From the NCBI RefSeq assembly GCF_033568475.1, contig NC_133120.1, positions 80,824,151 to 80,888,150 of the forward strand: a DNA stretch of 64,000 bases, given 5' to 3'. The notes beneath the pieces are model-generated. The model worked only from the letters and a program-made list of their open reading frames with translations, did no database searches and was not told the DNA's origin. The DNA is from Henckelia pumila. Lineage: Eukaryota; Streptophyta; Magnoliopsida; Lamiales; Gesneriaceae. The translations under genes and the position numbers were made by a program. This document shows, piece after piece, positions 1 to 64,000 of this stretch; the stretch's first letter is position 1; every line of letters starts with the position of its first letter.

Positions 1-149
1 GCAGGGCAATTCATTTTAAATTTTTTTTTTTTTTTTTTTTTTTACTCTTTTGTTTAGACATTGTTTCTTGTCTAATAGTGGACATTTTATTTTTGTCTAA
101 TAGTGAACATTTGATTAAATGAGAGATTAGAACTCGGGTTGTCACAACA
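1..149 (+). mobile_element. 3' end of the 5' LTR of a Ty3/gypsy element
   Basis: This stretch matches the last 150 or so bases of the LTR ending near 7005: the same 'gcagggcaattcatttt' start, a poly-T run, repeated 'tgtctaatagtg' words and 'ctcgggt.gtcaca'. It is followed within 3 bases by a primer binding site. The rest of this LTR lies to the left of the window. Confidence 0.85.
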
Positions 150-151
150 GG

Positions 152-164
152 TGGTATCAGAGCG
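152..164 (+). other. Primer binding site (initiator Met-tRNA type)
   Basis: TGGTATCAGAGCG matches the usual plant LTR-retrotransposon primer site complementary to the 3' end of initiator tRNA-Met. It lies directly after the LTR end and fixes the orientation as plus. Confidence 0.9.
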
Positions 165-3100
165 TAAGTTCTTGGACTGAGATAGAAGCTGAGCGGGGTA
201 GATTGAGTCACATGCATTTACAGTATAGCATGATTATGCATTACTTGATTTGATAATTCGATGATTTGATAAATTGCATGTGAGCATGATCTATATTTGA
301 AATTCAATTGCCTAATTTACTGATTTGTAAATTTTTGAAATTTTTACCGTTTTGTTATAAGATTTTTACCGGGTGATGTAAGCACCCATAATTGAATAAA
401 ACAGTGTTCTTTGGGTGACGTAAGCACCCCAGACTGACAGAATAGTATGGCCAGACTGAACATAATGTTATGGTCAGATTGAACAGAACAGAACGGTATT
501 ACTCAACTGAATGAAGTTATCTCTGAATGACCAGAACAGAATATCAGCAAATGAATAGATGATATTGTAGGTAATAGTTGGTTTGAAGAATTTGATTAGT
601 TGTTCAAATATCGGACATATTCAGATGAATATCGGATCAGATTGATTGAATACCAACTTCGAAACCTAGCAACCAGCTGGTGGATTTTGATAAAGAAATG
701 ATAAGAAGGCAGAGGTATGTTGATTGTTGGTAAGTGCTTAGAACAGAATTATGTTTATAGTTCTTTGCCACAACAGATAGAAATGATGAGAAAGAAAAAT
801 ATACCCTGTAGAAGTTGAATCTTTTGAATTTGAGGAATGCCTTATTAGAATTTTCAAGTCTATTACAATTCTTTGAATTGTAGATGATGAAAAGCTCAAG
901 ATTGAGTGAATTATTTAATGTCTTGAATCTGCAGATTATGTCTGATAAATGTTAACGACTAAAATATTTTGTTTAAAGACATAGCTTTGTCTAAAAGAAT
1001 TGAAGCTGAATGATGAATTAGGAAAATGGAATTGTAGACATGAAAGAGTCTGTGAGATACTCACAACTCTATCTACAATTTTTATTTTAGAACATATATG
1101 AGGTGAATGATATGAGAAGAAATCTCTAACTCTAGCGAATCGAGATGAATTAGTCTGATTCTGAATGCAGAGTATATTAGAAATTATTACACTTTTTGTG
1201 GAAGAGGATATCTGAACAAACAGTGTAAGGACAAGTCAGACAGATGTGCTAAAATTTATTCAATGAATAAATAGCAAAAGTATACAGAGGATCAGAATGA
1301 AATTGCACCTGAGAATGAAATTTCAGGTAACAGATTTATTTTGTTTTGACCTGTTTATTATTGGTGCAATAGATATATGATAGCGGAAAGCTTATTATAT
1401 GATTACCTCTGTATCATAAAAGAGATTTTGTGAATTGAACTGAAGATTAGAATTATTGCTTTGATGAACTGAAACTAAACATGATATTGTTCATGTGAGA
1501 ATTTACCTAAGTACTGATTAGTGATAGTTGCAGATTATTGAATCACTGGATTTTGTGATTTAACCAATCAGTATGATGATCAGAAGCGATAAAATTAGAT
1601 CAACAAGAACATAGTGTGCGTATGAATATGATGATATGATATACAATCTTGAATTAAGATTCTGTGATTTTGGTTTGATATATGATGTTTGATTACAGAA
1701 ATATTCCGAAATCAGTATATTCAATGCACGAGATATGTTCAAGATCTAAATTAGCATTGATAAGTATGTTACTGAATAGAGATTACAGATATGTTCCAGT
1801 AAGATTTTTGACTTTAGTTTAAGTTGTGAACTGGAATTCAATAGCGAAGTGATGAATTGAAAAATTTATGAATTACTGACTTGATGGGATTATGAATTGG
1901 ATATTAATCTTGAGGTTTAGAAGATAAATGATGATATGACAATTGGTTACAGATGAGTCTTTTCTTTGATTATGCTGAATCGAATACATCAATTGGACAT
2001 ATAATTCTTGAAATATTTGATTTCGAGTGGCTCTCCTTGTTTTGTTCATAGAGCCTGAGTGATTTACTTATTCTATGTTATGTGATGCAAGTGAGTTGTT
2101 TTCACTTTGCAAAGTTTTTTATCCAAAAGATTTGATTTTGGATGACCTTGATTGAGGGATTTTCTCAATCTTGATTTATTTCTTTTGATTTTGAGAATTA
2201 TTGATCCTTTGATGATATTTCAGCGTATTTTAAGATAGTGACTCGTAACTGATAGAAGAATTTGAATATGATCCATGATTTGTGGTTTAGATGATATGAA
2301 TTGTCGGTATTTGGAGATAGGAATAAGGAATGGAATAGGCATCCGATGAATTGATTTCAGATTTCTGTGTATTCTGGTTTGAATATTCAGACGAATATAT
2401 CACCAATCAGAATGATTTTTCTATAGAAAGTAAGGCAGAACTGTTCAGAAGATGAAAACAACACAGAAAGTAAACTGAAGTGATTAGAATTCAGTACAGA
2501 ATACCAGATTGAGATATGAATTGAAGCCTCAGATCCGAATGAATGAATTATGTTATGATTGATTATTTGATTGTGCCTGATATTTCCGAAAAGAGATATC
2601 CAAATTTGAAGAATTGCACAACAATGAATTCGATATTCATTTGATAATTGTTTTATCTTTTGATAAAGCAAATAGAAGTAACAGAATTAGTACGTTTGTG
2701 AAGTTAAACGTACAGAGAATTTCTGATGAAGTTGAAAATCGTTGATCAGATGAGTTCAATATTAGTTTGGAAACTCCAAACATTGAACCAAGATTATAAT
2801 TTGAAAGAATAGTTTGCAAAAAACTACCGTGATGAAACAATATAGATGAGGTAAACAGGTGGTAGTTATGAACTGATTCATGAACATTACTGTATACGAT
2901 GATCTGTCTGTATGAACAAATCATTGAATTGTGATTAGATTCATTGTAAAATGAACAGTAAGCCAGGAAATAATGTTTCAGATTGAAACATTGGGTTTAC
3001 TATTACATTGTAATACAGAAGATCCGAAGACATTGAGTACTTTGTGAGGAAAAGGTACAATATATTATCCTTGAATGGGAAGAATAGTCAGAGATGATGA

Positions 3101-4256
3101 ATCGAATTTGTGAGAATGAATTTTTATCTGATATGATACCGATTATCAACAGTTCTGAATACTTTGAAATCTGTGACTACAACATATTATACTCTGATTA
3201 ATTGATAGTCCGAATAGACTAATCAGAATTTGGCAGAATACTCTGTATGAGATGTGATGAACAACTATCTATTCAGATCCGTGAAGAAGATAGAGATATA
3301 ATGATAGTACAGGAATGATTAAAATCTATTGTCAGAATTAAGACTTTAGATTTATTTGACAGAATGTGGCATCGATTGATTGACTGATATTCTGAGAGTT
3401 GAATTCGATTGATGGATTATCTGAGTCGATTTTCCAAATATTGAAGATATTCTCAGAACTTTAATACCTGATTCGGTATTATTTGATTTGATATGTTGCC
3501 ACTTGAGGATTATAATTCCTGTAATAGCTATTGAGCCGATTTTGAGATAATGATATGATAATATGATGAAAAGAACTCTGATTTTGTGTGTTGTAATGAT
3601 ATTACCGAGGTATATGACATCAGATCAGACATGATTTGTCGATATCCGATCGGAGTTGATTCGAAATACACAACGAATTTGACGATGAATCTGTATGAAA
3701 TGAAAACGGAAAAGAAGAACCAGAATTAGTAATTGAATGATAGATATAATTTGTGAAGCTGAAACGGATTAGTTAAGCGAAAAATTTATTCTTGAAACAT
3801 CATTCAATTCAGAATAGAGAAAAAACAGAATGTCATTTACAGATTCAGAATATGAGGTTGAATACTGAACTTGAAGCAACGAAATGAATGATAGTGTAGA
3901 CTTGATATGTTCTATACAGAACATTGAATGATAGTCAGAAAGAAACAAGTCGACACAAAGACTGAACTTCATTGAATAAGATATCAGATGGAATTGATGA
4001 TGGAAAAGATTTATTCTTTCCAGCTTGATACAATGAAGCTGACTTGTTTCTCATATCTAAAGTAAGAAAATATTGATAGATTCCTTCTGTATACTTGAAT
4101 CAGACAAGAGGAATACTGAGAGAATTATATTCCGTACTTAGAGTACAACTGAATAGATTAGAGTTGAATGAGTGAAGTGAAAATAACTTCAGATAATCAT
4201 TCAGTCTATCAGACTTGATATTTGGTTTGACTACGATTTCGAGGACGAAATCATTT
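165..4256 (+). pseudogene. Decayed gag-pol interior of a Ty3/gypsy element
   Basis: No open frame of useful length survives, but the order of remnants fits Ty3/gypsy gag-pol. A gag-like stretch lies near 590-720. A zinc-knuckle remnant at 1190-1226 reads roughly FCGRGYLNKQC. A protease-like remnant lies near 1345-1375. A 'tttcgaggacgaaatc' tail at about 4235-4250 is typical of the pol end just before the polypurine tract. The interior is only about 4.1 kb and very AT-rich, so it is old and internally deleted as well as full of stops. I cannot place it in a lineage with confidence; the LTR start resembles chromovirus-type elements. Confidence 0.7.
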
Positions 4257-4272
4257 CTTAGAGGGGAGGAAT
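4257..4272 (+). other. Polypurine tract
   Basis: The purine-rich run 'agaggggaggaat' lies immediately before the TG of the 3' LTR. It primes plus-strand DNA synthesis in LTR elements. Confidence 0.8.
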
Positions 4273-7005
4273 TGTAAGGCCCGAAAATATTAAATTATTA
4301 ATTATGGAATTTGAGAATTAAATTCCATATTATGGGCTAATATTGATTTGAGAAGTTATGAAAATGATAGATTTAATTTTCGAGCTAAAAATATTTAATT
4401 TGAAAATTTACGAATTTTGAGAATTAAATTCCGAGAATTCTTAAATTAAAAGAATAAATATTCTATTTGAATATTTATGGAATTGAAGATTTAATGCCAT
4501 GTTTCGGAAATTAAAGAAGATGAATTTGGAAGATATAACTCGATCAGGGACTGATTTGCACATACTGACATTTGAAGGGCTGAAGTGCAAACGGTCGGGA
4601 TTATTTAATTAATCCGAATTTAATTTATTTTAATCCGAGTATATTTAATTTGAGAATATTTAGAGTTTTGATTTAAATTCTAATATTCTTAAATTATTTT
4701 GGATTGAAATTGAATTAAAACGAAGGCCGAGGACTGAATTGCAATTACTGAAGACTTCAGGGACTAAATTGAAATTTATGCAATAGCTATCCAATTTTAA
4801 TCAATTATCAGCAAAGATACGTGGATGAACAGGAGCACATTCAGAATTGAGAGCAAAGGTTCGAACAGGGAGCCGAGTTTCTTCCCTTTCCTTTTGATGT
4901 TGCGGTTTCGAATTGCCGTAACTTTTGATTCGTGCGTCCGATTTCGATTCCGAAAGATGTTCTGGAATCCTTGAGACAAGTACTTCGATTTGATGTAAGT
5001 ATTTGATCCTTTCGATATGTTTTGAAGAACGAAATTGGCAGAGATCAGTACATGAGCATATGATCTTGTTCTTGACGTGTTGTCTTGTTTATATTCGAAA
5101 CCGGATTGAAGATTTAGTTTTGAATGAATTGTATGGATTCTCCAGCATGTATTATCGAAATTTTAGCTGCTGGTATGTGGTTATTTGTCTGGTTTATGAT
5201 CACATATGCTGATATGAGATTGAATTCGAAGTCGATATTTCGTCGGTTACCGATTTTCAGTCGTTATGCCATCGATTGATGTTTTGAAACCGTTGTTGAT
5301 AGTCTATGATTGAGCCAATGATCTGAAGATCATATACTGATTTTGTTAGAAGATAATCTTTACATTTCAAACATGTTATGAGCTCAATCAACTCAAGAGA
5401 TCGAAGTTTGAACCGAGGAAGTTTGCTTACGGTTTTGGATGAGTTGTTTGCTAATAGATGGATGTTTTGATAGCTGATAATTGAACCGAGATGTTCATTG
5501 AAATGTTGCTGATGTTGTAGCATCTTTATTCTTCAATTTCAGATTATTGTGAAGTCTTATTGACTCGAGAACGGGACCTCGTTGAAGGAAGAAGAAGTGA
5601 AGGTTTGGAAATGAATGGATTGAAGATGTATTGATATTTTGATACAATTCTGATATGATAGAATTGATCGAAGTTTGATATATTTGTTTTGATGATTATG
5701 TTCAGAGTTGAAGCATTCAGAACAAATGAAATACGAAGGTAAAAGTAGACTACTATTTGATTGGGAATACAACTCGAGATGGTTTGTATCGAGTTCCCCT
5801 AAATCACATACTTGCTTGTTTATTTGCTCTTATGTGCTTTCATTTGAGTTGTTGAATAAGTTCTTGATATAATGAATGTCTTGATGATGATATATATTGC
5901 ATTCATCTTGAAAGACTTATTCCTTGATTTTGAAATGAACGGAAACGTTCAAATAGACGATTTGAGGAATTGTATATGTATGGCCTGGGTGGTTGTTTTA
6001 GCCTAGCGTCTGATTTACATATATAATGGCTTCAAAGTCTAGAGAAGTGAGATAAGTAGCCCCACCTCGATCGGGAGAGTCGGTGGATTAGTTATGATAT
6101 CTACTTCTCGGGATCCCAACCGATGAAACGATAGAATTCGATAAGAGATGAACCTTGTTTTTAAACATGCATTGTATTACTTTTATATCATGATCTTGAT
6201 ATATGTTTGATATGCATGTTTAGTTGCTTTTACTGGGAAATATATTTCTCACCGGAGTTATCCGGCTATTGTTATGTTGTATGTGTCATGGCAATAGGAG
6301 GGAATGGAGCAAATCAAAGGCAATCTTGAAGAACAAGGGTTGAAGAGATATAGCGTGATGATCCGAGTTAGATGGTTGAGTGAGCTGTCATGATGTAGAG
6401 TTGAGCTTTAAACATGATCTTGTTATAGCTACTTGTTTCACAACTTGTAGATGATCTAGTTGTTATCTTGTTGTTGTATTTAGGATTTGATAGATGTTTA
6501 AATCCTTTGAAACAACATGGTGTAGCTTGATCTTGAATGAATAACATTGCTTCTTGCATGATTATGAGCTCTTATGGTTATGTTTTAAGGCTTTGTTATG
6601 ATTCATTTCTATTAATGAGATCATGTTAGAATGCATGATAGCTTATGATATTGGAAAAGGCTTTGCATGAACTTATATTAGATGATAATTGCATGATAGA
6701 ACCTATTTGACAGCAGCTGAGCCCCTTCGTTTTGTTTCTGGTGCGGTGGCCTGCGCACGGGCGAGCTACTGCTTGCGCGCGCGCGCAAGCCAGCCCATGG
6801 AGTCTCGGGCTCGTTGAACTGCACCCGCGCGAGAGGTGATGCCCGCGCGTGCGCAGGGCAATTCATTTTTTAAAAAAAAAAAAATTTTTTTTTTTTTTTT
6901 TACTCTTTTGTTTAGACATTGTTTCTTGTCTAATAGTGAACATTTGATTTTTGTCTAATAGTGGACATTTGATTAAATGAGAGATTAGAACTCGGGTCGT
7001 CACAA
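4273..7005 (+). mobile_element. 3' LTR of the Ty3/gypsy element (2.7 kb)
   Basis: The LTR starts TGTAAGGCCCGAAAATATTA after the polypurine tract and ends '..ctcgggtcgtcacaa'. Its last 150 bases repeat window positions 1-149. A GC-rich block at 6720-6855 contains a (GC)n run at 6775-6785. No gene is visible inside; the short open frames here are chance. Confidence 0.85.
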
Positions 7006-7045
7006 TTGAAGTGGTAACAGAATTACAGAATTCGGGTCGTCACAA
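7006..7045. other. Composite junction scar between LTR and viral insert
   Basis: Between the LTR end and the viral sequence are 'ttgaagtggtaacag', which matches viral ORF2 sequence at 12477-12489, and a second copy of the LTR tip 'gggtcgtcacaa'. The word 'aattacagaattc' occurs at 7019-7031 and again at 7066-7078. This is not a simple target-site duplication and looks like filler from template switching during repair. Confidence 0.5.
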
Positions 7046-9466
7046 TCGCAAACTTCATCATTGAAATTACAGAATTCTTTTCCTTTTTTAGAAGAAGAAG
7101 AGCTTGAATATTCAAAATTAGATTTTTCTTGGATAGGAAAAAGAATATCTTCTTGATTATCATCAGAAGATGAAGGAATTAAAGTTAATAATTGATTTTT
7201 AAAATCATCATCTATTTGAAGTTCATTGATTTTTTCTTGCATTGGACATTTATTTGAATAATGTCCAAGTTGTTTACATTTAAAACATGTAACTTGGTTA
7301 GTTTTATTTTTGAAATGATTTTTTGAATTTTTATAAAAAGTTTTTGATTTTCTAAAAGGTTTTGAATATCTTGAATTTTTAAAATAATTTCTTTTATAAG
7401 ATTTCTTGTAAAACTTTCTTTGAAATTTATGTTTATTATTTTTATTATGTTTTCTTGAAGGAGGAAGTAATTGTTCGAAACCATATTGAGCACAAAAGGA
7501 ACCAAGTTCTCTTCTGCTCTCATTATGCTCCCGTTTGATTTTTTTTTTAATTTTTAAATCATTTCACAACGCTAATCCTTCGGCATTGATGTAACTTATG
7601 ATTTCACCATAAGTTAGATAAGGTTAAGGAATTGAATTTGCATTTTGTTTGCGAATAGATTCCCTAACTCTTTCAGCAAAGAGTTTTGGTAATCCTGCAA
7701 TAAATCTTTCTTTCCAAAAAGAAAAATTGCAATCATCTCGTATAAGTACTTTAGATAAAAACATATCTTTGTACCAAAAAAAATCATGTAATTTTGGACA
7801 TGTTAAATTCATTAAAATTTCTGAAGATTTTTCTTGAAATTTTTTGGGTTCGCCTAGAAAATGTTTAATAATGACATAAATTAGTGTATTGACAGCATCT
7901 TGAATATGAGGTATTGTTGCATCATCAACTTCATGTTTGATGGCAGTTAAAATTGTTGTTCTATCGAATTCAGTGAAAAAATTATCCCACCAACCCTTAA
8001 GCTGGCCGGTAAATCCTGCAATTAGATTGAAAGTTGTGTTGTAATCATCAACACCTTTTGCTTTGTAAGCGGTGGAAGCCATCATCATTTTTTCTAACAT
8101 AGAAATGATATGCTGTTCAGTTCTTCCATCGAGATTCCATTTTAGAAGACTATCTCCAGAAAAGGATTTTTGTTGTTTTTGAGGTTCTTCAAATTGCATA
8201 TCTGGAAATGATGGTCTACTATAATAATTTGGAAGAAAATTATAGTGTTGTTTGAAAAAAAGAATTGTAATTTTTATTTTGATGTTTATTTGTTTTAGGA
8301 TTATGAATTTTTAATAATTCATCATTTGAGTCATTAAATTGATTTTGAACTTCGTCAATTTCATTGACAACATTTATTTTATTTGAATCATTAATTAAAT
8401 TTAATTTTGAAAATTGAGTACTAAGTTCATTAAGAACATCTAAAGAAGTTCCTAATTGAATTTTTGCTTTACTTGTAGAAGGCGTTTGAATTGGTTTTAA
8501 TGAAGGAGAAGTAATTTTTAATTTTTCTTTTGAAGTTTCTATTGAAGAATTTGACAATATATTAGGAATTGAATTCTCAACTCTAGTGAGCTGATGAGCC
8601 ACGAAGTGAAGAAGAACATTTGTATAATTATTTTGAAGATTAATATTTTTTATTTCTTTTATTGTAGGAGTTCCTTCAATGACAGATGGTTGCTTGAATG
8701 AAGAAGCAATTATTTCAGTATTATGAACTGAAATTTTAATTTCTTATAGAGGAGGATGGATAGATTGAAATTGATTTCCATTACTTGTTTTCCATATTTT
8801 TGAAGAAGATGCTCCTGTATTAACAGAAGAATTTTTTGTGGAAATTTTTGAAGATTTAGATTAAGAATCTTTTGTAGAAGATTTTTATTGAGAATCTTTT
8901 GTAGAAGATTTTGAAGTACTTGTAGATTTAGATTGAGAGTCTGTTGTAGAAGATTTAGATTGAGAATCTTTTGTAGAAGATTTTGATTGAGAATTTTTTG
9001 TAGAAGATTTTGAAGATTGAAAATCGTTTGTAGAAGATTTTGATTTACTTGAAGAGTTTTGTTTTTGATATTTAGAAAATACTCTTTGTTTTGCCCATTC
9101 ATAAAAACTCATTTTTGAGTCTGAATTTGAAGAATAATATAAATCCCAAAAATAATCTTGTTGTTTTTCTGATAAAAGTCTAAGAACATTTTTTCGAAAC
9201 ATTATTTCGTTTGAATTTTTACTTTTTAAAAATTCTTGTTCACGATCAATTTCTTGAGATATAACAAATAACTGGTTTCTTTTATGAGATATTTGTATTT
9301 CTTTACAATTTAAATTTTCTTGATTTCTATCAATATTTATTTCTTCTTCTTCATCTATTTGAATACTACTACTATTACAATCATAATTCTTACTTGACTT
9401 CATACTACTGGACCTTGACATCATAGAGAACAAACGAATAGACCAAGACATAGCTAATTCAAACAA
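7046..9466 (-). pseudogene. EPRV piece A, ORF1: coat protein and zinc knuckle, movement protein missing
   Basis: This is a remnant of a Caulimoviridae polyprotein read from 9466 leftward. Domains in order: an acidic N-terminus (9466-9300), a Ser/Lys repeat tract (about 9060-8840), a spacer, a coat-protein core (8199-7624, with GWW, WYKD and FIAGLP motifs) and a CCHC zinc knuckle (about 7287-7246, CFKCKQLGHYSNKC). The knuckle is in a shifted frame relative to its surroundings. The 30K-type movement protein present in piece B is absent: sequence jumps near 9290-9305 from the N-terminal segment to the 'HKRNQLFVISQEI' segment, exactly as in piece D. In-frame stops lie at 8861-8863 and 8744-8746 and near 7622. 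The copy ends at 7046 before any protease. The family assignment is firm; a florendovirus- or petuvirus-like genus is likely but not proven. Confidence 0.85.
8860..9060 (-). repeat. 27-bp coding minisatellite (Ser-Lys-Thr-Gln repeat)
   Basis: Tandem units encode variants of SQSKSSTKD (9 residues, 27 bases) inside ORF1. The same array occurs in piece B (22205-22380) and piece C (34515-34600) with different unit numbers, so it varies in length between copies. Confidence 0.8.
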
Positions 9467-9680
9467 TTAAATTTTACCTTGCAACTTAATCGCTTAAGTT
9501 TACCTTGAGATCTGACGTAGAGGGAACACCAATCGTCTTACTGCTCTATCAACGAGACTTTCTACAACCCCAAAACGGCTTACGAACACTAAATCAGACT
9601 TAAAAAGGTTTGCTTAATTGGCTAAGAATTAAGGCTTGTTTAATTGAATAAATTGACTAAAACTTGTCTCTGATAATAGA
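9467..9680 (-). other. EPRV leader downstream of the primer site
   Basis: This noncoding stretch lies between the primer-site region and the ORF1 start at 9466. It carries TATCAGAG at 9675-9668 on the minus strand, the core of an initiator-Met primer site, in degraded surroundings. The part nearest ORF1 is also present upstream of piece D (20878-20942). Confidence 0.6.
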
Positions 9681-10441
9681 TGGACCAGGACGACGGGGGG
9701 ACAGGGTATGGAAGCGGCGGAAGAGCATGTTTGCAGTAGTAATAGGAGTAGACAAAAGGATTGATCGAAGAATAATTTTATTGATAGGTTTGAAAGATTG
9801 AAATACAAAAACTATTGAAAGATTGAATACAAAAACTTGAATTTAATCGAGGAATTTAAAATAGATACAGAGGAAAAATATAAGAATTTATCTCTCTATG
9901 TTTTGCTCTGTCTAAATTGGATCTCTTTGCTCTTTGATCTTGAGTCTCCTTTTATAGAGAATGAGGGACGCCTGTAGTAGGATTCCTTCCTTGTCAATAA
10001 TGGTAAAGGGTCTTGTCTCGTTTGCTTTCTTGAAAGCACTTGATGGGAATCTTGACTATTGAGCGAAGTGGACGTCTTATTTTCTTTTGCTTTTCTTTGT
10101 GGCGAAGTGGACGTCTTGTCTTCTTTTCCTTTGCTTTGTCTTGAAGCAAATGTCTTGTCTTCTTTTTCTTTTCTTTGTCGTAAAGAAAAATAATTTCTTG
10201 TGTTGGCCGACATAATCTTTACATTTTTTGAAAATAAAATTGTGACTACTGCTTTTTCTTGACGTGTAGTCTGCTTTGAAATGTATTTTTTCTTGACAAC
10301 TGACTACTGCTTTTTTCACGTGTATTCTGCTTTTTCTTTTTCTTGTTTTGTTTTTTCTTGCTTTTTATTTTTAATAATTGATTACAATAATACAACTTGT
10401 AATACAACTTCTTGAAAGTATTGTCATCACTATTCCCTCCC
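9681..10441 (-). promoter_or_regulatory. EPRV intergenic promoter region, unit 2
   Basis: The unit starts 'gggagggaatagtgatgac', carries purine-rich 'aagacaagac' words and a TATA box (TATAAAAGG, minus, 9957-9949), and ends at 'cctggtccatct'. It is the counterpart of a pregenomic RNA promoter plus leader. It is a direct tandem duplicate of 10442-11187. Open frames of about 100 codons here (for example 10213-9896) overlap the TATA box and come from the purine-rich repeats; I do not call them genes. Confidence 0.7.
9949..9957 (-). promoter_or_regulatory. TATA box, pregenomic promoter (unit 2)
   Basis: TATAAAAGG on the minus strand lies at the same place as the TATA boxes of unit 1 and piece C, just after the shared word 'caggcgtccct'. 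Confidence 0.65.
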
Positions 10442-11187
10442 AGATGGACCAGGAAGACGGGGAGAAGTCGTATTGAAGTGAATCAGAGGCATGATTGGAG
10501 TAGTAATAGAGTATTTAGATAGATTGATCGAAGAATAATTTTATTGATAAAATTGAAAGGTTGAAATACAAAGCTAATTTAAAGATTGAATACTAAAACT
10601 TGAATTGAATCGATGAATTTAAAACAGATACAGAGGGAAAATATAAGAATTTATCTCTCTATGTTTTTCTCTGTCTAAATTGGCTCTCTTTTCCTCTTGA
10701 TCGTTTTGCCTCTTTTATAGCAGTTGAGGGACGCCTGTAGTAGGATTCCTTGTTTGGTGAAGGGTCTTGTCTCGTTTGATTTCTTGAAAGCACTTGAGTG
10801 GAATCTTTACTATTGAGCGAAGTTGACGTCTTATCTTCTTTTGCTTTTCTTGGTGGCGAAGTGGACGTCTTGTCTTCTTTTCCTTTGCTTTGTCTTGAAG
10901 CAAATGTCTTGTCTTCTTTTTCTTTTCTTTGTCGTAAAGAAAAATAATTGCTTGTGTTGGCCGACATAATCTTTACATCTTTTGAAAATAAAAGTGTGAC
11001 TACTGCTTTTTCTTAACGTGTAGTCTGCTTTTGAAATGTATTTTTTCTTGACAACTGACTACTGTTTTTTTCACGTGTAGTCTGCTTTTTATTTTTCTTG
11101 TTTTGTTTTTTCTTGATTTTTCTTTTTAATAATTGATTACAATAATACAACTTCTTGAAAGTATTGTCATCACTATTCCCTCCCCGG
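10442..11187 (-). promoter_or_regulatory. EPRV intergenic promoter region, unit 1 (tandem copy)
   Basis: This is a direct repeat of 9681-10441 with the same order of elements and a TATA box at 10719-10712 (minus). The joint between units reads 'cctggtccatct|gggaggg', so the duplication begins and ends next to the primer site. The homologous single copy in piece C is 38970-39680. Confidence 0.7.
10712..10719 (-). promoter_or_regulatory. TATA box, pregenomic promoter (unit 1)
   Basis: TATAAAAG on the minus strand, in 'gctataaaagagg', aligns with the TATA box of unit 2 and with 39467-39475 in piece C. Confidence 0.65.
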
Positions 11188-11225
11188 GTTTTTGAAATTT
11201 CTTGCCAGGGAAAAATAGGAAATAG

Positions 11226-13037
11226 TCAGAAATCTTCTAAACCAAAACAGTCATCTTCATTGGATTGTGCAAAATCTTCAACCTCAGTAGATTTGGAAGA
11301 TGAGGGTGTTGATCCGGCCTCAGATACTGTTTTAAGAATAGCAGATAATTGTATAGGGTCTTGACATTGTGCCAACTGGGCCATCAACTTGATTTTTTCA
11401 GTAAGAAAATTGGCTTGTAAATGTTGTTGTAATGGAGAAGGTGGAGATTTCTTGGGAGTTCTTGGAATGGTTTTGCGAGAAAGCCATGCTTTCACTGATT
11501 TGGGACATGCATTTGTATCGGTGAATTTTTATCACCACTTGATTTATAGCGACGATTTATAGTTTTTTCAGCAAAAGGGAAAACTGCTGCTGGTTTTGTA
11601 ACTATAAAATCCCAACAAAAGATCCAACATAATTTGAAATTTCTTGAAAATTGAAACAACAAATTTTCTTTTGCGTCGAGAAAATTTGGGTGTCGTTTGA
11701 AATGGGTGAAACCCTCAGTGACTAAAGATGGTAAAATTTCGGGTTCGAGGCCAAAATATAACCACCATTTTTGAAACCATTGAGGAAAAATTTTAAAGCA
11801 ATTTGTATCATACATAATGAACCATGAATGACTTGATGGTTTGACAAGGAACACAAAATACCAAGCTTTTTAATAATCAAAATAATTGAAACTTCTTGGG
11901 TTTATATTTGGAATTGAAAAAGTTTTTCCTTCCCATGGATGAAGGTTCCAGTCATCATAGGTAAGAACCTTGCAAATTTTGAACTTGGAATCTTGAAGAT
12001 AACTTCCAAATTTGATGTAAACCTTGAGAATTGGAGTTGATCCAAACAGAGTGTAATTTTCACATCTGTGTTCTAGGAAATGGTGTTTGAAAGCAAAAGT
12101 CTTGAGTCTTTGATGTTTCATCTGTTCTTCCATAGGTCTTGAACAATTGTCAATATAAATTGTTTTCATTGGAACGGTAAAAATATTGAAAAATTGAAGA
12201 CCTCTAACCCATACTCTATGGGTAGCTGGGTGAAGTTATGTGTTATTCATTTTGGAACCGTTGAAGTAATTTCTAATTGAACAAATGGAAAACCTTTACT
12301 GAATTGATTTTGAATTGCTTTTTTTTAGTAACGAACTATTGAGACTTTGAAATTGAGCATCATCTTTGAATATGAGTTGGGAAATTAATCCTAAATCAAA
12401 AAGGTCATTGATATTAAGATCAAATGTTGTTTGGTTATTTGAGATATGAAGGTCTTGAAAATAAAAAGGCTACAATTGAAGTGGTAACAAGAGAGTAGGT
12501 GAGATGACTATCTAAAGGGTGCATGCCAATCATTGTTTTAATATCAATGGCTGGACTTTGTGGGTTTGAAGAAAGACATCTTTGGATAATTAAAAATTTT
12601 GAGATAAATTTTTTCTTGGCTAAAGAATAAATATATTCAGAAATGAGATTTGGAAGAGGACTAAGTATTGATGTAGTTTTGAAGAAAACTCGAGCTTGAT
12701 TTATTGGAACTAATGGACTAGTTTTGTCCAATTCAACAGAACTGAGATTGTTCTGAATAAGATAGTTTTTTTTAAGAAACTCTATCTCTTGGGTTTTTGC
12801 AATAAGTGCATTTTGTAACTGAAAAATCTCATCTGATGGTTCTACCATCTTTTCTTTTAATTTTAAATTTTTGATATCTGATTCAATAGAAAAAGGATCA
12901 GATAATTGAGAAAGCTTTTGAACTGCTTGAGCCCTGGAGGCATCTAATCTTGCTGCATAATCAATGAAAAATTTAGGCCCTAGTCTATTTCTTGCATACT
13001 TGAATGCATCTGTCAGCTGGACAAATGAATGAAAGAC
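11226..13037 (-). pseudogene. EPRV piece A, C-terminal part of ORF2
   Basis: This is the second viral ORF, read leftward from the Athila insertion point at 13037. It matches piece C ORF2 (KTSPLVPINQARVFF, KHQRLKTFAFKHHF, YTLFGSTPILKVYIKFGSY) down to about 11985. After that the two differ: piece A continues with a Trp-rich segment (PQWFQKWWLYFG near 11780) and a Pro/Ser-rich tail ending GLEDF at 11226, while piece C has another short tail. Frameshifts and stops fall near 12300-12170 and 11860. I do not know its function; no reverse transcriptase, RNase H or other known domain is visible. Confidence 0.75.
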
Positions 13038-13042
13038 AGAGT
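13038..13042 (-). repeat. Athila target-site duplication, 3' copy
   Basis: ACTCT on the minus strand directly follows the LTR end (..GATCA). It pairs with ACCCT at 24269-24273 with one mismatch. Intact ORF2 in piece C reads 'aaccctgtctttc' here. Confidence 0.75.
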
Positions 13043-16000
13043 TGATCGACGGAATACTAACACTTAAATTTGCTATAAAAATCTCTTAGTTCCAGTCGAA
13101 ATAATCGCAAGTGCACGATTTAAGTTATAATAAAATGTACTGAGTACGAGTATCGTCCTCAGAGACTAATCAATAATAATTTGTTTCTTTAATTTTTAAC
13201 TACACAAAGTATCGAAAAGTTGATTTTGGATTCTATCTAACATTTAATACTAAAAACTCAATGTAAATAAATAAATATTTCACAACCAAGAAACCAATTC
13301 TCACGATTGAAAAATAACAATTTGAAAAGATTTTGTTGGAATTTCGGTTCACCTTCCCCCTAATTGAACTGGACGATTGGAACTTAATTTATGCGCATAA
13401 GTTTGACAGAAATTCCTGAAACATTGACACTCTCTCTCGAGGTTATGCCAAACTAATCAAATCAATGAAACAATTAAATCTCTCTAATTGTTTATCACGA
13501 CTAATTGCTTTGCGTTCTATGAATTCTAAAACTTTCAACCTGGTGGTCTATGGCTATCAACATGTACTAAATATCATATCTCTATGCATATTTTAAGTCC
13601 ATGGATTCTATCATTCGTCCTAACTATGAACCTATCTCGCGACAGCAATTCACAATTTACGAATCTATGTTAAGGGTAGCTAATCATCAACATAGAGAAA
13701 ACACATGATAAAATCAATTATAAACATAAATCAAATCTCAATACGTCCAGTGATTCAATCACACTACAGTGTTTCGGGGTTCGGATTCCCCTGATTCCAA
13801 CAAAATAAAAGTTTAGCTACTGAACGTCATTACAAAATTCAATCTAAAAAGCGTTTAACATAAAAATTCAGAAAAGACGAAGAGAAAAACTTCCAACGGA
13901 GATGAGAAAACTTCAAACTCTTAGCCGCCATCTACTTCCTTCTGTGCGCCTCTGTTGACCCCTTAAATCTATGGAAAGAATTGTATTTATAGTCCCCAAG
14001 AATCCTTCTCGAAATAAACTCTCCAAAATATTAAAATTCCAAATCTGCGCATTGCGCCCGGGAGGTAGAAAAGTGCCGCCCGAGCGCCTCAAAAATTGGC
14101 AACATACTGTTTTGCTCATTCGTGAGTGCGCGTGGGCGGTAGAAAAGTGTAACGCCCAGAAATTCGTCACGTAAATCCGCATGCATAACTAGGGGATTTA
14201 ATAATTTTAAAATAATGTAAAAATGTGTTAAATTGTTTTTATGAATGATTATTTAAATTATGTGATTTATTTGCATGTTTTAAATAATTTCTTTCGGCAT
14301 TTAAATCTGTTTGATGTGATTTATGAATTTATTTGAGAAATCTTATTTTTATGATCGCATAGGCGGGGCCGTGGACGGACGAGATGTTATTTTCACCCAA
14401 AATATTTTATGAGATTGTTAGGAGCCTTAAAATATTATTTTAAGGTATAATTTGAAGAAAATTATGGTATTTATATATATGTATATTTAGATGTCCGTTT
14501 TTACCCAAAATAAATCATTTTAATGACTTTTATTAAGTTTTAAAAATCACCTATTTTATTATTTCGGGATTTATTAAGTTTTAGCAAAATAGCATGTATG
14601 TTTTTAAAATTTAAATTATAGTAATTATCTATCCAAAGTATTTATTTAAATATTTAACCTAGACTACCCAAATATTATCCTAAGATTTTCTACCCTAATC
14701 CACCTACCCATTACCTACGTAAACTCACCTTTGAGCCGCCTCCATCATTCATCAAAAATATCCTCCACTTCACAGCACACACAACACGATTTCCTTGAAG
14801 AAAAATCAAGAGTTTGACGTCTCGATCGTCCCGGTGCGCCGATACGTGTTGCTATCACTTTTTGGATCAAGAAATCATCGAGGCACGTTTGATTTCCATT
14901 CTTGAACACCATTTAAATTATATACACTGATTTTTACATGAAAGAATATGTTAATGTATGAGTTTTTCAGATTTTGCAAGAGATTTTTCATAATTCATGC
15001 ATAACCCACGTTTTGATGTATGATGGCTCGGGTTGGCATGTTTCCTATCCTTGGACTGATCGAGTCTGCTGCCTCTTGGGTCTTGGGTCTAGTAGGGTCC
15101 CTTAGGGTCGTTTTGGCATGATGGTTCAGTCCTAAGAGTGGCTGGTTGTGGCTAGAAACCTGCTGGTGCATGGGTGACGGGCTGCACAGATTCTTGGAGG
15201 AAGGAGGGATCGGGTTCAGCATAGGGGGGGGGGGGGGGGGGTTTTGGCTGAGCCTAGTCTGGTCCTATGGTTGCGTTGGGACCCTGAGGTGGTCCAGGTG
15301 TTGGAGCTCCGGCCGGTGGTGGTCAGAAAATCCTTGGTTTGGGGGCTGCGCAGGCTGCCCGGCAAGTAAGGATGAGAGGGGGGTCGGCTGCTCCATGCAA
15401 GGCATGGGGCTGGCCCAGGGCTGGTCTGTTGGAACCGGCAGGACCCTGGGGTGGTCCTACCGGCGGAGCTCCGGCCAGGGTGGCCGGAGCTGGGCGGTAG
15501 CAAGGGGAAAGGGGATGCTGCCGTGAGGGTTAAGAAAAGAGGGGCTAGAGGCTTGTCATGTGTTTAAGCGGGCCGGGCTCGAGTTTTTGGGTCCGGGTCG
15601 AGTCTAAAATTTAATGGGTCAAATTAATTTTTAGTCCGGGTCTAAATTTTTAATAATTAGGCTTGGGTATTTTATTTTAATTAATTAAGAATTTAAGTAA
15701 TTAATTAATGGGTTGGACTTGTTTAATTAATTAATTAGACTAATTTAATGGACTTTAATAATTATGGAAGTGAGGCCATTAATTTGTCATGGGCCGTGTG
15801 ATCCATGAGAATTATCGGGCCAAGTTGTGATGGGTTTAATAATTTTATCGGTCTAGTTTATAATTAATGGTTAAATAATAAGTTTTATTAATTTAATTTT
15901 AAGTTAATTAGATAATGGACTTAAATTATGTTTTTAGTGAGCCCATTAGTTTCTCATGGGTCTGGGGGCCCATGAAGCTTAATGGGCCAGGTCAGGTTGG

Positions 16001-17570
16001 GCTTTTTGGTTTTTGAGCCAGTCTAGGAATTTTTGAGTTAAGTCTAGTGGTCAGCAGCTCGAACAAGTCCTTGGAAAAATAAATGTTCGTAAATATATAT
16101 TTAATTCATGCATGCATTTTTATTAGATATATAAGTATTATTTTTAAGAAAATAAATTAAATATATATTTACGGACAAATTTTCATGAAAATAAAGAAAT
16201 AATGAAAATTTTTATGTTCATGCATCATGTAACAATTTTTATGATAATTTTAAATGCATGTTAAGAAAAATATATTTTTATGGAAGTTGAAGTGAAGGTG
16301 GAAAGTGATGTGGTTGGAGGCCGGGATACTTAGGTCCGGTGACCTTCCTAATGATGTATAAGTATGATGAACTTATGGATCCAGCTGAGAGGGCTGGTGA
16401 AGTGGCAGCACAGAGGTGGAAACCCCACCGCCGCGTACGTTGGTTTATAGATTGATCAATCGCTTAGTATGATTCCACCGACATGGATACGACCTATTGA
16501 GAACTAAGAAATCATGATAAGTTATATTATGAGATTTATTAAGTATGATGATATATGTTTAGCATTATGATAAACCAGTATAATTATTTTATTTCAAGTT
16601 TATATGCATATAATTTTAAGATCATGCACGTATAATTATTATTCACGTATTTTATATAATGTGTGCTTGTGTGTGGTTTCATTTTGTTATATAAGGATAG
16701 AACGTGCTGAGCCTCTAGGCTCACTAGATTTAAATGGTGCAGGTGAGCAAAATGTCAATAAGGATAATGTGTTCCCGACTGGCGGCGAGGGCGTATGAGT
16801 TTCCAGGCGGCTAGAACCCGTGACCATTTCTCTATCACGATATTTATGTTGAGATATAAAATATGTATTTCCGCACATGTTTTATTATTTTGGATTGTTA
16901 GTATATGCATGGATTTTAGATTTAAGTATTTATTTTCTAAGTTTTCATGGATTTTTGTGAAAGAGATATTATTTAGGAATTTTATTATGGAAATTTTTAT
17001 AAATGATTATTTAGTAATTAATGTTAGGTATTTAGTTGCATGCTTGTACTTTTATTATTATTTATGTTTATCGTGTAGATGCATATTAAATTAAAAAAAG
17101 TTATTTTTTAAGTATGATGTATATATATATATATATATATGTATTGCATATATATTTTTATATTCATTATTTTATAATTAGAGATAGAGAAAAAAAAATT
17201 CAGTAGTAGTTTTAGGATGTTTCAAAAAGTGCCGCCCGGGCGCCTTGTCTTATGGCCAGCTACTGTTTTCCCAAACATGAGTGCGCACGGGCGGTAGAAA
17301 AGTGCCGCCCGGGCGCCCTGTCTTTTTCCAGAAATATAAATTCCTTCTCTTGCTTTTCTCACGGCCTCATGCGTGCATCGCCTTCTCACCAAAAATCAGC
17401 ATTTCCTAGTGATTTCCTGCAATAAAAAAAATATAAACCAGAGAAGTGACTACAAACACAATAAAACAATAAACAGAACAAGAATGGTAAAGAACAGACA
17501 CAACGTAAACGAAACGAATGCAAAACAAACACAAAACATGCAAAACAACGCACAAAAACGACTCCTATCA
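13043..17570 (-). mobile_element. Athila 3' LTR (minus strand), interrupted by a solo LTR
   Basis: The LTR reads TGATAGGAGTCG from 17570 and ends GATCA at 13043. It matches the plus-strand LTR at 24274-25646 over its whole length apart from a 3.1-kb insertion at 14148-17224. Without the insert and its duplicated target it is about 1.45 kb. A polypurine 'ttggggaggt' precedes it on the minus strand (17580-17571). Confidence 0.9.
14148..17224 (+). mobile_element. Solo LTR (3.1 kb) nested in the Athila 3' LTR
   Basis: TGTAACGCCCAGAAATTC...GATGTTTCA is flanked by the 5-bp direct repeat AAAAG (14143-14147 and 17225-17229). Inside are no coding domains. Features typical of long gypsy LTRs are present, such as 'gtgctgagcctctaggctcac' near 16703 and a (TA)n run near 17120. 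A poly-G tract lies at 15224-15241. Single LTR plus intact target duplication points to unequal recombination between two LTRs. Confidence 0.85.
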
Positions 17571-19138
17571 ACCTCCCCAAACTAACCTTTTGCTCGCCCT
17601 CAAGCAAAATAGGTGACAAACTAACATGCAGACACAACAAAACGACGTCACAAGTAGGTAAAATCAACCTTCTTAAGCCTCAGAACTTCTTCCAAAAGAA
17701 AATCAATTCAATCATATCAACATGCTAACATTAACTAGCTAACCTTGCAAACTTTAAAATCTCGCAACTCCATTTTTGGAATACTCTACTCCAAATTTAA
17801 TTCACACATTCTAAGAACATAAGGACTTTTTCAGTTATAATAGGATCAAGATTTAGAAACATTCAATGATACACACACTCATGACTGGTATAACTCAATG
17901 AAAAATAGTGTGTGCGTGTTTTGATCAAGAATCCATATTCATTAACCGTGTCTATCAACAGTCCATAAGCAAAATTCTTACAACCCCTCTCCACTAGTAT
18001 ATTGGGCGACTGTGACTCGGTCAATAGGTCTTATTCGACTTAATATGTCAGGCTAGGCTAATGGATCCAAATGAAGGAAAAGAATTCAAAGAGGGAGTAA
18101 ATGATGTTCATTCTCTACAGTCCACTCCTTTTGACTCACAATTTCGCACCTCTTCTCATTCATTGATTTTCATATTTTTCTTTTCTCTCACTTGCCTTCT
18201 GCCAATATTCTTTTCTTTCTTTTTCACCACTTTGAACAACAACCAACACATCATTCCATTCTCAATTTTTTAGTAGGAGCATAAACAGAAATAATATACA
18301 TTAAATTTACTCCCCACAAGGTAGGAATGAGTGTTTAAGCTATGGGTAGTAGTTGTAAGATATTGAACAATGTCGAATGGGGGTTTACCACACGTTTTCA
18401 CGCATGCCATTCGTTTTCTATTAAGCTCAAATTAGGTACTAGGGACATAATAAATCAAGGGTGGTTTGAAAGGCACAAACAAAATTCAGAAAGAATTGCC
18501 TATATCACTCCTAAGTCACAGTATACCCGTATTGCGTCTCCAGGGGTGTTTGAACTTGTTCTAGACAAATTTTCAATTCATAGTTAACTCATACAGATCT
18601 CAATCAGTGCAGAACAGAAAATCATCAGAAGTAAGCGATGATTACTCCAAAACAAACTTCAGATTATTTACCTCTCCTGCACATATAAACGTGAAGGCTT
18701 AACTGGGCATCTAAGGGTAATTCACGAAAAAAAAAATTAAGCCCAAAGGTCAAACAAATTGCCTCAATCATATCCAAGTTTTGATGTTTCAAATTCAGAT
18801 TCAAGCATACCTCACAGAGTGTTTAGAGATCTATTCATCGACTTGGTTGTACTAGTTCAAAACTATTTGTCAAGCAAAGAAGATAATCATGGACTTAAAA
18901 ACTGCCATTTTATTTTTTTATTTTTTTTTCATTGGCTTTTTGGTTTCATTCACAACACTTGCAACACACTACAAACGACTCGAACGAACAAAAAGCATGA
19001 AAATAGAATGAAAACACAAAAGACACACCCTCCCCAAACTAAAGACGAGCATTGTCCCCAATGCTACTTGACACCACCAAATCTAAAAACAAACGAAAGA
19101 AAACTAAAAACAAAAAAACACTAAACACTCCCCTGGTA
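17571..19138 (-). other. Athila 3' noncoding region
   Basis: This lies between the env-like ORF and the 3' LTR on the minus strand. It has no coding signal; 'tttggggaggg' purine runs occur on the minus strand near 19035 and next to the LTR. Athila elements usually have a long noncoding 3' segment here. Confidence 0.65.
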
Positions 19139-20254
19139 TTAATCAGAATCCTCCTCATCGAGGTCTTTGGGCAGATCCCGAACTGGCGGAGCATATTGGA
19201 ATGGGAAAGGCGGAGGATATGGCGGTGGCACCGAATAAGCTGCAGGGTCCATCCCAGCATTTGCGAGCAGGCCTCGCATCATGGCATTGGTAGATTCGTT
19301 GTGGGCTACGTTCACCTCCTGACATTTGTCCATGTGTTGCACCCAGGCTGAAATTTCACTCAATGTGTCATTCATGGTGCATCAAGCAGAGGGTGGCTTA
19401 GGCACATTCCTCGATGATTGACCGGGTCCAGAACATGCCCGGTATTCAGCTGTGAACTCCCTGAGTCGGAACAAATGTTTCTCCTTCAAAATAGTGTCAT
19501 CCACCTCCTGCTTTGGGTGCAACCATTCTTCGTCGTCCCTGATTGGGACACCAGCTTTCACGCAAAGTTCAGAAACAATGGTCGGAAAGAATATCGCAAT
19601 GTTGGACGTGCGAATGGAAGTGTACAACTCTTGGTTGATAATTCGTCCGACATTGAGCGGCCATTGCTTGTGCAGGGCATACAGCAGCACCACCCTGCTC
19701 ATCACCACCGTTTGGGTGTGGGATACCGACATTAACCTGTGAGTCAGAAAAGCATACCACAAGGACGGTTCCAGCCGCAAATTTTTTTCTTTAAAAGATA
19801 CAAATTTCACCGAGTCTTTCCAAACGTTTCCATCATAGCACAGGACATTAGAAATTTCATTATAGTCCGGGTTAGCCTTAAATGCTTGAAATTGGCTATC
19901 ATCCACATCCAGAGTTTTCAACAAATCATTAATAGCGGCAGGAGTGAAAGAAACCATCTTACCCCGCACGAAAGTCATGCTATCTGTACGCTCGATAGCG
20001 TTGGCATAGAACTCTCGTACCAAGGGGACAATCGCCACTAGAGGTTGGTAGCAAAACTCGGTCCATCCTCGATCCACGATTCCAAGGGAGGCGGTGCGTT
20101 TTTTGGAGAGATTGATTCCCCTCTCTGTAATTGGAGTCCTACTAGCATTGGATTCTTCATACCTCGCCTTGGCTTCTTCCGAAATGAATTTCCCATCTAT
20201 GATGTTGGATGGGGTAGCCCTAGAAGTGGCTATCTTTTGTTTCTTTGGTGCCAT
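19139..20254 (-). pseudogene. Athila env-like / 'putative plant transposon protein' ORF
   Basis: Reading leftward from the ATG at 20254, 290 codons run to a TGA at 19384-19382. The same frame then continues for about 80 codons to TAA at 19139. The motifs REFYANA, VRGKMVSF, LCYDGNVW and SLWYAFLTHRLMSVSH fit the plant transposon-protein domain found downstream of pol in Athila elements. The tail is Pro-rich (PPPYPPPFPFQYAPP) and acidic at the end. With one premature stop it is almost intact. It is now separated from its pol (31349-34223) by the inversion; in the repaired order it follows pol. Confidence 0.75.
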
Positions 20255-20443
20255 GGTGACCGAAACTTGAGGAATCGAGTGATGGACCTATGAATTGGAG
20301 AGAACAAGGAGAAATATAGAGTGAGAGAGAGACGGCGAGAGAAAGAGTAGGGTTAGGAAGAAGAATTAGAAAGGGAATTGTAAAAGACAGAAAGGGGATC
20401 GGGTTTTATTTTTTCTAAGTCTGCGCGATGCGCCCGAGCGGTA
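20255..20443 (-). other. Athila spacer upstream of the env-like ORF, ending at the inversion breakpoint
   Basis: This short noncoding stretch ends in the GC-rich word 'gcgcccgagcggtagaaaa' at 20430-20447. There the Athila sequence gives way to EPRV sequence. 'gtagaaaa' is shared by both partners. Confidence 0.65.
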
Positions 20444-20444
20444 G

Positions 20445-20942
20445 AAAATTTTGAAGTACCTGAAGAGTTTTGTTTTTGATATTTTGAAAATACTCTTTGT
20501 TTTTCCCATTCATAAAAACTCATTTTAGTGTTTGAATTTGAGGAATAATATAAATCCCAAAAATAATCTTGTTGTTTTTCTGATAAAAGTCGAAGAACAT
20601 TTTTTTGAAACATTCTTTCGTTTGAATTTTTACTTTTTAAAAAATCTTGTTCACGATCAATTTCTTGAAATATAACAAATAACTTGTTTCTTTTATGAGA
20701 TATTTGTATTTTTTTACTATTTAAACTTTCTTGATTTCTATCAATATTTATTTCTTCTTCATCATCTATTTGAATACTACTACTATTACAATCATAATTC
20801 TTACTTGACTTCATACTACTGGACCTTGACATCCTAAAGAACAAAGGAATAGACCAAGACATAGCTAATTCAAACAATTAAATTTTACCTTGCAACTTAA
20901 TCGCTTAAGTTTACCTTGAGATCTGACGTAGATGGAACACCA
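20445..20942 (-). pseudogene. EPRV piece D: ORF1 N-terminus without movement protein
   Basis: Read leftward from 20877, it gives the same N-terminus as piece A (MFELAMSWSI, then YDCNSSSIQID) and goes straight to the 'HKRNKLFVI' segment. The movement protein is missing at the same junction as in piece A. It breaks in the Ser/Lys repeat at 20445-20452, where Athila sequence follows. Piece C starts in the same repeat at 34514, so D and C are two halves of one copy separated by the inversion. The upstream leader (20878-20942) ends at a head-to-head joint with piece B. Confidence 0.8.
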
Positions 20943-21940
20943 ATAGTATTGTAATAGTAGTAGTATTCAAATAGATGATGAAGAAGAAATAAATATTGAT
21001 AGAAATCAAGAAAGTTTAAATTGTAAAGAAATACAAATAGCTCAAATTGAACAAAAGATTACAAAATTGGTCAATTCCTAAAATAAATTATAAAACAATT
21101 TATGAAGTAGGAAAGTTTGATTTTAAACAAGATTATTCAATCAAGATTTGTGAACAAACAATTCCAATTACTAATAATATTACACAGATAAGATTATTTT
21201 CAAAAGAAACAATTTTAGAACACCGTAAGAAGCATAAGTTTCTTCATATCGGTTTAGTTCAAGTAGCAGTAAAGCCTTTATTTCGATTAGGCTTAGATAT
21301 TCCAATTCTTTTACTCTTAAGAGATAAAAGACATTTAAATTTTTTAAATTCTTTATTATCTATTTTAGAATCAAATTTAGAAAGTGGTCCAGTTTATTTT
21401 AACTGTTATCCAAATTATTGAATATCATTAGATGATGGTGCAATTTTAAATTCTCTTACTTTAGATATTCAAAGTAAAAATTTACAAATTGATGAAAGAT
21501 CAAAAGCTGTTGCACTTATTTACCGTGTTTATTACAAGGTAATGAGTACGACTTTTGCACCTCGTGCACTCAAATCTTCTCCAAAAGGAGAAACTCTTTT
21601 AATGGAATCAAATACATTACATACAAGTGTTATAATTCCTAAAAGATTAAATTGGAAAACTATAACTAATTTTTCAAGTTGAAATCTTGAGCATGTACAT
21701 TCACGTCCTCAAGAATCATCAAATAAAAATATTTTTCAAATAATTGAAAATGATGATGGAAGTGTTCAACTTCACTTTTCATCAAAATCTTCAATATCTT
21801 CAAACTCTGAAAATATTCAGCAATCTTCAAGACACTCTACATCGTTTGAACACCTTCGTGGAGTTAATTTTATTCCAAATATTTCTTAACCTTTTTACGA
21901 AAAAACAGATCAAGAATCTGAATTTTCTCCAACAAGTTCC
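20943..21940 (+). pseudogene. EPRV piece B: N-terminus and movement protein (30K superfamily)
   Basis: This segment starts inside the acidic ORF1 N-terminus, then has a 30K-type viral movement protein region: KTIYEVGKFDF, IRLFSKETILEHRKKHKF, LHIGLVQVAVKP and LLLLRDKRH. Such proteins form tubules or modify plasmodesmata for cell-to-cell spread. The best open part is 21047-21421, ended by TGA. Another TGA lies near 21680, a TAA near 21888, and a frameshift just before 21047. It is the only movement-protein copy in the window; pieces A and D lack it. Confidence 0.8.
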
Positions 21941-23075
21941 GAGATGCAAATTCCTGAAACTTATCATAAAAGAAGCCAGTTATTTGTTATATCTCAAGAA
22001 ATTGATCGTGAACAAAAATTTTTAAAAAGAAAAAATCCAAACGAAAGAAAGTTTCGAAAAAATGTTCTTCGAATTTTATCAAAAAAACAACAAGATTATT
22101 TTTGGGATTTATATTATTCCTCAAATTCAAACACTAAAATGAGTTTTTATGAATGGGCAAAACAAAGAGTATTTTCAAAATATCAAAAACAAAACTCTTC
22201 AAGTACTTCAAAATCCTCTACAAAAAATTCTCAATCAAAATCTTCTACAAAAGATTCTCAATCTAAATCTTCTACAAAAAACTCTCAATCTAAATCTACA
22301 AGTACTTCAAAATCTTCTACAAAAAATTCTCAATCAAAATATTCTACAAAAGATTCTCAATCTAAATCTTCAAAAATTTCCACAACAATTCTTCTGTTAA
22401 TACAGGAGCATGTTCTTCAAAAATATGAAAAACAAGTAATGTAAATCAATTTCAATCTGTCCATCCTCCTCTAGAAGAAATTAAAATTTCAGTTCATAAT
22501 ACTGAAATAATTGCTTCTCCATTCAAGCAACCTTCTGTCATTGAAGGAACTCTTACAATAAAAGAAATAAAAAATATTAATCTTCAAAATAATTATACAA
22601 ATGTTATTCTTAACTTCGTGGCTCATCAGCTCACTAGAGTTGAGAATTCAATTCCTAATATTTTGTCAAATTCTTCAATAGAAACTTCAAAAAAAAAATT
22701 AAAAATTACTTCTCATTTATTAAAACCAATTCAAACGTCTTCTACAAACAAAGAAAAAATCAATAAACTTCAAATAGATGATGATTTTAAAAATTAATTA
22801 TTAACTTTAATTCCTTCATCTTCTGATGATAATCAAGAAGATATTCTTTTTCCTATCCAAGAAGAATCTGATTCTGAATATTCAAGCTCTTCTTCTTTAG
22901 AAGAAGGAAAAGAATTCTGTAATTGCAATGATGAAGTTTGTGATTGCAAATCTACAATAAATGTTATAAAAAATGAACAAGAAATATTACAAGATGTTAT
23001 TAGTAAAATAACTGATCCAAAATTAAAAGCTAAATTTGAAAATCTTCTTCAAGAACCAAAAAAAAGAACATTATA
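21941..23075 (+). pseudogene. EPRV piece B: Ser/Lys repeats and acidic linker with coat protein deleted
   Basis: An open frame (21944-22444) carries the 'QLFVISQEIDREQ' segment and a long Ser/Lys 27-bp repeat array (22205-22380). Matching to piece C then continues to about 22747. There the sequence jumps from 'ccaattcaaacgtcttctac' directly to the segment following the zinc knuckle (INKLQIDDDF). The whole coat-protein core and zinc knuckle, about 1.2 kb in piece C, are missing. The acidic linker (LTLIPSSSDDNQED, FCNCNDEVCDC) remains, with a stop near 22796. Confidence 0.75.
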
Positions 23076-23079
23076 GTCT

Positions 23080-23750
23080 AAATAAAGTTATGTCTAGATT
23101 TAATTCAAAATCTATGAAACTCTTTCCACAAATTATGATCTTCGATTTGAAATTAATCAAATGAAGAATCAAATTCAAGAACTTCAGAAAGATATTTCTG
23201 ATGTCAAGATAGAACTTACAATTCTAAATCCTCCATTACAAAAAGATGAAGATATTAATTCAAATAATAATTCTCCATCTTCAAGTAAAAATACAACTCC
23301 TCAAAATTCTGATTTTGAATATGAAGACAAAGAAGATAAACTTCAATGTGTCATAAATAAAATTAGTCTTCAAAAATGGTACTCTCAAGGAACAATTGTT
23401 GTCAATAAACATTTCAAATTAAAAACAAAATTTTTAATTGATTCCGGTGCAGATCAAAACTGTATCCGTGAAGGATTAATTCCAACCAAGTATTTCAAAA
23501 AAACAACCAAAAGATTATTTGGTGCAAACAGAAGTCCTTTAAAAATCAAATACAAACTCTCAAATGCACATGTGTGTAATCAAAATAGTTGTTTCAAAAA
23601 TATATTTTATCTTGTTAAAGATTTAGAACAAGATGTTATTCTTGGTACTCCATTTATAGTTTAATTATATCCTTTTCATGTAAATGAAAAAGGAATACAT
23701 TCAATAATTTTGAATCAAGAAATTACATTTCCTTTTTTCAATCCACCAAC
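23080..23750 (+). pseudogene. EPRV piece B: aspartic protease
   Basis: The pepsin/retropepsin-like domain has the catalytic motif LIDSGADQN (Asp codon at 23440) and the flap and C-terminal motif DVILGTPFIV before a TAA at 23662. This enzyme would cut the viral polyprotein. The frame continues past the stop through FPFFNPPTSRDIHTL and is in phase with ORF2 downstream. In related viruses the reverse transcriptase follows directly after this point. Here no RT or RNase H sequence is present. Confidence 0.8.
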
Positions 23751-23831
23751 AAGTAGAGATATACATACTCTAAAACAAATATCTATTTTTCAAAAAATCA
23801 ATAGTATAAATCTAAAAAGACAAAAACCCTC

Positions 23832-23840
23832 TATAAATAT
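23832..23840 (+). promoter_or_regulatory. TATA box upstream of EPRV ORF2 (piece B)
   Basis: TATAAATAT in 'ccctctataaatatagacc' lies 82 bp before the ORF2 ATG at 23914. Piece C has TATAAATAG at the same place. Confidence 0.5.
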
Positions 23841-23913
23841 AGACCAGTCAATCTCATTTTTACTCACCCCTACAAAATATCTCAAACTAGTTCTATCCAA
23901 ATTAGATCTCAAG

Positions 23914-24273
23914 ATGTCATATAAGCGCAAGAGTCTAGTATCACAAGTTAGATCACAAGATGATAAGTTTTTAGTATTTGGAGATATGTCTCTTCCTTTA
24001 CTTCCAGAGTCATCAAACAAATATTTCAAGCCAAGCCAGCCTTATAATCTAGATCAATATCAAAAAACCCTTTTAAATTCCTTATGGAATATTTCCCCAA
24101 ATAATTCAAAACAAAAAGCCTTTGTTTTAAATGCTTTAGCCAATTATTTCTCTTTCCAGTACAAATCTCCTCAAACACAGCCCAAGTATTTAGTTCTCTT
24201 AAATGGTAGATTTCCTGGAATTTACAATTCTCTTGAAAGATTGAAAGAATCTATCAATGATACTCTAAACCCT
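23914..24273 (+). pseudogene. EPRV piece B: N-terminal part of ORF2
   Basis: From the ATG after 'gatctcaag' it encodes MSYKRKSLVSQ, FGDMSLPLLPES, NLDQYQKTLLNSLWNISP and ends at INDTLNP. The Athila 5' LTR then interrupts it after ACCCT. The rest of the same ORF2 is the minus-strand segment 13037-11226. No premature stop is seen in this part. The function is unknown. Confidence 0.75.
24269..24273 (+). repeat. Athila target-site duplication, 5' copy
   Basis: ACCCT lies directly before TGATAGG of the LTR. Its partner is ACTCT on the minus strand at 13042-13038. Confidence 0.75.
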
Positions 24274-25646
24274 TGATAGGAGTCGTTTTTTTGCGTTGTT
24301 TTGCATGTTTTGTGTTTGTTTTGCATTCGTTTCGTTTACGTTGTGTCTGTTCTTTACCATTCTTGTTCTGTTTATTGTTTTATTGTGTTTGTAGTCACTT
24401 CTCTGGTTTATATTTTTTTTACTGCAGGAAATCACTAGGAAATGCTGTTTTTTGGTGAGAAGGAGATGAACGCATGAGGCCGTGAGGAAAGCAAGAGAAG
24501 GAATTTATATTTCTGGAAAAAGACAGGGCGCCCGGGCGGCACTTTTCTACCGCCCGCGCGTACTCATGTTTGGGAAAAACAGTAGTTGGCCATAAGACAA
24601 GGCGCCCAAGCGGCACTTTTCTACCACCCGGGCGCGATGCGTAGATTTGGAATTTTAATATTTTGGAGAGTTTATTTCGAGAAGGATTCTTGGGGACTAT
24701 AAATACAATTCTTTCCATAGATTTAAGGGGTCAACAGAGGCACACAGAAGGAGGTAGACGGCGGCTAAGAGTTTGAAGTTTTCTCATCTTCGTTGGGAGT
24801 TTTTCTCTTCGTCTTTTCTGAATTTTTATGTTAAACGCTTTTTAGATTGAATTTTGTAATGACGTTCAGTAGCTAAACTTTTATTTTGTTGGAATCAAGG
24901 GGATCCGAACCCCAAAACACTGTAGTGTGATTGAATCACCGGACGTATTGAGATTTGATTTATGTTTATAATTGATTTTATCATGTGTTTTCTCTATGTT
25001 GATGATTAGCTACCCTTAACATAGATTCGTAAATTATGAATTGTTGTCGCGAGATAGGTTCATAGTTAGGACGAATGATAGAATCCATGAACTTAAAATA
25101 TGCATAGAGATATGGTATTTAGTACATGTTGATAGCCATAGACCACCATGTTGAAAGTTGTAGAATTCATAGAACGCAAAGCAATCAGTCGTGATAAACA
25201 ATTAGAGAGATTTAATTGTTTCATTGATTTGATTAGTTTGGCATAACCTCGAGAGAGAGTGTCAATGTTTCAAGAATTTTTTTCAAACTTATGCGCATAA
25301 ATTAAGTTCCAATCGTCTAGTTCAATTAAGGGGAAGGTGAACCGAAATTCCAACAAAATCTTTTCAAATTGTTATTTTTCAATCGTGAGAATTGGTTTCT
25401 TGGTTGTGAAATATTTATTTATTTACATTGAGTTCTTAGTATTAAATGTTAGATAGAATCCAAAATCAACTTTTCGATACTTTGTGTAGTTAAAAATTAA
25501 AGAAACAAATTATTATTGATTAGTCCCTGAGGACGATACTCGTACTCAGTACATTTTATTATAACTTGAATCGTGCACTTGCGATTATTTCGACTGGAAC
25601 TGAGAGAGTTTTATAGCAAATTTAAGTGTTAGTATTCCATTGATCA
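24274..25646 (+). mobile_element. Athila 5' LTR
   Basis: The 1,373-bp LTR runs TGATAGGAG...CCATTGATCA and is followed 6 bp later by the primer site. It contains a TATA box (24699-24706) and a GC-rich inverted-repeat block at 24527-24640 (cgcccgggcggcacttttct and its complement). The sister LTR on the minus strand is 17570-13043. Confidence 0.9.
24699..24706 (+). promoter_or_regulatory. TATA box in the Athila LTR
   Basis: TATAAATA in 'gggactataaatacaattc' is a likely core promoter for the element transcript. It is conserved in the other LTR near 13985 on the minus strand. Confidence 0.6.
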
Positions 25647-25652
25647 AGTTTT

Positions 25653-25670
25653 TGGCGCCGTTGCCGAGGA
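25653..25670 (+). other. Primer binding site (tRNA-Asp type)
   Basis: TGGCGCCGTTGCCGAGGA is complementary, but for one base, to the 3' end of plant tRNA-Asp(GUC). This site is usual for Athila/Tat elements. Confidence 0.85.
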
Positions 25671-25854
25671 CTACTGAGAATTTAATTTGTTTTATTTGAT
25701 TTTTCTCTATTACAATTTTAATCACTCTTTTCCATCTGTGAACTGCAGGATTCTCTTGCAGTGCATGCAACATTCACCAGAAGAAGAACTCGTGCCTTTT
25801 GATCCATAAATTGAAAGAACTTTTTGCAGAAGAAGAAGGCAACAAAAAGAAGCA

Positions 25855-26538
25855 ATGGCAGACCAAGAACGATTACGTGGATTGGAAGAAGAAGAGAATC
25901 TTGCACCACCTATCTACAGATCCACGATGGATAGCGCTTTGCCATCCATCGAAAATGCCAGACCAAGCATCATCAGGCCAACAATAGCAGCAAATCAGTT
26001 TGAAATAAAGCCTGTTATCATTCAAATGGTGCAAAACACAGTCCAGTTTGGTGGGATGACAATAGATGATCCATATGCTCACCTGACAAATTTTCTAGAA
26101 ATCTTTGATACTTTTAAGATGCAGGGAGTTTCTGATGACACTATTCATTTGCGTTTATTCCCTTTTTCTTTAAGAGATAAAGCTAAAGCATGGCTAACCA
26201 ATCTACCTGCAGGGTCCATCACTACTTGGGATGATCTAGCAAAGGCCTTCCTCACTAAATACTTCCCACCGTCCAAATCAATGAAACTCAGAGCAGACAT
26301 TACAACATTTGCTCTAGGTGAACATGAAACACTCTATGAAGCATGGGAGCGTTACAAAGATCTACTGAGAAGATGCCCACATCACCAACTACCAGACGGT
26401 CTTGTGGTACAAACTTTTTATTATGGTCTTCCTCACTCAAATCGTACCATGTTAGATGCAGCTGCAGGTGGAAATCTGTTACGAAAATCACCAGAGGACG
26501 AATATGAGTTAATTAAGGAGATGGAATCCAGTAGCTAT
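25855..26538 (+). pseudogene. Athila gag, part 1
   Basis: From MADQERLRGLEEE the frame encodes the Athila-type capsid region: DDPYAHLTNFLEIFDTFK, RLFPFSLRDKAKAWL, LTKYFPPSKSMKLR, YEAWERYKDLLRRCPHH and LVVQTFYYGL. It is open to 26538, where a solo LTR cuts it. It resumes at 27964 and again at 29550. Before the insertions this was one gag frame of the Athila element whose pol is at 31349-34223. Confidence 0.85.
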
Positions 26539-27955
26539 TGATGAGTGCATTTTCTATGCATTAGTTTGTGATATTTTTAAATCTATTTTGTGTGCATTCA
26601 TATTATTTTTTTGTGTTTTTATGTGTTTTAGTACATGTGTGTGTATTTCACTCCTCGAGTGTTAATTTTGTAGGAAAATAGATTTGTGAAGCATTAATTA
26701 TGGAATAGCCTTGGTCAAAAATTCAAATTTAATTTTATAAAGCTGCAAATCCAATCTTTACCGTTCAAAATAAAGTTCCAGATGTTTTGAAGCTGCTGTC
26801 CAAATTTCAGCTCGATCCGATGGCTAGAACTGAAGTAATGAATTTTTCAAGAAAACTGCGCGCAGGCAAGGATGTATGCACGGACCCCGTGCATGGGTCC
26901 GGATAAGGGTCCGTGCATCCTCGTAAAAAAATCGGCGTTTTCAGTTTAATGCACGGACCTAGACACGGACCCTTATCCAGGGTCCGTGCATGTCGCTGAA
27001 TCAGAAAAAATAGAATTTTCGGGAATTAAAACTTTCAAGTTTCCGGGCTTTATTTATTGGGCTTTCAAAGACATATAAATAGGAGATTGTCAGACGTGAA
27101 AGGGGGTTCGAATCGCATCAGATAGACGGCGGCTAGGAGGCTTGGAGATTGAAGAACGCTCCATTCGAGTTTTTCTTCCTTTCTTCTTTAGATTATTAAA
27201 CTTTTTTTGAATATTGTTTTCGTTATTTGAGTAGTTTTTCTTCAACCAAGACCGCGAGATTGGTCCAGACAATTTTATGTTGAATTTTTGGATTTTGATT
27301 TGGGATTTTTAGATCTTTATTAATGTTATTGATTGTTGGATTTATATTTTGTTCTTGTGAATAATCTGATCAATTATTTACTTGCATGTTAATTGATTCC
27401 GAGTCGAAAGGTTAGGAATTGATTTCGATCACTCCAATAATTGACATATGGTTAAATCGACTAGAAATAGTATTCGGTTTCAGTATGCGGTTTTAGGTGA
27501 AAACTGAATTATCACAAATATTGAATGCATTCATGTTTGATTAGAATTATGAAAATTAATCCGTCATAACTTGAATAGGTTTAACATGTTCTAGAAATAG
27601 ACTGTTAAACAAGATAGGATAATTCGCCGTGATTTAAAATTAAATATGGATCCTAGATTTGCCACTTGTTTACATAATTTGTTTGGTACCTGCGTGTGTC
27701 TTGGTTGTCTCGTTTTAATTAATTTTATCTTCAGTTATTTTTAATTCTTATTTCTTATGCATTTTTTATTTTTAAATTCTTATTTTTATTCAATTCAAAA
27801 TCCTTTTTATTATTTTGTCTAGATTAAGCTAAATAATTAATTTTTGAGAATTGACTACAGTCCCTGTGGGATCGATACTTGGACTCTCAGTCCACTTTAC
27901 TACTACTTGAACTAGTGCACTTGCTAGTAATTATTTTTAATACCGAAATTTGGCA
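26539..27955 (+). mobile_element. Solo LTR nested in Athila gag (1.4 kb)
   Basis: TGATGAGTGC...AAATTTGGCA is flanked by an 8-bp direct repeat GTAGCTAT (26531-26538, 27956-27963). A TATA box (TATAAATAGG) lies at 27074-27083. The end, with 'ggatcgatacttggactctc' and 'gtgcacttgc', resembles ends of Athila/Tat LTRs. The repeat is longer than the usual 5 bp, so either the true LTR edge is a few bases inside or the match is partly chance. Confidence 0.75.
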
Positions 27956-27963
27956 GTAGCTAT

Positions 27964-28176
27964 CATCCTCAATCAGAAATGAATGCAGTCAGAAGACCCG
28001 CAGGAATGCATCAAGTTGATGCATTCACTTCAGTGGCCGCTCAACTTGAAGTCATGAACAAGAAAATTGAGGAACTGAGTGTAGGAAACTCTGTGATGCG
28101 AGTTCAAGAAGTGTGGTGTGAAAAATGTGGTGCAGAGAATTTCACGAAAGACTGCCAAACATTTTCTCAACCAGAG
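27964..28176 (+). pseudogene. Athila gag, part 2 (zinc-knuckle segment)
   Basis: It continues gag with SEMNAVRRPAGMHQVDAF, AAQLEVMNKKIEEL and a Cys motif CEKCGAENFTKDC at about 28119-28155. That is the nucleocapsid-type zinc knuckle, with Asn where the family often has His. It is cut at 28176 by a second solo LTR. Confidence 0.75.
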
Positions 28177-29544
28177 TGTAGTAGCCCGTACCCGAAATTA
28201 GTGATTAAGTGTTAATCAATTCTTTAATCCTACTAATTAAGAGTAAACATGATTAATGGAACTCTTAATGGGTTAACGGAGTCCGAAATTGGATTCAGAA
28301 TACTTGAAAATGGTTTGAGGGCCATCGAGTTCGGAGGCTCCGAAGTCAAGGTTCGGACGGTCTGAAGTCAGGGTTCGGACGATCCGAAGAGTGGTTCGGA
28401 CGCTCCGAACGTGCTGCCGACAGTCTTCATGAATGATGTCATCATGCTGACGTAAGCAATGACGTAATATCGGGTTCGGACGACCCAAATGTGTTCGGAC
28501 GACCCGAAGTCCAGTTCGGACGATCCGAACTCCGTCTATAAATAAGAGGGCCGAGATTCAGATTTAGACGCACCAATCACCTCTTCTCTCTCGATTCCTT
28601 AGCCTTCTAACTCCGATCTAGGGAATTCTAGGCGTTCCATTGGGAATCCGGAAGTGGCATAGCGATCCAGGCGTCGTAGCGGAGCTGTGGCCTAGTTTTG
28701 AGGCACTCGACAGCAAAGGGCTAACGACGGACGAAGGTATAGCTTTTGCTTTCTATAAATATTTAGGAGTATGAAATAGCTTAGTTAAGGCTTTTAGAGC
28801 ACTTTAATGATAGTAGTATCATTTGGCAGTGTAGAGCAGATTATAGGCGTGGACCTAGGGCGGATAACACTTGCCTAGTATTTGAGGTACGGAAGTACTG
28901 TTCGAGATATCCTGACTGAGTATGCATGTATTATGTGACTGCATGGTTTATATGTCATTGATTTATGTTGCATTCATTTGCATACTGAGCTATCTCCTTC
29001 GAGATGTCTGTTAGTAGGGTTTTTCCCTATCCTGTTAGTGGTTGGACTTCCATCGATTTGGGTCCGACATATCCACTGGTATTATGGTATGGGAGCCACC
29101 TCCTGAAGCGACGGCACATCGTGCTACATACCAGGGTCCGGTCTGTCTCTGTTATCTGATCCTTGACCTCGAGTTTATAGGGAGTTCACTTTGCATGCAT
29201 GTATACTCATACTCTTGTACTGAGCGTTTTATGCTCACGTCTCGTACTCTGTGTTTCTGGACACCCTATTCCATGGGACAGGTTTGCGATTGGACGAGGC
29301 GGGTGGATCCAAGAGGGGCTAGGTAGTGGTTGGCCAGCTGGAGCTTCGTCTAGGTTTTATTTCTGTTGTTTTGGGTTGATACAACTATTCGATTTGATTG
29401 TATAATATTTGGATAAATTATAGATTCCTTTCCTTGGGATTGTATTTATTTATGGTTTCCGCCAGTTTATTCTGATATCTATTTTATTAAGTTAATTGCA
29501 TGCCTAAGTTCTGTTAATAGGTGATCCGGGTAAGGGTCACTAGA
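28177..29544 (+). mobile_element. Solo LTR nested in Athila gag (second, 1.37 kb)
   Basis: TGTAGTAGCCCGTACCCG...GGGTCACTAGA is flanked by CAGAG (28172-28176, 29545-29549). A TATA box lies at 28537-28546. The upstream part (28328-28531) has at least seven copies of a near-palindrome of the form TTCGGACGATCCGAA. The solo LTR at 41521-43032 belongs to the same family. Confidence 0.8.
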
Positions 29545-29549
29545 CAGAG

Positions 29550-30963
29550 GGAGTTATGGCAAGTCACATGGGAAATCAAAATCGCCCAAGGAATGACCCA
29601 TTCTCGAATTCCTATAATCCAGGGTGGAGACAGCATCCAAATTTCTCGTGGAGTGGACAGAACAATAAACCATATGGGAATAAAAACTACGGCAGACAGC
29701 CTCAAGAGGAAAAATCGAGCTTGGAGCATATGATGCAAAAATTCATATCATCTACTGAAACCCGCATGCAGAATCAAGATTCCTCAATAAAGAATCTGGA
29801 GAATTTGATAGGGCATTTGGCCAAAACAATTTCCAGCAGAGATCAGGGTACCTTGCCGAGTGACACGGAGAAGAATCCGAAGGAGCAGGTAAAAGCAATT
29901 GAACTGAGGAGTGGAAAGACAGTAGAGCTTGCACCACAGATCGAGAAAGAGCCAGAATTGGCGGCATCAGAAAAAATTTCAGGTAAGTCATCTATCCCAA
30001 CACTTTCACCCACTTCACAAGCAAAAATTGTTGTGCCACCACCTTTTCCTGTAGCTCTGAAGAAGGAAAAACTAGATTCTCAGTTTGGCAAATTCCTGGA
30101 AGTATTCAAGAAATTGAATATTAATATTCCCTTCGCTGATACACTGATGCAAATGCCAAGCTATGCAAAGTTCTTGAAGGAGATCCTCTCCAACAAGAGG
30201 AAACTGGAGGAGCATGCAATGATTAGTCTGACTGAGAATTGCTCAGCACTAGTGCAAAATAAAATCCCATTAAAGAAAAAAGATCCAGGGAGTTTCTCTA
30301 TCCCTTGTGTGATTAATGATATTCAATTTCATAAAGCTTTATGTGATTTGGGTGCTAATATAAATCTAATGCCTTACTCTGTGTTTAGGAAATTGAGCTT
30401 GGGAGAACCAAAGTCCACCAGAATGTCGTTACAACTGGCGGACAGGTCCATCAAATATCCACGGGGGATAATCGAGGACGTGCTTGTAAAAGTGGACAAA
30501 TTCATCTTCCCCGTGGACTTCGTGGTGCTAGATATGGAAGAGGATTTGGACATGCCACTCATCTTGGGTAGACCTTTCCTGGAAACAGGAAAGACACTAA
30601 TAGATGTCCAGAAGGGAGAGTTACTGTTGAGAGTGGGAGAAGAGAAAATTTCGTTTGACGTTTTTAATGCTTTAAAATTTTCTCAGAATAATGAAGAATG
30701 TTTTCAACTGGATGTAGTGAACTCACTGTTATTTGATTATGTGCAGGATACTTTTCAGGAACCATTAGAAGCTGCACTTATATCTGAGCATGTGGAAGAT
30801 CTCAGTGACAGAGTTGAAGAGATGACTGCATATTTGAATGACAACCAGTCATGGAGAAGAGGTGGAAAGCTTAGACTTGAAGACCTTGGTGACCGGAAGG
30901 ATTTAATCCTCCAGAAACCAAGCCTTGAGGAACCACCTACTGTGGAATTGAAACCATTACCTA
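29550..30963 (+). pseudogene. Athila gag C-terminus and aspartic protease
   Basis: The open frame (ATG at 29556, 470 codons) has an Asn/Gly-rich gag tail (NPGWRQHPNFSW), a linker, and a retroviral-type protease. The protease has catalytic ALCDLGANINLMPYSV (Asp near residue 264) and LILGRPFLETG near residue 335. The Cassandra-type LTR at 30964 interrupts the frame, and the ORF's own stop lies inside that insert. Beyond it the pol frame resumes. Confidence 0.8.
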
Positions 30964-31343
30964 TGTGACGCCCGGGGCTGAAGAGGCAGGGAGTGATCGT
31001 CGGTGCCAAGAGATTGCACGGACAATGAGCGGCTCCTGGTAGGCTTCTAGGCGGAGGGAGACATGAATGAACCGATCCCGTGCCAGAATGAGAGGGATTC
31101 TGAGACTGTGTAGGTATGGGACTACATGGTTGAGGAGAGCTTAAAAAGATTTCATATGTACTATTCATATCAAGAAGGTGCATCTTCTTTTCGGAAGCTC
31201 ATCACATAAGAACTCCAAAGTTAAGCGTGCTTAACTTGGGGCAATTATAAGATGGGTGACCCCCTGGGAAGTTTTCCAGGGTGCGTGTGAGTGAGAACAT
31301 AAGCACGCTGAAAAGATCCGTCTTGATACAGTGGGGCATTACA
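30964..31343 (+). mobile_element. Solo LTR of a Cassandra-type TRIM with a 5S-rRNA-like core
   Basis: TGTGACGCCCGGGGCTG...GGGGCATTACA is 380 bp, flanked by ACCTA on both sides (30959-30963, 31344-31348). It carries a 5S-rRNA-derived segment, the hallmark of Cassandra terminal-repeat elements in plants. It splits the Athila protease from the reverse transcriptase. It codes for nothing and would have moved with proteins of another element. Confidence 0.85.
31179..31285 (+). ncRNA. 5S-rRNA-like segment inside the Cassandra LTR
   Basis: The sequence follows plant 5S rRNA over most of its length, including 'atcacataagaactcc', the A-box region GTTAAGCGTGCTT (31220-31232) and the C-box region GATGGGTGACCCCCTGGGAA (31252-31271). 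It is not a true 5S gene: there are internal differences and a small insertion near 31233. These internal Pol III boxes probably drive the element. Confidence 0.8.
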
Positions 31344-31348
31344 ACCTA

Positions 31349-34223
31349 TCCATCTCAAATATGTGTTTTTAGGTGAGAATGATAAGTTACCTGTCATAAT
31401 ATCTTCTTCTTTGACAGGTGAGATGAAGGCCAGACTAATGGAGGTGCTCAAGAACCACAAGAGTGTGTTTGCCTGGAAAGTGGCAGATATAAAAGGAATC
31501 AATCCATCCATATGCATGCACAAGATTTTAATGGAAGAGAGCATCAACCCATTGGTCCAACTACAAAGGAGATTGAATCCAAAAATGCAGGAAGTTGTCA
31601 AAGCTGAAACGATCAAACTTCTGGATGCAGGTATCATTTATCCTATATCTAATAGTCCATGGGTGAGTCCGGTGCAATGTGTACAAAAGAAGGGGGGAAT
31701 TACTGTCATACAGAATGAGAATAATGAACTGATACCCACTAGGACAGTTATAGGTTGGCGTGTGTGCATAGACTATAGAAAACTAAATGACGCAACCCGT
31801 AAGGATCATTTTCCTCTCCCCTTCATTGATCAAATGCTAGAGAGACTGGCTGTGTATGAGTTTTACTGTTTTTTAGATGGGTATTCAGGATACAATCAAA
31901 TAGCGATTGCACCTGAAGACCAGGATAAAACAACTTTCACTTGCCCATATGGTATGTTTGCCTATAGACGTATGCCTTTCGGGTTGTGTAATGCTCCTGC
32001 TACTTTTCAGAGATGCATGACTGCCATTTTTCATGATATGGTCGAAATTTTTTTAGAAATTTTCATGGATGATTTCTCTATTTTTGGTCAATCTTTTGAT
32101 GCATGTCTGCATAACTTGAATTCTGTTTTAATGAGATGCGAGGAGACAAATTTGGTGCTGAACTGGGAGAAGTGCCATTTCATGGTGACAGAAGGTATAG
32201 TATTGGGTCACCGAATTTTTGAACAGGGGATCGAGGTGGACAGGGCCAAGGTGCACGTTATTCAAAATTTTTCTCCACCTACAATAGTCAAGGGAGTCAG
32301 AAGTTTCCTAGGCCATGCCGGTTTCTACCAGCGGTTTATTAAGGATTTTTCAAAAATTGTCAAACCTCTTTCTTCTTTTCTAATGAAAGATGCCCCTTTT
32401 GACTTTGATTCAAATTGTTTACAGGCCTTTGAAGTGTTGAGAGAAAGACTGGTGACTGCACCAATACTGACATCGCCGAACTGGGATCTCTCATTTGAGG
32501 TAATGTGCGATGCAAGTGACTCTGCTGTTGGCGCGGTGCTTGGTCAACGAATAGACAAGGTATTTCGAACTATCTACTATGCTAGCAAGACTCTAAATGA
32601 AACTCAACTAAATTATGCCACCACTGAAAAAGAGTTGCTAGTTGTAGTATTTGCACTGGACAAATTTCATTCATACCTTGTACTTTCCAAAATCACAGTA
32701 TACACAGATCACTCTGCTATTAAGCACTTGTTGACGAAGAAAGATGCCAAACCTAGACTGATTAGATGGATCTTACTTTTGCAAGAATTTGATTTAGAGA
32801 TCAGAGATAATAAGGGTGTTGAAAATGTAGTAGCTGATCATCTATCTAGATTAGAATGCATTACTGATGGTGCACAAACTGAAATAGAGGACATAGATGA
32901 TTGGTTCCCTGATGAAAAACTTTTTGCCATAGAAAGTTCACCATGGTATGCAAATTTTGCTAATTATCTGGTCACAAGCACACTCTCACATAATCTGTCT
33001 TTCCAACAAAAGAAAATTTTTTTATCAGATGTAAAGCAATATTTTTGGGAGGAACCTTTTTTGTTTAAAATATGTGCTGACTCGATGATCCGGAGATGTG
33101 TGGCGGAAGGAGAAATGCAAAGCATCCTCAGTCATTGTCATGATCGTGAGGTAGGTGGCCATGCTGGGCCAGTAAAAACAGCAGCAAAGGTACTTGAATG
33201 TGGGTTCTATTGGCCAAATCTCTTTAAGGATGCGCGGTTGTTTGTATTAGCTTGTGATAGATGTCAGCGGACAGGTAATATCTCAAACCGAAATGAAATG
33301 CCTTTAAATAATATCATTGAGTGTGAGATATTTGATGTATGGGGAATCGACTTCATGGGACCATTTCCAATTTTTTTGACAAAAAAATACATTTTGGTCA
33401 CAGTCGATTATGTTTCAAAATGGGTAGAGGCTGAAGCTTATGCGACAAATGATGCACAGGTTGTACTGAAATTTTTGAAAAAAAATATTTTTAATCGGTT
33501 TGGTACACCCCGTGCAATCATTAGTGATGGTGGCACCCACTTTTGCAATAAACTTTTTGTCAAACTCTTAAAAAAATATGGTGTCAAGCATAAAGTCTCT
33601 ACCCCATATCACCCCCAGACCAGTGGCCAAGTGGAAGTGTCCAATCGAGAAATCAAACAGATTTTGGAGAAAAGTGTGAGTACTAATCGGAAAGATTGGG
33701 CACTTCGACTTGATGATGCCTTATGGGCCTATAGGACAGCGTTTAAAACACCTATAGGCACTTCCTCTTATAGACTGTTATTTGGAAAGGCATGCCATTT
33801 ACCTGTTGAGTTAGAACATAGAGCATATTGGGCTACTAAGACCCTAAATTTTGAATTTGCTGCTGCATGTGAAAAGAGATTGCTAGAGCTTAATCAACTG
33901 GAGGAATTCCGCGACAGTGCATATGATATAGCGGTTTCGTACAAGGAACGAACCAAGAGAATACATGACAGGTGCATTCGTCAGCGGGAATTCAAGGAAG
34001 GAGATGCTGTCTTGCTATTTAACTCCCGGTTGAGGCTTTTCCCGGAAAACTAAATTCTAGGTGGTCTGGCCCCTATAAAATCACCAAGGTATATCCATCG
34101 GGGGCCATTGAAATCAAAGATGCCAGAAAAGAGTCTTTTACGGTCAATGCTCAAAGGCTAAAACACTATGTGGGGGGTGACGTTGATTCCATGTCTGTCA
34201 TCACCACATTGACTGACCAAGAC
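31349..34223 (+). pseudogene. Athila pol: reverse transcriptase, RNase H, integrase (one late frameshift)
   Basis: An open frame of 896 codons from 31363 has all the catalytic parts. RT has [37 protein letters not shown] and the active site FMDD at about residues 234-237. RNase H has [15 protein letters not shown] and [13 protein letters not shown]. Integrase has an HHCC zinc region (SHCHD, GGHAG, CDRCQ) and the D,D,E core ([17 protein letters not shown], a Glu in [12 protein letters not shown]). A one-base loss near 34040 ends the main frame at 34053. The last 55 or so codons (SGPYKITKVYPSGAIEI) continue in another frame to TAG at 34224. The catalytic core therefore looks intact and the element fairly young. 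Confidence 0.88.
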
Positions 34224-34226
34224 TAG

Positions 34227-34513
34227 TTTGGGGAGGAAGAAAAGTCAAGCTCTAGACTTTAAATTGAGAACTACTCTCTTCAATCTCTTTTATTCAATTT
34301 TTTTAGTAGTTGGTTTTATTTTTCGTAATTTATTTTGTTTTTTTTTTCAAAAATTTGCAGGCGCTCGAGCGGTGATTTATTGCCACCCGAGCGCCCTGTT
34401 TCTGTTTTCTTAAAAAAAATTCGAATTGGGGTGCGCCCGGGCGGCTATTTTCTGCCGCCCGCGCGCGTGCCCTCTGTTTTTATTAAAATTTTTCAAAAGG
34501 GTGTGCGCCCGGG
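34227..34513 (+). other. Athila post-pol spacer with GC-rich palindromes, ending at the inversion breakpoint
   Basis: It contains imperfect GC-rich inverted repeats at 34361-34395 and 34432-34467 (gcgcccgggcgg ... ccgcccgcgcgcg). It ends at 34513 in 'gtgtgcgcccggg', after which viral sequence begins. The rest of this spacer is 20443-20255 on the minus strand. Confidence 0.7.
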
Positions 34514-35930
34514 TTAAATCTACAAGTACTTCAAAATCTTCTGCAAAAGATTCTCAATCAAAAGATTCTACAAAAGATTCTCAATCTAAATCTTTAAAAA
34601 TTTCCACAACAAATTCTTCTGTTAATACAGGAGCATCTTCTTCAAAAATATGGAAAACAAGTAATGGAAATCAATTTCAATCTGTCCATCCTCCTCTAGA
34701 AGAAATTAAAATTTCAGTTCATAATACTGAAATAATTGCTTCTCCATTCAAGCAACCTTCTGTCATTGAAGGAACTCCTACAATAAAAGAAATAAAAAAT
34801 ATTAATCTTCAAAATAATTATACAAATGTTCTTCTTAACTCTGTGGCTCATCAGCTCACTAGATTTGAGAATTCAATTCCTAATATTTTGTCAAATTCTT
34901 CAATAGAAACTTCAAAAGAAAAATTAAAAAATACTTCTGCTTTATTAAAACCAATTCAAACGTCTTCTACAATTAAAGCAAAAATTCAATTAGAAACTTC
35001 TTTAGATGTTCTTAATGAACTTAGTACTCAATTTTCAAAATTAAATTTAATTAACGATTCAAATAAAATAAATGTTGTCAATGAAATTGACGAAGTTCAA
35101 AATCAATTTAATGACTCAAATGATGAATTATTAAAAATTCATAATCCTAAAACAAATCAACATCAAAATAAAAATTACAATTCTTTTTTCAAACAACACT
35201 ATAATTTTCTTCCAAATTATTATAGTAGACCATCATTTCCAGATATGCAATTTGAAGAACCTCAAAAACATCAAAAATCCTTTTCTGGAGATAGTCTTCT
35301 CAAATGGAATCTCGATGGAAGAACTGAACATCAAATCATTTCTATGTTAGAAGAAATGATGATGGCTTCCACCGCTTACAAAGCAAAAGGTGTTGATGAT
35401 TACAACACAACTTTCAATCTAATTGCAGGATTTACCGGCCAGCTTAAAGGTTGGTGGAATAATTTCCTCACTGAATTCGATAGAACAACAATTTTAACTG
35501 CCATCAAACATGAAGTTGATGACGCAACAATACCTCCTATTCAAGATGCTGTCAATACACTAATTTATGCCATTATTAAACATTTTCTAGGCGAACCTAA
35601 AAAATTTCAAGAAAAATCTTCCGAAATTTTAATGAATTTAACATGTCCAAAATTACATGATTTTCGTTGGTACAAAGATATGTTTTTATCTAAATTACTT
35701 CTACGAGATGATTGCAGTTTTTTTTTTTTTTGAAAAGAAAGATTTATTGCAGGATTACCAAAACTCTTTGTTGAAAGAGTTAGGGAATCTATTCGCAAGC
35801 AAAATGCAAATTCAATTCCTTACCCTTCTCTAACTTATGGTGAAATCATAAGTTACATCAATGCCGAAGGATTAGCTTTGTGCAATGATTTAAAAATTAA
35901 AAAAAAAACTCAAACGGGAGCATAATGAGA
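34514..35930 (+). pseudogene. EPRV piece C: ORF1 Ser/Lys repeats and coat protein
   Basis: The segment starts in the Ser/Lys repeat, continues through a linker, and has the coat-protein core: SFSGDSLLKWNLDGRTE, MASTAYKAKGVDDYNTTF, GQLKGWWNNF, NLTCPKLHDFRWYKDMF. A homopolymer expansion of 13-14 T at about 35719-35732 breaks the frame (TGA at 35731-35733). The next stretch (FIAGLPKLF) is in another frame. This is the best-preserved coat protein in the window. The matching N-terminus is piece D. Confidence 0.85.
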
Positions 35931-36545
35931 GCACAAGAAAACTTGGTTCCTTTTGTGCTCAATATGGTTTCGAACAATTACTTCCTCCTTCAAGAAAACA
36001 TAATAAAAATAATAAACATAAATTTCAAAGAAAGTTTTACAAGAAATCTTATAAAAGAAATTATTTTAAAAATTCAAGATATTCAAAACCTTTTAGAAAA
36101 TCAAAAACTTTTTATAAAAATTCAAAAAATCATTTCAAAAATAAAACTAACAAAGTTACATGTTTTAAATGTAAAAAACTTGGACATTATTCAAATAAAT
36201 GTCCAATACAAAGAAAAATCAATGAACTTCAAATAGATTATGATTTTAAAAATCAACTATTAACTTTAATTCCTTCATCTTCTGATGATAATCAAGAAGA
36301 TATTCTTTTTCCTATCCAAGAAGAATCTGATTCAGAATATTTAAGCTCTTCTTCTTTAGAAGAAGGAAAAAAATTCTGTAATTGCAATGATGAAGTTTTT
36401 GATTGCAAATCTACAATAAATGTTATCACAAATGAACAAGAAATATTACAAGATGTTATTAGTAAAATAACTGATCCAAAATTAAAAGCTAAATTTGAAA
36501 ATCTTCTTCAAGAACCAAAACAAGAACATTATAGTCTAAACAAAG
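35931..36545 (+). pseudogene. EPRV piece C: basic region, CCHC zinc knuckle and acidic linker
   Basis: After a Lys-rich stretch a zinc knuckle CFKCKKLGHYSNKC lies at 36161-36202, in a different frame from the open frame 35925-36236. It would bind the viral RNA during packaging. An acidic linker with DDNQEDILFPIQEESDSE and FCNCNDEV follows, then 'DPKLKAKFENLLQEP', leading to the protease. Confidence 0.75.
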
Positions 36546-36547
36546 TT

Positions 36548-37231
36548 ATGTCTAGATTTAATTCAAAAGTTCAAAAAACCCTTTCAACAAGTTCTGATCT
36601 TCAATTTAAAATTAATCAAATGAAGAACCAAATTCAAGAACTTCAGAAAGATATTTCTGATGTCAAAATAGAACTTACACTTCTAAATCCTCCTTTACCA
36701 AATAATGAAGATATTAATTCAAATAATACTTCTCCATCTTCAAGTAAAAATACAACTCCTCAAAATTTTGATTTTGAATATGACGACAAAGAAGATAAAC
36801 TTCAATGTTTCATAAATAAAATTAGTCTTCAAAAATGGTACTTTCAAGGAACAATTGTTGTCAATAAACAATTCAAATTAAAAACAAAACTTTTAATTGA
36901 TTTCGGTACAGATCAAAACTATATCCGTGAAGGATTAATTCCAACCAAGTATTTCGAAAAAACAACCGAAAGATTATTTGGTGAAAATGGAAGTCCTTTA
37001 AAAATCAAATACAAACTCTCAAATGCACATGAATATAATCAAAATATTTGTTTTAAAAATATATTTTATCTTGTTAAAGATTTAGAACAAGATGTTATTC
37101 TTGGTACTCCATTTATAGTTCAATTATATCCTTTTCATGTATATGAAAAAGGAATACATTCAATAATTTTGAATCAAGAAATTACATTTCCTTTTCTCAA
37201 TCCACCAAAAGTAGAGATATACATACTCTAA
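36548..37231 (+). pseudogene. EPRV piece C: aspartic protease with altered active site
   Basis: The open frame of 227 codons contains a coiled region (QIQELQKDISDVKIEL) and the protease. The active-site motif reads IDFGTDQN (Asp codon at 36899-36901), whereas piece B has IDSGADQN. The catalytic Asp remains, but the following Ser and Ala are replaced by Phe and Thr, so activity is doubtful. DVILGTPFIV is kept. A one-base loss near 37208 relative to piece B ends the frame at 37231. No reverse transcriptase follows. Confidence 0.8.
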
Positions 37232-37289
37232 AACAAATATCTATTTTTTAAAAAATCAATAGTATAAATCTAAAAAGACAAAAACCCTC

Positions 37290-37298
37290 TATAAATAG
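37290..37298 (+). promoter_or_regulatory. TATA box upstream of EPRV ORF2 (piece C)
   Basis: TATAAATAG lies 56 bp before the ORF2 ATG (37346), in 'ccctctataaatagagacc'. It is conserved with piece B and could drive a separate ORF2 mRNA, as a second promoter does in some caulimoviruses. Confidence 0.5.
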
Positions 37299-37345
37299 AG
37301 ACCAGTTAATCTCTAAAAGTCGTTCTCTCTAAGCTAGATCTCAAG

Positions 37346-38923
37346 ATGTCATATAAGCACAAGAGTCCAGTTAGATCACAAGAAAATAAGTTTTTAGTAT
37401 TTGGAGATATGTCTCTTCCTTTACTTCCAGAGTCATCAAACAAATGTTTCAAGCCAAGTCAGCCTTATAATCTAGATCAATATCAAAAAACCCTTTTAAA
37501 TTCCTTATGGAATATTTCCCCAAACAATTCAAAACAAAAAACCTTTGTTTTAAATGCTTTAGCCAATTATTTCTCTTTCCAGTACAAATCTCCTCAAATA
37601 CAGCCCAAGTAGTTTGTTCTCTTAAATGGTAGATTTCCTGGAATTTACAATTCTCTCGAAAGATTGCAAGAATCTATCAATGATACTCTAAACCCTGTCT
37701 TTCATTCATTTGTCCAGCTGACAGATGCATTCAAGTATGCAAGAAATAGACTAGGGCCTAAATTTTTCATTTATTATGCAGCAAGATTAGATGCCTCCAG
37801 GGCTCAAGCAGTTCAAAAGCTTTCTCAATTATCTGATCCTTTTTCTATTGAATCAGATATCAAAATTTTAAAATTAAAAGAAAAGATGGTAGAACCATCA
37901 GATTAGATTTTTCAATTACAAAATGCACTTATTTCAAAAACTCAAGAGATAGAGTTTCTTTAAAAACACTATCTTATTCACAACAATCCCAGTTCTGTTG
38001 AATTGGACAAAACCAGTCCATTAGTTCCAATAAACCAAGCTCGAGTTTTCTTCAAAACTACATCAATACTTAGTTCTCTTCCAAATTTCATTTCTGAATA
38101 TATTTATTCTTTAGCCAAGAAAAATTTTATCTCAAAATTTTCAATTATCCAAAGATGTCTTTCTTCAAACCCACAAAGTCCAGCCATTGATATTAAAACA
38201 ATGATTGGCATGCACCCTTTAGATGGTCATCTCACCTACTCTCTTGTTACCACTTCAATTGTAGCCTTTTATTTTCAAGACCTTCATATATCAAATAACC
38301 AAACAACATTTGATCTTACTATCAATGAACTTTTTGATTTAGGATTAATTTCCCAACTCATATTCAAAGATGATGCTCAATTTCAAAGTTTCAATAGTTC
38401 GTTACTGAAAGAAGCAATTCAAAATCAATTCAGTAAAGGTTTCCCTTTTGTTCAATTAGAAATTGCTTCAACGATTCCAGAATGGATAGACACAGAACTT
38501 CACCCAGCTATCCATAGAGTATGGGTCAGAGGTCTTCAATTTTTCAATATTTTTACAGATCCAATGAAAATAATTTATATTAGCAATTGTCCAAAACCTA
38601 TGGACGAACAGATGAAACATCAAAGACTCAAGACTTTTGCTTTCAAACACCATTTCCTAGACCACAGATGTAAAAATTACACTCTGTTTGGATCAACTCC
38701 AATTCTCAAAGTTTACATCAAATTTGGAAGTTATCTTCAAGATTCCAAGTTCCATTTCAAAACAGAGACACCAGATATTTTTGACAATTACTGCAAACTC
38801 TATTCAAGAATGGTTATAGACATGCTTCAAGATGACTTCGATCCAGAACCAATAAATGACGATGAGCATTATGACCTCATGGATCTTCTAGGAGAAGAAG
38901 GATTACATAATATTGATACATAA
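37346..38923 (+). pseudogene. EPRV piece C: ORF2, full length with three stops
   Basis: One frame of 526 codons from MSYKHKSPVRSQ to the TAA at 38921-38923 is interrupted by stops at 37610-37612, 37904-37906 and 37961-37963. Recognisable stretches are FGDMSLPLLPES, NLDQYQKTLLNSLWNISP, YARNRLGPKFFIYYAARLDA, KTSPLVPINQARVFF and KHQRLKTFAFKHHF. The C-terminus (DDFDPEPINDDEHYDLMDL) is acidic and unlike the Trp-rich tail of piece A. No domain of known function is visible. Second ORFs of unknown function are known in florendovirus-like EPRVs; I infer this is one. Confidence 0.7.
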
Positions 38924-39677
38924 TTCAATATTATGTCCAATTTTAAAATTCAAGATTCCTTGGAATTTTCAAAAACCCGGGGAGGGAATAGTGATGACAA
39001 TAATTTCAAGAAGTTATATTACAAGTTGTATTATTGTAATCAATTATTAAAAAGAAAAAGCAAGAAAAAACAAAACAAGAAAAATAAAAAGCAGACTACA
39101 CGTGAAAAAAACAGTAGTCAGGTGTCAAGAAAAAAATACATTTCAAAATCAGACTACACGTCAAGAAAAAGCAGTAGTCACAATTTTATTTTCAAAAGAT
39201 GTAAAGATTATGTCGGCCAACACAAGCAATTATTTTTCTTTACGACAAAGAAAAGAAAAAGAAGACAAGACATTTGCTTCAAGACAAAGCAAAGGAAAAG
39301 AAGACAAGATGTCTACTTCGCCACAAAGAAAAGCAAAAAAAGATAAGTCGTCCACTTCGCTCAATAGTCAAGATTCCCATCAAGTGCTTTGAAGAAAGCA
39401 AACGAGACAAGACCCTTCACCATTATTGACAAGGAAGGAATCCTACTACAGGCGTCCCTTAACTGCTATAAAATAGGCAGGACGATCAAGAGGAAAGGAG
39501 AGCCAATTTAGACAGAGCAAAACATAGAGAGATAAATTCTTATATTTTCCCTCTGTATCTGTTTTAAATTCCTCGAATTCAATTCAATATCTTTGAATTT
39601 CAATTTGTATTTCAATCTTTCAAACCTACAAACATGCTCTTCCGCCGCTTCCATACCCTGTCCCCCCGTCGTCCTGC

Positions 39678-39680
<3 letters not shown>
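38924..39680 (+). promoter_or_regulatory. EPRV piece C: intergenic promoter region
   Basis: From 'ggggagggaatagtgatgac' (38972) on it matches the duplicated units of piece A, with purine-rich 'aagacaagac' words and a TATA box at 39467-39475. It ends at 'gtcgtcctgctcc' (39680), a few bases before the expected primer site. Host AT-repeat DNA follows. Confidence 0.7.
39467..39475 (+). promoter_or_regulatory. TATA box, pregenomic promoter (piece C)
   Basis: TATAAAATA follows 'ggcgtcccttaactgc', at the same place as in both units of piece A. Confidence 0.65.

Positions 39681-39728
<48 letters not shown>
39681..39728. repeat. (AT)n microsatellite
   Basis: About 24 AT units directly abut the end of the viral insert. 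AT-rich simple repeats are often found at EPRV borders. Confidence 0.9.
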
Positions 39729-39734
<6 letters not shown>

Positions 39735-39743
39735 GATAATAAT

Positions 39744-40268
39744 TAGGGGTAAACATTTGGTTAATTCGGTCAAAAATCAAACCGAATTATCCGAAATCGA
39801 ATTAATCGAAATATTTTGGCTAATCGAACCGAACCGAATTTATGCTAAAACCGATTTAACCGAACCAAATTAAAAATCGGTTAATTCGGTTACCGACCGA
39901 ATTAACCATTTTTTAAAAACAATTATAAAATAAGAAATTTTATAAAATTAATAATTGAAATATAATATTTTTATCATTATAAAAATATATTAAGCTTAAA
40001 AATTAGAATAACAAAAATTAAATAAAATATTAAATATAAACACATTAAAAATACATTATAAATTATATATAAAGCCTAATAAAATTTAATTATTATAATT
40101 CAGTTAACCGAATTTTCTTTTAATAAAACCAAAAACCGAACTGAAATAACCGATTTAAACGAAATTTTTGAACACAAAAACCAAATTTCCGAATTAACCG
40201 AACCGAAATTTCAAATTGAGTCGGTCCGGTCGGTTAATTCGGTTTAACCAAAATTTTTCTCTCCCTTA
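39744..40268. mobile_element. hAT-like MITE (525 bp)
   Basis: It starts TAGGGGTAAAC and ends with the complement of TAAGGGAGAG. Inside, both ends have repeated 'ggttaattcggtt' words in inverted order. Flanks are ATAATAAT on both sides (39736-39743, 40269-40276), an 8-bp duplication as for hAT elements, though the word is low complexity. It has no coding capacity. Confidence 0.65.
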
Positions 40269-41515
40269 ATAATAATAATAGTTTTTATTTTATATCAATA
40301 CTATATTAAGGTTGCAATATGAACGGTGACCATTTTTGCATGTCGTGCCAATCAAATTTTTTATCCAAATAATTTTATCTAATCACTACAATTATTTTTT
40401 AAATAAGACAAAGAATAATAGATTGGTGACTAAAAACAAACCACATTAAGACATTATTTGAGATTGCTTATACGAGTCATTTTTCAGTTTTTTTTTCATA
40501 AATTTTACTCTAATCTTATTATATTTTATATGAAAATTTATTATGTGCAACTATAAAATCATAGTTTAGAAAAAAATTTATTTTATATAAACATATCGTA
40601 TGCAAGTGTTTACTATTTATAACGAATGAACGTCTTCATTTAAAAAAATAAAAAAGAAAAAAAATGAACCTCTTTGAAAATTAATATTGGTAATTGATAT
40701 GACCAATTTAAAACGACAAAATTACCCTACTTAATTTACTAATTATTTACGTGATGGTTATCTCGAAAAATAGAAAACCGCTCACAAAATTTGGACTGTA
40801 TCTCTTAATTAACTAAATCAGTTTTTTAGGTGACTATCTTGGAGAATTTGAAAAAAAATAATAAATAAAAATAAAAGAAACCGAGAAAGCTCCCGAAAAA
40901 AAAAAGAAGAAATAAGACTAATAAAAATACAAGGAAAAAAAGTATAATGTCAAAATCTAAATATCTGTAAAAAAGTTATATATGAAAATAAAATTTAATT
41001 CAAAACGTGCATAGTATATTCAAAAAGAAGAATGTTAATGTTGGCAGTTCAAGACGAGGGGATGACTCCAAAAAAGAAGGATCAGTCGAACATCAGTAGT
41101 CGTGCTAGTCTAAGACCCGCTTTTGGGGTGGGGTCTGCCGCCTGCATAAAAACGCGTTTTCAAACTTGCATTTTATTATTATTTTTTTAAAAGTCAAGAA
41201 CTAAAGAAGAATCCAAGAGCAATTGTCAAACTTGGGTCAACTCATTTAAACACAAAGCCATTGGTCTGTCTTCTAACACGGCTACTCGGGCCCGAGAAAT
41301 TACGAGGATGTGTTTGGGAGGAGAACGAAGAAGAGTTGATGTGTGTTAGTTTGGTGGTGCCAACAAACTTTCAAACTAAGTCAATAACTTTAAACTAGGG
41401 ATAATTATATACACTGTGAGATAGCAAGATTGTTGTAAACCTCATGTAGTTATTAACTTCGAGTGTTTTCATATATTTGAGCACGTATCCTTGAAAATAC
41501 GTATGAGCAAAGAGG
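40269..41515. other. AT-rich intergenic DNA, nothing recognised
   Basis: I see no open frame, terminal repeat or RNA gene here on either strand. Confidence 0.5.
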
Positions 41516-41520
41516 TGTGT

Positions 41521-43032
41521 TGTAGTAACCTGAGTCCTGTTTTACGTTATTAAAGTGGCTAATATGTTTTAAATGGTAAGGCATGATTGAAAGGGTTTTA
41601 TTATGATAAATCAAGTGGAAAATCAACTCGGGATGTCTTGAAATGGTCTGAAAAATCCAGATATCCGAGTAGTTCGGATCCATCCAAATTGGTTCGTAAG
41701 CAGGGAGGTTTAGTTCGGACCTTTCAAACTCAGTTCAGACCATCCTAACTTTAGTAGCTGAATGTTCACTGTGTTGTCAAAAAGAGATTGACAAGTGGCG
41801 AGTTTGAACTTTTCGAAGACGCGATCGGAGCTTCCGAATTGCATGTCCCGTGAGGTGTCAAAGTGTTGTTGACACGTGCTGCGAGAGATCGGACCTTCCG
41901 AAGTCGAATTCGGAGCTTTTAAAGACATGTGTCCAGAGACGTGACATACATGCAGGATCGGACCATCCGAACTAAGGTTCGGATCTTACGAACTCCGTCT
42001 ATGAATAGGCTGAGAAATCCTCACAATTAGTGTGTGTTTTGGGTGAGGTGGTGTATCAATGTATATTTTTAGTGTTCGTAGTCACATACTCGAGGGTCGG
42101 GCGATGACAAGCTTTTATGGGACTTGTAGCGAGTTGTGCTGAAATGGGGGTTTTCGAAAACAATGGGCTGATGACAGATGCATGTACATTCCGATATCCC
42201 TAGTACTTATTGGAAGTATCTATTAGTTTAGTTAAAACTTTTAGATAAGTTATAGTTATATGGTTTTCACTTGGAATGTAGTGATGATCTATAAGCACTT
42301 GTAAACATAGACTAATGATTAAGATACGTAAGTACAAACTGAGATATTCGGTGAGTATACATGCTTATATTTTGCATTGTATGTGTCATGATACATGTTC
42401 TACTGGTTTATATATATGATGTACGTGCGTATACCACGTTGAGCCGTATTTCTTTCGAGATAGTCGTTTTAGTAGGGTCGTTCGGCCCTACACTCTTAAT
42501 ATGTGTTCGGACATCGGGAGACACTGTGACGACGAATGATGCTAATGTGATCACAACGAGTGTGTGAGCTACCCAACAGAGTTGATCCCAAATGGTACAA
42601 CGTACTCATTGACGCTTAGTTTGAGCAAGATTGTACTTGACCAGTTCCCATTTACCCAGTCATTTTATTTGCATGCATCATATCAGTATATGTACTTATA
42701 TTTACGTATTGAACGAGTGTCGCTCACGTCTGTGTTTTTATCATGGATACGCCTTTCGACGGAGCATATTGACTAGGTTTTGGTTCAGTGGTTAGTATGA
42801 CTTGGTAGCGGAGGTTGTCGGTGACTTAATTTAAGTCATTTATGGTATTTGATTAGTTTGGTTGGATTGTATTTAATCAGTTATCTTGGTTTTTCAATTT
42901 AATTCCGGCTATATTATGCTTGTTTGATATTTAATTAAGTTTTCGTAGTTATATCTGATTATGTTTTTTTTGTTTGAGTTAATTGTATGCTTAAGTTTCT
43001 GTTTAGTACGTGATTCGGGACGACTCACTACA
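41521..43032 (+). mobile_element. Solo LTR (1.5 kb), same family as 28177-29544
   Basis: TGTAGTAACCTGAGTCC...GACTCACTACA is flanked by TGTGT (41516-41520, 43033-43037). It shares 5' and 3' ends and the internal TTCGGA/TCCGAA words (41670-41990) with the LTR at 28177. The TATA box is decayed (tatgaata near 42000). No internal element remains. Confidence 0.8.
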
Positions 43033-43151
43033 TGTGTTCTCGAAATTTCAAAACACAAGAATGTATGTACTCATGAGTTAAAAAACACAGGAAACTAAAA
43101 GACCAATTTTTTACAATGTTTTTAGCAATCTCGGGATTTCACAATGATAAT

Positions 43152-44405
43152 GGGCAAAATCCCGGTTCAGTCCTAAATGTTTGGACACATTTCCGGTTCA
43201 GTCCTAAATATTTGGACGTTCACGGTCTTGTCCTAAATGTTTCCTAAAAGTTCCTGGTTCAATCCTAAATATTTATACGTTCTCGGTTTGATCCTAAATG
43301 TTTCCTAAAAGTTCCCGGTTCAGTTCTAAATTTTTTTACATTGCCGATTTTGTGCCAAATATTTCTCAAAATTTCCCGGTTTGATCCTTCCATCTACTCG
43401 TGTGTTAAAACTAACAACGCGTAGTGTTATATCATTTATGATTGAGTTTTATATTATTTATTATATATTTAACATTAAACAAGTTGTAAATAAAACACAA
43501 ATTTATTAGAGTTTTTATTCAAATTTAAATTAATTTTACACAATGTTCAAAATAAAAATATTAAATTCATGATGCTACAAAATAAAAACTTAAATAAAAT
43601 AAACAAAACTTGAGGAATTAAAATTTAATGATGTTATTTCACATTTCTATTAATTTTGTTATATTCTCATTCATGATGATTGCACATTTAAGAAAAAAAT
43701 TGGAGGTTGTAAAAAGATATATATCTTTTTAAAACTCTTTTTTTAATTTAAATAATTAGTATTTGAGAAAAATTTACTATTAAAATAAAACTTAATTTCA
43801 TATCACTACTTTAACGGTGGTCAAATAATTCATTATATTTTATCAATTGTTAACCATAAGTATTTTTCTCTTGAAAAGTTTATTGAAAATTTCAAATATT
43901 TTGTGAAATAAGTAATACTAGTTATTTGCTAAAACATTTGTTTATTTGTTTGTGATTGATAATGTTTTTAACTATAAGATTGCATGGTTCAATTTTTTTT
44001 TATTCTATAATTTTATTTTGCATCATTTATATTATATTTTTATTTGGAAAAAATTATTGTTCATTTATTATTATTATTATTATTATTAATATTATTATTA
44101 CCTTCTATTTTATTTAACTTTTTCTTTTGTTTATAAGTTTTTTTTATCACACTTTGTTTGTAGATGGAAGGACCAAACCGAAAAATTTTGAAAAATATTT
44201 AGGACGAAATCTGGAACGTAAAATATTTAGGACTGAACTGAAAACTTTTTAAAACATTTGGGACCAAACTGAAAATATAAAAACATTTAGGACTGAACCG
44301 GAAATTTTCGAAAAACATTTGGGACCAAACCGGGAATTTTCGAAAAACATTTGGGACCAAACCGGGAACGTTCAAACATTTAGGACTGAACCAGGATTTT
44401 TCCCC
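43152..44405. mobile_element. Mutator-like TIR element without transposase
   Basis: The termini are inverted: GGGCAAAATCCCGGTTCAG at the left and the complement of GGGGAAAAATCCTGGTTCAG at the right. The 9-bp direct repeat AATGATAAT (43143-43151, 44406-44414) is the size made by Mutator-like transposases. Several sub-copies of 'ggttcagtcctaaat' follow each terminus, giving complex TIRs about 230 bp long. The middle is AT-rich and noncoding. Confidence 0.8.
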
Positions 44406-44414
44406 AATGATAAT

Positions 44415-44989
44415 GTACACAATTAACCATAACAATTACTGATATGCATTGTAAATCACCTGACCAATTTTTGATTTTTTCCATTTCAGAAGGTTATAAA
44501 AAATGGACTATGAGTAATCTCTCGATATTTCAATTAACGAGATTTAACGTCGAGTGTATTGTCTCACTCTATATTTAACGGTCGTTATCGTTCCAAACAC
44601 ATCGGATCCATATCCCGCGCAATTTTTTTTTTAAAATGTGGTGGCAATTGAATCTACCATGTCCGACTTCAAGGTCATTGAACTGAACCCTATAATGTTA
44701 TCTTGATTCTTGAATTTGGAAATTGGAATCAAAGCTGATGCATATTGCATTTTCTATTATTGACTTTATTCTTGAAGAGTAGCTCATATTAATAACGCCA
44801 CTTTCACATCGTACCAAACGCAGCCTAGCTCATATTTCATACTTTTCTTTGTCTCGGCGCAGTTAAAAAGCTCCAAAGGTTGGAAATTTGACACAAACAT
44901 CCGCGAAGCAAAAATCTCACAAATTTTTTTAATCAAGAAATCTTTTCAATTCTTTCTCCTAATCTCTCGCCGCTCATACAAAATTGGTT
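44415..44989 (+). promoter_or_regulatory. Probable promoter region of the TOM1-like gene
   Basis: This non-repetitive stretch lies between the Mutator-like element and the pyrimidine-rich 5' UTR. I cannot identify a convincing TATA box. Confidence 0.4.
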
Positions 44990-45781
44990 ATACAAAACAA
45001 GAATTTAGATTCCTTTATCTCTCTCTGTGGACTGAACCAGACTCGAGGGTTTCTGCGGGGGTAATCTTCTCAAGATCCTGCTTTTGTGTTCTCTTTAATT
45101 ATGTCTTGGTTTGATTCTCACGATTCTTGATCGTTTTGGTTGTATTTCGAATTGGGTTTTTTGGTTTCCTGAAAAGGCTCGATCTTTTGGTATTTTTGGC
45201 TGATTTTGTTTTAATTATGCACTGGCGGATGGTATTGGATTCTTGTTTTCCCCTTTTTGGTTGGATGTTGTTCTGATTTCTCGATTTAGTCTTTCAGTTA
45301 CTCACGCGTATGAACTTTTTTGCATTGCTTGATCTTGTTTTTTGTTCCTAATTTACTTGTGGTTTTAGAGTTTTTTTTCCCTTCTGGTTAGTTTACAACT
45401 TTGGGATGTTTTGTTTGGTATTTATTTATTCCGGTGCACTTTTTTGCACGTCATAATGTGAAAGTTAATAGCGATACAGCTGATCGTGAAAATTGTCTTG
45501 TTTAAATGTTTGTATGAGTTGACCTTTTGTTTTCATTTTCCAATTATCTGAAGTATGCTCTCTGAATCAATCACGCAATTGTGTGCATGTGTTGGTCGAT
45601 ATTGTCTCATGTTACCGCACGGAGGTGGGTCATATTCTCTTCACCCGACAGAATTAGCTTTCATCATGTGCAAATAAGTGCAAACCTGATGTTTATCAGT
45701 GTGATTGTTTTTAAATTGATGATTTCTTTCTGACTTGTTTCTCTTAGGAAAGTGAATTGATTGTTCAAAAAATAGGCATAC
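44990..45781 (+). other. 5' UTR of the TOM1-like gene, with a probable leader intron
   Basis: A pyrimidine-rich leader ends at 45060 before GTAATC. A good acceptor 'cttgtttctcttag' ends at 45747. A leader intron 45061-45747 would leave 34 noncoding bases before the ATG at 45782. The exact transcript start is not visible. Confidence 0.5.
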
Positions 45782-48700
45782 ATGGCTAACGCGGCAGCTA
45801 TTGCTGAGAGGGCCACCAGTGATATGCTGATTGGTCCAGACTGGGCTATTAACATAGAGCTGTGTGACTTGATAAATATGGATCCCAGGTTTGTTTCTTT
45901 CACTTTCCAATTGCCTGCGTTTATGTGTTTACATCTGTTTTCACTTTTAATCCTCGATTCTCTCTCTGTCCTTTTTCTCCCGTTTCCTCTTTTATCTGTT
46001 ATTGCTACTTATTGCGTACAGGGTAACAATCTCACTTTTTTATTCTAATTTCAGTCAAACAAAGGATGCTCTGAAAATACTAAAGAAAAAACTGGGGAAC
46101 AAAAGCCCTAAAATACAGCTTCTTGCGCTCTTTGTAAGTGATTATTCTGCTATCTTCTTTGTTCTGTAATGTCCGAACACAATCCTTTGAATAGTCTAAC
46201 TTGCCCAGCTTGACAAAAAGTTATGGATCCAAATCCATTACGACTTCTGCTAACTTGCAACTTGCGTTTGTAACTAACATATACGTGACTGCGCCATAAG
46301 ACAAAATTACATCAGACATACTTCACGCCTTCAGATCGTTTGTTGAATCTTCAGTTTGTTTTTTTTGGTTTCCAAATTATTTCATATTTTTTGTTTATTT
46401 TTCTTGTAGATCAAATACTATGCCCATGTTATCTAATACTTCGCTATCCTACTTTATGTGATTGATGGATCTGCATGCGGGGACAATCAACACCTGGCAT
46501 CATGCTTTTTATGGGACATAATCGAAAGTTAGAAAAATTAGATCCAATAGCTGGTTCAGAATAATAGAAATATAACACACAGAGTTGGGGACCTTTGAGT
46601 GACCTCTGAATTCTTCTTGTTCCTACTTTCCATGAAGTCCATGAACCTTTCCCCGTGACCAAAGCATTAAATCACTGGATAAGACAGCAGAATCTTGAAC
46701 TGCAAAGCCATTCTCTCCAGTGTCGGTTGTAATGGAAGTTGTGAAAAGCAGAAACTTGTAATTACTGGAATAATAATCCCAGCATTTAATGACATGCTCT
46801 TTGCTTGATGTTCTAAATATGCCTTGTATCTATTCTTATCCTACTTGCAATGTTTCATGTTTGTTTCTGTACTGTTGCATATAGTTGCGGTTATTTATGA
46901 TGGTATCCTAGAAAAACTGTTCATTTGCATGAATTTATGACTAGGTGCTAGAGACTCTTAGCAAAAATTGTGGGGAGAACGTGTTCCAGCAGATAGCTGA
47001 ACGGGATATTTTGCATGAGATGGTCAAAATTGTAAAGAAGAAGGTGATATATCTCTCTCTTATGTTTCTCTTTCTTTATTAGTTGAATCTCTGCATATCT
47101 ATTCATCTGCCTTTTCATGTGTATTGCAGCCTGATTTAAATGTGAGGGAGAAGATTTTAGTGTTGATAGATACTTGGCAGGAAGCTTTAGGGGGACCCAG
47201 GGGAAGGTTTCCCCAGTATTATGCTGCTTACAATGAACTGAAGGTGATTTGATTTTGTTTTCCTCTTTTCTTTGTCACGCAAAGTAAGTTGTTTTTTCGC
47301 TATATGATGGTAGTCTCGCCAAAATTTTTCTACGACCTTGAAGACAATTGATACTTGTTCGAAGCTATTTGATATATTTCTCTAATATTTGCTAGAAACA
47401 CTTACATTGTTGCAATTATCACCCTAGAAACTAGCCACAGAAAAAACTATGCAGAGATGCAATTACACTTCTCTCCATCACTAGTGATCAGCTGCTGAAA
47501 ATAGAATGAATAAGTTTTTTCTTTCATCATACTTTTTCCTGCCAATGTTCAATCTTATGCACGTACAAGCTCTAAGTTAAGCATTGAGCTGGCTATCTGC
47601 TTTTGTTTGCCTTTTCCCATCTCCTTTTACGATATAGCCTTTTGTTGGCTGCTAGTTAACCTTTAATTTAGCGATGAATCCTAGCCTTTGAATGTTTACC
47701 GAGATCAAATTCATTTTATTATCAATAGCACAAATGCGTAATCATGAAAGCTTGACTAGACTGCACAGTCGAACAGTTAGATTGATGACTAGTTCTTACC
47801 ATGCTAATTGGTTTTAACAAAACGAGCTGGAAAAACTTTTGGATACAATATTCTAGTAAGAATGGGGTTTATTTTTCTCTTTCTGGTGAGTTGGGGAGGC
47901 CAGAAGGAGGATTTGCACTTTATTGGAATTGTTCTAGACTTCTAGTCGTAACTAATTCGATCACTTGCATATTGAAAATTTCAGTCAGCTGGAGTCGAAT
48001 TTCCACCTCGAGGGGAAAATAGTGTGCCATTGTTCACTCCACCACAAACCCATCCAGTAGTTCGCCCTCCCCCTACTGTCTATGAAGAAGCTGTTGTTCA
48101 AGCCTCGCTTGAGTCTGATGCTTCTGGGCTCAGGTATTGTTCATTTATTTGTCCTATCCTTCTACTAAAATCTTTATTTTGGATGGCGATAGGACTCGAT
48201 TAAGGACCCGTGGTTTATTTTTCTTTTTTTTTTTCCGGGTTGTGGGGGGTGGGGGTGGGGGTTTCGATTTTGAATCATGTTAATAACAGAAACCTAATCT
48301 GTTGGTTTTTTGGGATTTGTTGGGGTTCAAATATTATATTTCCCATTTTGGCGATCAAAACATCAACTAGGTTTCAATTTTGAATCATTTTAAAAAACAC
48401 TGACCTGATCTATTGGTTTTTTGGGGTTTGATGGGGTTCAAATACTATATTTCCCATTTTTCTGTAAAAATATCAACCCAGCACAAGGTACAACACAATT
48501 GACAGAGGTCAATGGACCCCTTTCGCTTCTTTCTAGCTGCTTCCTCCCATTAATGGCAGTATTACCGTGTTGCTCATTTTGTACGCAGAGTGGACTTTGC
48601 AGTTTTAGTCGTTTAAGCTCTGGAATCTAGATAATAGGAACACAATCTTGGAGTCTATATGTTCTATGAACACTATTTTCACTCCATCCTCGTCAATAGC

Positions 48701-50583
48701 TTAGCATACTCTAATCACATGTCATGTTTCTTACTTTCTTTAGTTTAGCTTACTGCTCATCTTATTACTATGTCTATTATATTTATATTTTTTCCTACAT
48801 TTACTTCTGTTGGAACATTTGTCACATGCTTAAAATAAATAAATACATGCAAGTTTGATTAAGAAGAGAGGATCTCACTTGCCAGATTTGGAAAGAACAT
48901 TTTAAGGCATGCTGTTCCTCCTTTGCCATTTTATTCCCTGAATTTCTTTTGGCCGCAGAACCTGAATTTATTTTGGACACAGAAATTAAGCCTCTTGAAT
49001 TTCATATATTTCTTTTGAAAAACAGCTTGCCAGAAATTCTGAATGCTGAGGGACTTGCAGATGTTTTAATGGAAATGTTGGCTGCCCTTGATCCAAATAA
49101 TCCCCAGGTTGAACGTCTTGTTTTATTTCACCTGCTTCTTTAGAATTGAGCTTTTTACTCATTTTATTTCTCGTCGCATGTTGTTATTTTACAAGTAAAT
49201 AACTAATGGTTATAATCCTTCAATATCTCTATCATCTGTTTGTTGAACTAGATAGGCCCAGATTTTCCGTTAAACATAATAAATTGCTAGTATTCCTTAT
49301 AAAAGCATTTAAGGAATGCCGAAAATAATGAATCACTTGTACTTGAATTGTTTTATGGGTCTTAACTCTTAATATAGGGTATCAAGGATGAGGTTATTGT
49401 TGATTTGGTTGAGCAGTGCCGTACATTCCAAAACCGAGTCATGATTCTTGTGAATAATACCTCGTAAGCTTATATTTGACTTTTATCATCTTTTCAAGTC
49501 CTCCCATTGTATGCCTATGGGTTAATATTTGCAACTGCTTTTTTGCAGAGATGAGGATCTTCTATGCAAAGGGTTGGCCTTGAACGATAATTTGCAGCGA
49601 GTTCTTAGCCGACACGATGATATTGCCAATGGAAAACCTGCTGTTTCAGTGGCAAATAGAGAGCCTCCTGTTGCACCTCTTATGAATGTGAATCACGAGG
49701 ATGATGAAGCTGAAGATGATTTTGCTCAGTTAGCGCATAGGTACCTCTTCATATAGCTATTTTGTTTTGTTCTCTGTTCTATAAGATCTTAAGACTAGCA
49801 TAGCAGGAAGGAATTCAGTTCATTTTTATATTAGACAATTAGAATAATTTTCTGGTTCATTTTCATTGCCATTCTTTCTTTTTGTTGGAATACTGTGTTT
49901 AGTGAGCATAATAAAGTATTTGACATCATTGTAGATCAAGGGATACATCCCAAGGGTTAGGACGAAAGTCAGCACTTGCCAAAGAGCCTGTGCAGATCAG
50001 CCCCATTCTTCCCCCTCCACCGTCCTCGAGAAAACCAACCAGTGCAGATTCTGGCGTGGTCGACTATCTCAGTGGAGATGCTTACGAGACACAAAATTCC
50101 TCGAGAACTACTGGATCTTCATCTTCTCCTGTCCCTACTCAATCAAGCAACCAAGGCTCTATACCGCATCAAAGTCCGAAGCAATCTTCCTCACCTCCCG
50201 ACGATTTCATAAATCCAACAGCATCGATGTTTGCTCCAAAACCAACCTATGATGAACCTGCTCCTACGAGCAAATCTGCTGATCATTTGCCACCGGCTCC
50301 TTGGGATGTTCCGTCTAGTGGCAACCTCCCACCTCCACCTTCTAGGTATAACCAGAGGCAGCAATTTTTCAACCAACACAGTGCTCATGGTGGCGGCCAC
50401 TCTCTCTCTAGCAGCGGCGGATCTGGTTCTTCTTATGATAGCTTAGTGGGGCACACTCAGAATCTCTCCATTAATTCACCGGTACCCACCAAGGAAGAAA
50501 AATCCGACGATGCGCTTTTCAAGGACCTGGTGGATTTTGCTAAATCCAAGTCGGCATCGCCTAAATCTAACCGCTCGTTCTGA
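45782..50583 (+). CDS. TOL: TOM1-like (TOL) protein, VHS-GAT, 9 coding exons
   Basis: Exons: 45782-45888, 46055-46133, 46945-47043, 47130-47243, 47985-48133, 49026-49107, 49378-49463, 49549-49740, 49935-50583. All have GT-AG borders and joined phases, giving 518 residues without a stop. The VHS domain (about residues 8-140: [38 protein letters not shown]) is followed by a GAT domain (about 185-275: [45 protein letters not shown]). A long Ser/Pro-rich tail ends [13 protein letters not shown]. Such proteins bind ubiquitin and act as ESCRT-0-like adaptors that sort ubiquitinated plasma-membrane cargo to the vacuole. Length and start ([12 protein letters not shown]) fit the Arabidopsis TOL3/TOL4 group. 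A polyadenylation word AATAAA lies at 50655. The gene converges with SGRL. Confidence 0.93.
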
Positions 50584-51424
50584 GTTGGAGAGAATTGCTG
50601 GAGTGGTATGAATTTTAAATTGATTTGTTTTGAATTACATCATTGAGAGTATTGAATAAACGTGAATGGACCTCTTTCTATCATACTATTGACTTGAAAA
50701 CGTAGTAGCTTCTGTATATCTGGATTATTTGTAGCCGAGATGAACACTTTCAGGGTTGAGTCTGTCGATGTATATTGAATTGTTTCTTTCTTGAACCGCG
50801 TCAGAACATTCAGCTATATGTATTATTCTGTTCTCTTCTATTGGTGGCATAGACCATTGGGCCTTTATATGTTTTGTGACAGTCCATTGTTATATCTCAA
50901 TTGTTTTATTACATTGAAGCACGTGTTTGGAAATTTCCGACAAGTTCATCCATTAGATTTGAGAATGAGTTCCTTTCGGCTTCGTGCTTCTCTTGTAGGC
51001 TAATACTGACCAAATCAAGTAAAGACCCCGACAACCTGTCTGTAGTCTTTACACCGATGATTTGTGTAGACTTTATTTAAGATTCTCATTGTGAGTTTGC
51101 TCTCGTTTGGCGTAAATGATTAAATCAAGTTAACGTAAGCAACTCACACTAATGTAGAACGCTCAGTTTCTCCAGTGAAATGCAATCAAGCAGGAACACC
51201 GCAGCTGATGCACCAAATCGTGCATTGAATTGAAATGTTGTGTACAAGAATTGTTGATCAATAGTGCATCTGTTAATGCATATAAAAAAAATTCAAATGA
51301 CTTCAAGAAACAGTTCGTCTATCAAATGGAGACTCGAATTTGAATTCCAATTGTTCATCCAACCGTTAGTCGAGAAGTTTCACTTGTAGCAGGTGGGAAG
51401 CTTCACATATCATGTATTCATGAG

Positions 51425-52773
51425 TTATAGCAGTATAGCAAATATAGCTTGAAAGATTGATTTTGTAGTGTCAGAATTTTCCTTGCTCGCGGATACGAAT
51501 CCATTTATCTTCTCCACTCCTTTGCCCTGACAAATCATCATATTCGGCAGCAACTGTTACAGAAATTGTACTACGAAAGCTATTGAAATGGCATTTCTTT
51601 AAAGATCGAAGGAAACAAATGAGAGGTGCCAGTGGGAGATGATAGCATTGTTATCTATTTGTATGTAACACTAGTGTGTCACTTACCAGAACTGCATCCC
51701 TGAGGGGTCCCCAACATTCCATACGATTGTACTTCAACGAGCTCGAATGAAAATATACTCTAACTAGAGCATCCATCAATTCTTGATGATTTCTGAAGAG
51801 ATCTGCATCTCCATAGAGCACAGCCTCAAGAACCTGGATATTATGTCAAATCGGACCCTTTTCAATGCTACTTAGACTCTGTCACTGATCTTGGGAAACA
51901 GAAATGAAATCCATGAACAACTTACCAGTGGCAATTCTTTGGAAAATATGTGGTATCTGAACTCTGCAGTCATTTCAGAGAAAGAATTTGGTCCACTCAC
52001 ATAACAGTGGACATTCAAGAACAAATTGCTATTCACTTCTGTCCATTCAGCTACAACATCATCTTTACTATACCACCCTTTTAGCTACATCAACAGAGGA
52101 CACAAATGCTTCATACAGATGATGATTCTACATAGAAATAAAACTCATTGATGGGCCAAACCGGACCACTATGGTATAAAAGGCGATGTTACCTTGTCGC
52201 GGTGGATGATAGTCGAAATTGTTAACGTTAAATTAGCAGTAAAATCGCAGTGCGAAAGGGTGTAAGTTCTTGGCACAATTCTAGCTGGTGTGGCAACTTT
52301 TTCTCCCATAAACAAAACTTCTAGCTTTGATGCTTCAAATCTTGCCGGCGGACCTAGAAGCCTCGCTGCCTGTCAAGAAACATAAATCAAGAACTCTCAT
52401 ACAATCAAAACCTCGATGATACAGCATTACAATTAAAAACACAGATGAAGACTGAAACCCTCTGTGAAGAAAATTTACAATTTCATGAGTAGTAGTTTAT
52501 TTCGATCCAACGTGATTCCCTCCACATTTTTTTTGAGAGTAAAACACATATTCAGATCCCAAAACAAAGAAACAACCAAAACACCAGCCATTTCTTGAAA
52601 CTAGACAAATCAAGGGAAAAAAGGACCTGGAAAACAAGGGCATTGTAAGATGGTCTTGGATCACTCAACGTGTGGGGCAGAACAGCAGCAGTGACTGAGT
52701 TCTTGAGTTTTCTTGGTGAAAATCCACGGTAACAAAGCTGAGCCGCAACAGTACAACTGGCCATAGAATGCAT
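51425..52773 (-). CDS. SGRL: Stay-green-like (SGRL) protein, 5 exons
   Basis: Exons on the minus strand: 52773-52627, 52369-52193, 52084-51926, 51833-51687, 51526-51425. All have GT-AG borders and phase-0 junctions, for 243 residues (240 if the second Met at 52764 is used). The N-terminus (MASCTVAAQLCYRGFSPRKL) looks like a chloroplast transit peptide. The stay-green domain has ARLLGPPARFEASKLEVLF, RTYTLSHCDFTANLTL, LKGWYSKDDVVAEW, LNVHCYVSG, FRYHIFSKELPL and RMECWGPLRDAV. SGR proteins remove magnesium from chlorophyll; SGRL acts mainly on chlorophyllide a. The C-terminus lacks the Cys-rich motif of SGR1/NYE1, which favours SGRL. The last exon (GKGVEKINGFVS) is the least certain. Confidence 0.88.
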
Positions 52774-54460
52774 AACACATTACTCATCCTCTCACAGCCG
52801 CATTCCTCCTTGAATCCTCCCAAGTCGTCCGCTAATTCTCCGCCGCCGCCACCCACATCTCACCGTGGAATATGTGAGCAAATCCCTTCGATGAAGGAGA
52901 GAAGGCACCAAGAATATGGGTATGTGGACAAGAAGAAAACACATGAAAATTTTCAAGTGGAACCATTTTTTTTCCGGGTTATGTGGGCCCACAAAATCCA
53001 CCACCAACCAATGGCACGAGTCCATTTACGCCACATAAAAATGTATGGCGTGACGTGTCCAATTGAATTCCTGGGCCTGCCCTTTGGTCCAAGAAGCTAT
53101 TTCTCCCTTGAGGCCCACTTACTCGAGGCCCGTTTCTATGGTAAAATGAATACGAAATAAAATAATTTATTAATAATTTTAGAAAGAACCTAACATTGTT
53201 TGATTATTAAAACTTGGCCCACCACCGAGGGGAAAAGGTGCAATACTCCACCTAGGTCCAACTCCTCGTTGCCTAGAAAAGCCTCTTTTAATCAAATCAT
53301 TAAATTAATAATTAATGTACACAATATTCATTCTACTGTCTAGCGATCTGTTCCAGCTTCCCAAGCCCAGACCAATCCCATTTTATGTGTTTTCATACAA
53401 TTGAATGATACAAAGGAAGATTTATTGATTCCATATATTGAATTTTAACCCCCTTAGACATTTAACATTTTCTTGTTGCCAAAAGATTTGACATTAACAA
53501 AATTCTTGGAAAATTTATAAATCTCTCACGATTTTATTCTGAGTTCATTTATCAGTAATTAATGTATGTAGTAATAATATAATTAAAATCTTATAAAATG
53601 GATCTACCATACATAGATTCATTTTACAAAATTGACATTTAACACAGTCTCATGAGAATTTTTGTGAAAAAACTATAACTTGATTGCGATATTTCTTTAT
53701 TAGAAATCTGTCGAGCTCTTTTGGGCTCGTTTATGAGTAATTAATGTACGTACTAATAATAGAACTTAAAATCTTATAAAATGGATTTACTTAATAATAT
53801 TTACCAAGTAAAGATTTTCAATGTTCCAACTCATTCAAGAACAATTTGGATAAAAATCATAGTGTGGATCATTATGAAATCAAGCTTTAATTCGATCAAT
53901 TCTCCCACTTCCCCCACCTCCTTTTCATGGGGCCATAGGGTAAATGAGGCACTTTTTTACATGAAATATTTTAATTCTCTGGCATAGTACTACTGGCATT
54001 AATTATCGAAACTTCTTTTTGATCATCATGTTGATGCAAGGAATGGACAAAAAGTGTGAAGCTTCACCCTTTTGAACTGTGGGTTGTCCCCTAATCCAGT
54101 GCCTACTACTATTATCATAAGCCTTTCCCCCCCCTCATGTTCGCATGATTGAATTTCAAGAATCACAGGTGATCTGTTTATATCTTCTAGGTATATTTTA
54201 TGGGAGCAATAAAAATGAGGCACGATTGTCTTGGGGATAACAATCTTTGTTGTTGCATGTGTATACAACATATATATGTGCTTGCACATAAAACTTTTCA
54301 GCTTTTGGGTTCCCCCGAAACCGGATTTCTACGGAAGAACATCAAATTTATCATCTAACTTATGTTAATTCAGATGAAAAATGTACAGGGAGAGTATTTG
54401 CTAGATATAAGTGTGCCCATGAACATAAACAAAAGGTCCACCTAAGCAAGCTGTTCTAAG
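52774..54460. other. Intergenic region with a direct repeat
   Basis: No gene is seen. The first part is the SGRL upstream region. A direct repeat of about 65 bp ('agtaattaatgta.gta' to 'aaaatcttataaaatggat.tac') occurs near 53550-53610 and again near 53733-53793. Confidence 0.5.
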
Positions 54461-54471
54461 CTTAAAAGGAG

Positions 54472-54479
54472 TATAAATT
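54472..54479 (+). promoter_or_regulatory. Possible TATA box for the small peptide gene
   Basis: TATAAATT in 'ggagtataaattcgagc' lies about 300 bp upstream of the ATG at 54776. A 74-codon open frame (54494-54718) would fall in the leader; I do not regard it as a gene. Confidence 0.35.
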
Positions 54480-54775
54480 CGAGCTCTTGTCGGGTGCAAC
54501 GCAGTGAGATAATTCCTCAAGTTGCATTATTAACTAAGGAAACATCATGGTTTTCATTTTACTGGTTAGGTAAGATGACAAAAGCAACAAACAAGGAGCT
54601 GCAAGAATCTTTGAGTTATTATTATATTACTTCTGTCTCCCAACTGTTTCACCTTTCCTTAAACAAACAAGTTGGCAGCACTTCTAAGATTTCATGTCTG
54701 CTGCCACCACCTGCCTAAGAAAGCATCCTCAGAGAAAATAAAAGAGGCTCTGAAGGATATTTGTAGTCATTCATC

Positions 54776-55000
54776 ATGTCAGTTTCTTGGAGGAACAAGT
54801 GCATACTCTTGAGTTTTCTTGCTCTCGTTCTCGTCGCAGAATCATCAAGATTGTCTAATGCACATCTTTGGGGGCAAATGCTGCCTAAGAAGCTGCCGTC
54901 TCCGTCTTCAGCTCCATCGAGAGGCACGAATTCTGCAACGACGTCTTCGAAAACGGAGGAAACTGATCAGAGACTCCCATCTGAAGGTGGAAAAGTCTAG
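54776..55000 (+). CDS. Small secreted peptide precursor, IDA-like candidate
   Basis: This single-exon frame of 74 codons starts MSVSWRNKC, followed by a clear hydrophobic signal peptide (ILLSFLALVLVAESS, residues 10-24), a short variable part and the motif LPKKLPSPSSAPSRGTN at residues 36-52. IDA and IDA-like (IDL) peptides carry a C-terminal motif of the form LPKGVPIPPSAPSKRHN, so spacing and most residues agree, but His-Asn is replaced by Thr-Asn. The tail after it is hydrophilic (KTEETDQRLPSEGGKV). IDL peptides are secreted and are perceived by HAE/HSL receptor kinases in abscission and stress responses. The alternative is another Pro/Ser-rich secreted peptide family. The signal peptide is clear, the family call moderate. 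Confidence 0.65.
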   Translation: MSVSWRNKCILLSFLALVLVAESSRLSNAHLWGQMLPKKLPSPSSAPSRGTNSATTSSKTEETDQRLPSEGGKV

Positions 55001-55279
55001 TGTACAATAGGTTAGGTAGGTTGACATATATTTCTGAAAAAAATTGATGGAAGGCATTTTCTAGTTTGTACTTAAAGTGTAAATTGAAGGTCTAATGACA
55101 ATGCAAGTGATTGACATACATTATAATTTTAGGAACTAGCTTCTGCAATTCCAAACTTCTAACTCTGAGAATTAATAAATCAACTTGTTTTATTCAAATA
55201 AGCACCTGAGATTAATGAAATATTCACTGATATAGACCAATTGTTAGTACCTACAAGCTTCTATTTTGTCTTTTACAAG
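55001..55279 (+). other. 3' flank of the small peptide gene
   Basis: AT-rich with no open frame. Possible polyadenylation word 'aataaa' near 55174 in 'ttaataaatc'. Confidence 0.35.
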
Positions 55280-56200
55280 CAGTTGTCTATATTCTTGAGT
55301 TTGAGATCCTCTTGCTTATAATGGGTTTTGGAGACATTTCATGGTAGGCCTCTCCACAATTTAATCTGTTTATGCACTTGTGTTTTGGCTGGCTTACCAA
55401 CTTCTGTTGGGTGCTCGACCTCATAATCGATAGGCAAACGATGGCCAAGAATACTAAGGAAGTCATCTCCATGATCCCAATTCAAAAAATTCACCGCACT
55501 CATCCCAGTGAGAAGCGCTGCCAGGAGATGACTCCAAATTTATGAACTTACCTCTTTTGTATCCATTGACTTAAGCCTATAAATATGCTCATAGACTGAA
55601 CCAACGCTTCCGCCTATGTCAATTTGAACCTCATAATCATCTATAGTATCGGTTGATGCAAGGCAAAGCACTTTGGAGTCATACGATCTCTAGTAGCATG
55701 CAGTGGTACCAGGAATCATGTCGCTAGAACGCATCGAGCCAAGCACTTCAGTGGTTTCAGTAGCTGTCCTCGGACGGATATTCCATGAAAGAGAGAGTGC
55801 AAGAATTCATAAACCAGTAATGGGACTTGCATCTCCAAACAACCCATCGGTTTCTGTTTTAACCTTTGTAGCAAACGGTTTCATCACATTTCGGGTTTCG
55901 AGTCCTGGAAAGAGCAACTAACTTATCAATGAGCACCATTTCTCTGCTTCCATGAAACGTTATACATATTTCCACAAGGCAAAGTGCCTTCACAATGATC
56001 CAATACAGGGCTTTGATGCAGCTCACTCATCAATATCCGGGAATTCAATTTGTGTAATCACTCAAAAGGAACTCTACCCAAAGGAAAAATCATGCACATG
56101 CACACAAAAAATCAAAACTTTATGCAAAATATAATTATTACCCAGGCAGCCATCAACAAGATAAGGATTTCCCTGCAATCTTGTCCGATGTTCACCGGTC
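55280..56200 (-). pseudogene. Wall-associated-kinase-like (WAKL) receptor kinase pseudogene
   Basis: Fragments on the minus strand follow the order of a WAK protein. QGNPYLVDGC (about 56185-56155) is the end of the cysteine-rich region before the EGF exon. PDIDE plus HCEGTLPCGN (about 56030-55960) is an EGF-Ca remnant. GCLEMQVPLLVYEF (about 55845-55805) and LSWNIRPRTATETTEVLGSM (about 55793-55735) are kinase subdomains IV-VIa. IDIGGSVGSVYEHIYRL (about 55625-55575) stands for the activation segment. NCGEAYHEMSP (about 55365-55335) corresponds to the kinase end. Frameshifts, stops and loss of the HRD catalytic loop make it non-functional. Confidence 0.7.
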
Positions 56201-56672
56201 AACAAGATAGCTCATTGATTCACAAAATCAAGAACTTCCATGCTTCCTAAGTTCAAGAAGGGTTTTTTGGATCAAGACTTTTGTTGCAGGTGATAGGAAA
56301 GAATCATGAAGATAACAATCAAAACTCATGCCAAATGGGAAAAAAAGATGGTGAAATATCCTCTACTGACTGGACATGATGACATTATTGCTGGAGACTA
56401 TATGGCTTGGTAAGAACGTTTGAAAAGGTTTTCTCCATGAAAATTGCTATAGATTGAAGCACTTCACTGTTACAGCATTTTCATCGAAAAGCAATCGCTT
56501 TTGGTTCTAGATATTCACGACTTGTAAGCTTGATTTGGACATCCGAAATTGAGAGGAAAGCACCGTCAAAAAACTTCTTGTTTGGACAAAAACATCATCA
56601 TAAATTACAACATAACTTCTCGCTTGGATAAATAATCTATTATTATTATCTATCTATTATCTATTTCTATTA
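56201..56672. other. Spacer between the WAKL pseudogene and the Helitron-like element
   Basis: No coding signal could be assigned. It may hold more decayed upstream WAKL sequence, but I could not match it. Confidence 0.4.

Positions 56673-56719
<47 letters not shown>
56673..56719. repeat. (TA)n microsatellite
   Basis: About 22 TA units at the proposed 5' end of the Helitron-like element. Confidence 0.9.
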
Positions 56720-56721
<2 letters not shown>

Positions 56722-57560
56722 GACACTTTAGTTGTGAATTTAATTTTTATCCTCATTACAATTCATTTAATGATTAATTTTTTGTTATTCCAAGACTTTT
56801 TGAGGTTTTTTATGTCATTCTATAGATTTATTCAATGCATGTTTAATTTGTCACTATTTATTTATTCTAGGTAAAATTAATTTTTAAAATTTAATTCATG
56901 TCCTAAAATTAAACTTTAGTTGTTAATTTACATTTTTATTATCATTTTAATTCATTTAATAGTTAATTTTTTGTCATTTCCAAATTTTTTTGAGGTTTTT
57001 GAGGTCATTCTATAAATTTATTCAATGCGTATTTAATTTGCATGTCACTATTTATTTATTCTAATTCATGTCCTAAAATTAAAGTTTTATTTTTATTCTC
57101 AATTTATTTCATTTAATGGTTAATTTTTTTTGTCATTCCAAATACTTTTTGAATTTTTTATGTCATTTTGTAGTTTTATTAAATGAGTATTTAATTATGA
57201 CTATTTATTTATTATAGGTAAAATTAATAGTGACATGCAAATTAAATACGCATTGAATAAATTTATAGAATGACCTCAAAAACCTCAAAAAGTTTTGGAA
57301 ATGACAAAAAAGTAACTATTAAATAAATTAAAATGATGATAAAAATGTAAATTAACAACTAAACTTTAATTTTAGGACATGAATTAAATATTAACAATTA
57401 ATTTTACCTAGAATAAATAAATAGTGACAAATTAAATATGCATTGAATAAATCTATAGAATGACATAAAAAAAACCTCAAAAAGTCTTGGAAATAACAAA
57501 AAATTAATCATTAAATGAATTGTAATGAGGATAAAAATGTAAATTCACAATTAAAGTGCC
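56720..57560. repeat. Long inverted repeat (arms about 350 bp)
   Basis: The left arm (about 56720-57060, starting 'attgacactttagttgtgaa') is the near-complement of the right arm (about 57225-57555, ending 'ttcacaattaaagtg'). Within each arm two related sub-blocks repeat ('taattcatgtcctaaaatta'). Further decayed blocks continue to about 59500. Confidence 0.75.
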
Positions 57561-60500
57561 ACAAATTAATTTCTAATATTTAATTCATATCCTAAAATTA
57601 TTTTTTATTTATATCCTCAATTTTATTTCATTTAATTCTCAAGGTGTTTTGAGGTTTTTTTTTGTCATTTTGTAGTTTTATTTAGTGAGTATTTAATTTG
57701 TATCTATTTATTTATTCTAAGTAAACATAATTGCTAATATTTAACCTATGTCCTAAAATTAAAGTTTTATTAATTCAAAGCTATATTAAAAAAAAATTTC
57801 TCTACATCAAAGAAATTTATTAATTTTGTGAAATTATTTTCAACATTTATTTTCAACGTTATGCTTTTAGTCTTCATTCTTCTAACATAATATTTTGATT
57901 ATTAAACTTTTAAACAAATAACAAATTAAATTAAATCATTAATTTTAATCATCTGATTCAAAACAAGTAGAATCATATCATAATCATAAATCGATATTGT
58001 ATTCTACTTATATAGGAAACGTATCTCATACTTTATTCAATCAATTCGTTTATTATTTTGAAATTTGGTAATTTAACTAAAATTTCTTGTATTCCTGTTT
58101 TTAGGAAGAATAACTATAAAATTAACAATGCTGCCTAACTAAGTAATATCTTAGAAAATTTTAAGGACCAAAAATATTTCAGTGATAAACTAAAAGTGTA
58201 ATCAACAACATTTATACTTTTTATCGAATCGAAGGTAAAAGTAGCACTTTATTTATGAATTTAATAATTATTTTTGTCATTTTTAAGGTTTTTGAAGTTT
58301 TTTATTCATTGTATAATTTTGTTCAATGAGTATTTAATTTGTATATATCTATGTATTTATTGTAGATAAAATTAATTGCTAATATTTAATTCATGTTCAA
58401 AAAGAAAGTTTTATCAATTGAAAGCAATATTTTTAATTTGTCTATAAATCTAAAAAATTTATTAATTTTTTTACCTTACTTTCAAGTTTTATCTTCATCT
58501 CTATGTTTTTAGTCTTTTAAATTCTTAACATAATTTAGTATTAAACTTTTAGAAAACAAAAAATTTCAACCGAGTTATTAACTTTTATCGACTTGTTAAA
58601 AATAAATAAAATCATATCATAAATCGAGATTTTATTTCACTTGTATTAGAAATGTATTACCCTCTTTTATTCAATCAATTAGTTTATTTTTTGCATTTAG
58701 TAAGCTAACAAAAATATTTGAAATTCCTTTTTTTAAGAAGGGGAAATACAAAAATAATGGTGATAACTAACTATGTAATCCTTTAAAAAAAATTTGGGAT
58801 TAAAAATATTTTAGTGTTGAACTAAAAGTGTAATCAATACTGATATTTTTTTGTCCAAATTAAAAAATATATAATTGTAACCAACTTTCATGTTGATGTT
58901 TGAACTACATTATAATATAATATTTATTTATATAAAAGTGGTTATTTAGTTATGAATTTACAGTTTTGTATTTATTTTATTTCATTTAATGAATAACTTT
59001 TTGTCATTTTCAAGGTTATTTTATGTCATATTGTAGCTTTTTCAATGAGTATTTAATTTATGTCTATTTATTTATTTATTTATGTGAATTAATTATTAAT
59101 ATTTAATTCATGTTCTAAAGTTAAAGTTTTATTTGAAAGCTATTTTAATCTAAAAAATATATATTAATTTTACAACTTACTTTCAACCTTTATCACCATC
59201 ACTATGTTTTAGTCTTCTAAACTTTTTAACATAATATTTCGGTCATTATAGTTTCGCGAAAAAAATGAATAGAATTATTAATTTAGTCATCTGGTTCAAG
59301 ACAAGTAAATCAGATCATAAATAATTGAGACTATATTTCACATATAAATGAAAGATATTCTCATATTTTATCCAATCAATTCATTTTAATTCGTTTATTT
59401 TTTTTTTGAATTTAGTAATCTAACTAAAATTTTTGGTATTCTAGATTGTAGGAATAATATTATAAAACTAATGGTGATGACTATATAATCTAACTATGAT
59501 AGTTCACTGAAAAAAAAATATTACAAGATTTGAAGAAATAAAAAAAGTTTATAACCTTAATTATTGCATATTATATGTATATGATTTTTCAGAAAAATGA
59601 AAAAAAAGAGACATTTACATATTAATATTTTTGATTTTAAAATAAGATTATGACAATTATGAAACAATTATGTTTATCATTAATTAAATAAATAATTGTA
59701 CGACTAAATTAATTTTTTGGCATAAATATTAACTTTTGGCATAAATTTGTTAATACTTTAACATAAGAGTTTATGTTAGAAAAATTTATTTTGTATTGTA
59801 TTTTTGTTAGGACATTAATTATTTTATATGCTAAATATTATTCAATGTATATTAAATTTTATTTTCAAAGCTAACGAAACAAAGTTATTCAATATGCTAG
59901 AAAATATACACAAAATTGTGAATGTATTATGCATGAGCAAAAAATTTGAAAATCAAAGCAAGTCATATAGACATCATGTTTTATCAGACGTAAAAAATAT
60001 ATATGATTTATTTACACTTTATTCATAGAAGATCAAATTTTATCTTCAACTAAAACTTTTAAATTAAAAAATTATTATTATTTTTCACTAAATTCTTAAA
60101 TTTTAGGTTTTGGTCACTAAGTTTTCAAAATTTGTTTTTTGTATACTATTTATACCTAATTGTTGTGGTGACATTGGAAAATGTTTTATTTTGTATCGAA
60201 AAATGCTGACATGGGCATTATAATAATGATGCAACTTTAAAAAAAAATTGACTTATTAGATGTCAAGTCAACAATTGGATTAAAAATAGTCAAAATTAAA
60301 AGTTAGTGTATTAAAACTTAAATTTGACAAATCAATTGACTAAAAAGCAAAATGTGATGTGTTAATGGAACTAAAAAAAATATTTTATTTCAAATAAATT
60401 ATTGTTTTAGCTTTCAAATAAATTACTGTTTTAACTTACAAATCAATAGAAGTAAAATTATTATTTAACAGATATTACTTTTGTTGAAATGCAATAACTA

Positions 60501-61155
60501 TTCATACTGAGAAGAACAATCGAAACATGATGTTTGAGATACAACATAGTTTAAAATATTGGATTAGTATTGTTACCAATGACTATAATTATTGAAAATG
60601 CAATAAGCATTCGGTCATACAATATGTATCAAAATGAAGGTCATGACTTCGATTCACATTGATTGCGAGCATAATTATTGGAAATGAGATTATTGGGTAC
60701 ACTAATTATCTCTTTGCTATGTAAAACAATCAAAATGTAGTGTTTGAATTGTTACACATATTAAAATATTTGAATTGCACAATTATATATCAACTATATA
60801 TAGCTTTTAATAAAATGCAAACGCTCAGTCTTACGGTTTATAAAAAATCAATGTATTTTTTTACATTTCTCGACAAATATATAACATATGTTATTGTTTT
60901 AAAGTTATTAATTAAAAAAATAAATTAAATCCAAGGTGTAAAACATAAAAGCATCGATTAGATACCACAAATCGATCGTAAAGATAAAAAATTAAAGACA
61001 TAATGTTCTCACTTCAATAACTAATTAGAGATCAAATCATTATAATCAAAGTTTGAAATTGATAGTAAAATATATAACACTTAATTAAAAAGCTAAGCAA
61101 TCAATTAATAAAATTATTATAACGTGTCACGTGCGTTGCACGTGCAATTTTCTAA

Positions 61156-61447
61156 TAGTAAAAAAATACCAGGAATCTTCCACTTTGTTAAGCAAAATAA
61201 GCCTAAGGAAATGCTTGGAAACTTCCGGGGTGGAAAAACTGCAATCTTTGGTCAGAAGGATCATGATCATGATAGGTACACAGTTTTTTTCTTCAAAGGA
61301 TATCACCATAGGAAAACCAAGAACATTAATGAAAAACAATGAAGAAAAGGACAACCATATTTGCCCCGTTTACCAAAAAGCTGAATCTTCCAGGTTTGTA
61401 AGAACTTAATCCATTCCTTTACACCAACCATTTTTTGCTTTTTAAGG
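61156..61447 (+). other. Region between the Helitron-like element and the DUF247 pseudogene
   Basis: Overlapping short open frames occur on both strands, none with a recognisable domain. It may be the decayed start or upstream region of the DUF247 gene. Confidence 0.4.
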
Positions 61448-62614
61448 TTGCCTCTTGAAGAGACAACAAGGATGTTTGGAATAAGAGACCATGTTTCTGT
61501 CCGTATCGACAATATACTTCTTGGCTTGCAATCCACGCCCTCCAAGCCCACAATCTTCAGAGTTAACGACGATTTGCGCGGCATAAATCAGAAACTGTAT
61601 GATCCAAAAGTAGTAGCCATTGGCCCTTTCCACCATGACAAAGATCACCTCCAGAAGATGGAGCAACACAAGCTGAGATACTTAGAACTTCTTCTCAAAA
61701 GAAGAAAAGAGTCTAGTGTCGATAAATACGTCGTCGCGCCGCAATGAGTTCTTTGGAAGAAAGAGCACGCAGATGTTATGCAGATCACATTCACTTCAGC
61801 CAAGATGATTTCGTGCAAATGCTGCTTCTCGACGGCTGCTTCACCGTCGAGTTAATCCGCAAATATTGGTTCGACGAATGGAGAGAAAGCGATGACCCCA
61901 TATTCCAATACGAACAAGTTCTGAGCCAGTTGCGCCACGATCTGATGCTAGTCGAAAATCAAGTTCCTTTCTTTGTTCTTATCAGTTGTTCAGCATGACA
62001 AGAAGTGGGAATCCAGATGACAATATCTGCCATCTTATTCAGCTATTCGTTGATGACATTTCTCCATGGCCTGGAACTTCAGAGATGGCTGGAAATTAAG
62101 GTGGTGTCGACCGCGAAAGTCGACCATTTTCTTTGCCTAGTACACAAGATTTGGTGTTCTTCATTCGCTAAGATGGTAGCGGCTAGACCTGCCAAAACAG
62201 AGGAAGAAAACATGTTGGCCATAAATCCAGCAACGGAATTACAAGAGGCCGGAATCTAGTTCCAGGAGTGCACACAACACAACTTTTTAGACATCAAATT
62301 CGCCCAAGGACGTCGAAAGATTGCGTCGTCACGGGATCCTGACCAATTTGCTCGGGGACGACGCAGTTGTTTCTAAAATGTTCAACCTTCTAGGCAAAAA
62401 CATCATCGGATCTTCCAGTTTCTCCTACGCGGATGTTTTCGATGACGTGAACCGGCATTGCGGCCGCCGAAGGAACCGGTGGATGGCGAATTTGAGGCAT
62501 AACTACTTCAACAGTCCTTGGGCGTTTGTATCAGTGTTGGCTGCTTCTATGTTGCTCTTGTTCACCTTGACGCAGACTGTATTTTCTGTTCTTTCATATA
62601 CTAAGGCCAAGTAA
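61448..62614 (+). pseudogene. DUF247 (UPF0481) protein pseudogene
   Basis: Successive frames match one DUF247 protein. 61448-61747 has KLYDPKVVAIGPFHHDKDHL and KLRYLELLLKRR. 61744-61998 has LEERARRCYADHI, QMLLLDGCF and VENQVPFFVL. A further stretch follows in a shifted frame, with NICHLIQLFVDDISP near 62020-62070. 62321-62614 has LLGDDAVVSKMFNLLGKN, RRNRWMANLRHNYFNSPWA and a C-terminal membrane helix (VSVLAASMLLLFTLTQTVF). At least three frameshifts and several stops (for example near 62098) break it, and the middle is shortened. DUF247 proteins are plant membrane proteins; some act in self-incompatibility, most are uncharacterised. Confidence 0.8.
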
Positions 62615-62977
62615 ATGATTTGGAGTCATTTGCTCAAGTATTTTCAACTTTTCTATTTTTCTTGTCACCTGATCTGCATGAGAGTTTGGAGTAGTACGAG
62701 GTGCGTGCACATTCTCTTCGGTTCCTGGACAAATTCCTTGCTTTAAATTCCTCTGTTCGACATTATTACACTGTCGATTTTATGTTACACACACGAAGTA
62801 ATACATGCTCTATTAATTATTATTTTTTATTTTGAATTTAGGGGACAAATTGTATTAGAATGAGCGTTACTTCAAATGTAGCACAGACGACTTGTTGTCT
62901 CACTGAGCTGCACTGGAATTGAAGCAATCAATCCAATTTGACCATTGGCCTGTCGAACTGTTCCACTGCCTCTAAAA
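62615..62977. other. 3' flank of the DUF247 pseudogene
   Basis: No open frame or repeat structure was recognised. Confidence 0.4.
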
Positions 62978-63418
62978 TAGGGGTGCAAACGAATCGAACT
63001 TGTTCGTGAGCTTTACGAGCCCGCTCGATAAATATTTGATTCGTATTCGAGCTTATCGAACTCGAGCCGAATTCGAACATTTTCGAACTTTTTTTCGAGC
63101 CGAGCTTGAGCCGAAATTACTCTGTTCGATAGTTCGCGAGCCTTAATATTTAATTAATATAATATAATTATATAATAATATATATACATTTCGAGCTTTT
63201 CGAACTATAATATCCGAATAGTTCACGAATATGTTCGAATATTTCGAACTGAACTCGAACTCGAACTTCATTTCGAGCCGAACTCGAGCCAAAATATTTG
63301 AAATTATCAAACTTCGAATCGAGCTCGAACACGAATATACTCTTAAGTCTTATCGAGCCGAATTCAAACCTTAAAATTTTATCATTATTCGGCTCGATTC
63401 GGTTCGTTTGCACCCCTA
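62978..63418. mobile_element. hAT-like MITE (441 bp)
   Basis: Terminal inverted repeats TAGGGGTGCAAACGAATCGA and its near-complement lie at 62978 and 63418. The interior is full of TCGAGC/GCTCGA words and can fold back over most of its length. The flanks CTCTAAAA and CTCTGAAC (62970-62977, 63419-63426) match at 6 of 8 positions, fitting an aged 8-bp hAT duplication. The 91-codon open frame on the minus strand (63443-63168) is a by-product of the repeat. Confidence 0.75.
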
Positions 63419-64000
63419 CTCTGAACATCAATTTTCCTTGCAATCGACCCGATTAGTATATTATGGATCCGGGTATCCCGACTGGACCGTCAAAACCTTT
63501 TCATAGAAACGGGTAAACCTTGCTCATATGTATAATAAAACGTAATTTTTTTTTTTACGAGTGATTCAAATATGATATTCGTCTCACAAAATTAATCCAT
63601 GAAACCGTCTCACATGTGTTTTTGTATTCATACACTTCATTTTAGAAAAGGGTAACGTGAAGTTGCATCAATAGATTTAAGTAGCGGATGTATGATTCAT
63701 TGTTATATCGGGAGTATTATCTCAGATATGTTTTGTTTTGTATAAGATATTTGTACGAACGTCGTGTACCCAAAAAAAAAAAATAGTCGCGGACTTCATA
63801 AATTTTTTTTTTTTTTCAAGATGTTCACAAACATTTTGTAAAAACATCTCTAGTGACGCATAAACTCACTTTATTAAATAATCATATTACTCTTTTATCT
63901 AAAAAGTCGAGTAATTATATTGAAACACGGTAAATTAAAATTTATATATAGCAACATTTTATCGAAATCATTATTTTAATTAGCTATAGAGAATCCGAAT
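63419..64000. other. AT-rich DNA, nothing recognised
   Basis: Poly-A and poly-T runs near 63770-63815. No gene or element end is visible. Confidence 0.45.

What the first reader, a model, noticed from the sequence alone, without database searches (positions are those of the whole stretch)
20943..39680. Pararetrovirus copies that pass directly from protease to ORF2, with no reverse transcriptase
In piece B (23080-24273) and piece C (36548-38923) the aspartic protease is followed after about 100 bp by the TATA box and ORF2. RT and RNase H, expected next in Caulimoviridae polyproteins, are absent, and both copies share the same junction ('aaaaagacaaaaaccctctata'). A shared junction means the deletion is older than the two insertions, so an RT-less form was multiplied or integrated repeatedly. 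It would need RT in trans. As I recall, bipartite genomes have been proposed for some florendoviruses; this may be a similar or new case of a helper-dependent component. In piece B the deletion leaves protease and ORF2 in the same reading frame.
Basis: partly seen in the sequence, partly recalled or inferred. Interest (0 to 1): 0.88.

Follow-up and report, generated by a model that had tools for sequence, protein, structure and literature searches.

The report
RT-less partner genome of plant pararetrovirus
This plant genome holds fossils of an ancient DNA virus that came in two versions: one with the copying enzyme, and one that had lost the enzyme but carried a different extra gene and probably borrowed the enzyme, so the viral genome seems to have been split in two.

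Summary
In pieces B and C the protease runs straight into "ORF2" with no RT/RNase H, through the same join. The join is not local: 24 protease ends read in this genome lead to this ORF2, in three join classes, on four large contigs. RT-bearing copies of the same virus also exist (9 read), one about 5 kb left of the window. Their shared parts (movement protein, capsid to protease, promoter) are about 94-97% identical to those of class S and L RT-less copies, as close as those are to each other. RT and RNase H were lost between two 9-10 bp repeats. The ORF2 body also differs: RT copies carry a florendovirus-type ORF2 in another frame; RT-less copies carry a protein with no detected similarity to it, fused in frame to the protease, with a Cauli_VI (viroplasmin/transactivator) match and dN/dS 0.29. 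Best reading: a replicating, RT-dependent genome component like "component B" of the bipartite florendoviruses published in 2014, with a different extra gene; a new variant of a known kind. Trans-complementation is inferred, the RT form may have been self-sufficient, and genome-wide RT counts were not obtained.

The parts
7043..13043 (-). compound viral piece: ORF2B fragment (13043-11981) joined to an ORF2A fragment of the RT-bearing form (11991-11229), two promoter/leader copies, MP-less 5' region (9410-9195), capsid and zinc-finger region, cut before the protease
   Evidence: blastn with window and RT-form probes
11229..11991 (-). 3' part of ORF2A, the florendovirus-type ORF2 of the RT-bearing form, 96% identical to L050
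20607..20821 (-). 5' viral fragment with the movement-protein gene missing, same join as in four other places
20948..24273 (+). piece B: leader end, MP, capsid N-part, protease, start of ORF2B (RT-less, class S join)
21041..21682 (+). movement protein (PF01107), one stop inside
   Evidence: E 3e-22
23246..23773 (+). aspartic protease region of piece B (PF00077 in 23104-23664)
23774..23903 (+). RT-less join of piece B; protease and ORF2B stay in one frame with no stop
34515..39680 (+). piece C: capsid region to promoter and leader; ends beside (AT)n
34515..35733 (+). capsid region (PF24925 DUF7746)
   Evidence: E 1.9e-25
36700..37231 (+). aspartic protease region of piece C
37232..37335 (+). 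RT-less join of piece C
37336..38923 (+). ORF2B, degraded in this copy; Cauli_VI (PF01693) match lies in 37613-37906
   Evidence: 21.9 bits, cut-off 21.0, E 2e-4
38924..39680 (+). intergenic region with TATA (39467) and leader; copy ends a few bases before the place of the primer-binding site in other copies
39682..39728 (.). (AT)n repeat at the right end of piece C

Best explanation
The elements are endogenous copies of a florendovirus-like caulimovirid whose genome circulated as at least two DNA forms. Form A carries capsid, zinc finger, protease, RT and RNase H and a florendovirus-type ORF2; movement protein is present in one copy read and missing in another. Form B, seen here, lost RT and RNase H between two short direct repeats, runs protease in frame into a different ORF2 protein (ORF2B) with a Cauli_VI domain match, and keeps the same promoter, leader, movement and capsid genes. 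Shown: the two structures, the repeats at the join, the near-identity of the shared parts, purifying selection on ORF2B. Inferred: B was transcribed from its own promoter, reverse transcribed and packaged by A's proteins, and exchanged shared parts with A by recombination. Speculative: ORF2B acts like a transactivator/viroplasmin. Copies then entered chromosomes at breaks, often beside TA repeats.
For: 24 AP-to-ORF2B joins read, three classes, four contigs. RT-bearing copies: 9 AP-to-RT joins plus 1 hybrid; of 5 downstream stretches fetched, 4 run through RNase H into ORF2A and 1 breaks off. Shared parts: ZF-mid A-A 96.7%, A-L 96.7%, A-S 95.9%, S-S 94.9%; neither A, S nor L forms one clade; intergenic A-S 94.2% against S-S 93.8%, MP A-S 97.4%. 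Repeats AAAAGACAA at both old ends; an overlap of 9 or more at random breaks has P 1.4e-4. ORF2B dN/dS 0.29 in frame, 1.13 and 0.87 in the wrong frames, 13 copies. AP-ORF2B in one open frame in 13 of 21, from all three classes; RNase H-ORF2A in one frame in 0 of 4. A and B, or pieces of them, lie together at C1:80.8, C2:118.8, C3:53.4 and C3:31.7 Mb.
Against: At least one RT-bearing locus (L054 with L040 and L049) has MP, part of the capsid region, protease, RT, RNase H and the start of ORF2A, so A may have been self-sufficient and B only a passenger. Only 4 (ZF-mid, ORF2 start), 2 (intergenic) and 1 (MP) A copies were compared. On the ZF-mid tree A is not spread at random: 2 changes, as few in 3 of 500 shuffles, and 11 of 17 inner branches are open. 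No RT copy count (genome search did not complete). No episomal or transcript evidence. ORF2B found no relative in the protein database or IMG/VR.
Confidence: 0.77

Rival explanations
1. B was a defective or satellite-like passenger of a self-sufficient virus A, multiplied by A's enzymes but not needed by it. (Not exclusive of the best explanation: this is the chance that B was dispensable.)
For: One RT-bearing locus keeps MP, capsid parts, protease, RT, RNase H and the start of ORF2A. A second RT-RNase H deletion with another breakpoint, also at a 10-bp overlap, is seen in L042/L012, and an MP-less join in five places, so deleted forms arose more than once.
Against: B carries a protein not found in the A copies read, under purifying selection and fused in frame in three join classes. 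A plain deletion product would not be expected to keep a distinct conserved gene.
Confidence: 0.4
2. The RT-less form is a decayed integrated copy multiplied by host duplication or by transposable elements.
For: Some copies lie in local inverted or tandem clusters (for example C4:189.16 and C4:45.57 Mb). 13 of 42 flanks share 500 bp or more with a flank of another locus, one pair at 93.5% over 1002 bp (L015/L024), the others at 69-89%; whether these are repeats or duplications was not tested.
Against: The other 29 flanks have no such match to another locus. Three join classes; dN/dS 0.29; RT-bearing and RT-less copies are not separate clades in a shared segment. TA repeats beside 12 of 42 flanks against 0.66% of random non-viral stretches of this window.
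Confidence: 0.1
3. The enzyme came from another virus: the abundant AP-RT-RNase H family with long open frames in this genome (L032).
For: Distant protease matches are numerous (111 of 150 rows, 35-42% identity, many with frames of up to 1441 codons); L032 encodes RT and RNase H.
Against: None of the 66 promoter/leader matches listed lies at L032's place or at the clusters of 1441-codon frames (40 of 61 candidates scored), while form A shares the intergenic region at 94%. L032's ORF2 is unlike ORF2B.
Confidence: 0.07
4. RT was lost once by a local deletion and B and C are a local duplication.
For: B and C share the join.
Against: Joins of this kind are in 24 copies on four contigs; piece B's nearest relative in the tree is the RT-bearing copy L052, not piece C.
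Confidence: 0.01

Closest known systems
Component B of bipartite florendoviruses (Vitis vinifera B and D virus, Oryza sativa B virus, Sorghum bicolor virus; Geering et al. 2014, PMC4241990; Beta mentioned in PMC10377300)
   Same: RT absent; MP, CP, AP kept; protease runs in frame into a C-terminal extension; partner with RT shares the intergenic region above 90% and MP above 87%; compound loci; TA repeats near ends
   Different: The paper says the extension is homologous to ORF2 of component A (more divergent in Oryza and Sorghum). Here the body of ORF2B shows no similarity to ORF2A or to the ORF2 family of plant EVEs; only about 50 N-terminal residues are shared, in class L. RNase H is gone except a short tail region in class L.
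Transactivator/viroplasmin (TAV, P6) of Caulimovirus, Soymovirus, Cavemovirus, Solendovirus
   Same: Cauli_VI domain match in a protein of about 530 residues encoded between the enzyme region and the large intergenic region
   Different: A review states that no TAV homologue is recognisable by protein BLAST in Florendovirus or Petuvirus (PMC5902531, passages). Here the protein is fused to the protease and the RT is missing; outside the domain no match was found.
Monopartite florendoviruses (for example Lotus japonicus A virus, PMC4241990)
   Same: Form A has capsid, protease, RT, RNase H in order and an ORF2 in another frame
   Different: Form B beside it

Membership tests
bipartite florendovirus, component B | RT absent, MP-CP-AP kept | tested here: met
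   24 joins, no RT match between AP and ORF2B (the hybrid L042 keeps 74 bp of RT and is counted apart)
bipartite florendovirus, component B | single polyprotein: AP in frame with C-terminal extension | tested here: met
   13 of 21 copies open from AP into ORF2B, from three classes; 8 disrupted
bipartite florendovirus, component B | extension homologous to ORF2 of component A | tested here: not met
   hhalign probability 0.2% for the body; N-terminal ~50 residues shared in class L at 86% DNA. The ORF2A and ORF2B profiles had 3-4 rows, so remote homology is not excluded
bipartite florendovirus, component B | C-terminal part of RNase H retained | tested here: not met
   only a short tail region in class L, read in another frame
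bipartite florendovirus, component B | partner with intergenic region >90% and MP >87% identical | tested here: met
   94.2-94.6% (two A copies) and 97.2-97.4% (one A copy) against classes S and L; 90.0% against class D
Florendovirus (genus) | RT places with florendoviruses in a tree | not tested
   no labelled reference RTs were held; RT of form A is 62-77% identical to its best plant EVE matches among 120 proteins
Florendovirus (genus) | florendovirus ORF2 in another frame after RNase H | tested here: inconclusive
   form A: other frame in 4 of 4; similar to a set of plant proteins (E 2.6e-6), none of which carries the label florendovirus
TAV / viroplasmin | Cauli_VI domain | tested here: met
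   PF01693 matched in 7 of 8 copies whose piece spans it, 2 of 8 above the curated cut-off (21.9 and 21.1 against 21.0), one at E 0.068, none in L017
TAV / viroplasmin | RNase H1-N fold | tested here: inconclusive
   single-sequence model of a piece lacking the first residues: pLDDT 67, all helix, which does not support the fold
TAV / viroplasmin | translational transactivation | not testable with these tools
   needs an assay

The most novel reading that the evidence does not exclude
An extinct plant pararetrovirus split its genome so that an RT-less component carried a transactivator/viroplasmin-like gene that the RT-bearing component lacked. It would be a division of labour with gene gain rather than two overlapping halves, and a TAV-type protein on the florendovirus-petuvirus side of the family, where a published review saw none.
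Probability: 0.42. Interest if true: 0.75.

Novelty: new variant of a known kind. Interest (0 to 1): 0.58.

Why it matters
Bipartite genomes among reverse-transcribing viruses rest on a few cases known from reconstructed fossils. This genome gives a further case. It shows how an enzyme-less component arose (deletion at short repeats), that its own gene was under selection, and that the shared parts of the two forms stayed alike. If ORF2B is a true TAV relative, it bears on how polycistronic translation entered the family.

Tried and rejected
Rejected: LTR-retrotransposon insertion into one virus copy as the cause of pieces B and C (B and C overlap in content; no ungapped direct repeats of 100 bp or more between them). 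Rejected: caulimovirid RT in the 6-kb gap of C4:45.56-45.57 Mb (its frames look like a Ty3 element with integrase, judged by eye). Three promoter copies without ORF2B were fetched as candidates for the 3' end of form A (L029-L031): no form-A RT or RNase H match lies in them. One of them, L029, turned out to be the promoter in front of the RT-bearing copy L051/L038; it is 93.4% identical to piece C's and was not part of the comparison. Uninformative: single-sequence models of ORF2B pieces, PDB search, protein and IMG/VR searches with ORF2B (nothing). The literature search with beetEPRV was dominated by unrelated papers.

Not obtained: genome counts of RT, ORF2A, MP and the join. The genome search machine answered three searches.
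Full report
WHAT IS THERE. The window lies on a large contig of an unnamed 885-Mb genome. Pieces B (20948-24273) and C (34515-39680) are parts of an endogenous caulimovirid: movement protein, DUF7746 capsid region, zinc knuckle, aspartic protease, ORF2, intergenic region and leader. Between protease and ORF2 there is about 100-130 bp and no RT or RNase H match. B and C share the join. A third, compound piece lies at 7043-13043 on the minus strand, and a 5' fragment at 20607-20821.

HOW COMMON. ORF2B's C-part has 65 matches in the genome, some copies counted in several pieces (70 candidates, all scored). The protease search gave 36 copies at 60% identity or more (39 rows, three copies in two rows each) and 111 distant rows (150 of 379 candidates scored, so lower bounds). 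Of the 36, DNA was read across the protease end in 31: 21 lead to ORF2B, 9 to RT, and 1 is a hybrid with a short RT remnant followed by ORF2B. Four were not read but have ORF2B next to them by coordinates, and one is cut by an insertion. Three more ORF2B joins were read outside the 36 (L017, L009 at 5456, L055). Of these 24 joins, 9 are class S (as in the window), 8 class L, 7 class D (one of them, L023, with a foreign insert).

FORM A. Downstream of the protease, 9 copies run into RT (L033-L040 and L044; L033, L036 and L044 soon break off). Five downstream stretches were fetched: four run through RNase H into an ORF2 in another frame (ORF2A), one breaks off in RNase H. ORF2A matches the ORF2 of another caulimovirid family in the same genome (L032) by tblastn in three of the four (E 9e-8 to 1e-5). 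That ORF2 has 43 matches in the protein database, those with names from Erythranthe, Sesamum, Solanum and other plants; a profile of 22 of them with L032 matches an ORF2A profile at E 2.6e-6. Four upstream stretches of A copies hold capsid or zinc-finger regions at 89-97% DNA identity to the window; one has MP (L054, with a gap in the capsid region), one has MP cleanly missing (L051), and two do not tell.

HOW B AROSE. In A the protease end reads ...AAAAAGACAA|CATATC and the RNase H tail ...AAAAGACAA|AATTTC; class L of B reads ...AAAAAGACAA|AATTTC. The overlap is 9-10 bp; random breaks in these stretches give 9 or more with P 1.4e-4 (the script's own check line used L040, which has a substitution in the repeat, and gave 4; the 9-10 is read from the other copies). 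L042 and L012, taken as one copy split by a retroelement, show another RT-RNase H deletion, at a 10-bp overlap. Class L keeps the ORF2A start (about 50 residues) before the ORF2B body; S and D have shorter joins. Which class is oldest is open.

ORF2B. Its body matches neither ORF2A nor the ORF2 family (hhalign probability 0.2%; thin ORF2A and ORF2B profiles). It matches PF01693 Cauli_VI: 21.9 bits against a cut-off of 21.0 in the window piece, 21.1 in L014, 13.9-19.1 in five others, among them class D (L019) where the whole profile is matched; L017 gave none, and pieces that hold only part of the place gave none. A single-sequence model of the window piece does not support the fold, at low confidence. 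No relative was found at E 1e-3 in the protein database (5122 candidates) or in IMG/VR. dN/dS is 0.29 over 13 class S and L copies, against 1.13 and 0.87 in the two wrong frames; between D and S/L copies it is 0.41, among four D copies 0.71. RT in six A copies gives 0.38, but one wrong frame gives 0.52; ORF2A's first half gives 0.57 in four.

SHARED PARTS. ZF-mid segment, 20 rows: A-A 96.7%, A-L 96.7%, A-S 95.9%, L-L 96.7%, L-S 95.7%, S-S 94.9%, D against the rest 92-93%. D is separate; neither A, S nor L is one clade (A 2, S 5, L 3 changes). But A is more clustered than shuffled labels (as low in 3 of 500), and 11 of 17 inner branches are open. Intergenic region: A-L 94.6, A-S 94.2, L-S 94.1, S-S 93.8, A-D 90.0; MP: A-S 97.4, S-S 96.7 (two and one A copies). 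The ORF2 start in contrast is form-specific: A-A 96.2, L-L 93.7, A-L 86.2. This is the pattern expected if the two forms recombined in their shared parts while replicating together; that step is inferred.

INTEGRATION. Of 42 flanks, 13 share 500 bp or more with a flank of another locus (69-94%), the rest do not. TA repeats of 10 bp or more lie within 150 bp of the viral end in 12 of 42 flanks, against 0.66% of random non-viral stretches of this window (the control is this window only). Piece C ends a few bases before the place where other copies have the primer-binding site (site consensus recalled).

WHAT IS KNOWN. Geering et al. 2014 (PMC4241990; abstract, passages and the figure/table section seen) describe components A and B in Vitis, Oryza and Sorghum: B lacks RT and part of RNase H, keeps MP, CP, AP, and has an extension homologous to ORF2; they also mention helper dependence, compound loci and TA repeats. 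A 2023 review (PMC10377300, passages) adds Beta. CAULIFINDER (PMC9719215, passages) recovers the Vitis components. A review (PMC5902531, passages) states that no TAV homologue is recognisable by protein BLAST in Florendovirus. In a 2026 survey (PMC13308828; outline and abstract) a term search of the main text found no 'bipartite' and no 'viroplasmin'. Searches for viroplasmin+florendovirus, pararetrovirus+bipartite+transactivator and florendovirus+component B+ORF2 listed no title or abstract that joins a TAV-type gene with an RT-less component; beyond the passages named the papers were not read, and subscription papers are not held.

VERDICT. The case is a new variant: an RT-less component whose extra gene is not, as far as detected, a copy of its partner's ORF2. 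Whether it was one half of a bipartite virus or a dependent passenger is open, because at least one RT-bearing locus holds most of the standard genes.

Noticed in passing
window 9195-9410 and 20607-20821; L014 8553-8774, L018 7444-7653, L051 278-493: An MP-less form with the same join (within alignment limits) occurs in five places, in both an RT-bearing (L051) and an RT-less (L018) copy: a second multiplied deletion of the same virus.
   Followed up: partly
L032; C1:74.78-74.85, C1:104.74-104.80, C2:31.53-31.59 Mb: A separate abundant caulimovirid family with AP-RT-RNase H and an overlapping ORF2, many places with 1441-codon open frames.
   Followed up: partly
L014 3973, L015 3336, L031 5992, L029 6634, window 10441 and 11201: Viral pieces repeatedly begin at positions 40-100 of the intergenic probe (three at 100), next to foreign or other viral DNA; perhaps a plus-strand gap used in integration.
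   Followed up: no
L019 5943-6030, L025, L022, L028, L045: In class D the ORF2B start follows a TTTGCAG or TCTGCAG sequence that looks like a splice acceptor.
   Followed up: no
window 29544-34053: Retroelement with protease, RT, RNase H and integrase domains (Ty3-like order) between pieces B and C, without a detected pair of LTRs.
   Followed up: partly
L042 with L012 5888-7534: RT-less copy with a different RT-RNase H breakpoint and about 74 bp of RT left, interrupted by a retroelement.
   Followed up: partly
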